Shown piece after piece: positions 1 through 50,165 of a DNA stretch of 50,165 nucleotides (within the stretch, counting starts at the first letter, position 1; each line of letters begins with the position of its first letter). The DNA comes from a virus. The stretch spans positions 1-50,165 of the IMG/VR virus record IMGVR_UViG_3300044645_001174; one strand, 5' to 3'. The position numbers and the translations under genes were made by a program. The notes beneath the pieces are model-generated. The model searched no databases, had not been told where the DNA came from, and saw only the letters and a list, made by a program, of their open reading frames with translations.

Positions 1-2
1 AA

Positions 3-3000
3 GAAATTCAATGGCCAGGAGTTCAATGGAAACAAAAGTGTACACCAGCAACTCCATGTGAGTTTTGTGTAGATGATAATAAACTTAATTGCCCTGACAC
101 AAGATTAGCAAGATTAGTAGAAACACCATGTTTAAATTTAGAACTAGGTCCTCTTGGAGGAACTCTTGCTAATGGTACATACTTTGCAACTATTGCATAT
201 GCAATTAAAGGACAAAGAGTAACAGATTATTTTTCACCTAGTAACACTCAACCTATTTGGTCTCCTTTGGATTTACAAGGAGCTTTATCATTAGAAGTAA
301 ATGCTGATACAGTAAACTTTGATGAGTTTATATTAGTTATTGTATTTAATGTAAATCAACAAACAGTAGCTAAACAGATTGGTATTTACTCTACCCAAAC
401 TAAAAGAATTGAATTAGATAGAATCAAAGAAGATTTAATTACTGTTCCTATTGAACAAATTCCTCTTCAGACTCCAGTTTATGAAACTTCAGATCAAATG
501 ACTGAGGCTAATAATTATTTACTTAGAGTTGGTCCTAGAACTAAATTTGATTTTAATTATCAACCATTAGCTAACTTAATAAGATCTAAATGGGTATCAG
601 TAGAATATCCAGCAGACTATTATATAAAAGGTGGAAATAAAGGTAGTTACTATAGAGATGAGGTATATGCATTCTTTATTCGTTGGGTTTATAATACAGG
701 TGATAAATCAAATAGTTATCATATTCCAGGAAGACCTCCTCAATACTATAACTATCTAAATCCACAAGGGGTTGCAAGTTTAGAGTATGAAACAGACTCA
801 GGTATATTTGATCAAAATAAATTAGAGGGTACAGAAGAATTATTTGAAACATATAATACAGCAACAGTCCTTGGACTTCCTGCAGCATTAAATACTACAT
901 TACCAGATGGTGGTAAAGTAATTGGTTATGGTGATATGGGGTATTGGGAATCAACAGAAATATATCCTAATAATCTACCAGAAATTTGGAATTCAAGTGA
1001 GCATTGTTGGACTGGTCCTAGAGGTCAAGACCAATATATAACGGGACCTAATGCTGGACAATATGTAAATGATTTATGTGGTAAACAAATTAGACACCAT
1101 AAGTTTCCAGATAATGGAACAGATACTGGACCAAATAGTGTAACACTTCACTATAAACCAAATGTAGCTAATAATTCAAATGAATTAAACATTAGAATTC
1201 TTGGTGTTGTATTTGAAAATATTCTTCTTCCAGTAGACAATGAAGGAAAGTTAATTGAAGGTATAGTAGGTTATGAAATCTTAAGAGGATCAAGAGAAGG
1301 TAATAGAACTATTCTTGCAAAAGGAATGATTAACAACTTTAGAACTTTTGAAAATAAGAGTTATCCTCTTAATCAAGCAGGTTCTACTGTTAGAGGATTG
1401 TATGCTAATTATCCATTTAATACAATCAGACCGGTACAAGCTTCTTCACTAGTAACACCTTTTTCAGATCCATACATTAAATCAAAGATTGGTCAACAAG
1501 TTCCTTTGGATATTACATCAATCCATTCTCCAGATTTAATGTTTAGTACACCATATCTTTCTGCTACAGAATTAAAAATATATGGTGAGTTAAGAGGATA
1601 TTCTCAACAACAATTTAAATATCCACAAGATCATCCTGAGTTTAAATTGCTTAGTAATCTTGTAGTTGCTGTTGCGTTTATTTCAGGAGCTGCTCAAGGT
1701 GTAATATCAATGATTGGTAAAAGAACATTGAATCAACCAGATGTTACCGGAGTTCTTCAACAATTAATTAGTTCAAGTGGTATTGCAGTTACTAATCCTA
1801 CACAAATTTCATCTTTATCAGGAGCAACAAAAACAGCAATTGAAAACTATAATGATTATTTAAGAAATTACTATGGTGGAACACTACCTATTCTAGATGC
1901 TTTACAGATTATTAACCCTTTTGGTGGTTATAGTGCAACATCAGTAAATCAAAGATTAAATATATTAACCAATGTAGTTAATAACAGTGCGGCAGCTTCT
2001 GGAATAATTCCTATGTCTATTACAGGTAATATTGAATTTCCAGATAGTGCGTATTTGCCTCCAGTACTTTCATCACTTGGAGCTCTTAATAGGTTATCTT
2101 TTTATTTTTCGGAAGGAGCAGACTTAGCAATTAGAGCATTCTATACATTTATACCATACCAACAATATGCATTACAATGTATTGGTCATGGCTTATACAA
2201 TAGATGGGGAGCATTTAATAGAACACAGGTTCAAAGATTTAAACTTGAGGATTCTTTTTATATTAGAGATAATATACAACAAGTACCCGCATATCAATTA
2301 AATACTACAGGTCAGTATGTAAGATATACAATTAATAACTTACAACGCGGTGATACTGTAACTTTAAGAACATTGACTGGACCTTACTATAATCCAATTG
2401 CTTATCCAAATGGAGCAAGTACCGGGCCTTATGAGATTACTGCATTTAAAGATAATTCATTAATTACTCTTTCAGCTTTTGATGGTAATACAACTATTGC
2501 ATCTAACGGAACACTTAATCCAATTGCAAACTATCCAACATGGGAAGATCCAAGTGCTTCATTCTCATCTCAAATTGCAAGTCACTATGCAGGTTTAAAA
2601 TTTAGAATTAGAAATTTATATGGTCAGTTAGATTCTATAAAACAAATTCCAATTACACCATGTGAGCAAAAGTTAAGTGACTATGTAGTTAATACAGGAT
2701 TTTATACAGCATGTCCTTCGGATCCTGGTACATCATATTCAGTAAATCAAATATATAGAACTCAAATTTTCTTTGGGGGAGATATTTTTATAAATAGATA
2801 TACTGAAAAGAACTCAATGCTTTTCTTCTATAACTGGTTATATGATCAGCCAGATGGTTTTGAATATAACTACAAGTTATACAATATGATTCCAGATGCT
2901 AGATTCTGGGTTAACTCTAAGAAATATGATGTTCAAGATTTAATTCCAAATAGCTTTGGTCCATCAATGCAACCGGGTACAGGTTCATTTCCAACTAAAT

Positions 3001-4865
3001 TTTATAAACTTGATAATAAAAACTACAGGTTTAATAATGATACAGTTGTTGATTATCCAGGTGTGTTTAGAGTTAATGACTCATACTTTTATCTTGCTAA
3101 CTCAGGTGTTAGAGATTTCTTTGTAGAATCTGAAGTTCTAGTAGACTTTAGAATTGATGGTGAACTTGAATTTGAAAAACATTATAATCCTTATAGATAC
3201 ACTGATTTAGTATCTATGTTTGATACTGATCCACAAATCATTACAAGAGGTAATATTTGGAGATATGATTATTCACTTAGTATTACTAAGTTGTTTAATC
3301 AATACTTCTCATCTGGTAATTTACAAAGTAGATACTATAATCCTAAGGTTGCAAAACTATGTTATACATACTATCCAGATAGAATTATTTATTCATTACC
3401 ACAACAAGAAGAATCTTCAAAAGATAGTTGGTTTGTTTTTCTTGTAAATAACTATAAAGAATTTAAGTCTCAAATTTCCGCAGTTAAGCCAATTAATAAA
3501 AGTGGTATTATCATTACATTTAAAAATGATAGTCCATTGATGTATCAAGGTGTTGACACATTACAAACAGAACTAGGTACTAAAGTGACTATTGGTGATG
3601 GTGGATTATTTAGTCAACCGCCTCAAGCAGTTTCTAATTCAGATAAACCATATGAGTATGGTTCATCTCAAAATAGATTATCTGTAATTGGTACACCAGC
3701 GGGTATTTATTATATCTCACAAAACCAAGGTAAGATATTCTTATATGGTGGAGGTCTAAAAGAAATTTCTCAAGCTGGATTAAAATGGTGGTTCTCTGAA
3801 TTTTTACCATATAAACTAACTGATGATTTCCCTGACTACCCATACCAAGATAACCCAGTATCCGGTATTGGTTGTCAATCAGTATATGATAATGAAAACT
3901 CTATTGTATACTTTTCAAAGAAAGACTATAAGTTAAAGCAACAGTTTGTTGGTCAGAATGTTATTCAATATGTACCTTTAATTACTTCTGGTAAAAATAA
4001 AGGTAAAGGTGATTATTTTACTAATATTAATTTCCCAGGATCTACATACTTATTAGGAGATGAAGCTATTTTTGATAATGCTTCTTGGACGGTTAGTTTT
4101 GACCCTAAAAATCAATTCTTTCTTTCTTTCCATGACTGGCATCCAGATTTAACTTTTCCAACTAAGAATACATTCTTAACAACAAAATTTAATGGTATAT
4201 GGAAACATAATAGTGGTTGTAATAGTTACTGTAATTTCTATGGAACTAATTATCCATTTGAGATAGAACTTCCTATTATTACAGGTCAAACGGTTACAAC
4301 ACTAAAATCAGTTGAGTACATCTTAGAATCTTATAGAAAAGAACCTAACAACTGTGTAGATCAATTCCATGTGCTTGACTTTAATTTTGACAGAGCTTTA
4401 ATATTTAATTCAGAACAAGTATCTGGGTACCTTAACTTAAATATATTCCCTAAGAATAATGTTACATTAAGTGAGCAGTATCCTAAATTAAATCAATCTA
4501 ACTTAACTTCTTTTGATATCTTATTTAGTAAAGAAGAAAATAAATATAGATTTAACCAGTTCTGGGATATTACTAAAGATAGATCAGAGTTTCCAATTGG
4601 ATCAGACTATCCTCCAACAGGACCTGTTATTCCTGGAACAACAGTATTACAAGGTAACTACGCTGATAGATTTATTTGGATAACACAACCAAATGGATAT
4701 GTTAAAGATTTAAATCCTGCTAATCTTGATTTTCAAAAACCAGAAACTCAAAGAAAGAAGTTTAGACATTACTTAAACTTTATTAGATTTATCAAAGATA
4801 TTTCTACGGATACCAACATGATAGTTAAAATTACTAATACCAAGAATCAAATCTCCCCTAGATAA
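3..4865 (+). CDS. Large tail/muzzle-like virion protein, 5' end cut by window edge
   Basis: The frame is open from base 3, so about 1620 C-terminal residues are present and the true start lies upstream. A TTG at 267 is not a convincing start because the frame before it codes for ordinary protein. The protein is rich in Tyr, Asn and aromatic residues and looks mostly beta. Segments such as YYIKGGNKGSYYRDEVYAF (about nt 618-674) and GDMGYWESTE (about 929-958), followed by IRHHKFPDN, resemble a protein I recall as conserved in crAss-like phages just before the cargo genes. The last third repeats patterns typical of beta-propeller tail proteins (for example GIYYISQNQGKIFLYGGG near 3703-3756, and a Trp/His-rich segment near 4120-4210). 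A hydrophobic stretch near 1650-1715 could be a membrane helix. Its position next to cargo genes suggests the muzzle or tail tube of a podovirus; this is inference. Its stop overlaps the next start by one base (TAATG). Confidence 0.6.
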   Translation, partial: EIQWPGVQWKQKCTPATPCEFCVDDNKLNCPDTRLARLVETPCLNLELGPLGGTLANGTYFATIAYAIKGQRVTDYFSPSNTQPIWSPLDLQGALSLEVNADTVNFDEFILVIVFNVNQQTVAKQIGIYSTQTKRIELDRIKEDLITVPIEQIPLQTPVYETSDQMTEANNYLLRVGPRTKFDFNYQPLANLIRSKWVSVEYPADYYIKGGNKGSYYRDEVYAFFIRWVYNTGDKSNSYHIPGRPPQYYNYLNPQGVASLEYETDSGIFDQNKLEGTEELFETYNTATVLGLPAALNTTLPDGGKVIGYGDMGYWESTEIYPNNLPEIWNSSEHCWTGPRGQDQYITGPNAGQYVNDLCGKQIRHHKFPDNGTDTGPNSVTLHYKPNVANNSNELNIRILGVVFENILLPVDNEGKLIEGIVGYEILRGSREGNRTILAKGMINNFRTFENKSYPLNQAGSTVRGLYANYPFNTIRPVQASSLVTPFSDPYIKSKIGQQVPLDITSIHSPDLMFSTPYLSATELKIYGELRGYSQQQFKYPQDHPEFKLLSNLVVAVAFISGAAQGVISMIGKRTLNQPDVTGVLQQLISSSGIAVTNPTQISSLSGATKTAIENYNDYLRNYYGGTLPILDALQIINPFGGYSATSVNQRLNILTNVVNNSAAASGIIPMSITGNIEFPDSAYLPPVLSSLGALNRLSFYFSEGADLAIRAFYTFIPYQQYALQCIGHGLYNRWGAFNRTQVQRFKLEDSFYIRDNIQQVPAYQLNTTGQYVRYTINNLQRGDTVTLRTLTGPYYNPIAYPNGASTGPYEITAFKDNSLITLSAFDGNTTIASNGTLNPIANYPTWEDPSASFSSQIASHYAGLKFRIRNLYGQLDSIKQIPITPCEQKLSDYVVNTGFYTACPSDPGTSYSVNQIYRTQIFFGGDIFINRYTEKNSMLFFYNWLYDQPDGFEYNYKLYNMIPDARFWVNSKKYDVQDLIPNSFGPSMQPGTGSFPTKFYKLDNKNYRFNNDTVVDYPGVFRVNDSYFYLANSGVRDFFVESEVLVDFRIDGELEFEKHYNPYRYTDLVSMFDTDPQIITRGNIWRYDYSLSITKLFNQYFSSGNLQSRYYNPKVAKLCYTYYPDRIIYSLPQQEESSKDSWFVFLVNNYKEFKSQISAVKPINKSGIIITFKNDSPLMYQGVDTLQTELGTKVTIGDGGLFSQPPQAVSNSDKPYEYGSSQNRLSVIGTPAGIYYISQNQGKIFLYGGGLKEISQAGLKWWFSEFLPYKLTDDFPDYPYQDNPVSGIGCQSVYDNENSIVYFSKKDYKLKQQFVGQNVIQYVPLITSGKNKGKGDYFTNINFPGSTYLLGDEAIFDNASWTVSFDPKNQFFLSFHDWHPDLTFPTKNTFLTTKFNGIWKHNSGCNSYCNFYGTNYPFEIELPIITGQTVTTLKSVEYILESYRKEPNNCVDQFHVLDFNFDRALIFNSEQVSGYLNLNIFPKNNVTLSEQYPKLNQSNLTSFDILFSKEENKYRFNQFWDITKDRSEFPIGSDYPPTGPVIPGTTVLQGNYADRFIWITQPNGYVKDLNPANLDFQKPETQRKKFRHYLNFIRFIKDISTDTNMIVKITNTKNQISPR

Positions 4866-7800
4866 TGTATAACAAAAGATTACTTTCTAAAATTGATTTG
4901 GGAAAATACAATAAGCCAAATCCATATTCAAAGGATATTATTACTGATCCACAGGGTCAGTATAAATATCCAGGTAAACCTACTAGAATACCTTCAAGTA
5001 ATATTACAATGAAAGGGGTTGGTTACCCAGTGCTTGGTATAGCAGATAATGGTCAAAAGCAAATGATGCAACCAGGACAAGATTATAATTTTCCAGGAGC
5101 AAAGTATGTTGATGAATATCCACAAATGAGAAAAGGTGGTGGAATAAATTCTAAAAAATATACTAGAAGTTTAGAAGGTATAGGAGAGTTATTTAGAGAG
5201 TCTGCTTTGTTTAAAAAACCTAAGTCTAAAAAGAAAAAATTCTTTCATCCAAATGCAAAGTATTTTCAAGATGGTGGAATAACTTCACAAGAAGAAATAG
5301 ATGCAGCTAATGATGCTATGATGAAAGCAAGATTGGCTTATGCACAAATGCATGGTAATCCTGCTGCTCAAAGAATGGTGGTAGCTCCTGATCAACCATA
5401 TTTATTTGATTATGGTGATACTGGAACTCATTATATGGCATCTATGGGTAATTATGCAGTACCACTGATTCAAGATGTTAATGGTCAGCTTATGTTAGGA
5501 GACTATGGTCCTGAATCTGCAGAAGCTATGAGATTTGATAATCCTGAAGATGCAATGTATTTTGCTAAAAATTACAAAAAAATAACTCCAGATGAATCTT
5601 ACAGAAAAGAATATCAAGATGGTGGTGAACCAAAGAAACAAAGATTTAGTAAAAAAGATTCTGAAAGATTACCTGAAGATGAGTGGGCACAATATGTTTC
5701 ACAATATCCTGCTGTAGTTGTACGTCCAAGTGCTGAACAAGTTTCTAGAGTTAAAGCTCAAAAACGCGGAATGTTTAGAAACAGCGGAATGTTTAGGAAC
5801 AAAAAAATTTATAACGAGTATCCAGAAAATAGACAAATAAGTGAATCAACAGCTGTAAATAATATTTTTCAAAAACCACAACCAAGTTTTATTGGTAAAG
5901 ATCCATTTAAACATAGAAGTGAGGTAATACATAAACAAAGAGTAGCGACTGCAAAAAATATTAGAGCAAAGAGTGCAAATGTAAAGGAATATTTTTCTGA
6001 TTATCATAATTCTCCAAGATATTTAGAAATGCTTGAAAAAAGTTCTCCAGATAGGTTTGCAGAATATTGGGTAAATAGAGATGAAAATCTTAAGACACCA
6101 ATTGTTCATATTGAACATGAGCAACCAATTGATAGTCCAAATACTGGAGGATTTTCAATGAGTGATACTGGTGATATAACAGTACTTCCTCATGGACAAG
6201 GTGTTCAAGGTTTACTGCCACACGAATGGTCACATTCAACTGATAGACCACGTGGTGGTTATTCAAGACAAATACCATTTAAAGATCAGTTGTGGATAAG
6301 TCAACATAGAGCAAAAGATTGGTTTTCTTCTCCTGAATTTGCAAAAAAATCTGCTGAAGAAAGGAAAGCACATTTGCAATCAAAAAATGATCCTAGTTAT
6401 CAAAGATTTTTAAAAGATAAAAAAGAATGGTATGACTATGTAGGAGAAGATACTGAGACCAGAGCAAGATTAAATGATATAAGATATCAAGCAAAACAAA
6501 TGGGTATATATGATCCATTTACAGAAAAAGTAACTCCTAAAACTTTTAAGAAATTACTTAATACAAATTTTGAATCACCTTCTAAAGAAGGTTTTGATGC
6601 ATTAAAACAATTAAAAGATGTTTATACTGATGAAGAAATATTTTGGATGTTAAACAATATTTCTAAAAATCAAGATAAAGGTCAGGATACCACTCAACCT
6701 CAAATGGGTAAGTATGGTAGAATTATAAAACAATTTGCTCCAGGTGGTGTAGCATCTCCAAAAGACTTAGATCCTGAACATATGAAAAAATATCTTGCAG
6801 ATCTTAGAATGCAAGAGAACAGTATTAGAAAAGGATATAAAAATGGTATGTGGTATCCGCATGCAAGTGTGGAAGGTGGTGCAGATACTATTGCTTATGG
6901 TCATAAACTTACACCTAATGATTCTGCATTACGTAGAGGGATTTCAGAAGACCAAGCATTAAAATTACAAGAACAAGATGTATTAAAGAATCAAGCGCTT
7001 GCAAAAAAACAGATAGATAAAAAATATGGTACTGGTACATTTGATAATCTTCCTCAAGATTCACAAATGCTATTAGTGGACTATCAGTATAACTTAGGTA
7101 CACTTTCTGGATTTCCAAGTTTTGTTAAAGCAACTGTAGAGGGCAATAAGGAACAAATGTTGGCTCAGCATAAAAGATTTGGTGCAGGCAAACCTCTTAC
7201 TAAAAGAAATGAATGGACAGCTAATGTGATCAATAATTTGGAGATTCCAAAACCGTATGATCCAATGAAAGAAGTTACTGTACCATTAGCTAATGTACCA
7301 GATGCAACAAATGTAGTTCAACCTGTAATGCCTGAAGGACCTACTGAAGTAGAATTGCCGCCACAAAAATATCAAGGTGGTGGTGTTGTAGAATTAAATG
7401 GTAATCAATATGTAAAGAATCCAGCAAATGGAAATTGGACATTTACATCTGGCGCTCCAGTAACTGATACCATGACATTACAAAAACTTAATTATGGTGA
7501 AGGTAAACCTGTGGGTAGTCCTGCAGTACAAGAGGCTCCTGGAAGACAAAAGGCAAAAGAAAATATAGTAGCTGCATCTAAAAATGTTAAGCCGCTACAG
7601 CCTATTGAAAGAAATGTTCCAATAGGTAATGTATCTGATGCAACTACAGTTGTTCAACCATTTATTCCAAAACCTTCCTTTGTAGATCAACCTAGTCCTG
7701 CAAAGTCATTAGCAGATTCACAAAAGCTATTACAAGATGAAGCTCAAAGATTAATTACTTCTGGAGCTGCAAGAGATATGGGCGTTACTGCAAAATATCT

Positions 7801-10800
7801 TAGTCCACAAAATGCAAACTCTGCAAATCCAAAATCATTACAGCAGTTAATGATTGAGGAAATGACTAAGAAAGATTTTCAAAAAAGATTAGATCAGTCT
7901 CGTTTAAACAAAGTAAATAAAAAATGGAATGAATCATCTATATTAGGTAAAGCTGGAGATGTAACAAGAAGTTTCTTAGCTGACCCTATTAATGTTACTG
8001 AAGAAGCAATTTGGGGAGACCAATATTTACCAGATAGAGCTAACATTCTAAGAGATCCAAGAAACCCATTAAACGCATATTATAGAAAAGAAACTGGTTA
8101 TGATAACAGTGGATTAAATAATATGGTTAATATGATTAATCCTTTCTCATCTGCAGCAGATGCTACAGTATACGCAAGACAAGGTAACTTGCTTGGTACT
8201 GCAAAAGAATTTGGTGAAGGACTATTAAAAGCAGCTGTAGTAACAAAAGTTCCAGGAGCATTAAATTCATTAATGTCTAGACGTGTTGGTTTAGGTGCAT
8301 TAGGTACTACAGATTTAGGAACTATTGCTGGAGGAGCAGGTGTTGCATCCGGTACTCTTTCTTTACCTACAACAGCTAGAGCATTATATAAAGCTGGTCA
8401 AACTGGTAATAAAGAAGATATTAGAGCTGCAGTAAATCAAGCAGGTATGAATGCATTAGATTTTATTGCTCCTGAAGTAATAGGATCAAAAGGTGCATTA
8501 AGTGCTTTAATGAAAGGAGAAAGATTAACTCCTCTTCAACAGTTGTCACGTCAGAATATACTAAGGGGATCTGCAACTAATGCTTTAAATGATTTGAGAC
8601 TTTCTACTCCAGGATTAGATAATGCTCTTGATATGAGTAGAAACATTAGAAATTATAGAGAACAAAGTGCTGTGCCAGCTTCTACTTTTTTAGAAAATAG
8701 TTCACGGCCTCAATTGACATTGACAGATTTAATGAATAATAGAAGAGAAGTAGATAGGCTTATACAAGAGTTAAGAAATCAGGGTGATACAAATTCAGAA
8801 TATTTTCAAGCAGTACTTGATCAAAGGGATCATCTTACAAGACAAATTGATAATATTAATTTTCAAAAAACAAATGAAAGAGCATTTACACAACTTCAAA
8901 GTGAATTAAATAATCAAACAGCTAATGCTAATATTCCAAGTCAACCAATGTCTAATCTTGCTTTACAAGCGAGAAGAAATGAAATAAATGATATTGCAAC
9001 AGCATTAAGAAATGAGTCTGGAAAAGATAGTCCATTTTATAGGGCTGCTGTTGCAGAAAAATTAGGAATTGATTCTAAGATAGCAGCACGAGATGAACAC
9101 ATGAGAGCTACATTAGCTTCATTGGAAGCTAACCTAAGTGGAGATGCTGCAAGAATTGCACAAGCAAACGATAGATTACAAGTTGCTAATGAAAACTTAC
9201 AAATTACTGACCCTGCTTTTTATCAAGAATATACTGGGCCAGTTGATGCACCTATAACTGCTGGTTCATTTGATACAACAAAACCGACACCAGGTGTAAC
9301 AGAATATACAGGTTCTAATTTACCAGCTCCTGTTAGAACATCACAAGTGTATAGTAATATGGGTAGACCAGGCACTCCTCCAGTTAAATTTAGTGAAACT
9401 ACTAGACAAGCATTAAGACGTAGACCAGATAGATCACGTATGACATTAGAAGCTCAATTGAGAGATGCTGAAGATCCAATTGATTTTGTTAACAGACTGC
9501 GTAATCAATATGCAAATGGTAATATTAATAGAGAAGTTTATGATGAATTATTAGGTGGACTTAAAGATTCTGTAAAACCTATATCTGATGGGTGGGAAGA
9601 TTTTGATTTCTTCAAGGAAATAGCAGCTACTAATCCTGATAAACCATATACTGGAAGTATGCTTTCAAGAAATGAAGTATTGAATGAGTTAATGGCAATT
9701 CCAGATGAAGCACTAGATGATGTACTTAGGACTGCATATGGTTACGGATTAGATGATATTGAATTTTTATTTAATAATCCTGGTATTTCAGATCAAGCAA
9801 TAAAAATTGGAATGAATCAAGTGCTGGATGATTATACATTTATGGCAAAATATAACACACCTAATCCTAATGCACCAGCTTTAGATTTCAGAAATAGACA
9901 AACTCTTTCACCACAACTAAGAGGTAATGGAGATGACTTAGGTATGTTAAATATATCTAAAAAATCATTAGATAAAATTGAAAAAACAAGATATTCTAAT
10001 CAACCACAAACTACAGGTACTATTTCTTATAGTAATACTGAAGTTGCTGATTTACCAAAAGTTATAGATAAAAAAGTTATTGTAAACAATAAAGAACTTA
10101 AAGAACAAATTGATGCATATGAAGAAGCTTTTTCTCAAATCCCACAAGGTTCTCTAAATCCTGTGCATAGAGATATTAGAAATAAACTTGAAGACTTAAA
10201 AGCAACACAATGGTTAAGAACTGAATATGCTCAAGAGCTTCGTGCAGCAGGATTAAGTCCAGATGAAATTGAAAAAATCACAATTGTAACATCAGGTCCT
10301 GGAGCAAAATCTATGATAGATAAAGATGGCAATGTAATTGGTACTTTAAATTTTAGTGAAAGTATACATGAGGGAACAAAATATAGCCAAATTGGATCAA
10401 CAGGTTTAAGTACTAAATATCATGGTTATAATTTAAAAGCTTCTGGATTTAAAAATTGGGATGAAGCTCAAGATGCATTAGCTAAAAGATACTTAGATGA
10501 AGAGTTAAATAAAATTACAAATGCGTCAGACAGAAAGAATCCTATTGTTGTTAAGTCATTAACTAAGAAAAGTAATGAAAGAGCTGCTGCAGAAATTGTA
10601 CAACTACAAAGAAATAACAATAATAGATTTGGCGAAGCTCTTTATAGAGGTGTGCATCATGGTATTAAAGATACTAGAGGTGGTATTGGAACCAGAGAAC
10701 ATTTTGCTGAAACAAATTTAATTGATCCAATTACAGGTTTAGGAGTTAGAAGATATAGAGCAAAAGATTATTGGGCAAGTCAAATGAGACAAACTAATGA

Positions 10801-10936
10801 TAAAGGTGTTGCTAAAGCAGGAAGAATGTATGGCCCACGTACAGAATCTGATATTCAATGGGGTGATGACGGACCTATCTTTATTTTAAGAAAGAAAGGT
10901 GGTGATGTTCCTAAACTTTTAAGGTTTACCAGATAA
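4865..10936 (+). CDS. Multidomain internal virion protein: zincin metalloprotease motif plus GH24-like lysozyme
   Basis: 2023 residues. The N-terminal 130 residues are basic. Residues 140-250 form a compact module of unknown function between two [YF]QDGG motifs. A zincin signature HEWSH lies at 453-457. A lysozyme domain lies at about 630-800: Glu651 is followed by EGGADTIAYGHKLT ending at Thr683, matching the T4-lysozyme pattern E-x(n)-T-I-G-x-G-H-x-L-T, with Thr675 at the place of T4 Thr26. The region 850-2000 is helical, with a Gly/Ala-rich hydrophobic patch at about 1110-1190 and an unrecognised C-terminal domain (about 1720-2000) ending in KKGG plus ten residues. GG motifs at 91-93, 137-138, 253-254, 627-628, 838-840 and 2012-2013 mark the borders of the modules. 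The likely role is an ejected protein that locally digests peptidoglycan during infection. The domain calls are sequence patterns; ejection is inferred from known crAss-like cargo proteins. Confidence 0.75.
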   Translation: MYNKRLLSKIDLGKYNKPNPYSKDIITDPQGQYKYPGKPTRIPSSNITMKGVGYPVLGIADNGQKQMMQPGQDYNFPGAKYVDEYPQMRKGGGINSKKYTRSLEGIGELFRESALFKKPKSKKKKFFHPNAKYFQDGGITSQEEIDAANDAMMKARLAYAQMHGNPAAQRMVVAPDQPYLFDYGDTGTHYMASMGNYAVPLIQDVNGQLMLGDYGPESAEAMRFDNPEDAMYFAKNYKKITPDESYRKEYQDGGEPKKQRFSKKDSERLPEDEWAQYVSQYPAVVVRPSAEQVSRVKAQKRGMFRNSGMFRNKKIYNEYPENRQISESTAVNNIFQKPQPSFIGKDPFKHRSEVIHKQRVATAKNIRAKSANVKEYFSDYHNSPRYLEMLEKSSPDRFAEYWVNRDENLKTPIVHIEHEQPIDSPNTGGFSMSDTGDITVLPHGQGVQGLLPHEWSHSTDRPRGGYSRQIPFKDQLWISQHRAKDWFSSPEFAKKSAEERKAHLQSKNDPSYQRFLKDKKEWYDYVGEDTETRARLNDIRYQAKQMGIYDPFTEKVTPKTFKKLLNTNFESPSKEGFDALKQLKDVYTDEEIFWMLNNISKNQDKGQDTTQPQMGKYGRIIKQFAPGGVASPKDLDPEHMKKYLADLRMQENSIRKGYKNGMWYPHASVEGGADTIAYGHKLTPNDSALRRGISEDQALKLQEQDVLKNQALAKKQIDKKYGTGTFDNLPQDSQMLLVDYQYNLGTLSGFPSFVKATVEGNKEQMLAQHKRFGAGKPLTKRNEWTANVINNLEIPKPYDPMKEVTVPLANVPDATNVVQPVMPEGPTEVELPPQKYQGGGVVELNGNQYVKNPANGNWTFTSGAPVTDTMTLQKLNYGEGKPVGSPAVQEAPGRQKAKENIVAASKNVKPLQPIERNVPIGNVSDATTVVQPFIPKPSFVDQPSPAKSLADSQKLLQDEAQRLITSGAARDMGVTAKYLSPQNANSANPKSLQQLMIEEMTKKDFQKRLDQSRLNKVNKKWNESSILGKAGDVTRSFLADPINVTEEAIWGDQYLPDRANILRDPRNPLNAYYRKETGYDNSGLNNMVNMINPFSSAADATVYARQGNLLGTAKEFGEGLLKAAVVTKVPGALNSLMSRRVGLGALGTTDLGTIAGGAGVASGTLSLPTTARALYKAGQTGNKEDIRAAVNQAGMNALDFIAPEVIGSKGALSALMKGERLTPLQQLSRQNILRGSATNALNDLRLSTPGLDNALDMSRNIRNYREQSAVPASTFLENSSRPQLTLTDLMNNRREVDRLIQELRNQGDTNSEYFQAVLDQRDHLTRQIDNINFQKTNERAFTQLQSELNNQTANANIPSQPMSNLALQARRNEINDIATALRNESGKDSPFYRAAVAEKLGIDSKIAARDEHMRATLASLEANLSGDAARIAQANDRLQVANENLQITDPAFYQEYTGPVDAPITAGSFDTTKPTPGVTEYTGSNLPAPVRTSQVYSNMGRPGTPPVKFSETTRQALRRRPDRSRMTLEAQLRDAEDPIDFVNRLRNQYANGNINREVYDELLGGLKDSVKPISDGWEDFDFFKEIAATNPDKPYTGSMLSRNEVLNELMAIPDEALDDVLRTAYGYGLDDIEFLFNNPGISDQAIKIGMNQVLDDYTFMAKYNTPNPNAPALDFRNRQTLSPQLRGNGDDLGMLNISKKSLDKIEKTRYSNQPQTTGTISYSNTEVADLPKVIDKKVIVNNKELKEQIDAYEEAFSQIPQGSLNPVHRDIRNKLEDLKATQWLRTEYAQELRAAGLSPDEIEKITIVTSGPGAKSMIDKDGNVIGTLNFSESIHEGTKYSQIGSTGLSTKYHGYNLKASGFKNWDEAQDALAKRYLDEELNKITNASDRKNPIVVKSLTKKSNERAAAEIVQLQRNNNNRFGEALYRGVHHGIKDTRGGIGTREHFAETNLIDPITGLGVRRYRAKDYWASQMRQTNDKGVAKAGRMYGPRTESDIQWGDDGPIFILRKKGGDVPKLLRFTR

Positions 10937-10948
10937 ATTTAAAATTAG

Positions 10949-10956
10949 TATATTTA
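10949..10956 (+). promoter_or_regulatory. TATATTTA element upstream of the gene at 10973
   Basis: An exact TATATTTA lies in the 36-nt gap between two late genes, 16 nt before the ATG. The same octamer precedes two other genes at 16-17 nt (16794-16801 plus strand, 49286-49293 minus strand). It may be the core of a promoter or a translation-associated leader. It does not match the Bacteroidota -7 consensus TAnnTTTG. The region is very AT-rich, so chance is possible. Confidence 0.35.
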
Positions 10957-10972
10957 ATATATAAGGTATAAA

Positions 10973-13903
10973 ATGAAAAAATCCAATATGCCACTTTATA
11001 AAGCTCAAATGGGCGGAGGTACAGAGCAGAATGAGATGTATGCTAGAATGGCTACTTCCGTTCAACAGGCTATTAAAAGAGGTCAGACGCCACAAGATAT
11101 CTATGAATCACTTATTGCACGTAAGATGGATCAGAAACTTGCTATGCAATTAGTTTCATCTGTGGTTAAGTATATGATGGAAGCTGGTGAACTTGAAGAA
11201 GATGCTTTAGATCAAGCAGAACAAAAAGATGCTGCAGAAATTCAAGCTATGGAGCAAGAGAAAGCGCTCATGGCAAATGAAAAAGATGCAGCTGCTCAAC
11301 AACAAATGGATCAATACCGTCAACAAAGTATGGCTGCAGCTATGGATACATCTGCTGCTGATATGGCTGAAGAAGAAGATGCAAATAGTACGGAAGAAAT
11401 ATTTGGTTTTCAAGACGGTGGTCAACAAACAAGCTATGCGTCTCTCTATGAAAACTCTGATGGTACAGAAGTTGAGGAAGAAGAAACAACTACTCCAGAT
11501 GGAAAATTTAGTTTAGACACCTTAGTTGAAAATACTGCCGGTACACAGAATCTAAACTTTCCTGGATTAGAAGAGTATTACCTACCGTATAGTCCATTAG
11601 CTAGTGATAGTCTTGACTTGCCTGATATGTCTACCCCTACTGCAAAATATGGTGGTAGTCAAAAGAAAAAGTTTGCAAAGAATGTAATGAACTTACTAAA
11701 GAAGCAGGCTGGTGGAATGCAAGAAGATGAGGTTGTTGATGCAGGTATTGCAAAACAAACTGATGACTTAACAGGAACAGTAAAGAAAAAGAAAACAAAC
11801 TTTATTGATGCTGTTGGTAATACTGCTAAGAAAGTTAAGATAGATGAGTGGTTTGAGAAACTAAAAGAAACTCAAGATCCTTTATTAGATCAAATTCTAT
11901 CTCCGGTACCCCAAGGAGATCCTGCACAAGAACAAAAAATGCAGATAGATCAAGCAATGGGTGAAGACCAAATGCGTAGAGGTGGTCAGAAGAAAGCTAA
12001 AAGAAAGTATAGAAACCTTATTGAAAAAACTAATAGATTACTAGGAGTTGAAGGAATGTATCCATCAAACTTTGGTGATATTCCTGTAAATAGTTACAAT
12101 AAGTTTCAACCTTTTATGCAACAAAGTTTTGAAACTATTGATGTTCCTACATTAGAAAAATATTTTTCTGATTTATCTAGTATCTCTTCAGGTCAACAAG
12201 ATCAACCAATAATGCCAATGATTGATGTTTATGAAACAGGATTCTTTGGTAGACCTAAGAAATATAGAATTTTTTATCCTCAAGCATCTCTAGGTACAGC
12301 AGAACAACAAGCAGAAGAAGCAACTCTTAAAAACAATATTGAGAATGATCCTAATGCTGAAGTAACTGTAAGTACTAGTGAAGTAAATTTACAAGTTCCT
12401 GGTGATCCAAAAGAAATGCCAAGTACTGATTTTATTCAAGGTTATGCATCTGGTGGGCAGTATGGTGGATTTGTAGATCCATCTATACCAAGTTTAACTA
12501 AATTTATTTATGGTGGAAATGATTTTCCTGAAGAAGCAAAGAATGTAAATGATCCTTACTTTACAGATATGGGTCAGTATCAAGATGGTGGAATGACATT
12601 TCCAAATGCAGATGAAGATCCAGAAAATCCTATGCATCATTTAAGTATGTATAGCCAAGCTTCTGATATTTTTCATCAACCAATGAATACGGTTGAGCAA
12701 GCTAAAAAAGGTGGTCCAACAAAAGCACAAGCAAGAAGAGTAAGGAGAGCACAAAATTCTATGTTAAGAGATAACTTAATTCCTATTAATAGATTTATTG
12801 ACTATGAAGGTAGTTATGCTCAACAAATGGGTATGCCTACTATTTATAATTCAGATACTATTTATTCTGGTTCAATGACTGGAGCTCCATTAGTTTTTTC
12901 TGATGTAACTAAAAGAGGAATTTTTGGAGCACCTAAGCAATGGACAGACTATTATATGGTAGAAGATGATAGTTCTAATGTAGATCTAAGTCAACACCCT
13001 ATGTTACAAAAATCATCACAACAAGAAATGCAAGGTGGTGATGATTATAGTGATCTAGGTATTAGAGCTAGAATGGCTATTAATAAAGGTGAAAGAAGAA
13101 CTGAAAGACAAAGAGCAAGAGCAGAAGAACAAGGTTATCAAATGGGAGGTGAGTCAGAATTTGTACAATCTCCAGAAGATGAAAACTTTGAATTTTATAG
13201 AAGACTTGAAAAAGGTATGTATACTCCTCCTCCAATGATGAGAAGAGGTGGTAGACTTCCTATGGCTTTTGAAGGTTTAGAAAATACTCCAGTATCATAT
13301 ACATCTAATCCTGCATTAGAAGGACAAACAGAAGTAGATTTTACTGTTAATACAGCAGGTAATACAAACTTACAACCTTCTAGTTTTTGGTCTAATTTTC
13401 AATCTACTGAAGTACCTGGTCCAGCTATTCAGCAACCAGAACAAATCAATATTCAACCTGAAAATGTAGAAGAGTATCAAGCTACTAAATCTACTACAGC
13501 TCCAAAAATGCCCGATCCAATTAAAGGTAAAACTTTAGTTCAAGTAAATAGACAAAGAGAAGATATTAGAACGGTTGATCCAGAAGCAGCACTTAACATG
13601 TTTAATTCTGCTGCCAACTTTGGATTAGGTCTTGCAGGTAGAAAAGAACAGAGAGAACAAGAACGTCAAATGTATGAACAAAACTTTAATCCTATGAAGC
13701 TTTATGGTGTTAAAGCAAGAAAGGATAGAGGTGACTGGGAAGTAAACCAAGGTTCATATAGAGATCCTGGTTCAATTAGATTAGGTAGATCAAAACAGTT
13801 TGGAGGCCCTATGACTGATCCAAATGAAGATGATGTAATGTACATGACTGATGAGCAGATCCAAGAATTTATGGCTGCCGGAGGTGAAATTGAATTTTTA
13901 TAA
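10973..13903 (+). CDS. Internal virion (cargo-type) protein with many GG motifs
   Basis: 976 residues, of no family I can name. The N-terminal 130 residues are predicted helical and rich in Gln, Met, Ala and Glu. The rest is low in hydrophobic clusters, rich in Gln, Tyr, Pro and charged residues, and contains several Lys/Arg-rich stretches. Its most striking feature is at least fourteen GG doublets in similar settings: G14-16, 149-150, 227-228, 247-248, 337-338, 494-495, 498-499, 514-515, 539-540, 580-581, 688-689, 725-726, 759-760, 944-945 and 970-971. Most follow an aromatic, Gln, Met or basic residue, as in FQDGG, KYGG, YQDGG, YQMGG and MRRGG. The gene follows the lysozyme/zincin gene after 36 nt and precedes the next gene by 9 nt. 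Synteny suggests a capsid-interior protein; the GG sites could be protease processing sites or packing motifs. Both functions are inferences. Confidence 0.6.
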   Translation: MKKSNMPLYKAQMGGGTEQNEMYARMATSVQQAIKRGQTPQDIYESLIARKMDQKLAMQLVSSVVKYMMEAGELEEDALDQAEQKDAAEIQAMEQEKALMANEKDAAAQQQMDQYRQQSMAAAMDTSAADMAEEEDANSTEEIFGFQDGGQQTSYASLYENSDGTEVEEEETTTPDGKFSLDTLVENTAGTQNLNFPGLEEYYLPYSPLASDSLDLPDMSTPTAKYGGSQKKKFAKNVMNLLKKQAGGMQEDEVVDAGIAKQTDDLTGTVKKKKTNFIDAVGNTAKKVKIDEWFEKLKETQDPLLDQILSPVPQGDPAQEQKMQIDQAMGEDQMRRGGQKKAKRKYRNLIEKTNRLLGVEGMYPSNFGDIPVNSYNKFQPFMQQSFETIDVPTLEKYFSDLSSISSGQQDQPIMPMIDVYETGFFGRPKKYRIFYPQASLGTAEQQAEEATLKNNIENDPNAEVTVSTSEVNLQVPGDPKEMPSTDFIQGYASGGQYGGFVDPSIPSLTKFIYGGNDFPEEAKNVNDPYFTDMGQYQDGGMTFPNADEDPENPMHHLSMYSQASDIFHQPMNTVEQAKKGGPTKAQARRVRRAQNSMLRDNLIPINRFIDYEGSYAQQMGMPTIYNSDTIYSGSMTGAPLVFSDVTKRGIFGAPKQWTDYYMVEDDSSNVDLSQHPMLQKSSQQEMQGGDDYSDLGIRARMAINKGERRTERQRARAEEQGYQMGGESEFVQSPEDENFEFYRRLEKGMYTPPPMMRRGGRLPMAFEGLENTPVSYTSNPALEGQTEVDFTVNTAGNTNLQPSSFWSNFQSTEVPGPAIQQPEQINIQPENVEEYQATKSTTAPKMPDPIKGKTLVQVNRQREDIRTVDPEAALNMFNSAANFGLGLAGRKEQREQERQMYEQNFNPMKLYGVKARKDRGDWEVNQGSYRDPGSIRLGRSKQFGGPMTDPNEDDVMYMTDEQIQEFMAAGGEIEFL

Positions 13904-13912
13904 TTTTGTCAC

Positions 13913-16759
13913 ATGTTTCGTAAAGTAAGAATTAAAAAATTGCCACAAGCTAGAACTGGTTACCAAGTAAATGGTTCTCTTAAAAATGATGTTGCTGGTT
14001 TTGGTGGAGCAGACTACAATCATTATATTGGAGTTCCAGATATGGAAATGAGCAGATATATTACTGCTGTGCCAAGAGAGGAAGCTAATCTTGAAGCAGA
14101 GGGTGGTGAAACTGTTTATGGTGATCTCAATGGAGATAACTTTCCAGAACACAAAATCATAAAAGGCCCACGTCACTCTGAAGGTGGCGTACCTTTAAAG
14201 TTACCAGAAGATAGCTTTATTTTCAGTGATACTAACTCAATGAAAATAAATGATGAGAATATCTTACAGATGTTCAATAAACCTGTGAAAAAAGGTAAAG
14301 GTAATAAAGGATATACTCCAGCGGAATTAGCAAAGCAATATGATATTGATAGATATAGAAAAATACTTCAAGATCCTAATTCAGATAATGTAGATAGAAG
14401 AACTGCAGAGTTAATGATACGCAATTACAATATGAAATTGGGTGCATTAGCTCTTGCTCAAGAATCTAAAAAAGGATTTCCACAAGGTATTCCTGTTATG
14501 GCTAAACCATATCTTGAAGCTAATGGTATTGAAGAAGAACAACTTCTTCCACCACAACTTCCAGAACCACAAGCACCAGCATCGCCTGATCAAGAAGATA
14601 TGATGGCATATGAGGATCAAGAAATGATGCAAGAAGGTATGATGCCGCAAGAGATGATGCCTCAAGGTCAAGAACAAATGATACCGCCTATGGCAGAATA
14701 TGGTATGATGATAGGTGGTTATGATATGCCTTATGCTGAATATGGTATGGCTATGGGAGCTAATCCTATGAATTACATGGGTAGAACTAAGCAGTGGTAT
14801 GAAGATGGTGGAGAACTAGATGAATATCCTAATGGAGGAGAACCGCCTAAAGGACAGATTGTAAAAAGATCAGATTATGCTGATGAGGCTGCTTATCAGT
14901 TAGCTCTTAAAAAAGCTTATTTAAAAGCGCAGGATAAGGGAGAACAAATTTGGGTACAAAAACCAGATGGATCTTATACTGAAATGAAAGCTGAGTATAA
15001 AGCTCCAGCCGGATATACAGGAGATACTACTAAATGGAATAATAATGCTGCTGTTGCTTCTAGATACTATGCAATGGAAACAGCATTAAAGGATCCAGCA
15101 ACTGCTAAGTTATTTGCAGATGCCACTAGAAAAGCTATACAGAATCAAGAGTCTTATAGGTCTAAGAAAGGTATTGTTGGTAGAAGTTATGGAAAACTTG
15201 ATGCTTCTCAATTATCTGATGAGGAAATTGTAAAGAACTTCTTAGAGCACCAAGAAAGAAACTTAAAACTTGCAGCTTCTGGAAATGAATCTTTCTTATA
15301 TAAAGATTTTGATGGTAAACTAAGACCGTTTGAAAGTTCTGGTAATGGTAAAGGTGATAACCGTGGCTTTAAGGATATAATGAAAACCCTTAAAAAACCG
15401 GACGGAAGTTCTTATACTGATGCTGAAATAGATGCTAGGTATAAAGAAATGCAAAGAACTGCACCAGATCTTGATACGGCATTTAAAAACATTGGTTTAG
15501 AAATGCCAGCTCAAGCAAAAGGAACTGCAGCTGAGAAAAAAGCATTACTACAACAAGCAACATTCCAAGGTTATAATCAATTAGTAAAAGACTTTAATGA
15601 AGGTAAGATTACTAATGAAGATGACATGGTAAGGTTGATGAACTTTAGAGGTAATCTTCAAAGAGGATATAATGATGAAACTGGTCAAGCAGTTACTGAT
15701 ATTTCTCCTATTGATGCGTACTATACTAATACTACTGCAGGGCAGATATCAAACTATGAGGATCTTATGTTCTCAGAAATACCTCCTAAAGATCAACCAT
15801 GTCCATGTAATGATGAATCTGGTAAACCAGTAGTAAGAGATGAAGATGGCAATTGTCCTTGTCCTGATGATAAAAAATGTCCATGTGGATATGATCCAGC
15901 AACTAAGAAATGTTTACCATGTCAACCTCCACAAAAGAAACCTGCTAACTGGTGGTTACAAGATACAATCAAAACAGCTGGTTCATTAATGGATTTAATG
16001 GGTATTGAAAAGTATATGCCTTATTCACCTATGGTAGATCTTGAAGAACCTAGACCTACGTTCTTAGATCCAACTAGAGAGCTTGCACAGCAGTCAGAAC
16101 AAGCTAATATTGCTACACAAGCATTGGCTCAGTTTGCGGGACCACAACAACTTTCTGCTAGAGCTTCTAGTATTCAAGGTACTGGTGCAAAACAAGCTGC
16201 AGATACTCTTGCTAGATTTAATAATGCTAATGTTAATATTGCTGATCAGTTTGAGTTTAAGTCTGTTGATGTAAGAAATCAAGAAGCTCTTGCAAATCAA
16301 GCTGCACAATCTAAGCTGTATGATCAAAATACAATTGCTAATCAACAGTATGATAATGCTAAACTTGCAATGAGAAATCAGCTTAGAAACTATTATACAA
16401 ATGCAATTACTAATAGAGGTAAGACAGCAGCATTAAATGAGCTGTATCCTCAATACTCTGTATTACCTGAAACAGGTGGTATGCCAGGATTTGAGTTTGG
16501 TAAAAGAATTAAACCTCAAACAGGTGGTACAAAAAGTTATGATGAATTTTTACAGTATTATTTAAGTAAAGGATTTGATAATACCGAAGCAATTGCAGCT
16601 GCTGAAAAAGCATATAAAAGTCAAAGTGGTAGCACTGCAGATGATGATGCATTAGCAGTAATAAATGCACAGTATGGTGTACCTCAACAAAAGTATGGAG
16701 GATATATGGATGAGGGCGGTTTTGTATATGCAGATAGTATTTATCCTTTTACATTCTAA
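13913..16759 (+). CDS. Conserved crAss-like virion protein with Cys-rich cluster
   Basis: 948 residues. The start is supported by the N-terminus MFRKVRIKKLPQARTGYQV, which resembles the start I recall for a protein found across crAss-like phages. Segments containing REEANLEAEGGET (about 56-68), RHSEGGVPLKLP and FIFSDTNSMKI (about 88-116), and the KKGFPQGIP block, also fit that family. Residues 205-270 are Met/Gln/Pro/Glu-rich low complexity. A cluster of eight cysteines lies at 630, 632, 648, 650, 656, 658, 667 and 670, mostly as CPC pairs; it could bind metal or form disulfides. GG motifs occur at 64-65, 91-92, 268-269, 299-300, 308-309, 855-856, 871-872, 929-930 and 935-936, continuing the pattern of the two preceding genes. 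The region 700-840 is helical and Ala/Gln/Asn-rich. It is probably a structural or cargo component; its exact role is unknown. Confidence 0.65.
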   Translation: MFRKVRIKKLPQARTGYQVNGSLKNDVAGFGGADYNHYIGVPDMEMSRYITAVPREEANLEAEGGETVYGDLNGDNFPEHKIIKGPRHSEGGVPLKLPEDSFIFSDTNSMKINDENILQMFNKPVKKGKGNKGYTPAELAKQYDIDRYRKILQDPNSDNVDRRTAELMIRNYNMKLGALALAQESKKGFPQGIPVMAKPYLEANGIEEEQLLPPQLPEPQAPASPDQEDMMAYEDQEMMQEGMMPQEMMPQGQEQMIPPMAEYGMMIGGYDMPYAEYGMAMGANPMNYMGRTKQWYEDGGELDEYPNGGEPPKGQIVKRSDYADEAAYQLALKKAYLKAQDKGEQIWVQKPDGSYTEMKAEYKAPAGYTGDTTKWNNNAAVASRYYAMETALKDPATAKLFADATRKAIQNQESYRSKKGIVGRSYGKLDASQLSDEEIVKNFLEHQERNLKLAASGNESFLYKDFDGKLRPFESSGNGKGDNRGFKDIMKTLKKPDGSSYTDAEIDARYKEMQRTAPDLDTAFKNIGLEMPAQAKGTAAEKKALLQQATFQGYNQLVKDFNEGKITNEDDMVRLMNFRGNLQRGYNDETGQAVTDISPIDAYYTNTTAGQISNYEDLMFSEIPPKDQPCPCNDESGKPVVRDEDGNCPCPDDKKCPCGYDPATKKCLPCQPPQKKPANWWLQDTIKTAGSLMDLMGIEKYMPYSPMVDLEEPRPTFLDPTRELAQQSEQANIATQALAQFAGPQQLSARASSIQGTGAKQAADTLARFNNANVNIADQFEFKSVDVRNQEALANQAAQSKLYDQNTIANQQYDNAKLAMRNQLRNYYTNAITNRGKTAALNELYPQYSVLPETGGMPGFEFGKRIKPQTGGTKSYDEFLQYYLSKGFDNTEAIAAAEKAYKSQSGSTADDDALAVINAQYGVPQQKYGGYMDEGGFVYADSIYPFTF

Positions 16760-16793
16760 ATTTTATAAGTTTATTAAACTTAAAAAATTTTAA

Positions 16794-16801
16794 TATATTT
16801 A
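16794..16801 (+). promoter_or_regulatory. TATATTTA element upstream of the gene at 16819
   Basis: An exact TATATTTA lies in the longest gap of the plus-strand block (59 nt, almost all A/T), 17 nt before the ATG. It matches the elements at 10949 (16 nt) and 49286 (minus strand, 16 nt). It may be a promoter for the last four giant genes, but there is no experimental support and base composition alone makes such octamers fairly common. Confidence 0.35.
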
Positions 16802-16818
16802 CTTATAGACAATAAATT

Positions 16819-19800
16819 ATGGCAACGTACCTACAAGGTGTCACAGATTATATTCCGGATTATCAGCCTTTTCAGCCTGACTTAAACTTTTATAATAATT
16901 ATTTACAAACAAAGCAAAGTCAGTATGATACAAACTGGAAATCCTTAAATAATTTATATGGCCAATACTTCTATGCTGATTTAACAAGAGAGTCAAATAT
17001 CAAAAAGAAAGATGATTTGTTAAAGCAGATAGACTTTAATCTTAATAGAGTTGCAGGACTTGATCTTTCACTTGAGCAAAATGTTACTCAAGCAACTCAG
17101 ATTTTTACTCCTTTCTATGAGGATAAAACTTTGATGAAAGATATGGCTTATACTAAAAACTTTATGGGTGAATATAGTAGAGCTAATGGTTTAAAAGCTT
17201 CTAAGGATGAAAAAGTCAGAGGACAGTATTGGGATACCGGAGTAAAGAAAATGCTCTATGAAAGAGAAGAGTTTAAGAACTCTACTGATGAAGAGTCAAT
17301 GACATTTGCCAATGTTACATATACTCCATATGTAAATGCTATTGAAAAATATATGAAGTCTGCAAAGGAGATGGGTATATCTGCAGACATTACACAATCT
17401 AATGGTAGATACTTTATTAGACAAAAGAATGGAGATTTAATTCTTCAACCTCTTACAAATTACTTTACTTCGCAATTTGCAAATGACCCAGCTTTACAAG
17501 AAGTTTATAAAGCACAAGCTTATGTAAACCGTAAGGATCATGTAATGCAAAATAAAGATAAGTTTAATGGAGATTTAGTTGCAGCTGAGAGAGATTATTT
17601 AACAAAGCAGTATGCAACTATTCAAGAGTATATTAAGCTTAAGAATGAAAAAAATACTCAAGATGCTGATAATCTTGAAAAAGAAAGAGATGATGTAAAA
17701 CAAAAATTAGAAAGTGGAAATTCAAATGAATTTACTCCACGTTATTTACAAAGTCTTGAAACATCTTTAGGTATTGCAAAAGATAACGCACAGTATACTC
17801 AAGGTCTATCTGAACAAATTTCAGATAAACCAAGTAAAACTCCAACTACTTCTAATGCAGCACCTGATCTTTCTGATATTGAAAGATTAAGATTCCAAGT
17901 TGATGCTGGAGTATCTTCTATGTTAGCTGAACAAGATATTAATGAAGCCGCATATAACTACTCAAGAGTTGGTATGGTAACTGATATGTCTGCTGATCCA
18001 TATGGTGTAGCTGCACAGAATCATGCATATGCTTTACAAAGACAATTGGCATCACAGGCTCATAAAGATCAATTACTGATTGATAAAGATCTTAAAGAGA
18101 AAAAGAATTTAATGATTGAGGCTGGTTTGAAAAACGGCTCATATATTGGAATGAAACCTGTTACAGATGACCAAGGTAACATTGTAGATTATGAACCAAT
18201 TGCAAACCCAGCATTAAATAATAGATTTACTATTCCGGGTAAAAATAAATCAGGAGGAGCTACAGATAAATCTATTTCACTTATTCAAGAAAGTAAAAAT
18301 CTTACTGAAGATTTTACTAGAGAATATGCTGATGGAATGGTTAAACAAATTGCAACTACAATTGATAGTTGGGTTAAGTTAAAAAGAATGACAAGAGAAG
18401 AAGCTGCTCAATATTTCTTTTCTGATTCTGGACTTGCTGCTGTAAAAGGTAAACCATCAAGTGCAAGAGAAGCAATTGATCAGGTTTTACTTTTTAAACC
18501 AGGAGAATCTTGGACTCAAACTAGTCAAAGGTTAAAAGATAATAGGGCAATTATGACTACGTCACAGTTTATTGCCAACTATAAAAAAGATCCAGCAAAT
18601 TTCTTAACAGGAAGAGGTGCAGATCTTTTATCTAAAACGTATGCAAGAGTAATGCAATTTGCTCAAGCAACTAAAGGAGATAAAGGAGTATCTGATTCAT
18701 TTTTAAGTAATGCTCCTCATAGTGACTTTGATAAATATCTTGTTTATGTTAGAAACAATGAACTTGTAACTGAAGCTAATAATAAATCACTTCAAAAGAA
18801 TTTTAAATCAGATATTAAAATGCAAGGACTTCCTGCAGAAACAAGAAATAAACTTGCAGATCTAATGTTGAATTCTGATTTAACACTTATTGATAAAAAG
18901 GATTTTGTTGCTCTTGGAAAAAATTATATTAAAGTAAGACCAATTACAGGTAGTGGTTATGGAACGTATGATAAAGCAAGAAACTCATTAACAGCTGCAG
19001 AAAAAGCTGAATTAAATTCTATTCTTCAAAAAGAAAATGATAAAAGAAAATCAAGACAAGCAGGTGCTGTTGGGGATAAAGACTTTCCAAAATTAACTCC
19101 TGCTGAAAGAGCTATGATTGAAAAAAAATATTTGGGTGGTAAGTTTCAAATACAAGATGGATCTAGAGATCCTGAAAAACTTTTATCATCACTATATGAT
19201 AATCTATCTAATATTTATCAATCTACAATTCAGAATCCTAAAGAAATTAAAAGTGCAAGTAATCTTTTAAGTAAGAATAAAGCAAATGCAGTATTTAATA
19301 CATCTGAAAGTGCTGTTGGCGTTAACTTATCTGCAATTCAAACTACAGGTTTTAAAGCATTCTTAGAGTTTACTCAAGATGCAAGTAAGATTAACTTTTA
19401 CGATACTAAGAATAATCCCATTAGTTTTTATGGACCTAATATATCAGGTGTTGAACAAACTAAAGAAATGTATGAAGATGCAGATGATATCTATAGAAAT
19501 GTAAAAATTGCTGAAATGCTCGTAAGAGAATATCAAAATGGTATAGGTAATAAAGAGTATAAAACATTTAATTTATCTAGTGCTTTAGTTGCTGTAGAAG
19601 ATAGAAATAAGGCAGCCATGATTCTCTATCCAACCATGGATATTCTTAATAAATTAAAAGCAGGAGATGGTAAAGGATTACTTGATGAAGAGACCATTAA
19701 TGCAATTGCAACAAATGGAATTTCATTTGTATCAGATAGAAAAAACTTTAACAACTGGCTTATTAAAGGTAATGAATTAGATCCACTTGAAGGTATGATC

Positions 19801-20127
19801 AATGCATTAGGTAAAGTTGAATATGAAGACCCTATGGGTGGTGGTAACTTTACAATTGAAAAAGATGAATCAGGTGCTGCACCATATAAAGTTTATGGTA
19901 ATATGTTACAAATGCAACCAGATGGTACAAAAGTAGAAGTGCCTTTTGTTGTACCTCCTGTTAATTTTCAAAATAATATTGGTTTGGCAAATGATTTAGC
20001 AAAAAAATATTTACAAGAACAATCTGCATATAATACAGCAGTATGGCAACAGTTTCATGCTCAAAATTATAGACCAGGAGTTTCAAAAACATCACTAGAA
20101 GGAAGATCCCTACCTGTAAATCAATAA
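16819..20127 (+). CDS. Helical conserved crAss-like virion/cargo protein
   Basis: 1102 residues, predicted mostly alpha-helical with few cysteines and no membrane segment. The N-terminus (YIPDYQPFQPDLNFYNNYLQ at about residues 11-30), followed by QSQYD, DLSLEQNV and FYEDK segments, resembles a protein I recall from the same position in other crAss-like phages, upstream of the RNA polymerase genes. Residues 230-310 are charged and likely coiled coil. No catalytic motif was recognised, and the GG motifs of the three preceding proteins are essentially absent. The ATG is preceded by a 59-nt AT-rich gap with a TATATTTA element, so a new transcript may begin here. The stop is followed after 3 nt by the next start, implying co-expression. 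The likely role is an internal capsid protein or part of the ejected complex; this is inferred from synteny. Confidence 0.6.
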   Translation: MATYLQGVTDYIPDYQPFQPDLNFYNNYLQTKQSQYDTNWKSLNNLYGQYFYADLTRESNIKKKDDLLKQIDFNLNRVAGLDLSLEQNVTQATQIFTPFYEDKTLMKDMAYTKNFMGEYSRANGLKASKDEKVRGQYWDTGVKKMLYEREEFKNSTDEESMTFANVTYTPYVNAIEKYMKSAKEMGISADITQSNGRYFIRQKNGDLILQPLTNYFTSQFANDPALQEVYKAQAYVNRKDHVMQNKDKFNGDLVAAERDYLTKQYATIQEYIKLKNEKNTQDADNLEKERDDVKQKLESGNSNEFTPRYLQSLETSLGIAKDNAQYTQGLSEQISDKPSKTPTTSNAAPDLSDIERLRFQVDAGVSSMLAEQDINEAAYNYSRVGMVTDMSADPYGVAAQNHAYALQRQLASQAHKDQLLIDKDLKEKKNLMIEAGLKNGSYIGMKPVTDDQGNIVDYEPIANPALNNRFTIPGKNKSGGATDKSISLIQESKNLTEDFTREYADGMVKQIATTIDSWVKLKRMTREEAAQYFFSDSGLAAVKGKPSSAREAIDQVLLFKPGESWTQTSQRLKDNRAIMTTSQFIANYKKDPANFLTGRGADLLSKTYARVMQFAQATKGDKGVSDSFLSNAPHSDFDKYLVYVRNNELVTEANNKSLQKNFKSDIKMQGLPAETRNKLADLMLNSDLTLIDKKDFVALGKNYIKVRPITGSGYGTYDKARNSLTAAEKAELNSILQKENDKRKSRQAGAVGDKDFPKLTPAERAMIEKKYLGGKFQIQDGSRDPEKLLSSLYDNLSNIYQSTIQNPKEIKSASNLLSKNKANAVFNTSESAVGVNLSAIQTTGFKAFLEFTQDASKINFYDTKNNPISFYGPNISGVEQTKEMYEDADDIYRNVKIAEMLVREYQNGIGNKEYKTFNLSSALVAVEDRNKAAMILYPTMDILNKLKAGDGKGLLDEETINAIATNGISFVSDRKNFNNWLIKGNELDPLEGMINALGKVEYEDPMGGGNFTIEKDESGAAPYKVYGNMLQMQPDGTKVEVPFVVPPVNFQNNIGLANDLAKKYLQEQSAYNTAVWQQFHAQNYRPGVSKTSLEGRSLPVNQ

Positions 20128-20130
20128 AAA

Positions 20131-23100
20131 ATGGCTGAAAATCAAGATCCAAACATTGAAGGACCTAATGTAGAAGCAAGAACTGAGTTTACAAGACCTG
20201 GTACTACAGACGTTCAAAGTTTTTTACCTTTTGGAACAGGGTTCTATAATCCTGATCCAAACTTTTTTACTCTGAATCCTGAGAAAACTCCGGTTCAAGT
20301 AATTAATCCAAGAGATCCTAATCAGTCACCTACTATTCAAAAGGATCAAATTAGAGATACTACAGTAGGATTTAATCCATTTGATAAAAATCAATTATCA
20401 AAAGTAAAGAATGGGTCTCAAGACTTTGCTAATAATTTGATTAAAAAGATGAACCACCAGATGGTGAATCTTGAAGATCCAAATCAGTATGCTAAGTCTT
20501 TTATGTATGATGCTAGTTCAACTGGCGCACATAAAGCAAGATACAAGGCCTATGGACAAAAGACATATGATAGAATTGGCTTTAATCCTGAATTAAACAA
20601 TGAAGAGATCTTTAATGCCAATACTACAATTGTAGATGACTATGTAAGAATGGCTACGCATGCAGCGTGGCCTATGTTTACACTAGGTTTAGTTGCAAAC
20701 CCTAAAAGTTATGGTCAATTATTTCAAGGTAACATTGGTCAAGATATAGATGAGGCTACAGATTATGAAGAATACAATGCTATTGGTATGTCTACCAAAG
20801 GTGGTATTGGTGGATTCTTTAATAATACAATTAACAGTTTAGCTTATAGTGCTGGTATTATGTTTGAAGCAGCTGCTGAGTATGCGGCTATTGGTGCTAT
20901 AGAAGGTTCACTTGTTGGACCTGAAGGAACCATAGCTGGTGGATTACTTGGTGGAGCTACGGGTGCAATAAAAGGTTTGGCAAGTCTTCCTAAGAACCTA
21001 TATAATATGGGTAAATATGGAGGCAAGATGCTTACAAATTTAAAGAACCTTGAAAACTATAGTGCCGCTAAACAATTTTTTACTCAAGCTTCTAAAGGTA
21101 CTTTTAATTTTATTAATCCAATTAATAACACTACAACTGCATTTGCTGAAGCTACTAACCTATCTGGTCTTGCAAGAACTGCAAAAACATCAGCAGGTTT
21201 ATTTAGAGATGTGATTGGAATGAACATGGCTCTTTCAGAAGGTAGACTTGAAGGAGGATTTGTAGAAAACAATACATACTCTAAACTTTACGATAAGTTC
21301 TGGAAGATTAATGGTAGAGCACCAAGTGATCAAGAGCAAATGGATATGCGTAAGCAAGCCAAAGTTGCTGGATTCCAAGATACATATAAGAATGGATTAC
21401 TTGTATTCTATAGTAATAAATTAGCTTTTCCTAATCTTGTAAAGGGTAATATTTTTGCTGGTCAATCTAGAACAATTAGATCTATTGGTAAAGAGTTTGA
21501 CTTAGTATTTCAAGCTGCAAAAGGTGGTGGTGGAAAAGCTATCAAAGAAGGTGCATATGAAATAGTAGATTTTAATTTAAAGAATGCTCTTAAAGGTTTT
21601 ATTAAACCAGCAAACTTTGGTAAGTCTACACTAGCCTACTTTAAAACTAATTTAACAGAAGGTGCTCAAGAGGTTATGCAAGATGTTCTTGCTAAATCTA
21701 CAGAGGATTACTATGTTAATTCATTCTATGATCCATCAAAAGCTACATTTGATTATTCAATGTCAACACTTACAAATGCTTTTGGGCATCAGATGAGTGG
21801 AGAAGGATTTGAAACATTCATGTCAGGTTTTGTAATGGGTGGTCTTATGAGACCATTTAATGGTGCAGTACCTAGATATGCATCCATTTTGTATAACAAA
21901 TACACAATGGATCCAGTTAAGTATGAAGAATACATAGGAGAACGCAAAGCCTTTGGAGAAAGTGTTAAGAATGCAATGAATAATATGCACCAGAATCCTG
22001 TAGAGTATCTTAATGAAAGATCAAGAAACTACGGAGATCAAAGCATTATTGCAAAAATTAACGGTGATGAAGATACAGATACAAAAGAAAAATTTGATGC
22101 AACACATGCAAGTTTTGTTTCTGATGTACTCACATCTCTTAATGCTGGTACATTCAAAGTATTTAAAGATAACTTCTCTAAGTATGGTACTTTAAGTGAT
22201 AAAGATCTTGAAGAGACTTTGGAACTTAAAGAAGGTGAAGGTCCTAAGATGCGCAAAATCTTAGATGAGCATACTAAAAAGGCTGAAGTAATTAATAAGA
22301 GATGGCAATATGCTCAAGATAATTTAGCAACTAAAAAGCTCAAACTACAAAACTTTAAAGAAGGTACACCAGAATATGATAAGGCAGCTATCTATAATAA
22401 AGCTATAGATAGAGGTATATTCAATATGGTATTCTTAAGTGAGTCATTTGATAATAACCTTGAAAGAGTTAATGGTATAGTTAATAGATTAAACAGGTCT
22501 CCTTTATTTGCTTCACAACCATCTTTAAATTTCCAAACACTTACAGATACTACAAGACTTTCAAATACAATTGACATGTTGTCAACTGAAATTGAGTCTT
22601 TAAAAGGTTTACAAACAGCTAGTGCTGAAGCTCAAATAAAAGATAAGCAAGAACTTCTTGATGCATTATCTGAGTTTGAATCAAAGCAACAAGAAATAAA
22701 TAAACTTCAGGCTCTTGACTTTTTTGAAGAAGCTAAAAAGAGATATAAAGAAGAAGGTAATGAAGATGAAGAATCAGTTACACAAGCTTTTGATGAATTG
22801 ATTGAATACTATAAATCAAATGGTCAAGACCCAGTAGCTGAATATAAAACTGCATTTGAAAACTTACTTAAGAAAATTGCTGGTTCAGAAATGAACTATC
22901 AGAGTGCTATGATAAGTATGGACCGTGCAGGAGATGGATCATATAAAGGTGGTATAGAGGCAATGTTCAATGACTTAATTGACTTACATAAGCTTGAACA
23001 TGATAACAAAAACATCATCCCTTATATCAATCTTTTAATGCAGCCAGCTTCTTTCTATGAACATGTAGAAAGAAACTTTGAGTGGATGCGCAATATGTAC

Positions 23101-26100
23101 CTTAATAGAGAAAACTACTATAAAGAAATTATTGACCAAGCTATTAAAGCAAAAGAAAACAACGATCTTTTAAAATCATTAGCTGATCAGAATATTTATG
23201 TAGATCTAGAGGAGTTTGCAGATTGGGTTGAAAATCCAGAAAATCTTCCTAGTTATTTTATTGAAGGTTCTAAAGGTCAGGAAAGAATAATTCCAAGAGG
23301 TAGTTTAGCTTATGAGCAAGTTGTACAATCATTTATTATGGTTGCAAGAATGCAAGCTGAAAAACCAGCTGGAGATCCGGTTGATGTAGAAGGTCAATTA
23401 GAAAGTGCTATTCAAGATTTACTTGCTAAAAAACAAGTAGAGATTGAACAAGCAGAAGAAAATTTTAAAGATGACATTAAGAAAGAAACTGGATCAACTC
23501 TGGAACAACTTCAGAAACAAGAGGCAGAAGGTAAACAAGTAACTAAGCCAATCTCTGATGAAACAAAACAAAGAAAAATAGCACAGCTTAATGATGCTAT
23601 TGATTCATTAAACAGTGATGATCCAATTGTAATCATTGATGCTATTAAAGATATTATTGGTAAGTATGACTTAACTGAAGAACAGTTTAGTCGTGAACTA
23701 ATTGATAATGAAATCTTTAAACTACAAAATGATAAAGAAAGGCTATCTGCAGAGGTAGTTCCTATCTATACTAGATTTGAAGAAACTTATGATGTTGGTA
23801 ATAGAGAAGAGGCAGCATACTCTGGTGCAGCAGCTATTGCATTATTAAATGCTCAAATAGAAAGAATTTCTACTACTACTGAAGAAGTTACAGAAACAGA
23901 ACCCGTTGAAATAATTAAGGATACTCAATCTTGGAAAGACTATCAAGCAGCCCTTAGAGAAATAGATGCTCGCTATGCTCAATTTATTCAAGAGCTTACT
24001 GATGATTTTGCAAAGAAAGGTGTAAGTACAAGTACTGTTCCTAAAAATGTAATTGTACCTACAAACACAACATGGGCTGAGATTGAAAAACTTGCTCCTG
24101 AATTATTCCAACTATTAGATCAAAAATTTGCTGATGAAATTGCTATTAGTCCTGAGGATGATAAGTATGATTTAGTTAGAGCAAACTGGCTAGAACAACA
24201 AGAGGATATTATTAAGGAATATAATGCTAAAAAGTATGCCGAGAAAATTCTTCAAGAACAAGAAGCAAAACAATTTAAGGTGCCTAAGTTTAAGTTTATT
24301 AAACTACCTAAAGGTTATGAAATAAATATTGCAAGTTCAATTGCTCCACTTGTTTTATTAAGAGATACACACCAAAATATATTAGATGCTGGTGAGTATT
24401 TTTCTGAGAAAACTAAAGAGATGAAACCTTTAACTAAAAAACAAAAGGAGAATCTTACAGAAGACTTAAAACAATTAGAGATTGCTATTGATTTTTTAAG
24501 AGCTCAAGGTATTGTACAAGAAAATTCAGCATTTGATAGATCTCTTCAAATCTTTAATGACTTTATTACTGCAAGACAAGATGAGATTGAAAAGATTTAT
24601 GATGAAGATGGTAAGCTTGTATCAAGAAAAATAGATGGTAAGACAGCGGAAAGAGTAACTAAAAAAGCTGAGGAGTTAGATCTTCAACTTACTCCTGGCA
24701 AAAAACCTTTTACTTTCTATGCTCTTGAAGATCAAGAAAAACGTATAAAAGATGAAGAGGGTGTTGAAACTTTAGTAACTATTCCTTCTCCTATTTTAAG
24801 TGCTTTTGATTCTATCATGAGTGATGCTTCAATAAAAGAAGAAGATAAGCTAGATGCATTCATGGCAGCATTTGAAGCTTTTGCCAAGTCAACAAAAACA
24901 AGTGTATTTAAAGATAAGAACAACAAAGGTCTTAATGCAGAGAAATTTAAATTACTAAGAGAAGCTTTAACAGAAGATTTTTCAAGAGAAAATGTAATTA
25001 AAACTGTCAATCAATTAGCATTCAAACAAGCTGCGGATGTTGGTAATATGATTGATGAATTAATCAAAGACTTTTTAACAAGAGAAGGTACAGGATTTAA
25101 ACAAATTACTAAGCCTGAGAAAATGTCTCAAAAAGCTTTTGATGGATTATTTGGAACTGCTGGTGTTATAACTTCTTTTAGAGATAGTGTTATTGACGGT
25201 GACTACATGATTGTAGGAGCAAGTGACATGGTCTTTGATAAGTCATTATTTGAAAACGGTCTAGTTGGTGAGACTGACCTTATTGCACTTGATGGAAATG
25301 GTAACTTTAATATTATTGATGTTAAAGCCCTTCTTGCTGGTAGCTGGAAAAAATTCAATGCTGATGTTGAACTTGAGGCATTAAAAGATAAACTTGCTAA
25401 AGAAGGTGTTTCAGAAGAAGATATTGCAAAGAATAAAGATGTAATTGATTTAGAAAAAGCTAAAAAGGCAAGCAAGAAACAATACTTTAGAATACAGCAA
25501 TCTATCTACAGAAACTTATTCTATAATATGACTGGGATAATGCCAACCCGCATTGGTCTTATGGCATTAGAAGTAGACTATGATAATGAGGGTAATCTTT
25601 TAGATGCTAAGTTATCTAATGTTGTTCCTAAAGGTGACGCAACAATAGAATTGGAATACATGCCAGAGGTAGAAACTATTGTTCCTCTAAAAGCTGAACC
25701 TAAAAAACCAATCCCAACGGCACCTACTGAAAAACAATTAGTTGAACAAGATCCTGATGCACCTACTAGACTTATAAATAATGTAGGTAACCAGGTAGTA
25801 TATGGCGGTGCTGTAGGTACTCTTATGTTAAATTCTGACGGTACATATACTATTAAAAACAAAGACGGCATTGAGTCTATAATGTATAATCAGGCTCCTG
25901 CATTTGATGGTAACTTAACTTTTAATCAAGTTGGTATATCTCCAATTAAACAAAAACAATCACCGTTTGAAACTATTGTAATAAATGGTAAAACATATAC
26001 TGTAAAATTAGTTGGATTAAATAGTGCAGAAATTAATGGAGTAATCTATAAGATTAACTGGACAACAGAAGGTCCAGGTAAAGCAATTGCATCTTTGACC

Positions 26101-27627
26101 TATAGAGCTAATGATGCTGAGATAGCAAAATTAGAAATAGATAAAGAATACTTTGAAGATAGAATTGAAAAGGCTAGAAAAGAATATGCATCTTATTTGC
26201 CTAATGATGTTGTAAAAGACACTAATAGAAGAATTCAAGGTATTAATAACAGGCTTGATAAACTTACAGATGAAGACGCAGATGTTAAAGATGAATTATT
26301 AAAAACTCGTGCAGCATTAGAAAAAGAATTGTTCTACGGAAAAGTGAAACAAAATTCTAAAATGCAAGAACTTGGTAGTTATAGATTAGAACTTGAAAAG
26401 GTTAATTCTAAACTCAAATCTTTAAGAGAAAATAATCCTAAAAGAACAATGCGTGGTGGTAATCTTGAGGATCTAATTTTTGCAATTAACTCCTTACCAG
26501 AAAGTGCTAAGCTCTATAAAGGTAAGACTAATAAAGATCAACAAGATGATTTAAAAATCATTAATAATTTATCTGTTTCAAGCGCAATAGCTACAAAAAT
26601 TGATGCTATATTAGCTGAGAATTTCCCTGAAGCTCTTAATACTTTAATTGAACAAGGTACGGGTGCAGTTAGTTCAACAGGATTGTCTGCAATTTACAAT
26701 TGGTCAAACAATGTTCTTGTTGAATTAGAAATGCTAGGTTCTAGAGAAGCTGTTAAAGGTAATTTAACTACAGATATAGATAATCAAATTAATGCAATCT
26801 ATGATCTATTAAATGATCTAGAGCTAATCAAATTAACTAAAAATGGAGAAATCAGTAAAAGGCAACCAAGAGAAGTCAAAGACATCTTTGGAGAAACAAA
26901 AGTATCAGACAGGTCTGGTCTATCTAAGGATGAAGGGGTTACCCCAGGACAAACAGAGGGAGTTCCTGAGCCAAAAGGAGGAAAGCCGTCAACAGAGCAA
27001 ATGAAATCTAAGATTGCTGAAAGTCAAATTACTACAGCAAATATATTATCCGGCCTTGATACAACAGAAGGGGTTACTACTGAAAAAGGAGCCAAGCTTA
27101 TTGACGCAATAAAGAATGCATCTTTAGATGAAATTAATGCAGCTTACATAGCAGCAATAGAAGAACTCAAAGAAAATCCTGGAAGTATAAATACTACAGA
27201 ACTTAAGGATGTATTTGATCAAAGAATGGAAGAACTTCAGGTTGAAATGTCTTTAGCCGCTCTTAAAGTTGGAGACACTCTTTTACCTAAAACTCCTATC
27301 TTTGGTAATAGTAGAATAGAACCTGTATATATTACTAAAATAGGTCCTAAAGGAATTGCAATTAAAGATGTTGTAACGGGACAAGCAGATGCTGTACTTG
27401 AAGAAGAATTAAAAAACTTTACTAGAATGACTGAAGAAGCAATAACAGAACAACAAGGAGTTGATCTTACTCCAGAGGATGTAGAGGATTTCAAAAAGAA
27501 TACCGAAACAATTACTGAAACTTTAGAAGATGTAACAGCATTAAATGATACAGCTAAAGCTGTTGAAGAGGCTGAAACAAAAGGTTCTTTTAGAGATAGA
27601 CTGAAAAATAAAAAATGTAATATTTAA
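20131..27627 (+). CDS. Giant ejected-type virion protein with PD-(D/E)XK nuclease-like domain
   Basis: 2498 residues. The first 600 residues resemble a conserved giant protein of crAss-like phages: an N-terminal Pro/Asn-rich part, a YDASSTGAHKARY segment near 130, a GFNPELNNEE segment near 152, and a Gly/Ala-rich hydrophobic stretch at about 235-290 that could insert into membrane. A second hydrophobic segment with MSGEGFETFMSGFVMGG lies near 555-575. Residues 600-1550 are charged and helical, probably coiled coil. At about 1640-1830 the order Asp1716, then DVK (Asp1730, Lys1732), then Q1789-x3-Y1793 matches a RecB/Cas4-type PD-(D/E)XK nuclease core. The C-terminal 650 residues are acidic and helical and end in KKCNI. 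It sits 3 nt after the previous gene and 3 nt before the RNA polymerase gene. A packaged nuclease could act on host DNA or on entering DNA; this is inference, and the nuclease call rests on motif order alone. Confidence 0.7.
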   Translation: MAENQDPNIEGPNVEARTEFTRPGTTDVQSFLPFGTGFYNPDPNFFTLNPEKTPVQVINPRDPNQSPTIQKDQIRDTTVGFNPFDKNQLSKVKNGSQDFANNLIKKMNHQMVNLEDPNQYAKSFMYDASSTGAHKARYKAYGQKTYDRIGFNPELNNEEIFNANTTIVDDYVRMATHAAWPMFTLGLVANPKSYGQLFQGNIGQDIDEATDYEEYNAIGMSTKGGIGGFFNNTINSLAYSAGIMFEAAAEYAAIGAIEGSLVGPEGTIAGGLLGGATGAIKGLASLPKNLYNMGKYGGKMLTNLKNLENYSAAKQFFTQASKGTFNFINPINNTTTAFAEATNLSGLARTAKTSAGLFRDVIGMNMALSEGRLEGGFVENNTYSKLYDKFWKINGRAPSDQEQMDMRKQAKVAGFQDTYKNGLLVFYSNKLAFPNLVKGNIFAGQSRTIRSIGKEFDLVFQAAKGGGGKAIKEGAYEIVDFNLKNALKGFIKPANFGKSTLAYFKTNLTEGAQEVMQDVLAKSTEDYYVNSFYDPSKATFDYSMSTLTNAFGHQMSGEGFETFMSGFVMGGLMRPFNGAVPRYASILYNKYTMDPVKYEEYIGERKAFGESVKNAMNNMHQNPVEYLNERSRNYGDQSIIAKINGDEDTDTKEKFDATHASFVSDVLTSLNAGTFKVFKDNFSKYGTLSDKDLEETLELKEGEGPKMRKILDEHTKKAEVINKRWQYAQDNLATKKLKLQNFKEGTPEYDKAAIYNKAIDRGIFNMVFLSESFDNNLERVNGIVNRLNRSPLFASQPSLNFQTLTDTTRLSNTIDMLSTEIESLKGLQTASAEAQIKDKQELLDALSEFESKQQEINKLQALDFFEEAKKRYKEEGNEDEESVTQAFDELIEYYKSNGQDPVAEYKTAFENLLKKIAGSEMNYQSAMISMDRAGDGSYKGGIEAMFNDLIDLHKLEHDNKNIIPYINLLMQPASFYEHVERNFEWMRNMYLNRENYYKEIIDQAIKAKENNDLLKSLADQNIYVDLEEFADWVENPENLPSYFIEGSKGQERIIPRGSLAYEQVVQSFIMVARMQAEKPAGDPVDVEGQLESAIQDLLAKKQVEIEQAEENFKDDIKKETGSTLEQLQKQEAEGKQVTKPISDETKQRKIAQLNDAIDSLNSDDPIVIIDAIKDIIGKYDLTEEQFSRELIDNEIFKLQNDKERLSAEVVPIYTRFEETYDVGNREEAAYSGAAAIALLNAQIERISTTTEEVTETEPVEIIKDTQSWKDYQAALREIDARYAQFIQELTDDFAKKGVSTSTVPKNVIVPTNTTWAEIEKLAPELFQLLDQKFADEIAISPEDDKYDLVRANWLEQQEDIIKEYNAKKYAEKILQEQEAKQFKVPKFKFIKLPKGYEINIASSIAPLVLLRDTHQNILDAGEYFSEKTKEMKPLTKKQKENLTEDLKQLEIAIDFLRAQGIVQENSAFDRSLQIFNDFITARQDEIEKIYDEDGKLVSRKIDGKTAERVTKKAEELDLQLTPGKKPFTFYALEDQEKRIKDEEGVETLVTIPSPILSAFDSIMSDASIKEEDKLDAFMAAFEAFAKSTKTSVFKDKNNKGLNAEKFKLLREALTEDFSRENVIKTVNQLAFKQAADVGNMIDELIKDFLTREGTGFKQITKPEKMSQKAFDGLFGTAGVITSFRDSVIDGDYMIVGASDMVFDKSLFENGLVGETDLIALDGNGNFNIIDVKALLAGSWKKFNADVELEALKDKLAKEGVSEEDIAKNKDVIDLEKAKKASKKQYFRIQQSIYRNLFYNMTGIMPTRIGLMALEVDYDNEGNLLDAKLSNVVPKGDATIELEYMPEVETIVPLKAEPKKPIPTAPTEKQLVEQDPDAPTRLINNVGNQVVYGGAVGTLMLNSDGTYTIKNKDGIESIMYNQAPAFDGNLTFNQVGISPIKQKQSPFETIVINGKTYTVKLVGLNSAEINGVIYKINWTTEGPGKAIASLTYRANDAEIAKLEIDKEYFEDRIEKARKEYASYLPNDVVKDTNRRIQGINNRLDKLTDEDADVKDELLKTRAALEKELFYGKVKQNSKMQELGSYRLELEKVNSKLKSLRENNPKRTMRGGNLEDLIFAINSLPESAKLYKGKTNKDQQDDLKIINNLSVSSAIATKIDAILAENFPEALNTLIEQGTGAVSSTGLSAIYNWSNNVLVELEMLGSREAVKGNLTTDIDNQINAIYDLLNDLELIKLTKNGEISKRQPREVKDIFGETKVSDRSGLSKDEGVTPGQTEGVPEPKGGKPSTEQMKSKIAESQITTANILSGLDTTEGVTTEKGAKLIDAIKNASLDEINAAYIAAIEELKENPGSINTTELKDVFDQRMEELQVEMSLAALKVGDTLLPKTPIFGNSRIEPVYITKIGPKGIAIKDVVTGQADAVLEEELKNFTRMTEEAITEQQGVDLTPEDVEDFKKNTETITETLEDVTALNDTAKAVEEAETKGSFRDRLKNKKCNI

Positions 27628-27630
27628 GAA

Positions 27631-30600
27631 ATGGCTTGTTTACTTGACAAAGATGATGTTCTAGCAATCTATGGTGATATCTATGAAACTTTATTAGGTA
27701 GAATCAATGGTGATGTAAAAACAAAGTTTAACCCCGCTGAGTATATTAAAAATCTTCATGCAGAAATTGCAGAGATAAATGATCCTAAGTTTGCATTAGA
27801 AGTTGCACAAGCTGCTCCTGAAATCATGTTGCAAGTAATTGCTACAAGAAAAAATGTAAGACAATACTTTGTTGAAAATAAAATTAGCCAAGACCCAATC
27901 TCTGAAATGTCTATTAGTTTTGAAGATGTTGAAATGGTTCAAAAGTTTATTTCTGGTCAAACAAAAAGTTTAGATGATTATAAAAATACAATTAAAAGAA
28001 AAAGACAATCTAAAAAAGATGTTGATGTTATTGATCCTAATGATGCTACTATAAACTATAGTAATGTGCAAAAGAAGGGTAAGGTAGAAGACCCTTTAAC
28101 TAACACACTTAATTTTGCAGTTACTGAGAATCCAGACTTTGTTGCAGATGAAGATCAAGATAAAGTAGATCCTGAAAAAGAAATGTTCTATAAAGTCATT
28201 AAGCAAATCATTTTGCTAAATGAAAAAAGAACCGCAGAAAATGATGAGATTGTTTACCAGGATACGGCATTAGCTCAAAGACCAGTACTCATTAAAAACT
28301 TTCCAACTAGAGAAGATGGTACTTCACTTTTAACAGGAGATGAACAAAGATTTTTAGAAAACAATCCTGAATACAACGGTATCCTTAATGTAATTACAGA
28401 CACTGAAGGAAATTTTATATACTTTACAGAGAATGGTGATATTACATCAGATCCAGAAAAAGGAAGATTAGTTTATCAATATATGAGAGATGTTGCTATG
28501 AAAGACAACAAGCTCATGTTAGTAAATAGATCTGGCTTTGCATATACTCTTGTTTCACCTGAAGAAATTGTTGAAAGAAAAAACAATCAATATAAGCAAG
28601 TTAATAACATGCCATTAGGTATGTTACAGGAAGAAAAGAAAAAATTGCTTAAACAAGAAAAGGCTAAGCAAAAGAAAAGTATGAATGATCTTTACAGACT
28701 TCAGACTTACATAAAAGAAAATCCAGAGGAAACCGTTGTGCTTAGAATTACCGGTGGTAGCTTTGGTAACTTTAAGAATCAATACATTCCAATTTCTGAA
28801 ACAGGTTTATCACTGGATCAAATCAGTAAACCTATTGTAGGTGGTCCTAAATCAGGATATATTCAAGTGCAAATTGCACAAGATCTTCCTGGTATTTCAG
28901 TTAAACATCCGGTATATTTACAAAGAGGAGATATTAATGAACTTGTAGCAGATAAAGTTGCTACTATCCTTACAACAAAAGCAATCTATAGAGGTGAAGA
29001 GTTATCCCCAATTGCAAAGCGTAAGTATGCAGAAATCTTCTTAGGAGATAATGTGATTGATAGCAATACTGGTAAGATTAAAAATAACATTGAAATCTTA
29101 ACTCCTGAAATAAATGGTGTCACAACATTAACAGTAAGTATTAATGATGTGCCTGTTTTACTTGATTCACCAACAGCTAAAGAACAGATCAAACAACACT
29201 TATTAAATGCCATTACATTAAAAGATGGTAGAGTTGTTCCTGCAAACTTAAACTATACTGGAGAATATATTGGTGATACTTTTACAGATTACACGGTTGA
29301 AGGAGATAGAATCACTGCTAAGAAGGTAGACTACTTTGAGTTCATCAAACCAATGATGAAAATTGAATTTAGTAAAGATTCTGCTGCATTCTTTGTAAAC
29401 AGTAATGCATATCTAAGTTATTCAGTACCATCTGAGATAATGCCAGTAACTAAAACAAATTATGATCTTGCTTCAGTTACTCCAGTATCAAAAAGAAAAG
29501 CAATAACTAAAGTAGAAAATGAAGTTGACAATGTTCCTGACTTAGTTGTTGAGCCGGGAGAAGTTGTTTATAATGTACAGAAAGTTTCTCCTGTTTATGT
29601 AATTAATCAGAACATTAAAAATGTTCCGGTTACATTAAACATTGGTACTAATCTAGAAATAGGTCAGGCTAATATTGCAAAAAAGAAAGCAAAGCAATAT
29701 GCACCTATTACATTAAGTAAGAAGTCTAAAAAGCAAACAACTTTCCCTAATATTGGAGCCATTGCTGCACAAACAGTAACTACATTAAACAGATATAAAT
29801 CTTCTTCAGTTAACTTAACAGGTAACAATATTGTTGAGTTATTCAAAGGTGGATATTCTCAAAAGGATGTAGATTCTGTAGTATATCAAATACTAGAAAA
29901 GATTGTTAACTCAAGTAATTTATTTGAGCCTATAACAAAAATTGTAACTAACGGTGAGTCAGGTGTATCAGAAGCAGCAATTAAAGCTGCTAGAAAACTT
30001 GGTATTGGTGTTGAGGTTACTGTTCCTGCTGGATGGAAATATACAGTTCCATGGGCTAACTCTAAGTCTGGTACATATACTATTTCTAATAAAGATGAAT
30101 TCTTATCAAGATTTGGAGATGCACCTGCAAAAACAAATGCTAAAAGAAAAACTGCAAAGACTGCAACTAGAAATGAAAAACTAAGAGCAGAGATAGCAAA
30201 GAAAAAAGCTATTGCAAAAAAGACAGCTACTGGTAAAAAGACTACGGGTACAAAAACTAAGGCAACTCAAAAAGCAAAAGACAAACAGATCAATACTGTA
30301 CCTCAAGTTTCTTTGCTTGAAAGATTACAGCAAAGAAGAACAATATTTAGTTCTGATAAGCTTAACAGAATTGAGACTTTGGAAAGAAGGCTTGGCGGTT
30401 TCTTTGAAAGATTGTTTACAACTAAAGCTCAGAGAGAATCAATTATCTCTTGGTGGGAAACTCATGAACTTTCTAAAACTATTCCTCTTGAAAAAATTAC
30501 TGAGGTAGTAAACTCTAATGCATTTGCAACATGGAGCCAACATGGTATTACACTATACCTTGCAGATAAAGGTACGCCTATTGACCTTTATCATGAGGCA

Positions 30601-33600
30601 TGGCATGGGTTCTCTCAGTTATTCCTTACAATAGAAGAAAAAACTAAACTATATGAGGAGTTTAGAAAACTTCCTAAATGGGAGACTGCAGAGTATGTAG
30701 ATATTGAAGAAGCTATTGCAGAAGATGCAAGAAGCTATTTAAGAGATGAAACTATGTTTACTGGTTTCATTGGAAAAATCTTTAAAAAAGTAAGAGACTT
30801 CTTACGTGCAATGTTTGGTAAGATTACCAGACAGGACATGACAAGACCTAGAGATATTGCTAATGTTAAAGAACTTTTTGACAAACTATACAAAGGAGAG
30901 ATCCTAGATCTTAAACCTAGTATGGAAAACATAATGTTTACTAAACTAAACAGAGCAAGAACAATTGAAGGCTTTACTATTGACGAGACAGATAAGATTG
31001 TCAATACCATGGACAACTTGTTAGGTTTAGAAGTCCAATACTATAATGATAAAAATGATTCTTCTACAGGTGCTGTAAGAGTATTTTCAGATAATGTAAA
31101 TAGACTTGATGCTTATGAGTCTGTAAGACAGCAAATGATTAATACTGTTGAATATTATTTAGAACAGTATGCAAATATTCTTGAGGATGATCCAAATATG
31201 ATTGGAGAGCAAGAAAGACTAAAAGATATAATTGATCTTCTTTCTAGAGCTATTGATCAATTTGGTGATCCAGAAGAAGCATTCAATAAAAAACAACCAT
31301 ACTCAGTTGTTGGCTTTCATATGAAGAAGTCAAGATTTAAGATACTACAAGAAGAACTCTTAGAAGATCCAACAGATCTAGAGAACTCAAGAATTTTACA
31401 AGACTATAAGGGTAATGTAATTAATCCTAAAAATCTTGCAGCCCCATCAACTATGATGGTTATTTCTAATATCATTAAAGTAGAAAAAGATGAAGATGGA
31501 AATGTAAATGAAGTGCTTGATGTTTTTGGTATCCCACAATTAGAAGATGTTGACACAATGTGGATTAAACTTTCTAGAATTTTAGAAGGTTCATTTGACT
31601 ATCCTGAAATGTATGAGAGACTTGTAAGATACTCTGAAAACTATCCAGAGTTTCAACAAGTCTTAGATACTTTAAGAAATCCTAATGAGTTTGAAGTTAA
31701 GGATGAATTACAATTTGCAATTGAAACCAATTTCTTTAAAGACTTTAAGAAACCAAGAGTAAAATTTATTCAGTATAATATCAATAAAAACATTCTTCAA
31801 CGTAAACAGTATGATGAAGAAGGTAGAAAAATACAAGATGAAAAAGCAACTTATGAAAGTGTTGTAACAACAGCTAACTTTAACTATAATGCTGTAGTAA
31901 CAGACTGGAAAAATAACTTTACTACTGCTAGTACTGAAATAAATCCATATGTTGAGCTTGATGGTGATTTAAATCCTGTATTGGATACTGAAAAAATTAT
32001 TAGACATTTTGGTACTGATAGAGGAGTGTTTAAACATGAATATGCTAGAGAGTTTCTTGAGGCTATGGGTATTTATATGGATAGATCAAGCTCAGAAATT
32101 AATGCAATTTTTGATGATACTCTCAATCTATCAAATGCATTTAGACTTCCCTTAGTTTTTGAAACAATTAAAACAGTACATGCTGCTTCAAAATCTACAG
32201 ACTTTGCAAAAGTTGGTGCAGCTGAAGCATTTAAACATGATCCTTTAACTGGATTAATTAAAGGTTTACCAGACGTATTAAAAAAACCAGGAGAACAACC
32301 TACAGATATTGCATCTTCTATAAAGATATTAGCAGAACTTCAAGCACAGTTCTCTGACGGTTATTCTAACTTTAGTGTGTTATCTCCAGAAGGAAATAGA
32401 ATCTGGGAACAAGTTGTAGATAACACAATTACAAGAATTGTTACGTCTATTAATCATGCCAGTAGTTGGTTAGAATTAACCCGTGATAAAAGTGATCCTA
32501 ACGGTAAGTATAAACATATGCGTTGGTTAGCAGAAGAAAATAACCCACATAGTAAGTGGTCAGTTCTTCTGAATTCAATATTTCATTTAGATGACCAATT
32601 AGCTGAAAACTATGGAGATAAAAGAATGATACAAAAGGGTACTGAAAAAGTACCAGCTAAACTTACTTTAAATAACGTAGGAGGTACACAACTTATTGTT
32701 AAGAATGGTAATGATTCTGTAGGAACTTCAACAGCATCTCTTGATGCAACAAGTAAATTCTTACAAGAAGTACATACTATGTTGCTTAGCGGTATTGAAG
32801 AATTCATGCGTCATGCATCTAAGAATACTGCAATGTCATTATCAACAGATGAAATTGATACATATCCAGGTAAAAAAGATAAGCATCTCTATATTGATAT
32901 TGATCTATTCAAGCCTAAGAATGCTGGTCTTGGAGAAACTGAAGGTTTTAATATTCTAGTAGGATATATGGCTGGAGAATTAGAAAGAATCAACAGATAT
33001 AAAGGTAATCGTGAGTTATACTCAACTTATACTGGATACAATAGACCAGTACAAAAGAAAGATGGAACTACAGTTGCAGCAGCAGAAGTATTTACAGCAT
33101 TTGATGATGTATTAACAGAGCCTGTAAAAGAAGAACTTTATAAAATTAAAGGAAACTTAGTTGAAGAATTAGAAAACAATCTTGAATTAAGACAACGTGT
33201 TAAGAGAGATGTACTTAGTTACTTTGAAAAAGAAGTAGCAGCCAACCTTGGAAGATTACAATCTTCTAGATTTGTTGACCAAGCATTATATCAAAAGGGC
33301 GCTCAGTCAGGTTTATCAAGAGATATGATTGATGAAACTCTTATGAAAGCCTATACTTATAACTCTTGGATTCATAAGTTTGAAACTCTAATTCTAGCAT
33401 ATGGTGATCTTGCTCAGTATAATCATGAGAAAGAAGAATTCCATAAACGTAATGCTGGATTAGGTTCAGGTGGATTAGGATTCAGAGTTGACTTGCAAGC
33501 ACAATCTTTTATTAATTCTAATTTGTCTAGACTATATGCTAAAAAGTATGGCTATAAAGTAAGAAAGTATGACGGTACTCTTGCTACTGCTATTATAAAA

Positions 33601-36600
33601 GAAAAGAAAGTTAAAGAGTCTGTTTACTATAAAGAGTACTTAGATGAATTAACTAAGTCAATTAATAAGAGAATCAAGGATCCTGTACTAGCTAAACAAG
33701 CTGCAGAAACTGCATTAGCAGAATACCTTGGTATGAAAGAGGGTGATGGTCAAGGACATATTACATTTGAAGCATACCGAATGCTTAAGACTCTTGAAGG
33801 AAACTGGAATGATCAACAAGAGTTACTTTATAAAAAGATTGTTGCTGGTGAACAGATTAGTGTTGAAGATGTAATTCAATTCTTCCCACCATATAAATTA
33901 CAGTACTTTGGTAATATTAAAAGTGAAGGTTTACCTATTACTTCTTTCCATAAGTTCTCATTGGCTCCATTGATTCCAAATACAACTGCTAATAACTCTT
34001 ATTATGAAAAGCTTCATGATAAAATGATGAGTCAGCAAATTGATTATGTAACATTTGAAACAGGATCAAAAGTTGGACATATTGGATCAGGAGATGTAGT
34101 AATTGACAGTGATGGTAACTTTAATGATGATGTTACATTTACTCCAAACATTGTATTTGCAGAGTATCTTAAAAATCAAACAGAGGTAAACTCTAAATAC
34201 AAAGGTGGATCTCTCTTCTCAACTCAGATGAGAAAGTTAATCTTGGAAGGACTTTATGAAAAAGGTGTAATTGACACAACAGAAGAAGATCAACTTACTA
34301 ATCCGAGAGTAAGAAAGTATCTTAATGATGTAGCAGAATACACGGATACCCTTAAAGTAGGTTTACTTGAAGAAATTGGTTATGAAGAAATTGATGGTAA
34401 ATATTATCCTAAGAATCAAGACAGTATTCAGAAACTAGCAGAATTAGTAAGAACAAGTCTTGAAATTGATGATGTAATAGGAGATCACTTAATTGACTTT
34501 ATTGATGTATTAGATGATGGTACATTAAGATATGATATATCTCTTCACCCAGAAGCAGCCAAGATTGAAAAATTAATAATGTCTGTTATTAATAAAAGAC
34601 TTATTAAACAAAAAGTAAATGGTGAACCTTTAGTACAAGTATCTGCAGCATTTTATACTGGTGCATTCAAAAGACCAGAAGGTAAATTAAAACTAGGTAC
34701 AGACGAAGATATTAAAAAATATGTAGGGTCTAACTTCCTTCCAACATATCATAAAAAAGCTGATGGTTTAACTGCTGCAATGAAAGTTATGATTGCTTTG
34801 CAAGGAGACTATTCAAACCTTTTAAATCTCAAACATCCAGATGGTAATCCAATTGGAGACATTGATAGATTAAATGAAGCTATCAAAGATGATGAGTGGT
34901 TAGATGAGAATGATGGTGCTAATAGAAAAGCAATTACTATTGTAGGTGTACGTATTCCTGTACAGGGTCTTAACTCTATGGAATTTATGGAGGTATATCA
35001 CTTCCTTCCACCACAAGCAGGAAATATTATTGTGCCTCCAACAGAGATTGTTGCTAAATCAGGAGCTGACTTTGATATTGATAAGTTGACATTGTACATG
35101 GCAAATATAAATGAAGACGGTGCATTACCAACTAGAATGTTTGACAATGTAGATCAACTTAAAGAATACATACAAAATCCAGAAGTATCACAAGAGGATA
35201 AAGCATTTGCATTAGAAATGCAAGAAACTGTATTGCAAAACTCTTTAATAGATAGTATTAGAGGTCTTCTTGAATTACCACAAAACTATGCTTCATTAAT
35301 TACTCCTAATGGTACTTTCTTATTAAAAGACTTAGCAGATGATTTATCTAAATACGTAATGGACTATGATCCATTTGTAAATAAATCATCAGAGCAATCC
35401 AATCTTTCAGGTGACGGCAAAAATAAAACTGTTATTAGCCCTACAAGAGTTCTTGAAACTTTATATAATATTTACAAACATGAATCAAATGTTGTAGGTA
35501 AGAGAACTCTTGGTCTTGGTGCAGTAGAAAATACATTCCATACTCTGATCAACTCAATTGAAACAGAGGGTGGAGTTGCTATGCCTTCTAGATTCTATCA
35601 TGGTAATGAATCTGATCCAAGAGAATCTGTATTATGGTTAAGACATAATACAGTAAATAAAGGTGGAGAAGAAAGAATATCTATTGCAAGTAGATATGAC
35701 GTAGATGGAATAAATAAAATTGCAGATATCATCTCTCAAATGATGAACGGCTGGGTAGATGTAGAAAAAGATGCATGGATCTTCTTTATTCAGGGTAACT
35801 ATGAAGTAGCTCCTATTCTTTTATATCTAGTTAAAGCTGGTGTACCTGTTAAAGAAGCCGTATACTTTGTTTCACAACCTCTTGTAAGAGAATATGTAAA
35901 ACAACAACGTCTTGGTAAATCAACATTTGCTGATGTATTAGGTAAAGAACCAGAATCAAGAAACTTTGTAAAATATCAAGCTGCAACAGAAACTCTTGCA
36001 AAATATTTTGAACCAACTTTAGTAGGTAGTCTTACAAAGAATGTAAGAAGATACGAAGAAGGTTTAAAGTTAGCAGATCAAGTTTTTGAAAAAAGAAAAG
36101 CTAAGAACTTTACAGAAAGAGAGATGTATAAGCTTATAAAAGATTTTAAGAAAAATCCTGAGGCAGCATCATCTGAGTTATCATTAGCAATGTTCTTACA
36201 TTACCTTCAGATTGAACAACAGATTACAGGTCTTACGCAATTGAAAATTGCTGCTAACCTGGATACATCAACAAGCGCAACGGGTAGTGAAGCAGAACAA
36301 TCACAAGCAAATCTTGAGTCACTATTGACAGAAAGTAAACTTGAGGAAGGTCTCACAGAAAGAATGATGAGTGATACAGTAATATCTTCATTCTTTAATA
36401 ATCCACTTGCATTGGCTATTAATGAGGTTATTTTCCCATTGCGTTATAATAAGGCTATCTCTAGTTATTTGATTGCTAAAAATAGAACTATCAGAGAAGA
36501 TAGTGAAGCTACATTTGGAGAGAACAAATCAGATGTATTTGTCAATACATTCAGAAATGACTTGGTAAGTTTCTTGTTCCAGACAGCAGCTAGAAGATAT

Positions 36601-38199
36601 GCATTAGGAAAATCATATAAATCTTACGCCTTACAAACTACAGTACCTGTTTCTTTGGTTGATGAATTAAAATTTGGTGCATTTGTTAAAGAAGATAAAG
36701 CTGGTAATAAAACACTTTATATTGATGAGAAAGCATTGAAGGATGACTTTCAAAGAAAAGTGTATATAAAAGGTTCTGAAGAGTCTGACAGCTATGAAAA
36801 ACGTGGTTTATATCCACTAACTTATGGACATTTCCACTTTGATGGTCTTACTAATGAAGGTGAGTATGTAAAATTTGTAGCAGAAAGAGAATATCTAAGA
36901 TCAGTTTATTCAAAAGCTGATGTTAAAAAGATGCCTAACTACAAAGCGGAACTCAAATTAGTTAAAGAATCTAATCCTGGAGTACCTGCTTCTAAGCTTG
37001 CAAACATGACATATGAAAAAATACTTGCAATTAAAGCTTTAGAAAATACATTAAACCCATTCCATATGTTTAAGGATCCTGTGTATGCATATGCTACACA
37101 GTACACACAAATGATGAATAAGTATGGAACTGAGCTTAAGAAAAACTTCTCTGTTCTTAATAAATTGAAGAATGACCCTAACTCAGCTAGAACAATGTTT
37201 AACTTGTACGTAGCAGAAAAGGACTTTACAAATGATACTTCAAATTTATACTATAAAAACTTAAGAGATCTTGCAGATCCATCAGTTAAGAAAGTAGATG
37301 ATGTTGCTGACAACCAAATGATAAGTGACTTCTTCTCTAGACTACCTCTATACGCATTTATGCAAACTGGCATCAACAGAACTAAATTTAACTTTACAAG
37401 TATAGTAGAATATAATCAGTTCATGTATCTTGTAGATAATGAGTCTAAGAAATTAATTAAAGCTCTTGAAGATCCAGAACTTGCTAACATTTTCTTAGAT
37501 GCATATTACAATAGATTTGTAAGAGAGAATTCAAGAACAAGAACTGATAGAGGTAGATATAAAAACTACTTATTCAATATTGATCTTGATACATTAGCAA
37601 ACATTGAAGAAACAAAAATTGATGGTGAAGAAACTATCCTAGATAGAGAATACTTAACTGAGTCAAGAACTCCTGATGTATTTATTCTTAATGAAAAAGG
37701 ATTCACACCAACAGATTACAATAGAGCGGTAGCAAGCAATAGAGATATAACATTTATCTACCCTGCATCCGTAGCTATGCTACAAGGTAAAGCACCAGGT
37801 GTAGGAAGAGCTGTTATTAAAAATATTGCGGGAGATATGACAATTGGATTCCCTGTTGGTCTTAATAGTTTATTTGATAATCTATCAGCTTTAGAACCTC
37901 AAAACTATCAAATCATCAAAGATGCCTATGAAAATGGTATCCAAGAGATTAAAGATCTTTTAAAAGAAGGTTTCCAAGTAGCATTTCCATCCGAAGGATT
38001 TGGGGATTCAACTAAAATGCCTCAAGAATTATTTGTATATTTATCTAAGAGACTTTATGATGAATTTGGTTTCTTGAATCCTGGATCTACAATGTATGAA
38101 GAAGTACAAGATTTAGTAGGAAAAAGACAAGGTATAAGTGATAAGGAAATTCTAGATAGACTTGGTTTAGAAGAAGATCCATTTACGTGTAAAATATAA
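27631..38199 (+). CDS. Giant crAss-type virion RNA polymerase with zincin and SLOG-like regions
   Basis: 3522 residues. The polymerase is identified by the loop SGADFDIDKLTLYM (DFDID at 2480-2484), the crAss/YonO-like equivalent of the cellular beta-prime NADFDGD metal-binding loop. About 45 residues upstream, GVRIPVQGLNS resembles the conserved strand preceding that loop. This single-chain polymerase is carried in the virion in related phages and transcribes early genes. Further N-terminal regions are: an unrecognised domain at 1-600; a SLOG/putative Mo-carrier-like segment at about 730-830 (SGVSEAAIKAARKLGIGVEV from residue 777); a Lys/Thr/Ala-rich basic linker at about 834-890, resembling histone H1 tails; and a zincin motif HEAWH at 988-992 with a possible Glu ligand in IEEAIAEDA downstream. 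The polymerase probably occupies most of the C-terminal 2300 residues. The N-terminus MACLL and C-terminus FTCKI mirror its neighbours' ends. The polymerase call is strong; the other domains are motif-based. Confidence 0.85.
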   Translation: MACLLDKDDVLAIYGDIYETLLGRINGDVKTKFNPAEYIKNLHAEIAEINDPKFALEVAQAAPEIMLQVIATRKNVRQYFVENKISQDPISEMSISFEDVEMVQKFISGQTKSLDDYKNTIKRKRQSKKDVDVIDPNDATINYSNVQKKGKVEDPLTNTLNFAVTENPDFVADEDQDKVDPEKEMFYKVIKQIILLNEKRTAENDEIVYQDTALAQRPVLIKNFPTREDGTSLLTGDEQRFLENNPEYNGILNVITDTEGNFIYFTENGDITSDPEKGRLVYQYMRDVAMKDNKLMLVNRSGFAYTLVSPEEIVERKNNQYKQVNNMPLGMLQEEKKKLLKQEKAKQKKSMNDLYRLQTYIKENPEETVVLRITGGSFGNFKNQYIPISETGLSLDQISKPIVGGPKSGYIQVQIAQDLPGISVKHPVYLQRGDINELVADKVATILTTKAIYRGEELSPIAKRKYAEIFLGDNVIDSNTGKIKNNIEILTPEINGVTTLTVSINDVPVLLDSPTAKEQIKQHLLNAITLKDGRVVPANLNYTGEYIGDTFTDYTVEGDRITAKKVDYFEFIKPMMKIEFSKDSAAFFVNSNAYLSYSVPSEIMPVTKTNYDLASVTPVSKRKAITKVENEVDNVPDLVVEPGEVVYNVQKVSPVYVINQNIKNVPVTLNIGTNLEIGQANIAKKKAKQYAPITLSKKSKKQTTFPNIGAIAAQTVTTLNRYKSSSVNLTGNNIVELFKGGYSQKDVDSVVYQILEKIVNSSNLFEPITKIVTNGESGVSEAAIKAARKLGIGVEVTVPAGWKYTVPWANSKSGTYTISNKDEFLSRFGDAPAKTNAKRKTAKTATRNEKLRAEIAKKKAIAKKTATGKKTTGTKTKATQKAKDKQINTVPQVSLLERLQQRRTIFSSDKLNRIETLERRLGGFFERLFTTKAQRESIISWWETHELSKTIPLEKITEVVNSNAFATWSQHGITLYLADKGTPIDLYHEAWHGFSQLFLTIEEKTKLYEEFRKLPKWETAEYVDIEEAIAEDARSYLRDETMFTGFIGKIFKKVRDFLRAMFGKITRQDMTRPRDIANVKELFDKLYKGEILDLKPSMENIMFTKLNRARTIEGFTIDETDKIVNTMDNLLGLEVQYYNDKNDSSTGAVRVFSDNVNRLDAYESVRQQMINTVEYYLEQYANILEDDPNMIGEQERLKDIIDLLSRAIDQFGDPEEAFNKKQPYSVVGFHMKKSRFKILQEELLEDPTDLENSRILQDYKGNVINPKNLAAPSTMMVISNIIKVEKDEDGNVNEVLDVFGIPQLEDVDTMWIKLSRILEGSFDYPEMYERLVRYSENYPEFQQVLDTLRNPNEFEVKDELQFAIETNFFKDFKKPRVKFIQYNINKNILQRKQYDEEGRKIQDEKATYESVVTTANFNYNAVVTDWKNNFTTASTEINPYVELDGDLNPVLDTEKIIRHFGTDRGVFKHEYAREFLEAMGIYMDRSSSEINAIFDDTLNLSNAFRLPLVFETIKTVHAASKSTDFAKVGAAEAFKHDPLTGLIKGLPDVLKKPGEQPTDIASSIKILAELQAQFSDGYSNFSVLSPEGNRIWEQVVDNTITRIVTSINHASSWLELTRDKSDPNGKYKHMRWLAEENNPHSKWSVLLNSIFHLDDQLAENYGDKRMIQKGTEKVPAKLTLNNVGGTQLIVKNGNDSVGTSTASLDATSKFLQEVHTMLLSGIEEFMRHASKNTAMSLSTDEIDTYPGKKDKHLYIDIDLFKPKNAGLGETEGFNILVGYMAGELERINRYKGNRELYSTYTGYNRPVQKKDGTTVAAAEVFTAFDDVLTEPVKEELYKIKGNLVEELENNLELRQRVKRDVLSYFEKEVAANLGRLQSSRFVDQALYQKGAQSGLSRDMIDETLMKAYTYNSWIHKFETLILAYGDLAQYNHEKEEFHKRNAGLGSGGLGFRVDLQAQSFINSNLSRLYAKKYGYKVRKYDGTLATAIIKEKKVKESVYYKEYLDELTKSINKRIKDPVLAKQAAETALAEYLGMKEGDGQGHITFEAYRMLKTLEGNWNDQQELLYKKIVAGEQISVEDVIQFFPPYKLQYFGNIKSEGLPITSFHKFSLAPLIPNTTANNSYYEKLHDKMMSQQIDYVTFETGSKVGHIGSGDVVIDSDGNFNDDVTFTPNIVFAEYLKNQTEVNSKYKGGSLFSTQMRKLILEGLYEKGVIDTTEEDQLTNPRVRKYLNDVAEYTDTLKVGLLEEIGYEEIDGKYYPKNQDSIQKLAELVRTSLEIDDVIGDHLIDFIDVLDDGTLRYDISLHPEAAKIEKLIMSVINKRLIKQKVNGEPLVQVSAAFYTGAFKRPEGKLKLGTDEDIKKYVGSNFLPTYHKKADGLTAAMKVMIALQGDYSNLLNLKHPDGNPIGDIDRLNEAIKDDEWLDENDGANRKAITIVGVRIPVQGLNSMEFMEVYHFLPPQAGNIIVPPTEIVAKSGADFDIDKLTLYMANINEDGALPTRMFDNVDQLKEYIQNPEVSQEDKAFALEMQETVLQNSLIDSIRGLLELPQNYASLITPNGTFLLKDLADDLSKYVMDYDPFVNKSSEQSNLSGDGKNKTVISPTRVLETLYNIYKHESNVVGKRTLGLGAVENTFHTLINSIETEGGVAMPSRFYHGNESDPRESVLWLRHNTVNKGGEERISIASRYDVDGINKIADIISQMMNGWVDVEKDAWIFFIQGNYEVAPILLYLVKAGVPVKEAVYFVSQPLVREYVKQQRLGKSTFADVLGKEPESRNFVKYQAATETLAKYFEPTLVGSLTKNVRRYEEGLKLADQVFEKRKAKNFTEREMYKLIKDFKKNPEAASSELSLAMFLHYLQIEQQITGLTQLKIAANLDTSTSATGSEAEQSQANLESLLTESKLEEGLTERMMSDTVISSFFNNPLALAINEVIFPLRYNKAISSYLIAKNRTIREDSEATFGENKSDVFVNTFRNDLVSFLFQTAARRYALGKSYKSYALQTTVPVSLVDELKFGAFVKEDKAGNKTLYIDEKALKDDFQRKVYIKGSEESDSYEKRGLYPLTYGHFHFDGLTNEGEYVKFVAEREYLRSVYSKADVKKMPNYKAELKLVKESNPGVPASKLANMTYEKILAIKALENTLNPFHMFKDPVYAYATQYTQMMNKYGTELKKNFSVLNKLKNDPNSARTMFNLYVAEKDFTNDTSNLYYKNLRDLADPSVKKVDDVADNQMISDFFSRLPLYAFMQTGINRTKFNFTSIVEYNQFMYLVDNESKKLIKALEDPELANIFLDAYYNRFVRENSRTRTDRGRYKNYLFNIDLDTLANIEETKIDGEETILDREYLTESRTPDVFILNEKGFTPTDYNRAVASNRDITFIYPASVAMLQGKAPGVGRAVIKNIAGDMTIGFPVGLNSLFDNLSALEPQNYQIIKDAYENGIQEIKDLLKEGFQVAFPSEGFGDSTKMPQELFVYLSKRLYDEFGFLNPGSTMYEEVQDLVGKRQGISDKEILDRLGLEEDPFTCKI

Positions 38200-38203
38200 T
38201 AAA

Positions 38204-41200
38204 ATGATCTGTAGTTCAAAAGATAACTCAATTAAATTCCTATTAGAAAACGGGGCCACTGATGATGTAAGAAAAATCATTGACATGGCTAAGTTTGATG
38301 CAGCCAATGAGAAACTCACAAAGCTTGCTCAAACAAAATACGGTCTAGATACAATGGGAGCAAATCTCTTTAGTGTCGCCTATGAATCTAAAAGATACAT
38401 GAATGAACCATACTATAGAGAATCTAACTATACTATACCAAGAGCTATCCCAAATGAACCTCTCTTCAATCAATTAGATAATCTCATTGATCAATACGAA
38501 AACAGAGAAGCTGTAGAAGAGACTGCTGTAAATACTCCTTTTCAGTTCAAGCTCTTTGATCAGTTTGAAGACTTCCCAGTCTTTGAATATGATCTATCAG
38601 ATCTACAAAACGCACGCACTAGAGAAATAGCAACAGTCTTAGCAGAAAGACTCTCTATAGGACTCAAAACAAACTACGTAAACATCACTCAACAAGAAGC
38701 GAGAAACCTCCTTAAAAACAGCCCTATACCATATCAAGGAGAACCAGCCTTTTACTTTGCAGGCTCCGTCTATACGGTAGGGGAAAATGTCTCAGTGGAC
38801 ACTGTACTACATGAGTTCTCACACCCTTTACTTCAAGGTATCAGACAAACCAATCCCAGACTTTTTAATCAACTTTACTTCCAATTAGCTGGTACATCAG
38901 AGGGTCAAGAGATCATCAGAAGAATTCAGAAAGCTTACCCTGAGCTGGAATTTGAATCACCAAGATTCATGGAGGAAGCACTTGCATATGGATTACAAAG
39001 AAGAGCATCAGACAGAGTTACAAAACAACTTGAGTCAGATGGATTTGATAGTTTTATCAAGAACTTGCTTAATCAGATCAAGTTACTGCTTAAGAATATA
39101 TTCGGTAACAAAGTCAAAGTCGCCAAACTCAATGAGAGTACTACACTTGACCAACTAGCAGACATGCTATTGGAAAAGGACTTTGAGTTTGAGACTGATA
39201 AGATAACACCGGAAGATGCTGCTGCATTTGTTAGATTTGAAATTGACAGAGCAAAGGTTCTCACAGATAATGCATCATCTAAAGCTGTGACAGATGCAAT
39301 CAATGCAATGTTTGTTTCTAATAATACTATTCTTGAAAGGGCTAAGAACTTTAAGGCCGACAAGAAGACTGCAGAAGCAGTTAAGAAAAGTTTATTAAGA
39401 GAGGGAACATCAGAGCTTACTCCTGGAATTAAAAAATCACTACAGGGATACCAGACTGTGGTAAAGTCTAACAGAAAATCTGTAGATGATGTTATAGACA
39501 ATGCATTAAATGCTGAGGAAAAAAGACTAAGAGACTTAAATAACAGAGCGGTATCATTAGTGAGTTCATTGGATGTAACCCTGAACATTACCCAGTTAAT
39601 CCAGAAAGAACTTGAAAGACTTCAGAAGAAATCAAACTTTGGAAGCAGATCTGACATTGCATTACTTGGATTATATAAAGGATCATTAACAAGATGGTAT
39701 CAATCTATCTCAGACATTGACCAGATTCTTAAGGCTGACTTTAATTTAACTACAGACAATCCATTCTCTAATCTACTTAATGAGATTACTAGAAATATTA
39801 TCCGTGGGCAAGAGATCATTACAGGTCTCTACAAAGACCATTCAGTACAGTTCTTTGTTGAGATTACTGGATACATGAGTGACTTTGTTAAGGAACAACT
39901 TAGAACAGATTTAGGCAATGCGCTAAAAGGAGTGCTTACTGAAAATGAGTTTGAGGATTTCTATAACAAAATTGTACAGCAAAAAGTAGAAGATAGTGAT
40001 TTAGAAGCTCTAGCTAAAAAAGGCGTAGAAGTAAAGTATATCAACAACTTTATTGATAGATATAATTACTTTGTTGTTAATGAGAATAAAATCCAGGATA
40101 TCCTTGAGGGTAAATTTAAAGATGTCAGCATCATCAATAGATTCATGGAGAGTTATTCTTCTAGTACTAGTCCTATAGTAGGTTCATTATCTATTTACAT
40201 TGAGAACCAGAAGCGTCAGGCTGAGCAACAAATGTGGACTAAGTCAATGAAGTTCAGAAAGAAGCTTGAGTCTTTACTCCCTAAAGTTGCAGAGTTTAGT
40301 AAATGGAATACAAGACAGATGCTTGATCTTGTTGCTGAAAAAGATTCAGTTGCATTCTTTGACAGAAAGACTGGCAAGATGGAAAAGAGGGAAGTATATA
40401 CTTTCTTAAATGAGTTTGGTAATGGTTGGAGATATGACTTGGATATACTTGAGCATGCTGTAGATGAAGCTAGAAATTCAGGAGATGTAGAAAAGCTTAG
40501 ACAAGCTATGAAAGATCTCAGAAGATTTAAAGCAGATTACATGCATGATGAATATGTTCCTGAGTACTATGAGAAGGATGCAATCTTTGATTCATCTCCA
40601 ATTGCACAGGATGCATGGCTAGATAGAAAACTTGCCCTTGATGAATTTAGTGCAGAAGCAAATAAACTTAATAATGAGTTAGAGCGCTTTGAACAGTATG
40701 CTACAACGGAGGCTGCTTGGAGAAAATACCAACAACTTTATTCACTCTACTATGAAGATGGTACACCAAAAGTTGATGACCCTGAAAATGGAATCTTTGA
40801 TTTATCTAAAGCACAAATTTTAAGACAACATAGAGAACAGACTAGAGACTTTCATGAGTTTGTTCCTATTCCAGGTTCACTACAGACTGCATATAATGAG
40901 TTTGCAAATTTATTAGAGTCACAAGGAATCAGAAGAGGGGATGAACTGTTTGCTGAAAAAGTAAAAGAGTGGACTAAGCAGAACACTAGACTAGTATATT
41001 CTGAAAATTACTATACAAGAGTTAAAGAACTACGTACTAGACTATCTGAGTTACAAGAAAAAGCAAATGCAGCTGTAGAATCTGATTTTGATATCAGTGG
41101 TGCATTTAAGCAGATCTCAGATTTAATTTTTGGATTTAAAGATGAGCAGGGTCAACCTGATCCAACCGCACTTGGAGAAGATAGACTTACCACTATTAAA

Positions 41201-44137
41201 GAGTTACAACAACAAATCAATGATTATAAATTCAACTTTGATAATTCTAGTGGATTAAGTAGAGATGAACTGGATGAACTTAGGGGTTATGCTCAAGCAT
41301 TAAAGATTCGTAAACTTACCAAAGATGAAGAGAAAAGATATGTCTTTTTAGTTGGTAAACAATCAGGTAAGGGTCTTACAATTGAAGAGATAGCTGAACT
41401 AGAAGGAATCTTCTCAGAACTAGGTGACTTATCTTTGAGAGTTCCAACTGAATATTACTTAGATGAACTTAACTACAACTTATCTAAGTATAATGTAGGA
41501 GCTATTGCTGAAGACAAAGTCAATGAGTATATTAACTCAGATGAGTTCTTTGATATTCTAGAACAAGATAAAAACTTCTATGAGTGGTTTTTATTAAATC
41601 ACGTAACTAAAAAGGCATGGAGTACAAAAGAAAAAAGATATGTAGACAAGTTTGAAAGAACTATGGCTAATTCTGTTACTATTCCAAAAGACCCTTCTAT
41701 GATTAAAACAACAGATATCATAGATGAATCTACTGGAGAGACAATATCTATACTTGGTGTTCCTAACTCTAGACACTCCATCTATACAGTAAAAGATAAA
41801 TACAGAACTATTCCTTTTGGATTAACTGCTGAGGAGAAAAAGAAATACATTGGTAAAGTAATTGACAATAAAGGAAACTTCTTACCAAAACAGTATGATG
41901 GTACCAAGAATGGTGCTAAAACTGATAAGTATATCAATAAGAAATATCAATCTCTAAAACAATCTAAAAGTTCAGCCTTTGAATTACTTGAACTTATTAA
42001 AGAATATCACTTATCTAACCAAGAAGGTAAATCAAGTATGGCTAAGCTATACTTAGATATGCCTAGATATGCAATTGACAATGTAGTAGAAGCATTTCAA
42101 GCCGGACAGTATGGTGAAAGATATAGCCAGATTAAGTCTAATGTTAGTGAGATGTGGGATCAGATGTGGGGTAAATCAAAAGTAGATTTTGAGAATGGTT
42201 TTAACTACAATCCTGAAAACAACTTAGTAAATACTGATTTAAATGGAGAGCAAATAAGTTATATCCCTGTAACAGGTATATACAATCTTGATGCAGATAA
42301 AATTTCTCCAGATGTATTTAGAGGATTAATGCGTTATGCATTATCACTTGAAACACATGATGTATTACTTCAGAACTTACCACTAGTAGAGTCATTAATT
42401 GATTCACTTTCTAGTCCAGAAGCGCAGCCAAAAGAAATGAATAAGTACCGTAAGGACTTATATAATGCTTATGGAGTGTTAAAGAATGTGACTAAAAAAG
42501 ATTCAACTAATCAAATGCTTGGTCAGGTTAAGTCTTTATTTGAAAGAGAGTTCTACGGTATCCATAACTCCGATACCTCAGAGAAATATCCAAGAATTAC
42601 TAAGCTACTAAATGGTATGCAGAGACTATCAGCTGTATCATCATTGGCAGTTAACATTCCATCAGATTTAAAAAACAAGTATGGTGCAATGGTGCAGTTA
42701 ATTATTGAAGGTGCCGGAGCTGAATTTGTAAACTTGAAAGATATTGCAAATGGACGTGCTTGGGCATTTAAAACTATGACAAGCTGGTCTACAAGAAAAG
42801 GAATCTATGCAGTTGGACCACCTGATTTAACAGTACAGATGGTAGAAATTTTTGACCCAGTTTTTAGAAGTACTGATAATACTGGAAGATCAATTAGTAG
42901 AAGTCTTTACAAAGATCTCATTGATGGTGAATGGATGTACATGCACCGCAAGTTTGGTGAGATGGAAGTAGGTCTATCATTATTTGGCTCATTTTTAAAT
43001 GCTCAAAAACTTGAAAGAAAAATGCCAGATGGTAGCACCCAAACAATCAAATATAAAGATGCTTGGGAACAAGATGCTGATGGTATTATCAAACTTAAAA
43101 GTGGAATCCATCCAAAGTGGAATAATACACATGTCTATCATAAATATACTAAAGGAGAATCTCTAGATGACATTGCTAAACAATATGGTATTACTGTTGA
43201 AGAACTTAAAGCTAAGAATAAAATCAACAGTGTATTAGAATTAGCTGATGGTGATGAAGTGGTTATTGCTAAGTCAGAAGCATTTGATTTATTTAGAAAT
43301 CAAGTTCAAGGTACCTCAAGATTACTCTTTGGTACATATGATAAATTTGGTCAACCTGAAGGAAATAAGTTTGCTCTGTATAGACTATACATGTTTATGA
43401 GAAAATGGTTTACGCCAATGTTTACTAATAGATTTGGTGCTGAACTTGTATGGACTGAAGGTAAAATGCTTCCTAAATTTAACGCAAGATATGACTGGGC
43501 TCTTGGTAGAACTAGAAAAGGTTTTTACTTAACTGGATTTAGTGCAATGGTTGAGATGCTTAAAAGCCGTGGTAAAAGCTATAAGTATTTAAGTACAGAA
43601 GAAAAGATTGCTTTCAGAAAACTTGCTGCAGATGGATTGTTTATTACTGCATTTGCATTGATGGCATCATTACTCTTTGGTTATGATGATGATGATGAAG
43701 AAAAATGGCAAAAGATTGCTGGACGTTCTGAAGCATTTGGAACAGATGGTTATCAAACATATGGCTTCCTTCAAAATCACATGTTAAACTTACTAATGGG
43801 TGTACAAGGTGAAACTACTGCATTCATTCCTCTTCCTAAAGTTGGTGGTATTAACTTTGGTATGGATGATTATGGTAAAATGTTAACTTCTACTAGTACA
43901 GCATTTGGTAATACATTCTTACTGTATATGCAGTTATTTGGAGATTTACTTAACATGGCTACATTTAATGAGGCAGCTAAGTTCCAAAGAGATGCGGGTC
44001 CATATTCATGGGAAGAAAAAGGAGACTATAAGTTCTGGGATCACTTAATGAAAGCATTTGGATTTACTGGTTCAACGGGAGATCCAGAGACTGCAATTAA
44101 GAATTTAAGAAATAGTGCAAGTAGAATTGGAATATAA
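38204..44137 (+). CDS. Giant ejected-type virion protein with zincin motif, LysM domain and C-terminal hydrophobic helix
   Basis: 1977 residues. A zincin signature HEFSH lies at 203-207 (after DTVL), with a likely third ligand in MEEALAYG about 60 residues later, a gluzincin-type arrangement. Residues 330-1500 are charged and mostly helical with coiled-coil character. A LysM domain lies at about 1645-1690 (YTKGESLDDIAKQYGITVEE, then a second half ending GDEVVI), a fold that binds peptidoglycan or chitin-like glycans. A hydrophobic segment at about 1810-1826 (LFITAFALMASLLFG) is followed by an Asp run and could span a membrane; further hydrophobic stretches follow. The gene starts 4 nt after the RNA polymerase gene and ends the plus-strand block. 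It fits an ejected protein that touches the cell wall and inner membrane as DNA enters; that role is inferred from the domains and synteny. The first kilobase looks richer in C than the rest. Confidence 0.7.
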   Translation: MICSSKDNSIKFLLENGATDDVRKIIDMAKFDAANEKLTKLAQTKYGLDTMGANLFSVAYESKRYMNEPYYRESNYTIPRAIPNEPLFNQLDNLIDQYENREAVEETAVNTPFQFKLFDQFEDFPVFEYDLSDLQNARTREIATVLAERLSIGLKTNYVNITQQEARNLLKNSPIPYQGEPAFYFAGSVYTVGENVSVDTVLHEFSHPLLQGIRQTNPRLFNQLYFQLAGTSEGQEIIRRIQKAYPELEFESPRFMEEALAYGLQRRASDRVTKQLESDGFDSFIKNLLNQIKLLLKNIFGNKVKVAKLNESTTLDQLADMLLEKDFEFETDKITPEDAAAFVRFEIDRAKVLTDNASSKAVTDAINAMFVSNNTILERAKNFKADKKTAEAVKKSLLREGTSELTPGIKKSLQGYQTVVKSNRKSVDDVIDNALNAEEKRLRDLNNRAVSLVSSLDVTLNITQLIQKELERLQKKSNFGSRSDIALLGLYKGSLTRWYQSISDIDQILKADFNLTTDNPFSNLLNEITRNIIRGQEIITGLYKDHSVQFFVEITGYMSDFVKEQLRTDLGNALKGVLTENEFEDFYNKIVQQKVEDSDLEALAKKGVEVKYINNFIDRYNYFVVNENKIQDILEGKFKDVSIINRFMESYSSSTSPIVGSLSIYIENQKRQAEQQMWTKSMKFRKKLESLLPKVAEFSKWNTRQMLDLVAEKDSVAFFDRKTGKMEKREVYTFLNEFGNGWRYDLDILEHAVDEARNSGDVEKLRQAMKDLRRFKADYMHDEYVPEYYEKDAIFDSSPIAQDAWLDRKLALDEFSAEANKLNNELERFEQYATTEAAWRKYQQLYSLYYEDGTPKVDDPENGIFDLSKAQILRQHREQTRDFHEFVPIPGSLQTAYNEFANLLESQGIRRGDELFAEKVKEWTKQNTRLVYSENYYTRVKELRTRLSELQEKANAAVESDFDISGAFKQISDLIFGFKDEQGQPDPTALGEDRLTTIKELQQQINDYKFNFDNSSGLSRDELDELRGYAQALKIRKLTKDEEKRYVFLVGKQSGKGLTIEEIAELEGIFSELGDLSLRVPTEYYLDELNYNLSKYNVGAIAEDKVNEYINSDEFFDILEQDKNFYEWFLLNHVTKKAWSTKEKRYVDKFERTMANSVTIPKDPSMIKTTDIIDESTGETISILGVPNSRHSIYTVKDKYRTIPFGLTAEEKKKYIGKVIDNKGNFLPKQYDGTKNGAKTDKYINKKYQSLKQSKSSAFELLELIKEYHLSNQEGKSSMAKLYLDMPRYAIDNVVEAFQAGQYGERYSQIKSNVSEMWDQMWGKSKVDFENGFNYNPENNLVNTDLNGEQISYIPVTGIYNLDADKISPDVFRGLMRYALSLETHDVLLQNLPLVESLIDSLSSPEAQPKEMNKYRKDLYNAYGVLKNVTKKDSTNQMLGQVKSLFEREFYGIHNSDTSEKYPRITKLLNGMQRLSAVSSLAVNIPSDLKNKYGAMVQLIIEGAGAEFVNLKDIANGRAWAFKTMTSWSTRKGIYAVGPPDLTVQMVEIFDPVFRSTDNTGRSISRSLYKDLIDGEWMYMHRKFGEMEVGLSLFGSFLNAQKLERKMPDGSTQTIKYKDAWEQDADGIIKLKSGIHPKWNNTHVYHKYTKGESLDDIAKQYGITVEELKAKNKINSVLELADGDEVVIAKSEAFDLFRNQVQGTSRLLFGTYDKFGQPEGNKFALYRLYMFMRKWFTPMFTNRFGAELVWTEGKMLPKFNARYDWALGRTRKGFYLTGFSAMVEMLKSRGKSYKYLSTEEKIAFRKLAADGLFITAFALMASLLFGYDDDDEEKWQKIAGRSEAFGTDGYQTYGFLQNHMLNLLMGVQGETTAFIPLPKVGGINFGMDDYGKMLTSTSTAFGNTFLLYMQLFGDLLNMATFNEAAKFQRDAGPYSWEEKGDYKFWDHLMKAFGFTGSTGDPETAIKNLRNSASRIGI

Positions 44138-44398
44138 TTAATATTCTCCTTCTTCTGCATCTATAAATGCTACTGCTTCATTAGCATCTTTGAACTTAAT
44201 TATCTCAAATTTACTTTCATCAAAATTATATCTAACTACATATAATTTAGTGATTGCATTGTGTAAACTACACTTTTTGCATATAATACACATGCCTTTA
44301 CTTGACTTAATCTGATATTTTCTACGGTTAGGAGCATACTTAGATAAGGGCTTTTCTATTTTACATTCAAAGCACTTCAGAGTTTCCATCTGCATCAA
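44138..44398 (-). CDS. Small zinc-ribbon protein
   Basis: 86 residues with two Cys pairs in the pattern C9-x2-C12 (CFEC) ... C37-x2-C40-x2-C43 (CIICKKC), separated by a basic stretch ending SSKG. This arrangement, with KPLSKY after the first pair, resembles zinc ribbons common in small phage proteins and in endonuclease VII-like HNH families, but no catalytic HNH part is present. Methionines 1, 2 and 4 (codon 4 at 44387-44389) are all possible starts; each overlaps the 3' end of the thioesterase gene by 20-32 nt, implying translational coupling. The stop codon abuts the stop of the plus-strand giant gene with no gap. The function is unknown; nucleic-acid binding is plausible. Confidence 0.6.
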   Translation of the reverse strand: MMQMETLKCFECKIEKPLSKYAPNRRKYQIKSSKGMCIICKKCSLHNAITKLYVVRYNFDESKFEIIKFKDANEAVAFIDAEEGEY

Positions 44399-44786
44399 TT
44401 AATGTTTTGATTCTTTTCTTGCCCTTTCCAGCAATAGGAATAGGACTACCTCCTTCATCAATATGTACAAAAGTTATATTAGTTTTTAGAACTAATGTTT
44501 GTGAACCTGTATACACATTGTGAGATCTTGCTTCCATATAAAGAGTAACTGAAGTGTTACCAACTTTAACTGGATGACCATATATCTTTAGAAGCTGACT
44601 TTCTTTAGCTGCTCTTTCAAAGTTACATTGATCTATACTTACAGTAACCATTCTTGGAGTGTCACATAACTGCATTGCATAACCAGCAGCAGCTGCATCA
44701 ATCCATGCAAGAAGTTTGCCTCCAAACAAGTTACCATGGAAACCAAGATCAGATTTTTTAATTGGATGAGAGTTAAGGAAAGTCAT
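44367..44786 (-). CDS. Acyl-CoA thioesterase, hotdog fold (YciA/4HBT-like)
   Basis: 139 residues, a normal length for a single hotdog domain. The N-terminal pattern GFHGNLFGGKLLAWIDAAAA (residues 15-34) is the hotdog helix signature of YciA-like acyl-CoA thioesterases, with Asn19 and Asp30 as probable catalytic residues and GG at 22-23. The strands that follow (MVTVSIDQCNF, VGNTSVTLYMEARS, NITFVHID) fit the family's beta-sheet order. The enzyme would hydrolyse acyl-CoA to free fatty acid and CoA in the cytoplasm. It lies in the replication operon, with a 4-nt ATGA overlap with the pyrophosphatase gene upstream. In a phage this would be an auxiliary metabolic gene, perhaps changing host lipid or CoA pools; that is inference. 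The substrate cannot be read from sequence. Confidence 0.8.
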   Translation of the reverse strand: MTFLNSHPIKKSDLGFHGNLFGGKLLAWIDAAAAGYAMQLCDTPRMVTVSIDQCNFERAAKESQLLKIYGHPVKVGNTSVTLYMEARSHNVYTGSQTLVLKTNITFVHIDEGGSPIPIAGKGKKRIKTLIDADGNSEVL

Positions 44787-45169
44787 TTTACTTCAATGAA
44801 TTTAGATAGGTCTGGTCTAAAATAACCAGGTCCTTTTAATATTTTACCATCTTCGCGGAGAACAGGCTTACCATCATCTCCTAACTTACTCATATTGCTG
44901 GCTTGTATTTCATTAAATACATCTTCTATGATGTGTTGCATACCATGCTTAAGAATAGTCCCGCATAAGATATATAATTGATCACCTAGTGCATCTGCTA
45001 TTTCTACTAGTGAGTTTTTATAACATGCTTCTAAGTATTCATCATTCTCTTCTTTCATAAGAGAGTGTCTAAGATTGAACTCATGTTCATCCAAAGGTCT
45101 TGGATACTTACCGTTTTCTTGCCCAAAAGCTTTATGAAATTGTTCTACTGCTTTTAATTGTTCTTTCAT
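44783..45169 (-). CDS. MazG-like nucleotide pyrophosphohydrolase
   Basis: 128 residues. The pattern EENDEYLEA (residues 40-48), followed by EIADALGDQLY (56-66), is the EExxE ... ExxD metal-binding signature of all-alpha NTP pyrophosphatases (MazG/dUTPase-2 superfamily). The C-terminal half (NEIQASNMSKLG, then REDGKILKGPGYFRPDL) is typical of the short phage and bacterial versions. Such enzymes hydrolyse (d)NTPs to monophosphate and pyrophosphate, cleaning the nucleotide pool or lowering alarmone levels. It starts 12 nt downstream of a terminator-like hairpin, so it may have its own promoter; TAACTTTG, a match to the Bacteroidota -7 box TAnnTTTG, lies just before the start on the minus strand, but no -33 box is evident. 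It is followed by the thioesterase gene with an ATGA overlap. Confidence 0.8.
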   Translation of the reverse strand: MKEQLKAVEQFHKAFGQENGKYPRPLDEHEFNLRHSLMKEENDEYLEACYKNSLVEIADALGDQLYILCGTILKHGMQHIIEDVFNEIQASNMSKLGDDGKPVLREDGKILKGPGYFRPDLSKFIEVK

Positions 45170-45180
45170 AACTCAAAGTT

Positions 45181-45215
45181 AAAAAAAAAGGGGATAGCCT
45201 AAGCTACCCCCCTTT
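45181..45215 (-). terminator. Rho-independent terminator
   Basis: Read on the minus strand, the stem GGGG-TAGC / GCTA-(T)-CCCC, with a four-base loop and one bulged base, is followed by nine T residues (A-run at 45181-45189 on plus). It lies about 40 nt after the stop of the DUF932-like gene and before the pyrophosphatase gene. On the plus strand the same stem is followed by CCTTTCCTTTT, so it might also weakly stop transcripts coming from the giant-gene block. Confidence 0.75.
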
Positions 45216-45254
45216 CCTTTTGTGATAATTAATTAACCTTGCTAACAAGGATCT

Positions 45255-46436
45255 TTAGAAGAATGCTTCATCATCATCTTCCTCATCTGAGAAATCAAAT
45301 GCAAAGTCATCTTCAGTTTCTATTTGTTGTGTTTCAAACACTAAATGATCTTCTGGTGTAGGTTCTAATGAAACTACTACAGGTTCAATAGACTCATCAA
45401 TACCATCCATGAAATCACTTTCAGCATCATGTGCTGCACAAGGACTTACCATAACTGACATCTTGGTATCTTTGTTAAGATTAATAGTATCAAATACGGG
45501 TGCCTCAAAAGTATTACCCATTGGATCAGTATAACTTACTGTTTCTTCAAGAGCTTCCATTGCTAATGCTGCCTCAACAATTTCAGCTTCAATTTCTTCA
45601 GCTTCTGCAATCTGAACTAAAAGATTAGTTTGATTTTCAGGCTGACCATAGTTATTCAACAATGGATCAGTAACTTTTTCTTCTTCTTCATGTTCCACTT
45701 CTACTTCAACTGGAAGTGGTTTAGCAAAATTATTTACACTAGAAATAAAGTAGTGAAGAACTCTCTGATCTTCCATCCATGTTTTTGGATGAGAAGACTG
45801 CAAAGCAATAGTTACATAGTTATAGAAAGCCCATAGACTACTAGAGTCTTCAAACACATGTGAAGGTTTGTCCATTTGAGATCTTACTGTACTAGCTTGT
45901 TCAGTTGTAAGTATCTGATATTCAGCAAACAAGATACCAAGAAGTTGAGCTTGTTTTCTCTTATTCATCTTGATTTCTTTCATTGCATTCTTATCAGCTA
46001 CTAACTGATCATAATACATGTGTGCATTAGTAATCTGTTCTTTAATTGTAGCTACAGTCTCTTCATCTGCTGTACCAGTATGTTTTCTGGCCCAGCTACC
46101 CATGTCACCACAGACCATAGTGGTGCCTGTGTGGTTCACATATGCACCAACACCACACTTAAATCTTACTTGTTTGTTGTAACTATTTGTCCAAGCAAAC
46201 ATCATAGACAACTCAGGATCATTCTGATACTGAAGTCTGTATATACCTTGTGCAATATTGCCATCTGCAGTAGCTCTATACTCTTCAGATACAATTCCAA
46301 AACCTGCTTGAGCAAGTTCTGTGTATGCATAATCAATAACTGACTCATGGCTAATTACTGTATAAGAATCTCCATGATCTGGTAGTGGCACACTAATCAA
46401 GTGAGCCTTTCCGCATTCTTTAATTTTCTTTGGCAT
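45255..46436 (-). CDS. DUF932-like phage protein with acidic C-terminal tail
   Basis: 393 residues. Residues 25-125 (SHESVIDYAYTEL; then FAWTNSYNKQVRFKCGVGAYV, read here as two pieces; then MVCGD and RKHTG) follow the pattern of DUF932 / phage-plasmid-like proteins, which occur beside replication genes in many phages. The middle (130-240) is helical. Residues 245-330 are Glu-rich low complexity. The extreme C-terminus is DEEDDDEAFF, an acidic run with a hydrophobic tip like the tails by which SSB proteins recruit partners. The gene starts one base after the stop of the DNA polymerase gene, so the two are surely co-transcribed, and it ends about 40 nt before a terminator. A role in DNA replication or recombination is inferred from context. 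The family assignment is moderate. Confidence 0.55.
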   Translation of the reverse strand: MPKKIKECGKAHLISVPLPDHGDSYTVISHESVIDYAYTELAQAGFGIVSEEYRATADGNIAQGIYRLQYQNDPELSMMFAWTNSYNKQVRFKCGVGAYVNHTGTTMVCGDMGSWARKHTGTADEETVATIKEQITNAHMYYDQLVADKNAMKEIKMNKRKQAQLLGILFAEYQILTTEQASTVRSQMDKPSHVFEDSSSLWAFYNYVTIALQSSHPKTWMEDQRVLHYFISSVNNFAKPLPVEVEVEHEEEEKVTDPLLNNYGQPENQTNLLVQIAEAEEIEAEIVEAALAMEALEETVSYTDPMGNTFEAPVFDTINLNKDTKMSVMVSPCAAHDAESDFMDGIDESIEPVVVSLEPTPEDHLVFETQQIETEDDFAFDFSDEEDDDEAFF

Positions 46437-46437
46437 T

Positions 46438-48339
46438 TTAAAATAAACTTAGTTGGTTTGTACTTGGTTCAAGGTTCTCAATTTCCTTTCTTACTTTCTC
46501 TAGGTAATACTTGAGATTAATATCATAGTCCTCAAACTCTTTCTTTTCATAATCAATCATAAGGGTCTGCATCCATTTACCGGCTTCTACTTGTATAGCC
46601 CGCATGTCCTCATTGTTCTTTTTAACAATCTTACCACCACTATTAGATACATAGTACCTGATAGTATGTTGTAAAGGAACATCTTGATACTCCCCATTTA
46701 CTACTTTATGGAAATGGAATGACCAGTCTCCTTTAATCTTAACACCACCACAGTAATCAAATATATCTGTGTTAGCTTTCATAAAGTCTTCGGGATCTAT
46801 TTCATCTACAAAATAGGCATGTAAAGCTTTAGGAACAATCAAAAAGCTTTTGTTTTTATGCATGGCCAAATCTTTATACTCAAATCTGCCTTTGCATTTA
46901 GACTTGCCATCTTCAGTAACAGCAATGTAATTATTTACATCACCCAGAACAATTTTACTATATGTATCATGTTCTAACTGTAGATTAGTCATATCTTCCC
47001 ATCTCTTGCAAATCTCCATATACTTATCTACATGTTGTCTTGGGATCATTGTCTCAAGACCATCTGTATTTTGCATTAGTGGAATTGCACCGGGAATCTC
47101 TTCACAGATCATCTCATATAACATTGATAAACTTAGCTGACCATTAATAGTAATCCTCATTGTAAATTCAGGATCATATAGGAAGCTATTCTCATCATTG
47201 CTTAACCCATAGGTTGAGTTTAGGATAATCTTATATACATAATTCTTAGGATCAGATTTAGGAATCTTCTTCCTCTCTTCAAAGAACCATTCATACAGAC
47301 TGCAGAATTCATCTTGTGGTAAATGTGCTGGAGCCCATTTGTTTCTAATAGCCAGATTAGGATAGAAACTAGTAACGTCAGACGTCATTATTACCATGTC
47401 CTCATCAGACTTATAGACTTTACTTCTTCTAGCACCATGGATACCACCAAGACCATAATCAGTCTTGACTCCCTTATACTGTACAGAATACTTAAAGCCT
47501 CCTTTAGTCTGACCCGGAAAGATAACTACTTCTCTAAATTTCTTAAGAAGATTTTGAAATGTAGCTGTCTTGAATTCAATATAAGGTAGAATGATTTCAT
47601 CTACTTTAATGATACTTCTATGGGTTCTCATTTGTCTGAGGTCCCATCTTTTAATACCAGTTTGTTCACTCAGGAACATCAGGAACAACTCCTTAGAAAT
47701 CCTTGGCTCAGAAGCACTGAAGAGATTAATACCATACTCCTCTGTTAGCTGTCTACGTAACTCAATCTGGCTCTTACTGAGCTGCATGATCTGTTTAGTA
47801 GACTTAACATCATTAATACAATATCTAATAACTTCTGGAATCTGATCTGCAGTGATCTTACTGGTATGATGAATAGGCATGTCCATTATGTTATGCCAGT
47901 TCATGGTATACTGAATCCACTTTAATGAACTTCTTTTAGCATTATTATCCCAGTGATTTAGTTTAAAGACATCTACCTGGTTAATCTGAAGTTGGTGTGG
48001 AGCAAACTCCAAAAACTCCTGACGGTTCTGTCTTCCAATAATATCCTGAGCTTTACCATAAAGCCATTTAGCAATTGACTCTCCTGTGTTATGAATAACA
48101 GTGTCTCTATTTCTAAGAATATACTCAGTAATCTGACTGTCAAATCCAAGACCATTAAAAGATACATGCCATTCTTCCCTTGCAATATTATCCTGCAAGA
48201 ATTCAACAAGTTCTAAGATATCATTCTGTGATTCATGTACTACAAAGATTTCTCTATGTTCAGACTTAATATCCTCAAACACAGCAATAAAACAGTTGCT
48301 GAGGGTCTCATAATCCATGACGTAATGTGTTCTACTCAT
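46438..48339 (-). CDS. Family B DNA polymerase with 3'-5' exonuclease domain
   Basis: 633 residues, compact for the family. Exonuclease motifs are ExoI DYE (Asp9, Glu11), ExoII FNGLGFD (Asn62, Asp67) and ExoIII YCIND (Tyr173, Asp177). Polymerase motifs are a YGLGGIHGA segment (305-313), motif A DVTSFYP (Asp321), motif B KIILNSTYG (Lys370, Tyr377) and motif C QNTDG, in which the usual first Asp is Asn424 while the second, Asp426, is kept. All essential catalytic residues otherwise appear present, so it should be an active replicative polymerase with proofreading. The last five residues, QLSLF, match the consensus bacterial beta-clamp binding peptide, suggesting use of the host DnaN clamp. The start overlaps the 3' end of the upstream zinc-protein gene by 8 nt, and the next gene begins one base after the stop. 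Confidence 0.95.
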   Translation of the reverse strand: MSRTHYVMDYETLSNCFIAVFEDIKSEHREIFVVHESQNDILELVEFLQDNIAREEWHVSFNGLGFDSQITEYILRNRDTVIHNTGESIAKWLYGKAQDIIGRQNRQEFLEFAPHQLQINQVDVFKLNHWDNNAKRSSLKWIQYTMNWHNIMDMPIHHTSKITADQIPEVIRYCINDVKSTKQIMQLSKSQIELRRQLTEEYGINLFSASEPRISKELFLMFLSEQTGIKRWDLRQMRTHRSIIKVDEIILPYIEFKTATFQNLLKKFREVVIFPGQTKGGFKYSVQYKGVKTDYGLGGIHGARRSKVYKSDEDMVIMTSDVTSFYPNLAIRNKWAPAHLPQDEFCSLYEWFFEERKKIPKSDPKNYVYKIILNSTYGLSNDENSFLYDPEFTMRITINGQLSLSMLYEMICEEIPGAIPLMQNTDGLETMIPRQHVDKYMEICKRWEDMTNLQLEHDTYSKIVLGDVNNYIAVTEDGKSKCKGRFEYKDLAMHKNKSFLIVPKALHAYFVDEIDPEDFMKANTDIFDYCGGVKIKGDWSFHFHKVVNGEYQDVPLQHTIRYYVSNSGGKIVKKNNEDMRAIQVEAGKWMQTLMIDYEKKEFEDYDINLKYYLEKVRKEIENLEPSTNQLSLF

Positions 48340-48568
48340 CTGTTATACTTTTAAATAAACCTTCACTAATTGGATCAAGTAACTTTGCTGTTGATATATG
48401 TACATCAGCAAATTTTGGCATTTCTGGTTTACAATTTTCACAGTGTCTTACTAATTCAAAATGTATAGGTCCACAACATTCACATGCAATTGGAAAATGA
48501 TAGTAAGTCCTAGTTATATTACCAACTTGTTTACAAATACTGCAAAAATCTCTTTCAAGAACTCCCAT
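48332..48568 (-). CDS. Small zinc-binding protein, paralogue of its upstream neighbour
   Basis: 78 residues. Potential metal ligands are Cys9, Cys12, Cys29, Cys31, Cys32, His36, His42, Cys43 and Cys46, enough for two zinc sites. The core C-x-CC-x3-H-x6-C-x2-C and the tail (KLLDPISEGLF) both recur in the gene immediately upstream, so the two arose by duplication. It overlaps the DNA polymerase start by 8 nt and ends with TAG. The function is unknown; its place in the replication operon suggests a nucleic-acid-binding accessory or regulatory protein. Confidence 0.65.
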   Translation of the reverse strand: MGVLERDFCSICKQVGNITRTYYHFPIACECCGPIHFELVRHCENCKPEMPKFADVHISTAKLLDPISEGLFKSITDE

Positions 48569-48569
48569 A

Positions 48570-48827
48570 TCAAAATAGTTTAGCTATTGGATCTAATAAA
48601 TCAGACCTTCTTATTTCAAGAAAAATGTTAAGTGGAAGAAACTTAATTGGGTCCTCTGCATGTTTGTCACAGAGATGATGTACTTCAGTATGAAATCCTC
48701 TACAGCATGCACACTTTAATCTAGTTTTTACTGTAACTCTTTTGGTATCTGTGTCCCAGCAACTAAATCTAGAATCACATTTCTCATGCCAAGTTGAATA
48801 TGCTTTACTTACTTTATAAGTTACCAT
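48570..48827 (-). CDS. Small zinc-binding protein, first of a tandem pair
   Basis: 85 residues. Potential metal ligands are Cys17, Cys23, Cys39, Cys41, Cys42, His46, Cys53 and His56. The core CACCRGFH...C-x2-H has the same spacing as the downstream paralogue, except that the last Cys is His here. The C-terminal SDLLDPIAKLF matches KLLDPISEGLF in the paralogue. The gene ends one base before the next start and follows a terminator-like hairpin, so it probably heads the transcript that includes the DNA polymerase. Its 5' leader carries a run of six G on the minus strand. The function is unknown. Confidence 0.65.
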   Translation of the reverse strand: MVTYKVSKAYSTWHEKCDSRFSCWDTDTKRVTVKTRLKCACCRGFHTEVHHLCDKHAEDPIKFLPLNIFLEIRRSDLLDPIAKLF

Positions 48828-48867
48828 AATAAGAATGTTCAGTTAAGCTGTCCCCCCGTTACCGCAT

Positions 48868-48900
48868 AAAAAAAGGTAAACTATACATTTACCCTTTTTT
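48868..48900 (-). terminator. Bidirectional-looking rho-independent terminator
   Basis: The stem GGTAAA / TTTACC (48875-48880 with 48888-48893), with a seven-base loop, is flanked by seven A on one side and six T on the other, so both strands read as stem plus T-run. It lies 28 nt after the stop of the gene at 48928-49269 and separates it from the zinc-protein/polymerase transcript. Confidence 0.7.
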
Positions 48901-48927
48901 ACTGTTTTCACCCTTAATTAATTCACA

Positions 48928-49269
48928 TTATGAATTGATGAAGCTAAGATAATCAAAATCTTTATTAATAACAACTAGGTTGATTAAATTTTTAATTGAT
49001 TCTGCATCACTAATGTAGTATTCTTGAAATACTTCAAGTTTGTGACGTTCTTGTTTCATTCCTTTTGTTCCTGTAATAGGTTGTCCATACTCATCAAGCT
49101 TAGGAAGCATCTGCAATGTATTTCTCTTTTGTTTAGAAATAACTACAAATACTTTGCTTTCTGGGTCATAGATACACTCTACATAAGGGGAAGCCTCCGA
49201 AACTGGAATGGCTCTAAAACTTGGCTTACCACTCCACTCAGAGTTAATAAGCATCATACTATTTTCCAT
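48928..49269 (-). CDS. Conserved crAss-like protein of unknown function
   Basis: 113 residues. The N-terminus MENSMMLINSEWSGKPSFRA, followed by PYVECIYDP and FVVISKQKRNTLQMLPKLD, resembles a small protein I recall as widely conserved in crAss-like phages near the replication genes. It looks alpha/beta with no catalytic motif, cysteine cluster or membrane segment. A TATATTTA element lies 16 nt before the ATG on the minus strand and a terminator-like hairpin follows the stop, so it may form its own short transcript. Its function is unknown. Confidence 0.65.
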   Translation of the reverse strand: MENSMMLINSEWSGKPSFRAIPVSEASPYVECIYDPESKVFVVISKQKRNTLQMLPKLDEYGQPITGTKGMKQERHKLEVFQEYYISDAESIKNLINLVVINKDFDYLSFINS

Positions 49270-49285
49270 TTATTGATTTTTTTAG

Positions 49286-49293
49286 TAAATATA
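49286..49293 (-). promoter_or_regulatory. TATATTTA element upstream of the minus-strand gene at 49269
   Basis: On the minus strand TATATTTA lies 16 nt before the ATG, in the 33-nt gap after the gene at 49303-49863. It matches two plus-strand elements at the same distance. Just upstream, TAAATTTG (49294-49301) fits the Bacteroidota -7 consensus TAnnTTTG, but no TTTG box is seen at the expected -33 position. Confidence 0.35.
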
Positions 49294-49302
49294 CAAATTT
49301 AT

Positions 49303-49863
49303 CTAAACTTTTAAACTTTCTAAGTTTGCAACCTCAAGAATTAGTGTTTCTTTATCAATATTTGGTTTATCACAAAGTTCACCAACACTAATCAGCATTT
49401 CTTTATCTACACCAAGTATTTTTGCGTAATCATCAAAATGAAGTTTTGGATATAAATATCCTTCAACATACATGTAATTACCACTAGTTTTGTCAAAAAA
49501 GTTTAGAATCTTCTTTTTAATTGGATCACTAATTTGACTATAACGTCCATTAATAAAATGTGTCCAATCTACAATCATATCACTAAAATCAAAAACTATT
49601 ACTACTGTTTCACTATTAACTTTTACTAAATCATGTAGTCTTGAATGTTTAAGCAAAACATTCTTTTCAAATTGTTTATATTCTACATCCTGTCTTAAGG
49701 GATATATACAAACTAATTTGGCATCCTCAGGTACAATAGTATCATTCCAAGCAAGATAAGTCTCACTTGGAATAACACTTGTACCTCTTTTTATGTCCAA
49801 GAGCGGATACAAAAATACCTTGGACTTTTGAAAATACTTTCTATAAACTGTAGTAATTGGCAT
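49303..49863 (-). CDS. Conserved crAss-like protein of unknown function
   Basis: 186 residues. The N-terminus MPITTVYRKYFQKSKVFLYP, followed by IKRGTSVIPSETYLAW, resembles a protein I recall from many crAss-like phages, usually beside the previous small conserved gene. It appears alpha/beta, with a hydrophobic strand VVIVFDF near residues 87-93 followed by a helix, and ends in a Leu/Glu-rich tail. No catalytic signature was recognised. The start lies two bases after the stop of the nuclease gene upstream, so they share a transcript. It ends with TAG. Confidence 0.65.
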   Translation of the reverse strand: MPITTVYRKYFQKSKVFLYPLLDIKRGTSVIPSETYLAWNDTIVPEDAKLVCIYPLRQDVEYKQFEKNVLLKHSRLHDLVKVNSETVVIVFDFSDMIVDWTHFINGRYSQISDPIKKKILNFFDKTSGNYMYVEGYLYPKLHFDDYAKILGVDKEMLISVGELCDKPNIDKETLILEVANLESLKV

Positions 49864-49865
49864 AA

Positions 49866-50165
49866 TTAAAGTGTTACGTTCCCTAAAGCTAATTCATATG
49901 GTAACTTGTATTCTTTGTTTACATAGTGATACTTTATTCTATCTTCTATGTCTTCAAAGTCAGCTAACCACATTTCTAATGTTTCTTTGCTTACCTGGTA
50001 CGGATACACTTGGTTGTACTTATCAATTACTATGAATGTAATTACTATATTCCATTCAACAGCATCTGGAAGTTCTTTAATGAAACTCTGCCAGGCAAGC
50101 TTGTGATAAATGGCAGCCTGAATCCAATACTTATAATAGCTTACAGACTCTGGAAAAGATGCAAT
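49866..50165 (-). CDS. RecB-like PD-(D/E)XK nuclease, C-terminal fragment cut by window edge
   Basis: An open frame of 99 codons runs from the right edge of the window to a TAA stop at 49866-49868. The fragment begins IASFPESVSYYKYWIQAAIY, and the QAAIY within it matches the Q-x3-Y motif that follows the catalytic core of RecB/Cas4-type PD-(D/E)XK nucleases. This is followed by a strand (NIVITFIVID), as expected for that fold, and a helical C-terminus (ETLEMWLADFEDIEDRI). The catalytic D...ExK residues would lie outside the window. PD-(D/E)XK nucleases are common in crAss-like replication modules. The call rests on a short fragment. Confidence 0.5.
   Translation of the reverse strand: MASFPESVSYYKYWIQAAIYHKLAWQSFIKELPDAVEWNIVITFIVIDKYNQVYPYQVSKETLEMWLADFEDIEDRIKYHYVNKEYKLPYELALGNVTL

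Follow-up and report, generated by a model that had tools for sequence, protein, structure and literature searches.

The A-type proteins of this group of crAss-like phages are, as far as sequence comparison can tell, strings of swappable cassettes, many of which end with a C-terminal tag of the form [YFM]-[Q/K/A]-x-G-G. After the second G of this tag, unrelated sequence follows at once. That the motif marks cassette ends, as read from the same comparisons, is the new observation here, and it offers a rule for splitting giant unannotated cargo proteins into units.

The window, that is, the whole stretch of DNA analysed (50,165 nucleotides), holds part of the genome of a crAss-like phage. Among viruses of the human gut, crassviruses are described as the most abundant, and their virion can store about 5.5 MDa of cargo protein, most of it without cryo-EM resolution (PMC10172136). 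The Crassvirales-like hallmark proteins are the muzzle (PF25731) in the window and the crassvirus capsid, Ring_1 and Ring_2 proteins in the relative G008; the capsid region is absent from the window. Three proteins, A, B and C, are encoded between the muzzle gene and giant polymerase-block proteins. They are probably virion cargo, a reading that takes their presence inside the virion from gene order, which was compared across relatives in the records listed (40 of 90). The proteins of phi4:1 and phi17:2 carry an annotation as virion structural proteins. The ORFs were called mechanically and are not curated genes; those given by the initial annotation, with their coordinates, are correct. The main proteins are as follows.

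267..4865, + strand: muzzle-protein homologue, anchor of the crAss-like locus (Pfam PF25731 crAss_MUZ, E 7.6e-20)
4865..10936, + strand: protein A, 2023 aa, mosaic, probable cargo, 12 GG runs (family mosaic architecture; gene order)
10973..13903, + strand: protein B, 976 aa, 15 GG runs, with extensive predicted disorder (AlphaFold mean pLDDT 50.3)
13913..16759, + strand: protein C, 948 aa, candidate C1-cargo-like protein, 10 GG runs (AlphaFold mean pLDDT 72.4)
16819..20127, + strand: protein D, control, 3 GG runs, 0 in the [YFM]..GG setting

Pfam and PHROGs searches with A, B and C gave no convincing match. In tblastn searches of annotated phages, B and C had no match and A had five weak ones.

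The initial annotation had pointed to about 28 recurrent GG doublets in A, B and C. The recurrence stands, and the count rises to 37 GG runs. Every setting it quoted is present, namely five [YF][QE]DGG (FQDGG and YQDGG twice each, YEDGG once), KYGG, MRRGG and KKGG twice each, and YQGGG and YQMGG once each. Its statement that GG is essentially missing from D does not hold, since the 3 runs there compare with 3.5 expected and are not depleted. Relative to per-protein shuffles, the number of GG runs is 15 versus 5.4 expected in B (0/2000 shuffles reach B), 10 versus 5.7 in C (68/2000 reach C) and 12 versus 9.7 in A (500/2000 reach A), where the number is not enriched. The setting was tested separately in A, B and C together, keeping the GG runs fixed and shuffling the remaining residues 2000 times. 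[YF][QE]DGG occurs 5 times versus 0.04 expected and [YFM]..GG 17 times versus 6.7 (0/2000 shuffles reach either), and Q.GG 11 times versus 4.0 (3/2000).

Per-site conservation was computed over at most 19 homologues per protein, using complete ORFs only. The condition that would have refuted the initial annotation's idea, GG positions not kept in relatives, did not come about: GG glycines score 0.60 in B and 0.74 in C versus 0.21 and 0.42 for all residues, and in B they are kept while the flanks drift. In A the glycines again exceed the average (0.30 versus 0.15), although few sites persist. When dipeptides occurring four or more times are ranked by conservation, GG comes first in B (117 dipeptides) and in C (108), but only fourth in A (233). 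The sites and domains discussed below are the following.

5126..5143, + strand: MRKGGG in A, residues 88-93, where a conserved N-terminal module ends (GG near this column in 16/19 homologues)
5264..5278, + strand: FQDGG in A, residues 134-138 (GG near this column in 17/19 homologues)
5612..5626, + strand: YQDGG in A, residues 250-254, lineage-specific (1/19 homologues)
6221..6235, + strand: HEWSH in A, zincin-like motif, residues 453-457 (motif search)
6764..7243, + strand: lysozyme-like cassette in A (tblastn match to a Vibrio phage 'lysozyme-like domain protein', E 2e-3)
7370..7384, + strand: YQGGG in A, residues 836-840 (1/19 homologues)
11408..11422, + strand: FQDGG in B, residues 146-150 (GG near this column in 14/19 homologues; flank identity 0.11)
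11657..11716, + strand: short lysine-rich helix in B between two GG runs, residues 229-248 (helix 230-245 in the model)
12578..12592, + strand: YQDGG in B, residues 536-540 (9/19 homologues)
13136..13150, + strand: YQMGG in B, residues 722-726, lineage-specific (0/19 homologues)
13835..13900, + strand: C-terminal mini-domain of B, YMTDEQIQEFMAAGGEIEFL (GG in 19/19 homologues)
14039..14554, + strand: folded N-terminal domain of C, residues 43-214 (AlphaFold model; may match the domain by which crAss001 gp45 is bound to the portal)
14798..14812, + strand: YEDGG in C, residues 296-300 (12/19 homologues; segment 215-308 with pLDDT<50)

In the AlphaFold models, 14/15 GG runs of B and 7/10 of C (together 21/25) fall in segments with pLDDT<50, which are probably disordered to judge from the modelling; several B runs lie at helix ends. 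GG at residues 227 and 247 of B is kept in 19/19 and 18/19 homologues, respectively. A strict pattern of the B mini-domain forms the C-terminus of 11/46 B proteins and recurs inside 11/35 A proteins and in 4/37 proteins outside the named families; families C, D, E and MUZ contained none.

Family statistics were drawn from representatives of 85 related loci, one per similarity cluster, with L010-L013 left out (A 55 to 35, B 74 to 46, C 86 to 45, muzzle 51 to 24, D 84 to 49, E 77 to 46, F 6 to 5; ORFs of at least 240 aa between muzzle and C, outside the named families, 51 to 37). [YFM]Q.GG was observed 51 times versus 2.4 expected in A, 97 versus 9.1 in B and 21 versus 6.5 in C, and 12 versus 3.9 in the other ORFs between muzzle and C. 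In the control families the counts were 0 versus 2.2 (muzzle), 0 versus 2.6 (D, at 0/183 GG runs) and 1 versus 2.6 (E). Gln stands at -2 in 218/598 GG runs of B (43 expected) and 91/319 of A (15 expected). It is not among the enriched residues in C, and most GG runs do not have it. Leu at -2 is depleted in B (14 versus 31 expected) and C (3 versus 26), as is Ile in C (6 versus 20). Information in A and B lies mostly before GG, at about 0.7-0.8 bit for -3 and -2 versus 0.2-0.3 for +1 and +2. In C it is equally high after GG (+1 0.43 and +2 0.48 versus 0.44 bit at -2), which comes partly from the folded domain. Pro directly after the motif was found 15 times versus 31 expected, summed over four families.

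The motif extends to Lys/Arg-rich ORFs downstream of the capsid gene, with [YFM]K.GG at 48 versus 5.8 expected and [YFM]Q.GG at 16 versus 0.9; at least one Lys/Arg-rich ORF near the capsid gene carries a looser pattern in 16/19 genomes. In the 154 other ORFs near that gene, [YFM]Q.GG occurs 6 times versus 1.2 expected. For one small Lys-rich protein (L139), tblastn against annotated phages found nothing. A broad pattern has its matches in muzzle-to-D ORFs or small Lys-rich ORFs in 34/35 cases in G008 and 11/15 in G009. [YFM]..GG is below expectation in non-cargo protein sets, so the contrast with the controls may partly reflect a general trait of folded proteins. Selection against cutting was considered as a cause of its rarity in the polymerase-block proteins and rejected, because non-cargo proteins of six other sets show the same rarity.

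The cassette ends emerge from BLAST blocks among A-type proteins. An identical GG pair closed a block in 145/1354 cases, versus 125/36239 for other identical dipeptides (31x), in blocks that are not mutually independent. Past residue 150 the figures are 35/608 versus 87/18343, from 47 sites in 28 proteins. This terminal-dipeptide test was used in place of a GG-to-GG segment test, in which end-to-end homology reached 0.26 when segments were bounded by GG, 0.20 when they were bounded by midpoints between GG boundaries and 0.01 when they were random; the midpoints are themselves defined by GG, so that comparison cannot separate the hypotheses. The small domain DUF6321 is free-standing in 13/18 ORFs, starting MAK[ST]PAW or a close variant, and in the other 5/18 is preceded by a leader or a DUF5872 domain. 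The joint in these five reads K[ML]K[SKT]GG/ST[PA]AW, the slash marking the join, in 5/5 (4 by script, L140 by eye). A module present in nine copies has GG at both ends in 9/9, its five seeds already having had GG, and stands alone in cr10_1 behind a 20-aa leader ending in YKNGG.

The cargo proteins here share with crAss001 gp45 (C1) and the cargo set behind its muzzle gene the same neighbourhood after the muzzle and a richness in GG. A profile-profile comparison of the C and gp45 families (hhalign) gave a weak, colinear match over C residues 40-188 (P 0.0048, probability 7%); gp45 alone gave no match to the C profile. Foldseek and VIA-align with the C model returned no meaningful match and no gp45 chain among the matches listed, which is not evidence of a difference between the two, and the C profile, when searched against PDB sequences, drew low-complexity or chance matches only. 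The arrangements differ in that three ORFs, A, B and C, stand here where crAss001 has gp45 and gp46, and gp46-like proteins have few GG runs, unlike the cargo here. The residue at -2 differs as well, being Gln here and Ala in ten C1-side proteins (eight Steigviridae, two crAss002), which carry Ala in 37/132 GG runs (13.5 expected) and Phe at -3 in 17 (4.2 expected). Strict [YFM]..GG is not enriched in crAss001 gp45 (3 versus 3.1 expected) or in three L011 ORFs (2 versus 2.4). The resolved C1 segment, residues 425-552, passes through AFGG (residues 425-428, GG at 427-428), where the ordered portal-bound part starts, and through two more GG runs (PMC10172136). Residues directly behind GG in gp45, a protein of 91 kDa, include 211, 265 or 266, 334, 429 and 564; the virion mass spectrometry of crAss001 used a tryptic digest (PMC10172136).

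We favour over docking, tentatively and at somewhat short of even confidence, the reading of the tag as a putative cutting point after GG. A phage or host protease would read the tag and cut after GG, during head assembly or ejection, and larger precursors would in this way give rise to small enzymes, to proteins that bind DNA and to pieces of the channel. The processing would resemble that of core precursors by the adenovirus protease, without any relatedness. Pre-GG information in A and B, A-type blocks ending exactly at GG and domains joined at GG argue for cutting, as do the motif excess in the cargo families and the Lys/Arg-rich ORFs, the low-pLDDT setting of GG in B and C, the deficit of Pro after the motif and the HExxH motifs described below. 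Against it stand the high post-GG information in C, the lack of enrichment in gp45 and the L011 ORFs, the C1 segment 425-552, which runs through three GG runs, sites only 4-15 residues apart (L009), a spacing needless for domain release, and the 15 motif copies that still have Pro next. Most proteases cut poorly before Pro. The C1 segment, whose ordered part begins at AFGG, suits docking, in which uncut [YFM]xxGG would bind a repeated pocket on the portal, tail rings, capsid lining or scaffold, many weak contacts recruiting and holding the interior proteins. The many, very closely spaced copies per protein, their place in predicted disordered segments and the near-confinement of the broad pattern to muzzle-to-D and small Lys-rich ORFs in G008 also fit. 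Homologous blocks stopping exactly after the second G, and separate and fused genes meeting exactly at GG, are however not predicted by docking, and its binding partner is hypothetical; we consider it rather unlikely.

A third explanation, which we regard as improbable, takes GG as a supple, extended link between domains that would let cargo unfold and thread through portal and tail, the aromatic residue and Gln aiding packing or capping the preceding helix. Cargo must pass constrictions of <50 angstrom (PMC10172136), and the GG runs lie in predicted disordered segments, several at helix ends in B; yet a fixed [YFM]-Q-x, such as the Gln excess in B represents, would be superfluous in a simple linker, and so would single joints kept amid drifting flanks. 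It is very improbable that the pattern is inherited repetition without present function, left by old duplication and recombination through which cassettes with a chance GG at their ends were dispersed. The cassettes are clearly shared and moved, but the conservation rank of GG in B, C and A, the same grammar at lineage-specific sites and the preference for Ala over Gln at -2 in crAss001-type C1 proteins all speak against it.

Returning to cutting, the initial annotation had proposed maturation cleavage after GG, by analogy with adenain, or docking. The proposal is supported in part: GG conservation did not refute it, and the pre-GG information in A and B and the blocks ending or joining at GG speak for cleavage, but the strict adenain site is not what is seen. 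No GG-specific or prohead protease was found by Pfam in 90/103 ORFs of the near-complete relative G008, or by NCBIfam in 56 of those 90; a distant prohead protease could escape such a scan. PF02902 (adenain/Ulp1-type) matched 0/24 records, a search in which the control was likewise silent. Leaders of the C39 double-glycine type were rejected as an explanation, there being no such peptidase among the G008 Pfam matches (90/103 ORFs) and the motif being internal and repeated. By motif, the first candidate for the enzyme would be a zincin-like domain in the protein of 3522 aa that is encoded at 27631.

30592..30606, + strand: HEAWH, zincin-like, in the 3522-aa protein, candidate protease (motif search)
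38810..38824, + strand: HEFSH, zincin-like, in a 1977-aa protein (motif search; also in G008, absent from the G009 list)

In G008 and G009 the counterparts of the 3522-aa protein carry HEAWH and HESWH, and crAss001 gp47 carries HEAFH, a likeness of motif only. Cleavage after GG is not known to us from any zincin. It is possible, though held with low confidence, that the precursors are true polyproteins, from which a dedicated GG-specific step would free many small cassette proteins in the head or on entry by cutting after [YFM]QxGG-type tags; the packaged RNA-polymerase complex might carry the zincin responsible. If true, this would parallel in a bacterial virus, with an unrelated enzyme, the way the adenovirus core matures, and would also explain how separate C1 parts can be located in capsid and tail.

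In T4 and phiKZ, internal head proteins reportedly mature through a prohead protease. In SPN3US, one short motif recurs in several internal head proteins, with propeptides and multiple cuts per protein, the cut following Glu (E-124; PMC10052503) and not GG as here; no prohead-protease family appeared in the same 90/103 ORFs. Adenain (AVP) cleaves precursors of core and capsid proteins; its site is (M/I/L)xGG, and Gln or Asn has also been observed at P4 (PMC4246237). The relaxed site with Gln at P4 may correspond to the QxGG here, and the adenovirus core holds histone-like proteins; the tag differs in not following the strict (M/I/L)xGG, with Leu at -2 depleted, and no adenain-like protease was found here. 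Cutting at the tag would mean maturation of the GG type in a tailed phage, and an uncut tag would amount to a new class of packaging motif; the listings returned by an open-access literature search included no paper on either.

Polyvalent proteins of phages and conjugative elements are likewise large and mosaic; they are injected, include domains of the lysozyme and zincin kinds, and have been proposed to be processed by zincins (PMC5512222). The words 'glycine' and 'linker' are absent from the main text of that paper, whereas GG tags stand at the joints here. Candidate domains of the polyvalent type in A are HEWSH, by motif, and the lysozyme-like region, by weak similarity only. Pfam gave no match for this cassette or anywhere else in A. 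The cassette is flanked by GG, 6 aa before and 44 aa after, and HExxH is found in 12/35 A-family proteins (16 observed versus 0.4 by composition).

Every GG motif quoted in the initial annotation was present in the presumed cargo proteins A, B and C (starting at 4865, 10973 and 13913), and its picture of many doublets held, although the count is 37 runs of adjacent glycines rather than about 28. GG abundance as such is clearly raised in B, mildly in C and not in A. With GG runs fixed and the other residues shuffled, [YF][QE]DGG occurs 5 times in the three proteins against 0.04 expected. It is the residues before GG that are far from chance.

The window protein at 267-4865 matches the crassvirus muzzle family (Pfam, E 7.6e-20). 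Relatives were taken from IMG/VR, first 8 and then 77 more loci, and ORFs were assigned in 90 records (the window, 85 relatives and four named phages): to C 86 times, D 84, E 77, B 74, A 57 and muzzle 54. Among the 40 records listed, the order is muzzle-A-B-C-D-E, gaps being unassigned or cut-off ORFs. The near-complete relative G008 encodes a crassvirus capsid and two tail-ring families, and a capsid homologue occurs in 24/24 related records. The crAss001 genes following the muzzle gene code for cargo proteins C1 and C2 and for proteins associated with the polymerase, products that passages of PMC10172136 report from virion mass spectrometry; gene position thus makes it probable that A, B and C are cargo.

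The best named muzzle match is Leptolyngbya phage Lbo-JY46 (L011, PP438436.1; 25% identity over 96% of the query), which also shows similarity to the N-terminal module of A (E 7e-3). This phage is recorded from a cyanobacterium, yet phages of Flavobacterium or Cellulophaga make up 36/40 muzzle matches, and its recorded host may therefore deserve a check. On one contig, two copies of the capsid gene lie near the two ends (G007:C1:5336-6949 and 127511-129124), probably through assembly overrun of a circular map.

After near-duplicate removal, Q stands two residues before GG (-2) in 218/598 GG runs of the B family (43 expected) and 91/319 of A (15 expected), and -3 is enriched in F, Y or M. [YFM]Q.GG was observed 51 times in A (2.4 expected), 97 in B (9.1), 21 in C (6.5) and 12 in unassigned ORFs between muzzle and C (3.9), against 0 (2.2), 0 (2.6) and 1 (2.6) in the control families muzzle, D and E. 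C is the weakest case among the cargo families: Q is not among the residues enriched at -2, information is not concentrated before GG, and several GG runs sit in a folded domain that is conserved (RHSxGG). In named crassviruses, ten C1-side proteins have Ala at -2 in 37/132 GG runs (13.5 expected) and Phe at -3 in 17 (4.2 expected). Strict [YFM]..GG showed no enrichment in crAss001 gp45 (C1) taken alone (3 against 3.1 expected), and proteins like gp46 have few GG runs.

The expectation that GG would be kept while its flanks drift was borne out in B, where aligned homologues gave identities of 0.60 for GG glycines, 0.16-0.22 for flanks, 0.35 for single glycines and 0.21 for all residues. GG glycines and all residues gave 0.74 and 0.42 in C, and 0.30 and 0.15 in A. 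Since alignment could pull GG onto GG, dipeptides seen at least 4 times were compared: GG ranked first of 117 in B and first of 108 in C, but only fourth of 233 in A, and GG lay near unrelated columns in 0.7-1.7% of homologues. Several sites are lineage-specific, as with 580, 688 and 725 of B (each in 0/19 homologues); sites thus come and go with similar grammar. In AlphaFold models (mean pLDDT 72 for C, 50 for B), 7/10 GG runs of C and 14/15 of B fall in segments with pLDDT < 50, an excess over all residues (binomial p 0.0016 and 0.0017) and over single glycines (p 0.011 and 0.009).

Protein A and its neighbours have a mosaic build. Of 1792 BLAST block ends, 34% lie no more than 3 aa from GG (5.6% for random positions). 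A stricter test counted the identical dipeptides that form the final pair of a block: GG did so in 145/1354 cases, x-G in 13/3531 and other dipeptides in 125/36239. Without the first 150 residues, which contain a conserved module common to the proteins, the figures were 35/608 for GG (47 sites, 28 proteins) and 87/18343. GG occupies the last five block columns in 18% of cases (other dipeptides 1.7%) and the first five in 6.4% (1.4%); with block starts favouring GG less, the motif behaves like a tail at the C-terminal end of a cassette. Two short elements also recur among A proteins (L037:364-7089, L064:5137-6483, L059:4714-6048): the peptide DISVPxLNQ, often followed by GG, and an ELTxEEI...GY.VE mini-domain, also C-terminal in B proteins.

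Some modules occur both free and joined. Among 21 loci, an ad hoc pattern located DUF6321 in 18 ORFs, 13 of which begin directly at MAK[ST]PAW or a close variant; three longer forms have a Lys-rich leader and two are fused behind DUF5872. All five longer ORFs carry GG directly before ST[PA]AW (four flagged by pattern, the fifth, L140, reading TGGSTAAW), where a cut after GG would leave an N-terminus close to that of free DUF6321. The KGTF...ANFARN module has GG at both ends in 9/9 copies, a partly circular figure as the seeds held GG. Its position varies among the C1-like proteins and the single B that contain it, and in cr10_1 it occurs on its own, after a leader with YKNGG at its end. Another module, from the B protein of L009, also exists as a separate small protein in Roseobacter phage CRP-2 and as part of cyanophage proteins. 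DUF6321 and DUF5872 proteins also lie near the capsid gene (L092:13938-14288 and L092:13691-13951), and each family appears once in the Pfam survey of G008; a search with the L092 DUF6321 protein hit 545 phage records, largely from cyanophages and pelagiphages, with a virion-protein annotation in one of the 40 matches listed.

The motif extends beyond the large cargo proteins. In G008, the broad pattern [YFMLWK][QAK].GG occurs 35 times in 36,432 aa: 20 in four large muzzle-to-D ORFs, 14 in five small Lys-rich ORFs and 1 elsewhere. A second relative, G009, has 15, four of them in three proteins of neither class. In 19 further genomes, the 10 kb that follow the capsid gene contain 102 Lys/Arg-rich ORFs with 206 GG runs between them (109 expected), [YFM]K.GG occurring 48 times (5.8 expected), [YFM]Q.GG 16 (0.9) and M at -3 61 (8.1); 16/19 genomes have one or more of these ORFs with a looser form of the motif. 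The 154 other ORFs gave [YFM]K.GG once (2.1 expected), but [YFM]Q.GG 6 times (1.2). A similar aromatic/Met-x-x-GG repeat occurs beyond crass-like phages in CRP-2 gp68 (L157:1206-1520; MNKGGM, YNYGGM, MKHGGM, YNKGGY).

Cutting after GG, as the initial annotation suggested, would account for blocks ending exactly there, for the joints, for the disordered surroundings and for Pro being scarce directly after the motif (15 against 31 expected, four families summed). Its serious rival is docking, with the motifs as uncut binding points, which their number and close spacing favour, as does one motif ordered at the portal. Passages of PMC10172136 describe C1 as resolved in two parts, residues 214-245 in the tail and residues 425-552 in the capsid, which its authors bridge by 179 connecting residues, a feasible link. 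Each part lies within one GG-delimited stretch, except for four residues, AFGG (GG 427-428), and two internal GG runs; their inclusion in the resolved segment 425-552 weakens cutting.

The cutting reading is further weakened in that no GG-cutting protease was found, with Pfam covering 90 of the 103 ORFs of G008. Zincin-like HExxH motifs occur in A and in two window proteins further along the same strand, of 3522 aa and 1977 aa, the latter also with a LysM domain:

38204-44137, same strand as A, B and C: 1977-aa protein, LysM domain at residues 1650-1676

Both relatives examined have the motif found in the 3522-aa protein, and crAss001 gp47, only a putative counterpart, has HEAFH. Among G008 proteins, one of 392 aa is a putative metallopeptidase that carries a VWA domain, and another, of 148 aa, has HETMH. 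As a guess, one of these candidates would cut at GG. Iyer and colleagues are said to have put forward zincin processing for injected proteins; such a proposal appears in passages of PMC5512222.

Cleavage motifs that recur among internal head proteins (PMC10052503) and GG sites in adenovirus (PMC4246237) are already known. In the main text of the crassvirus review PMC10136315, the words protease, peptidase and proteolytic are absent. In the open-access papers searched, no report was found of crassvirus cargo built from GG-tagged cassettes. Elsewhere in the window, 44367-44786 (-) encodes a small protein that we take, from its sequence features, to resemble a hotdog-fold acyl-CoA thioesterase, unusual in a phage.
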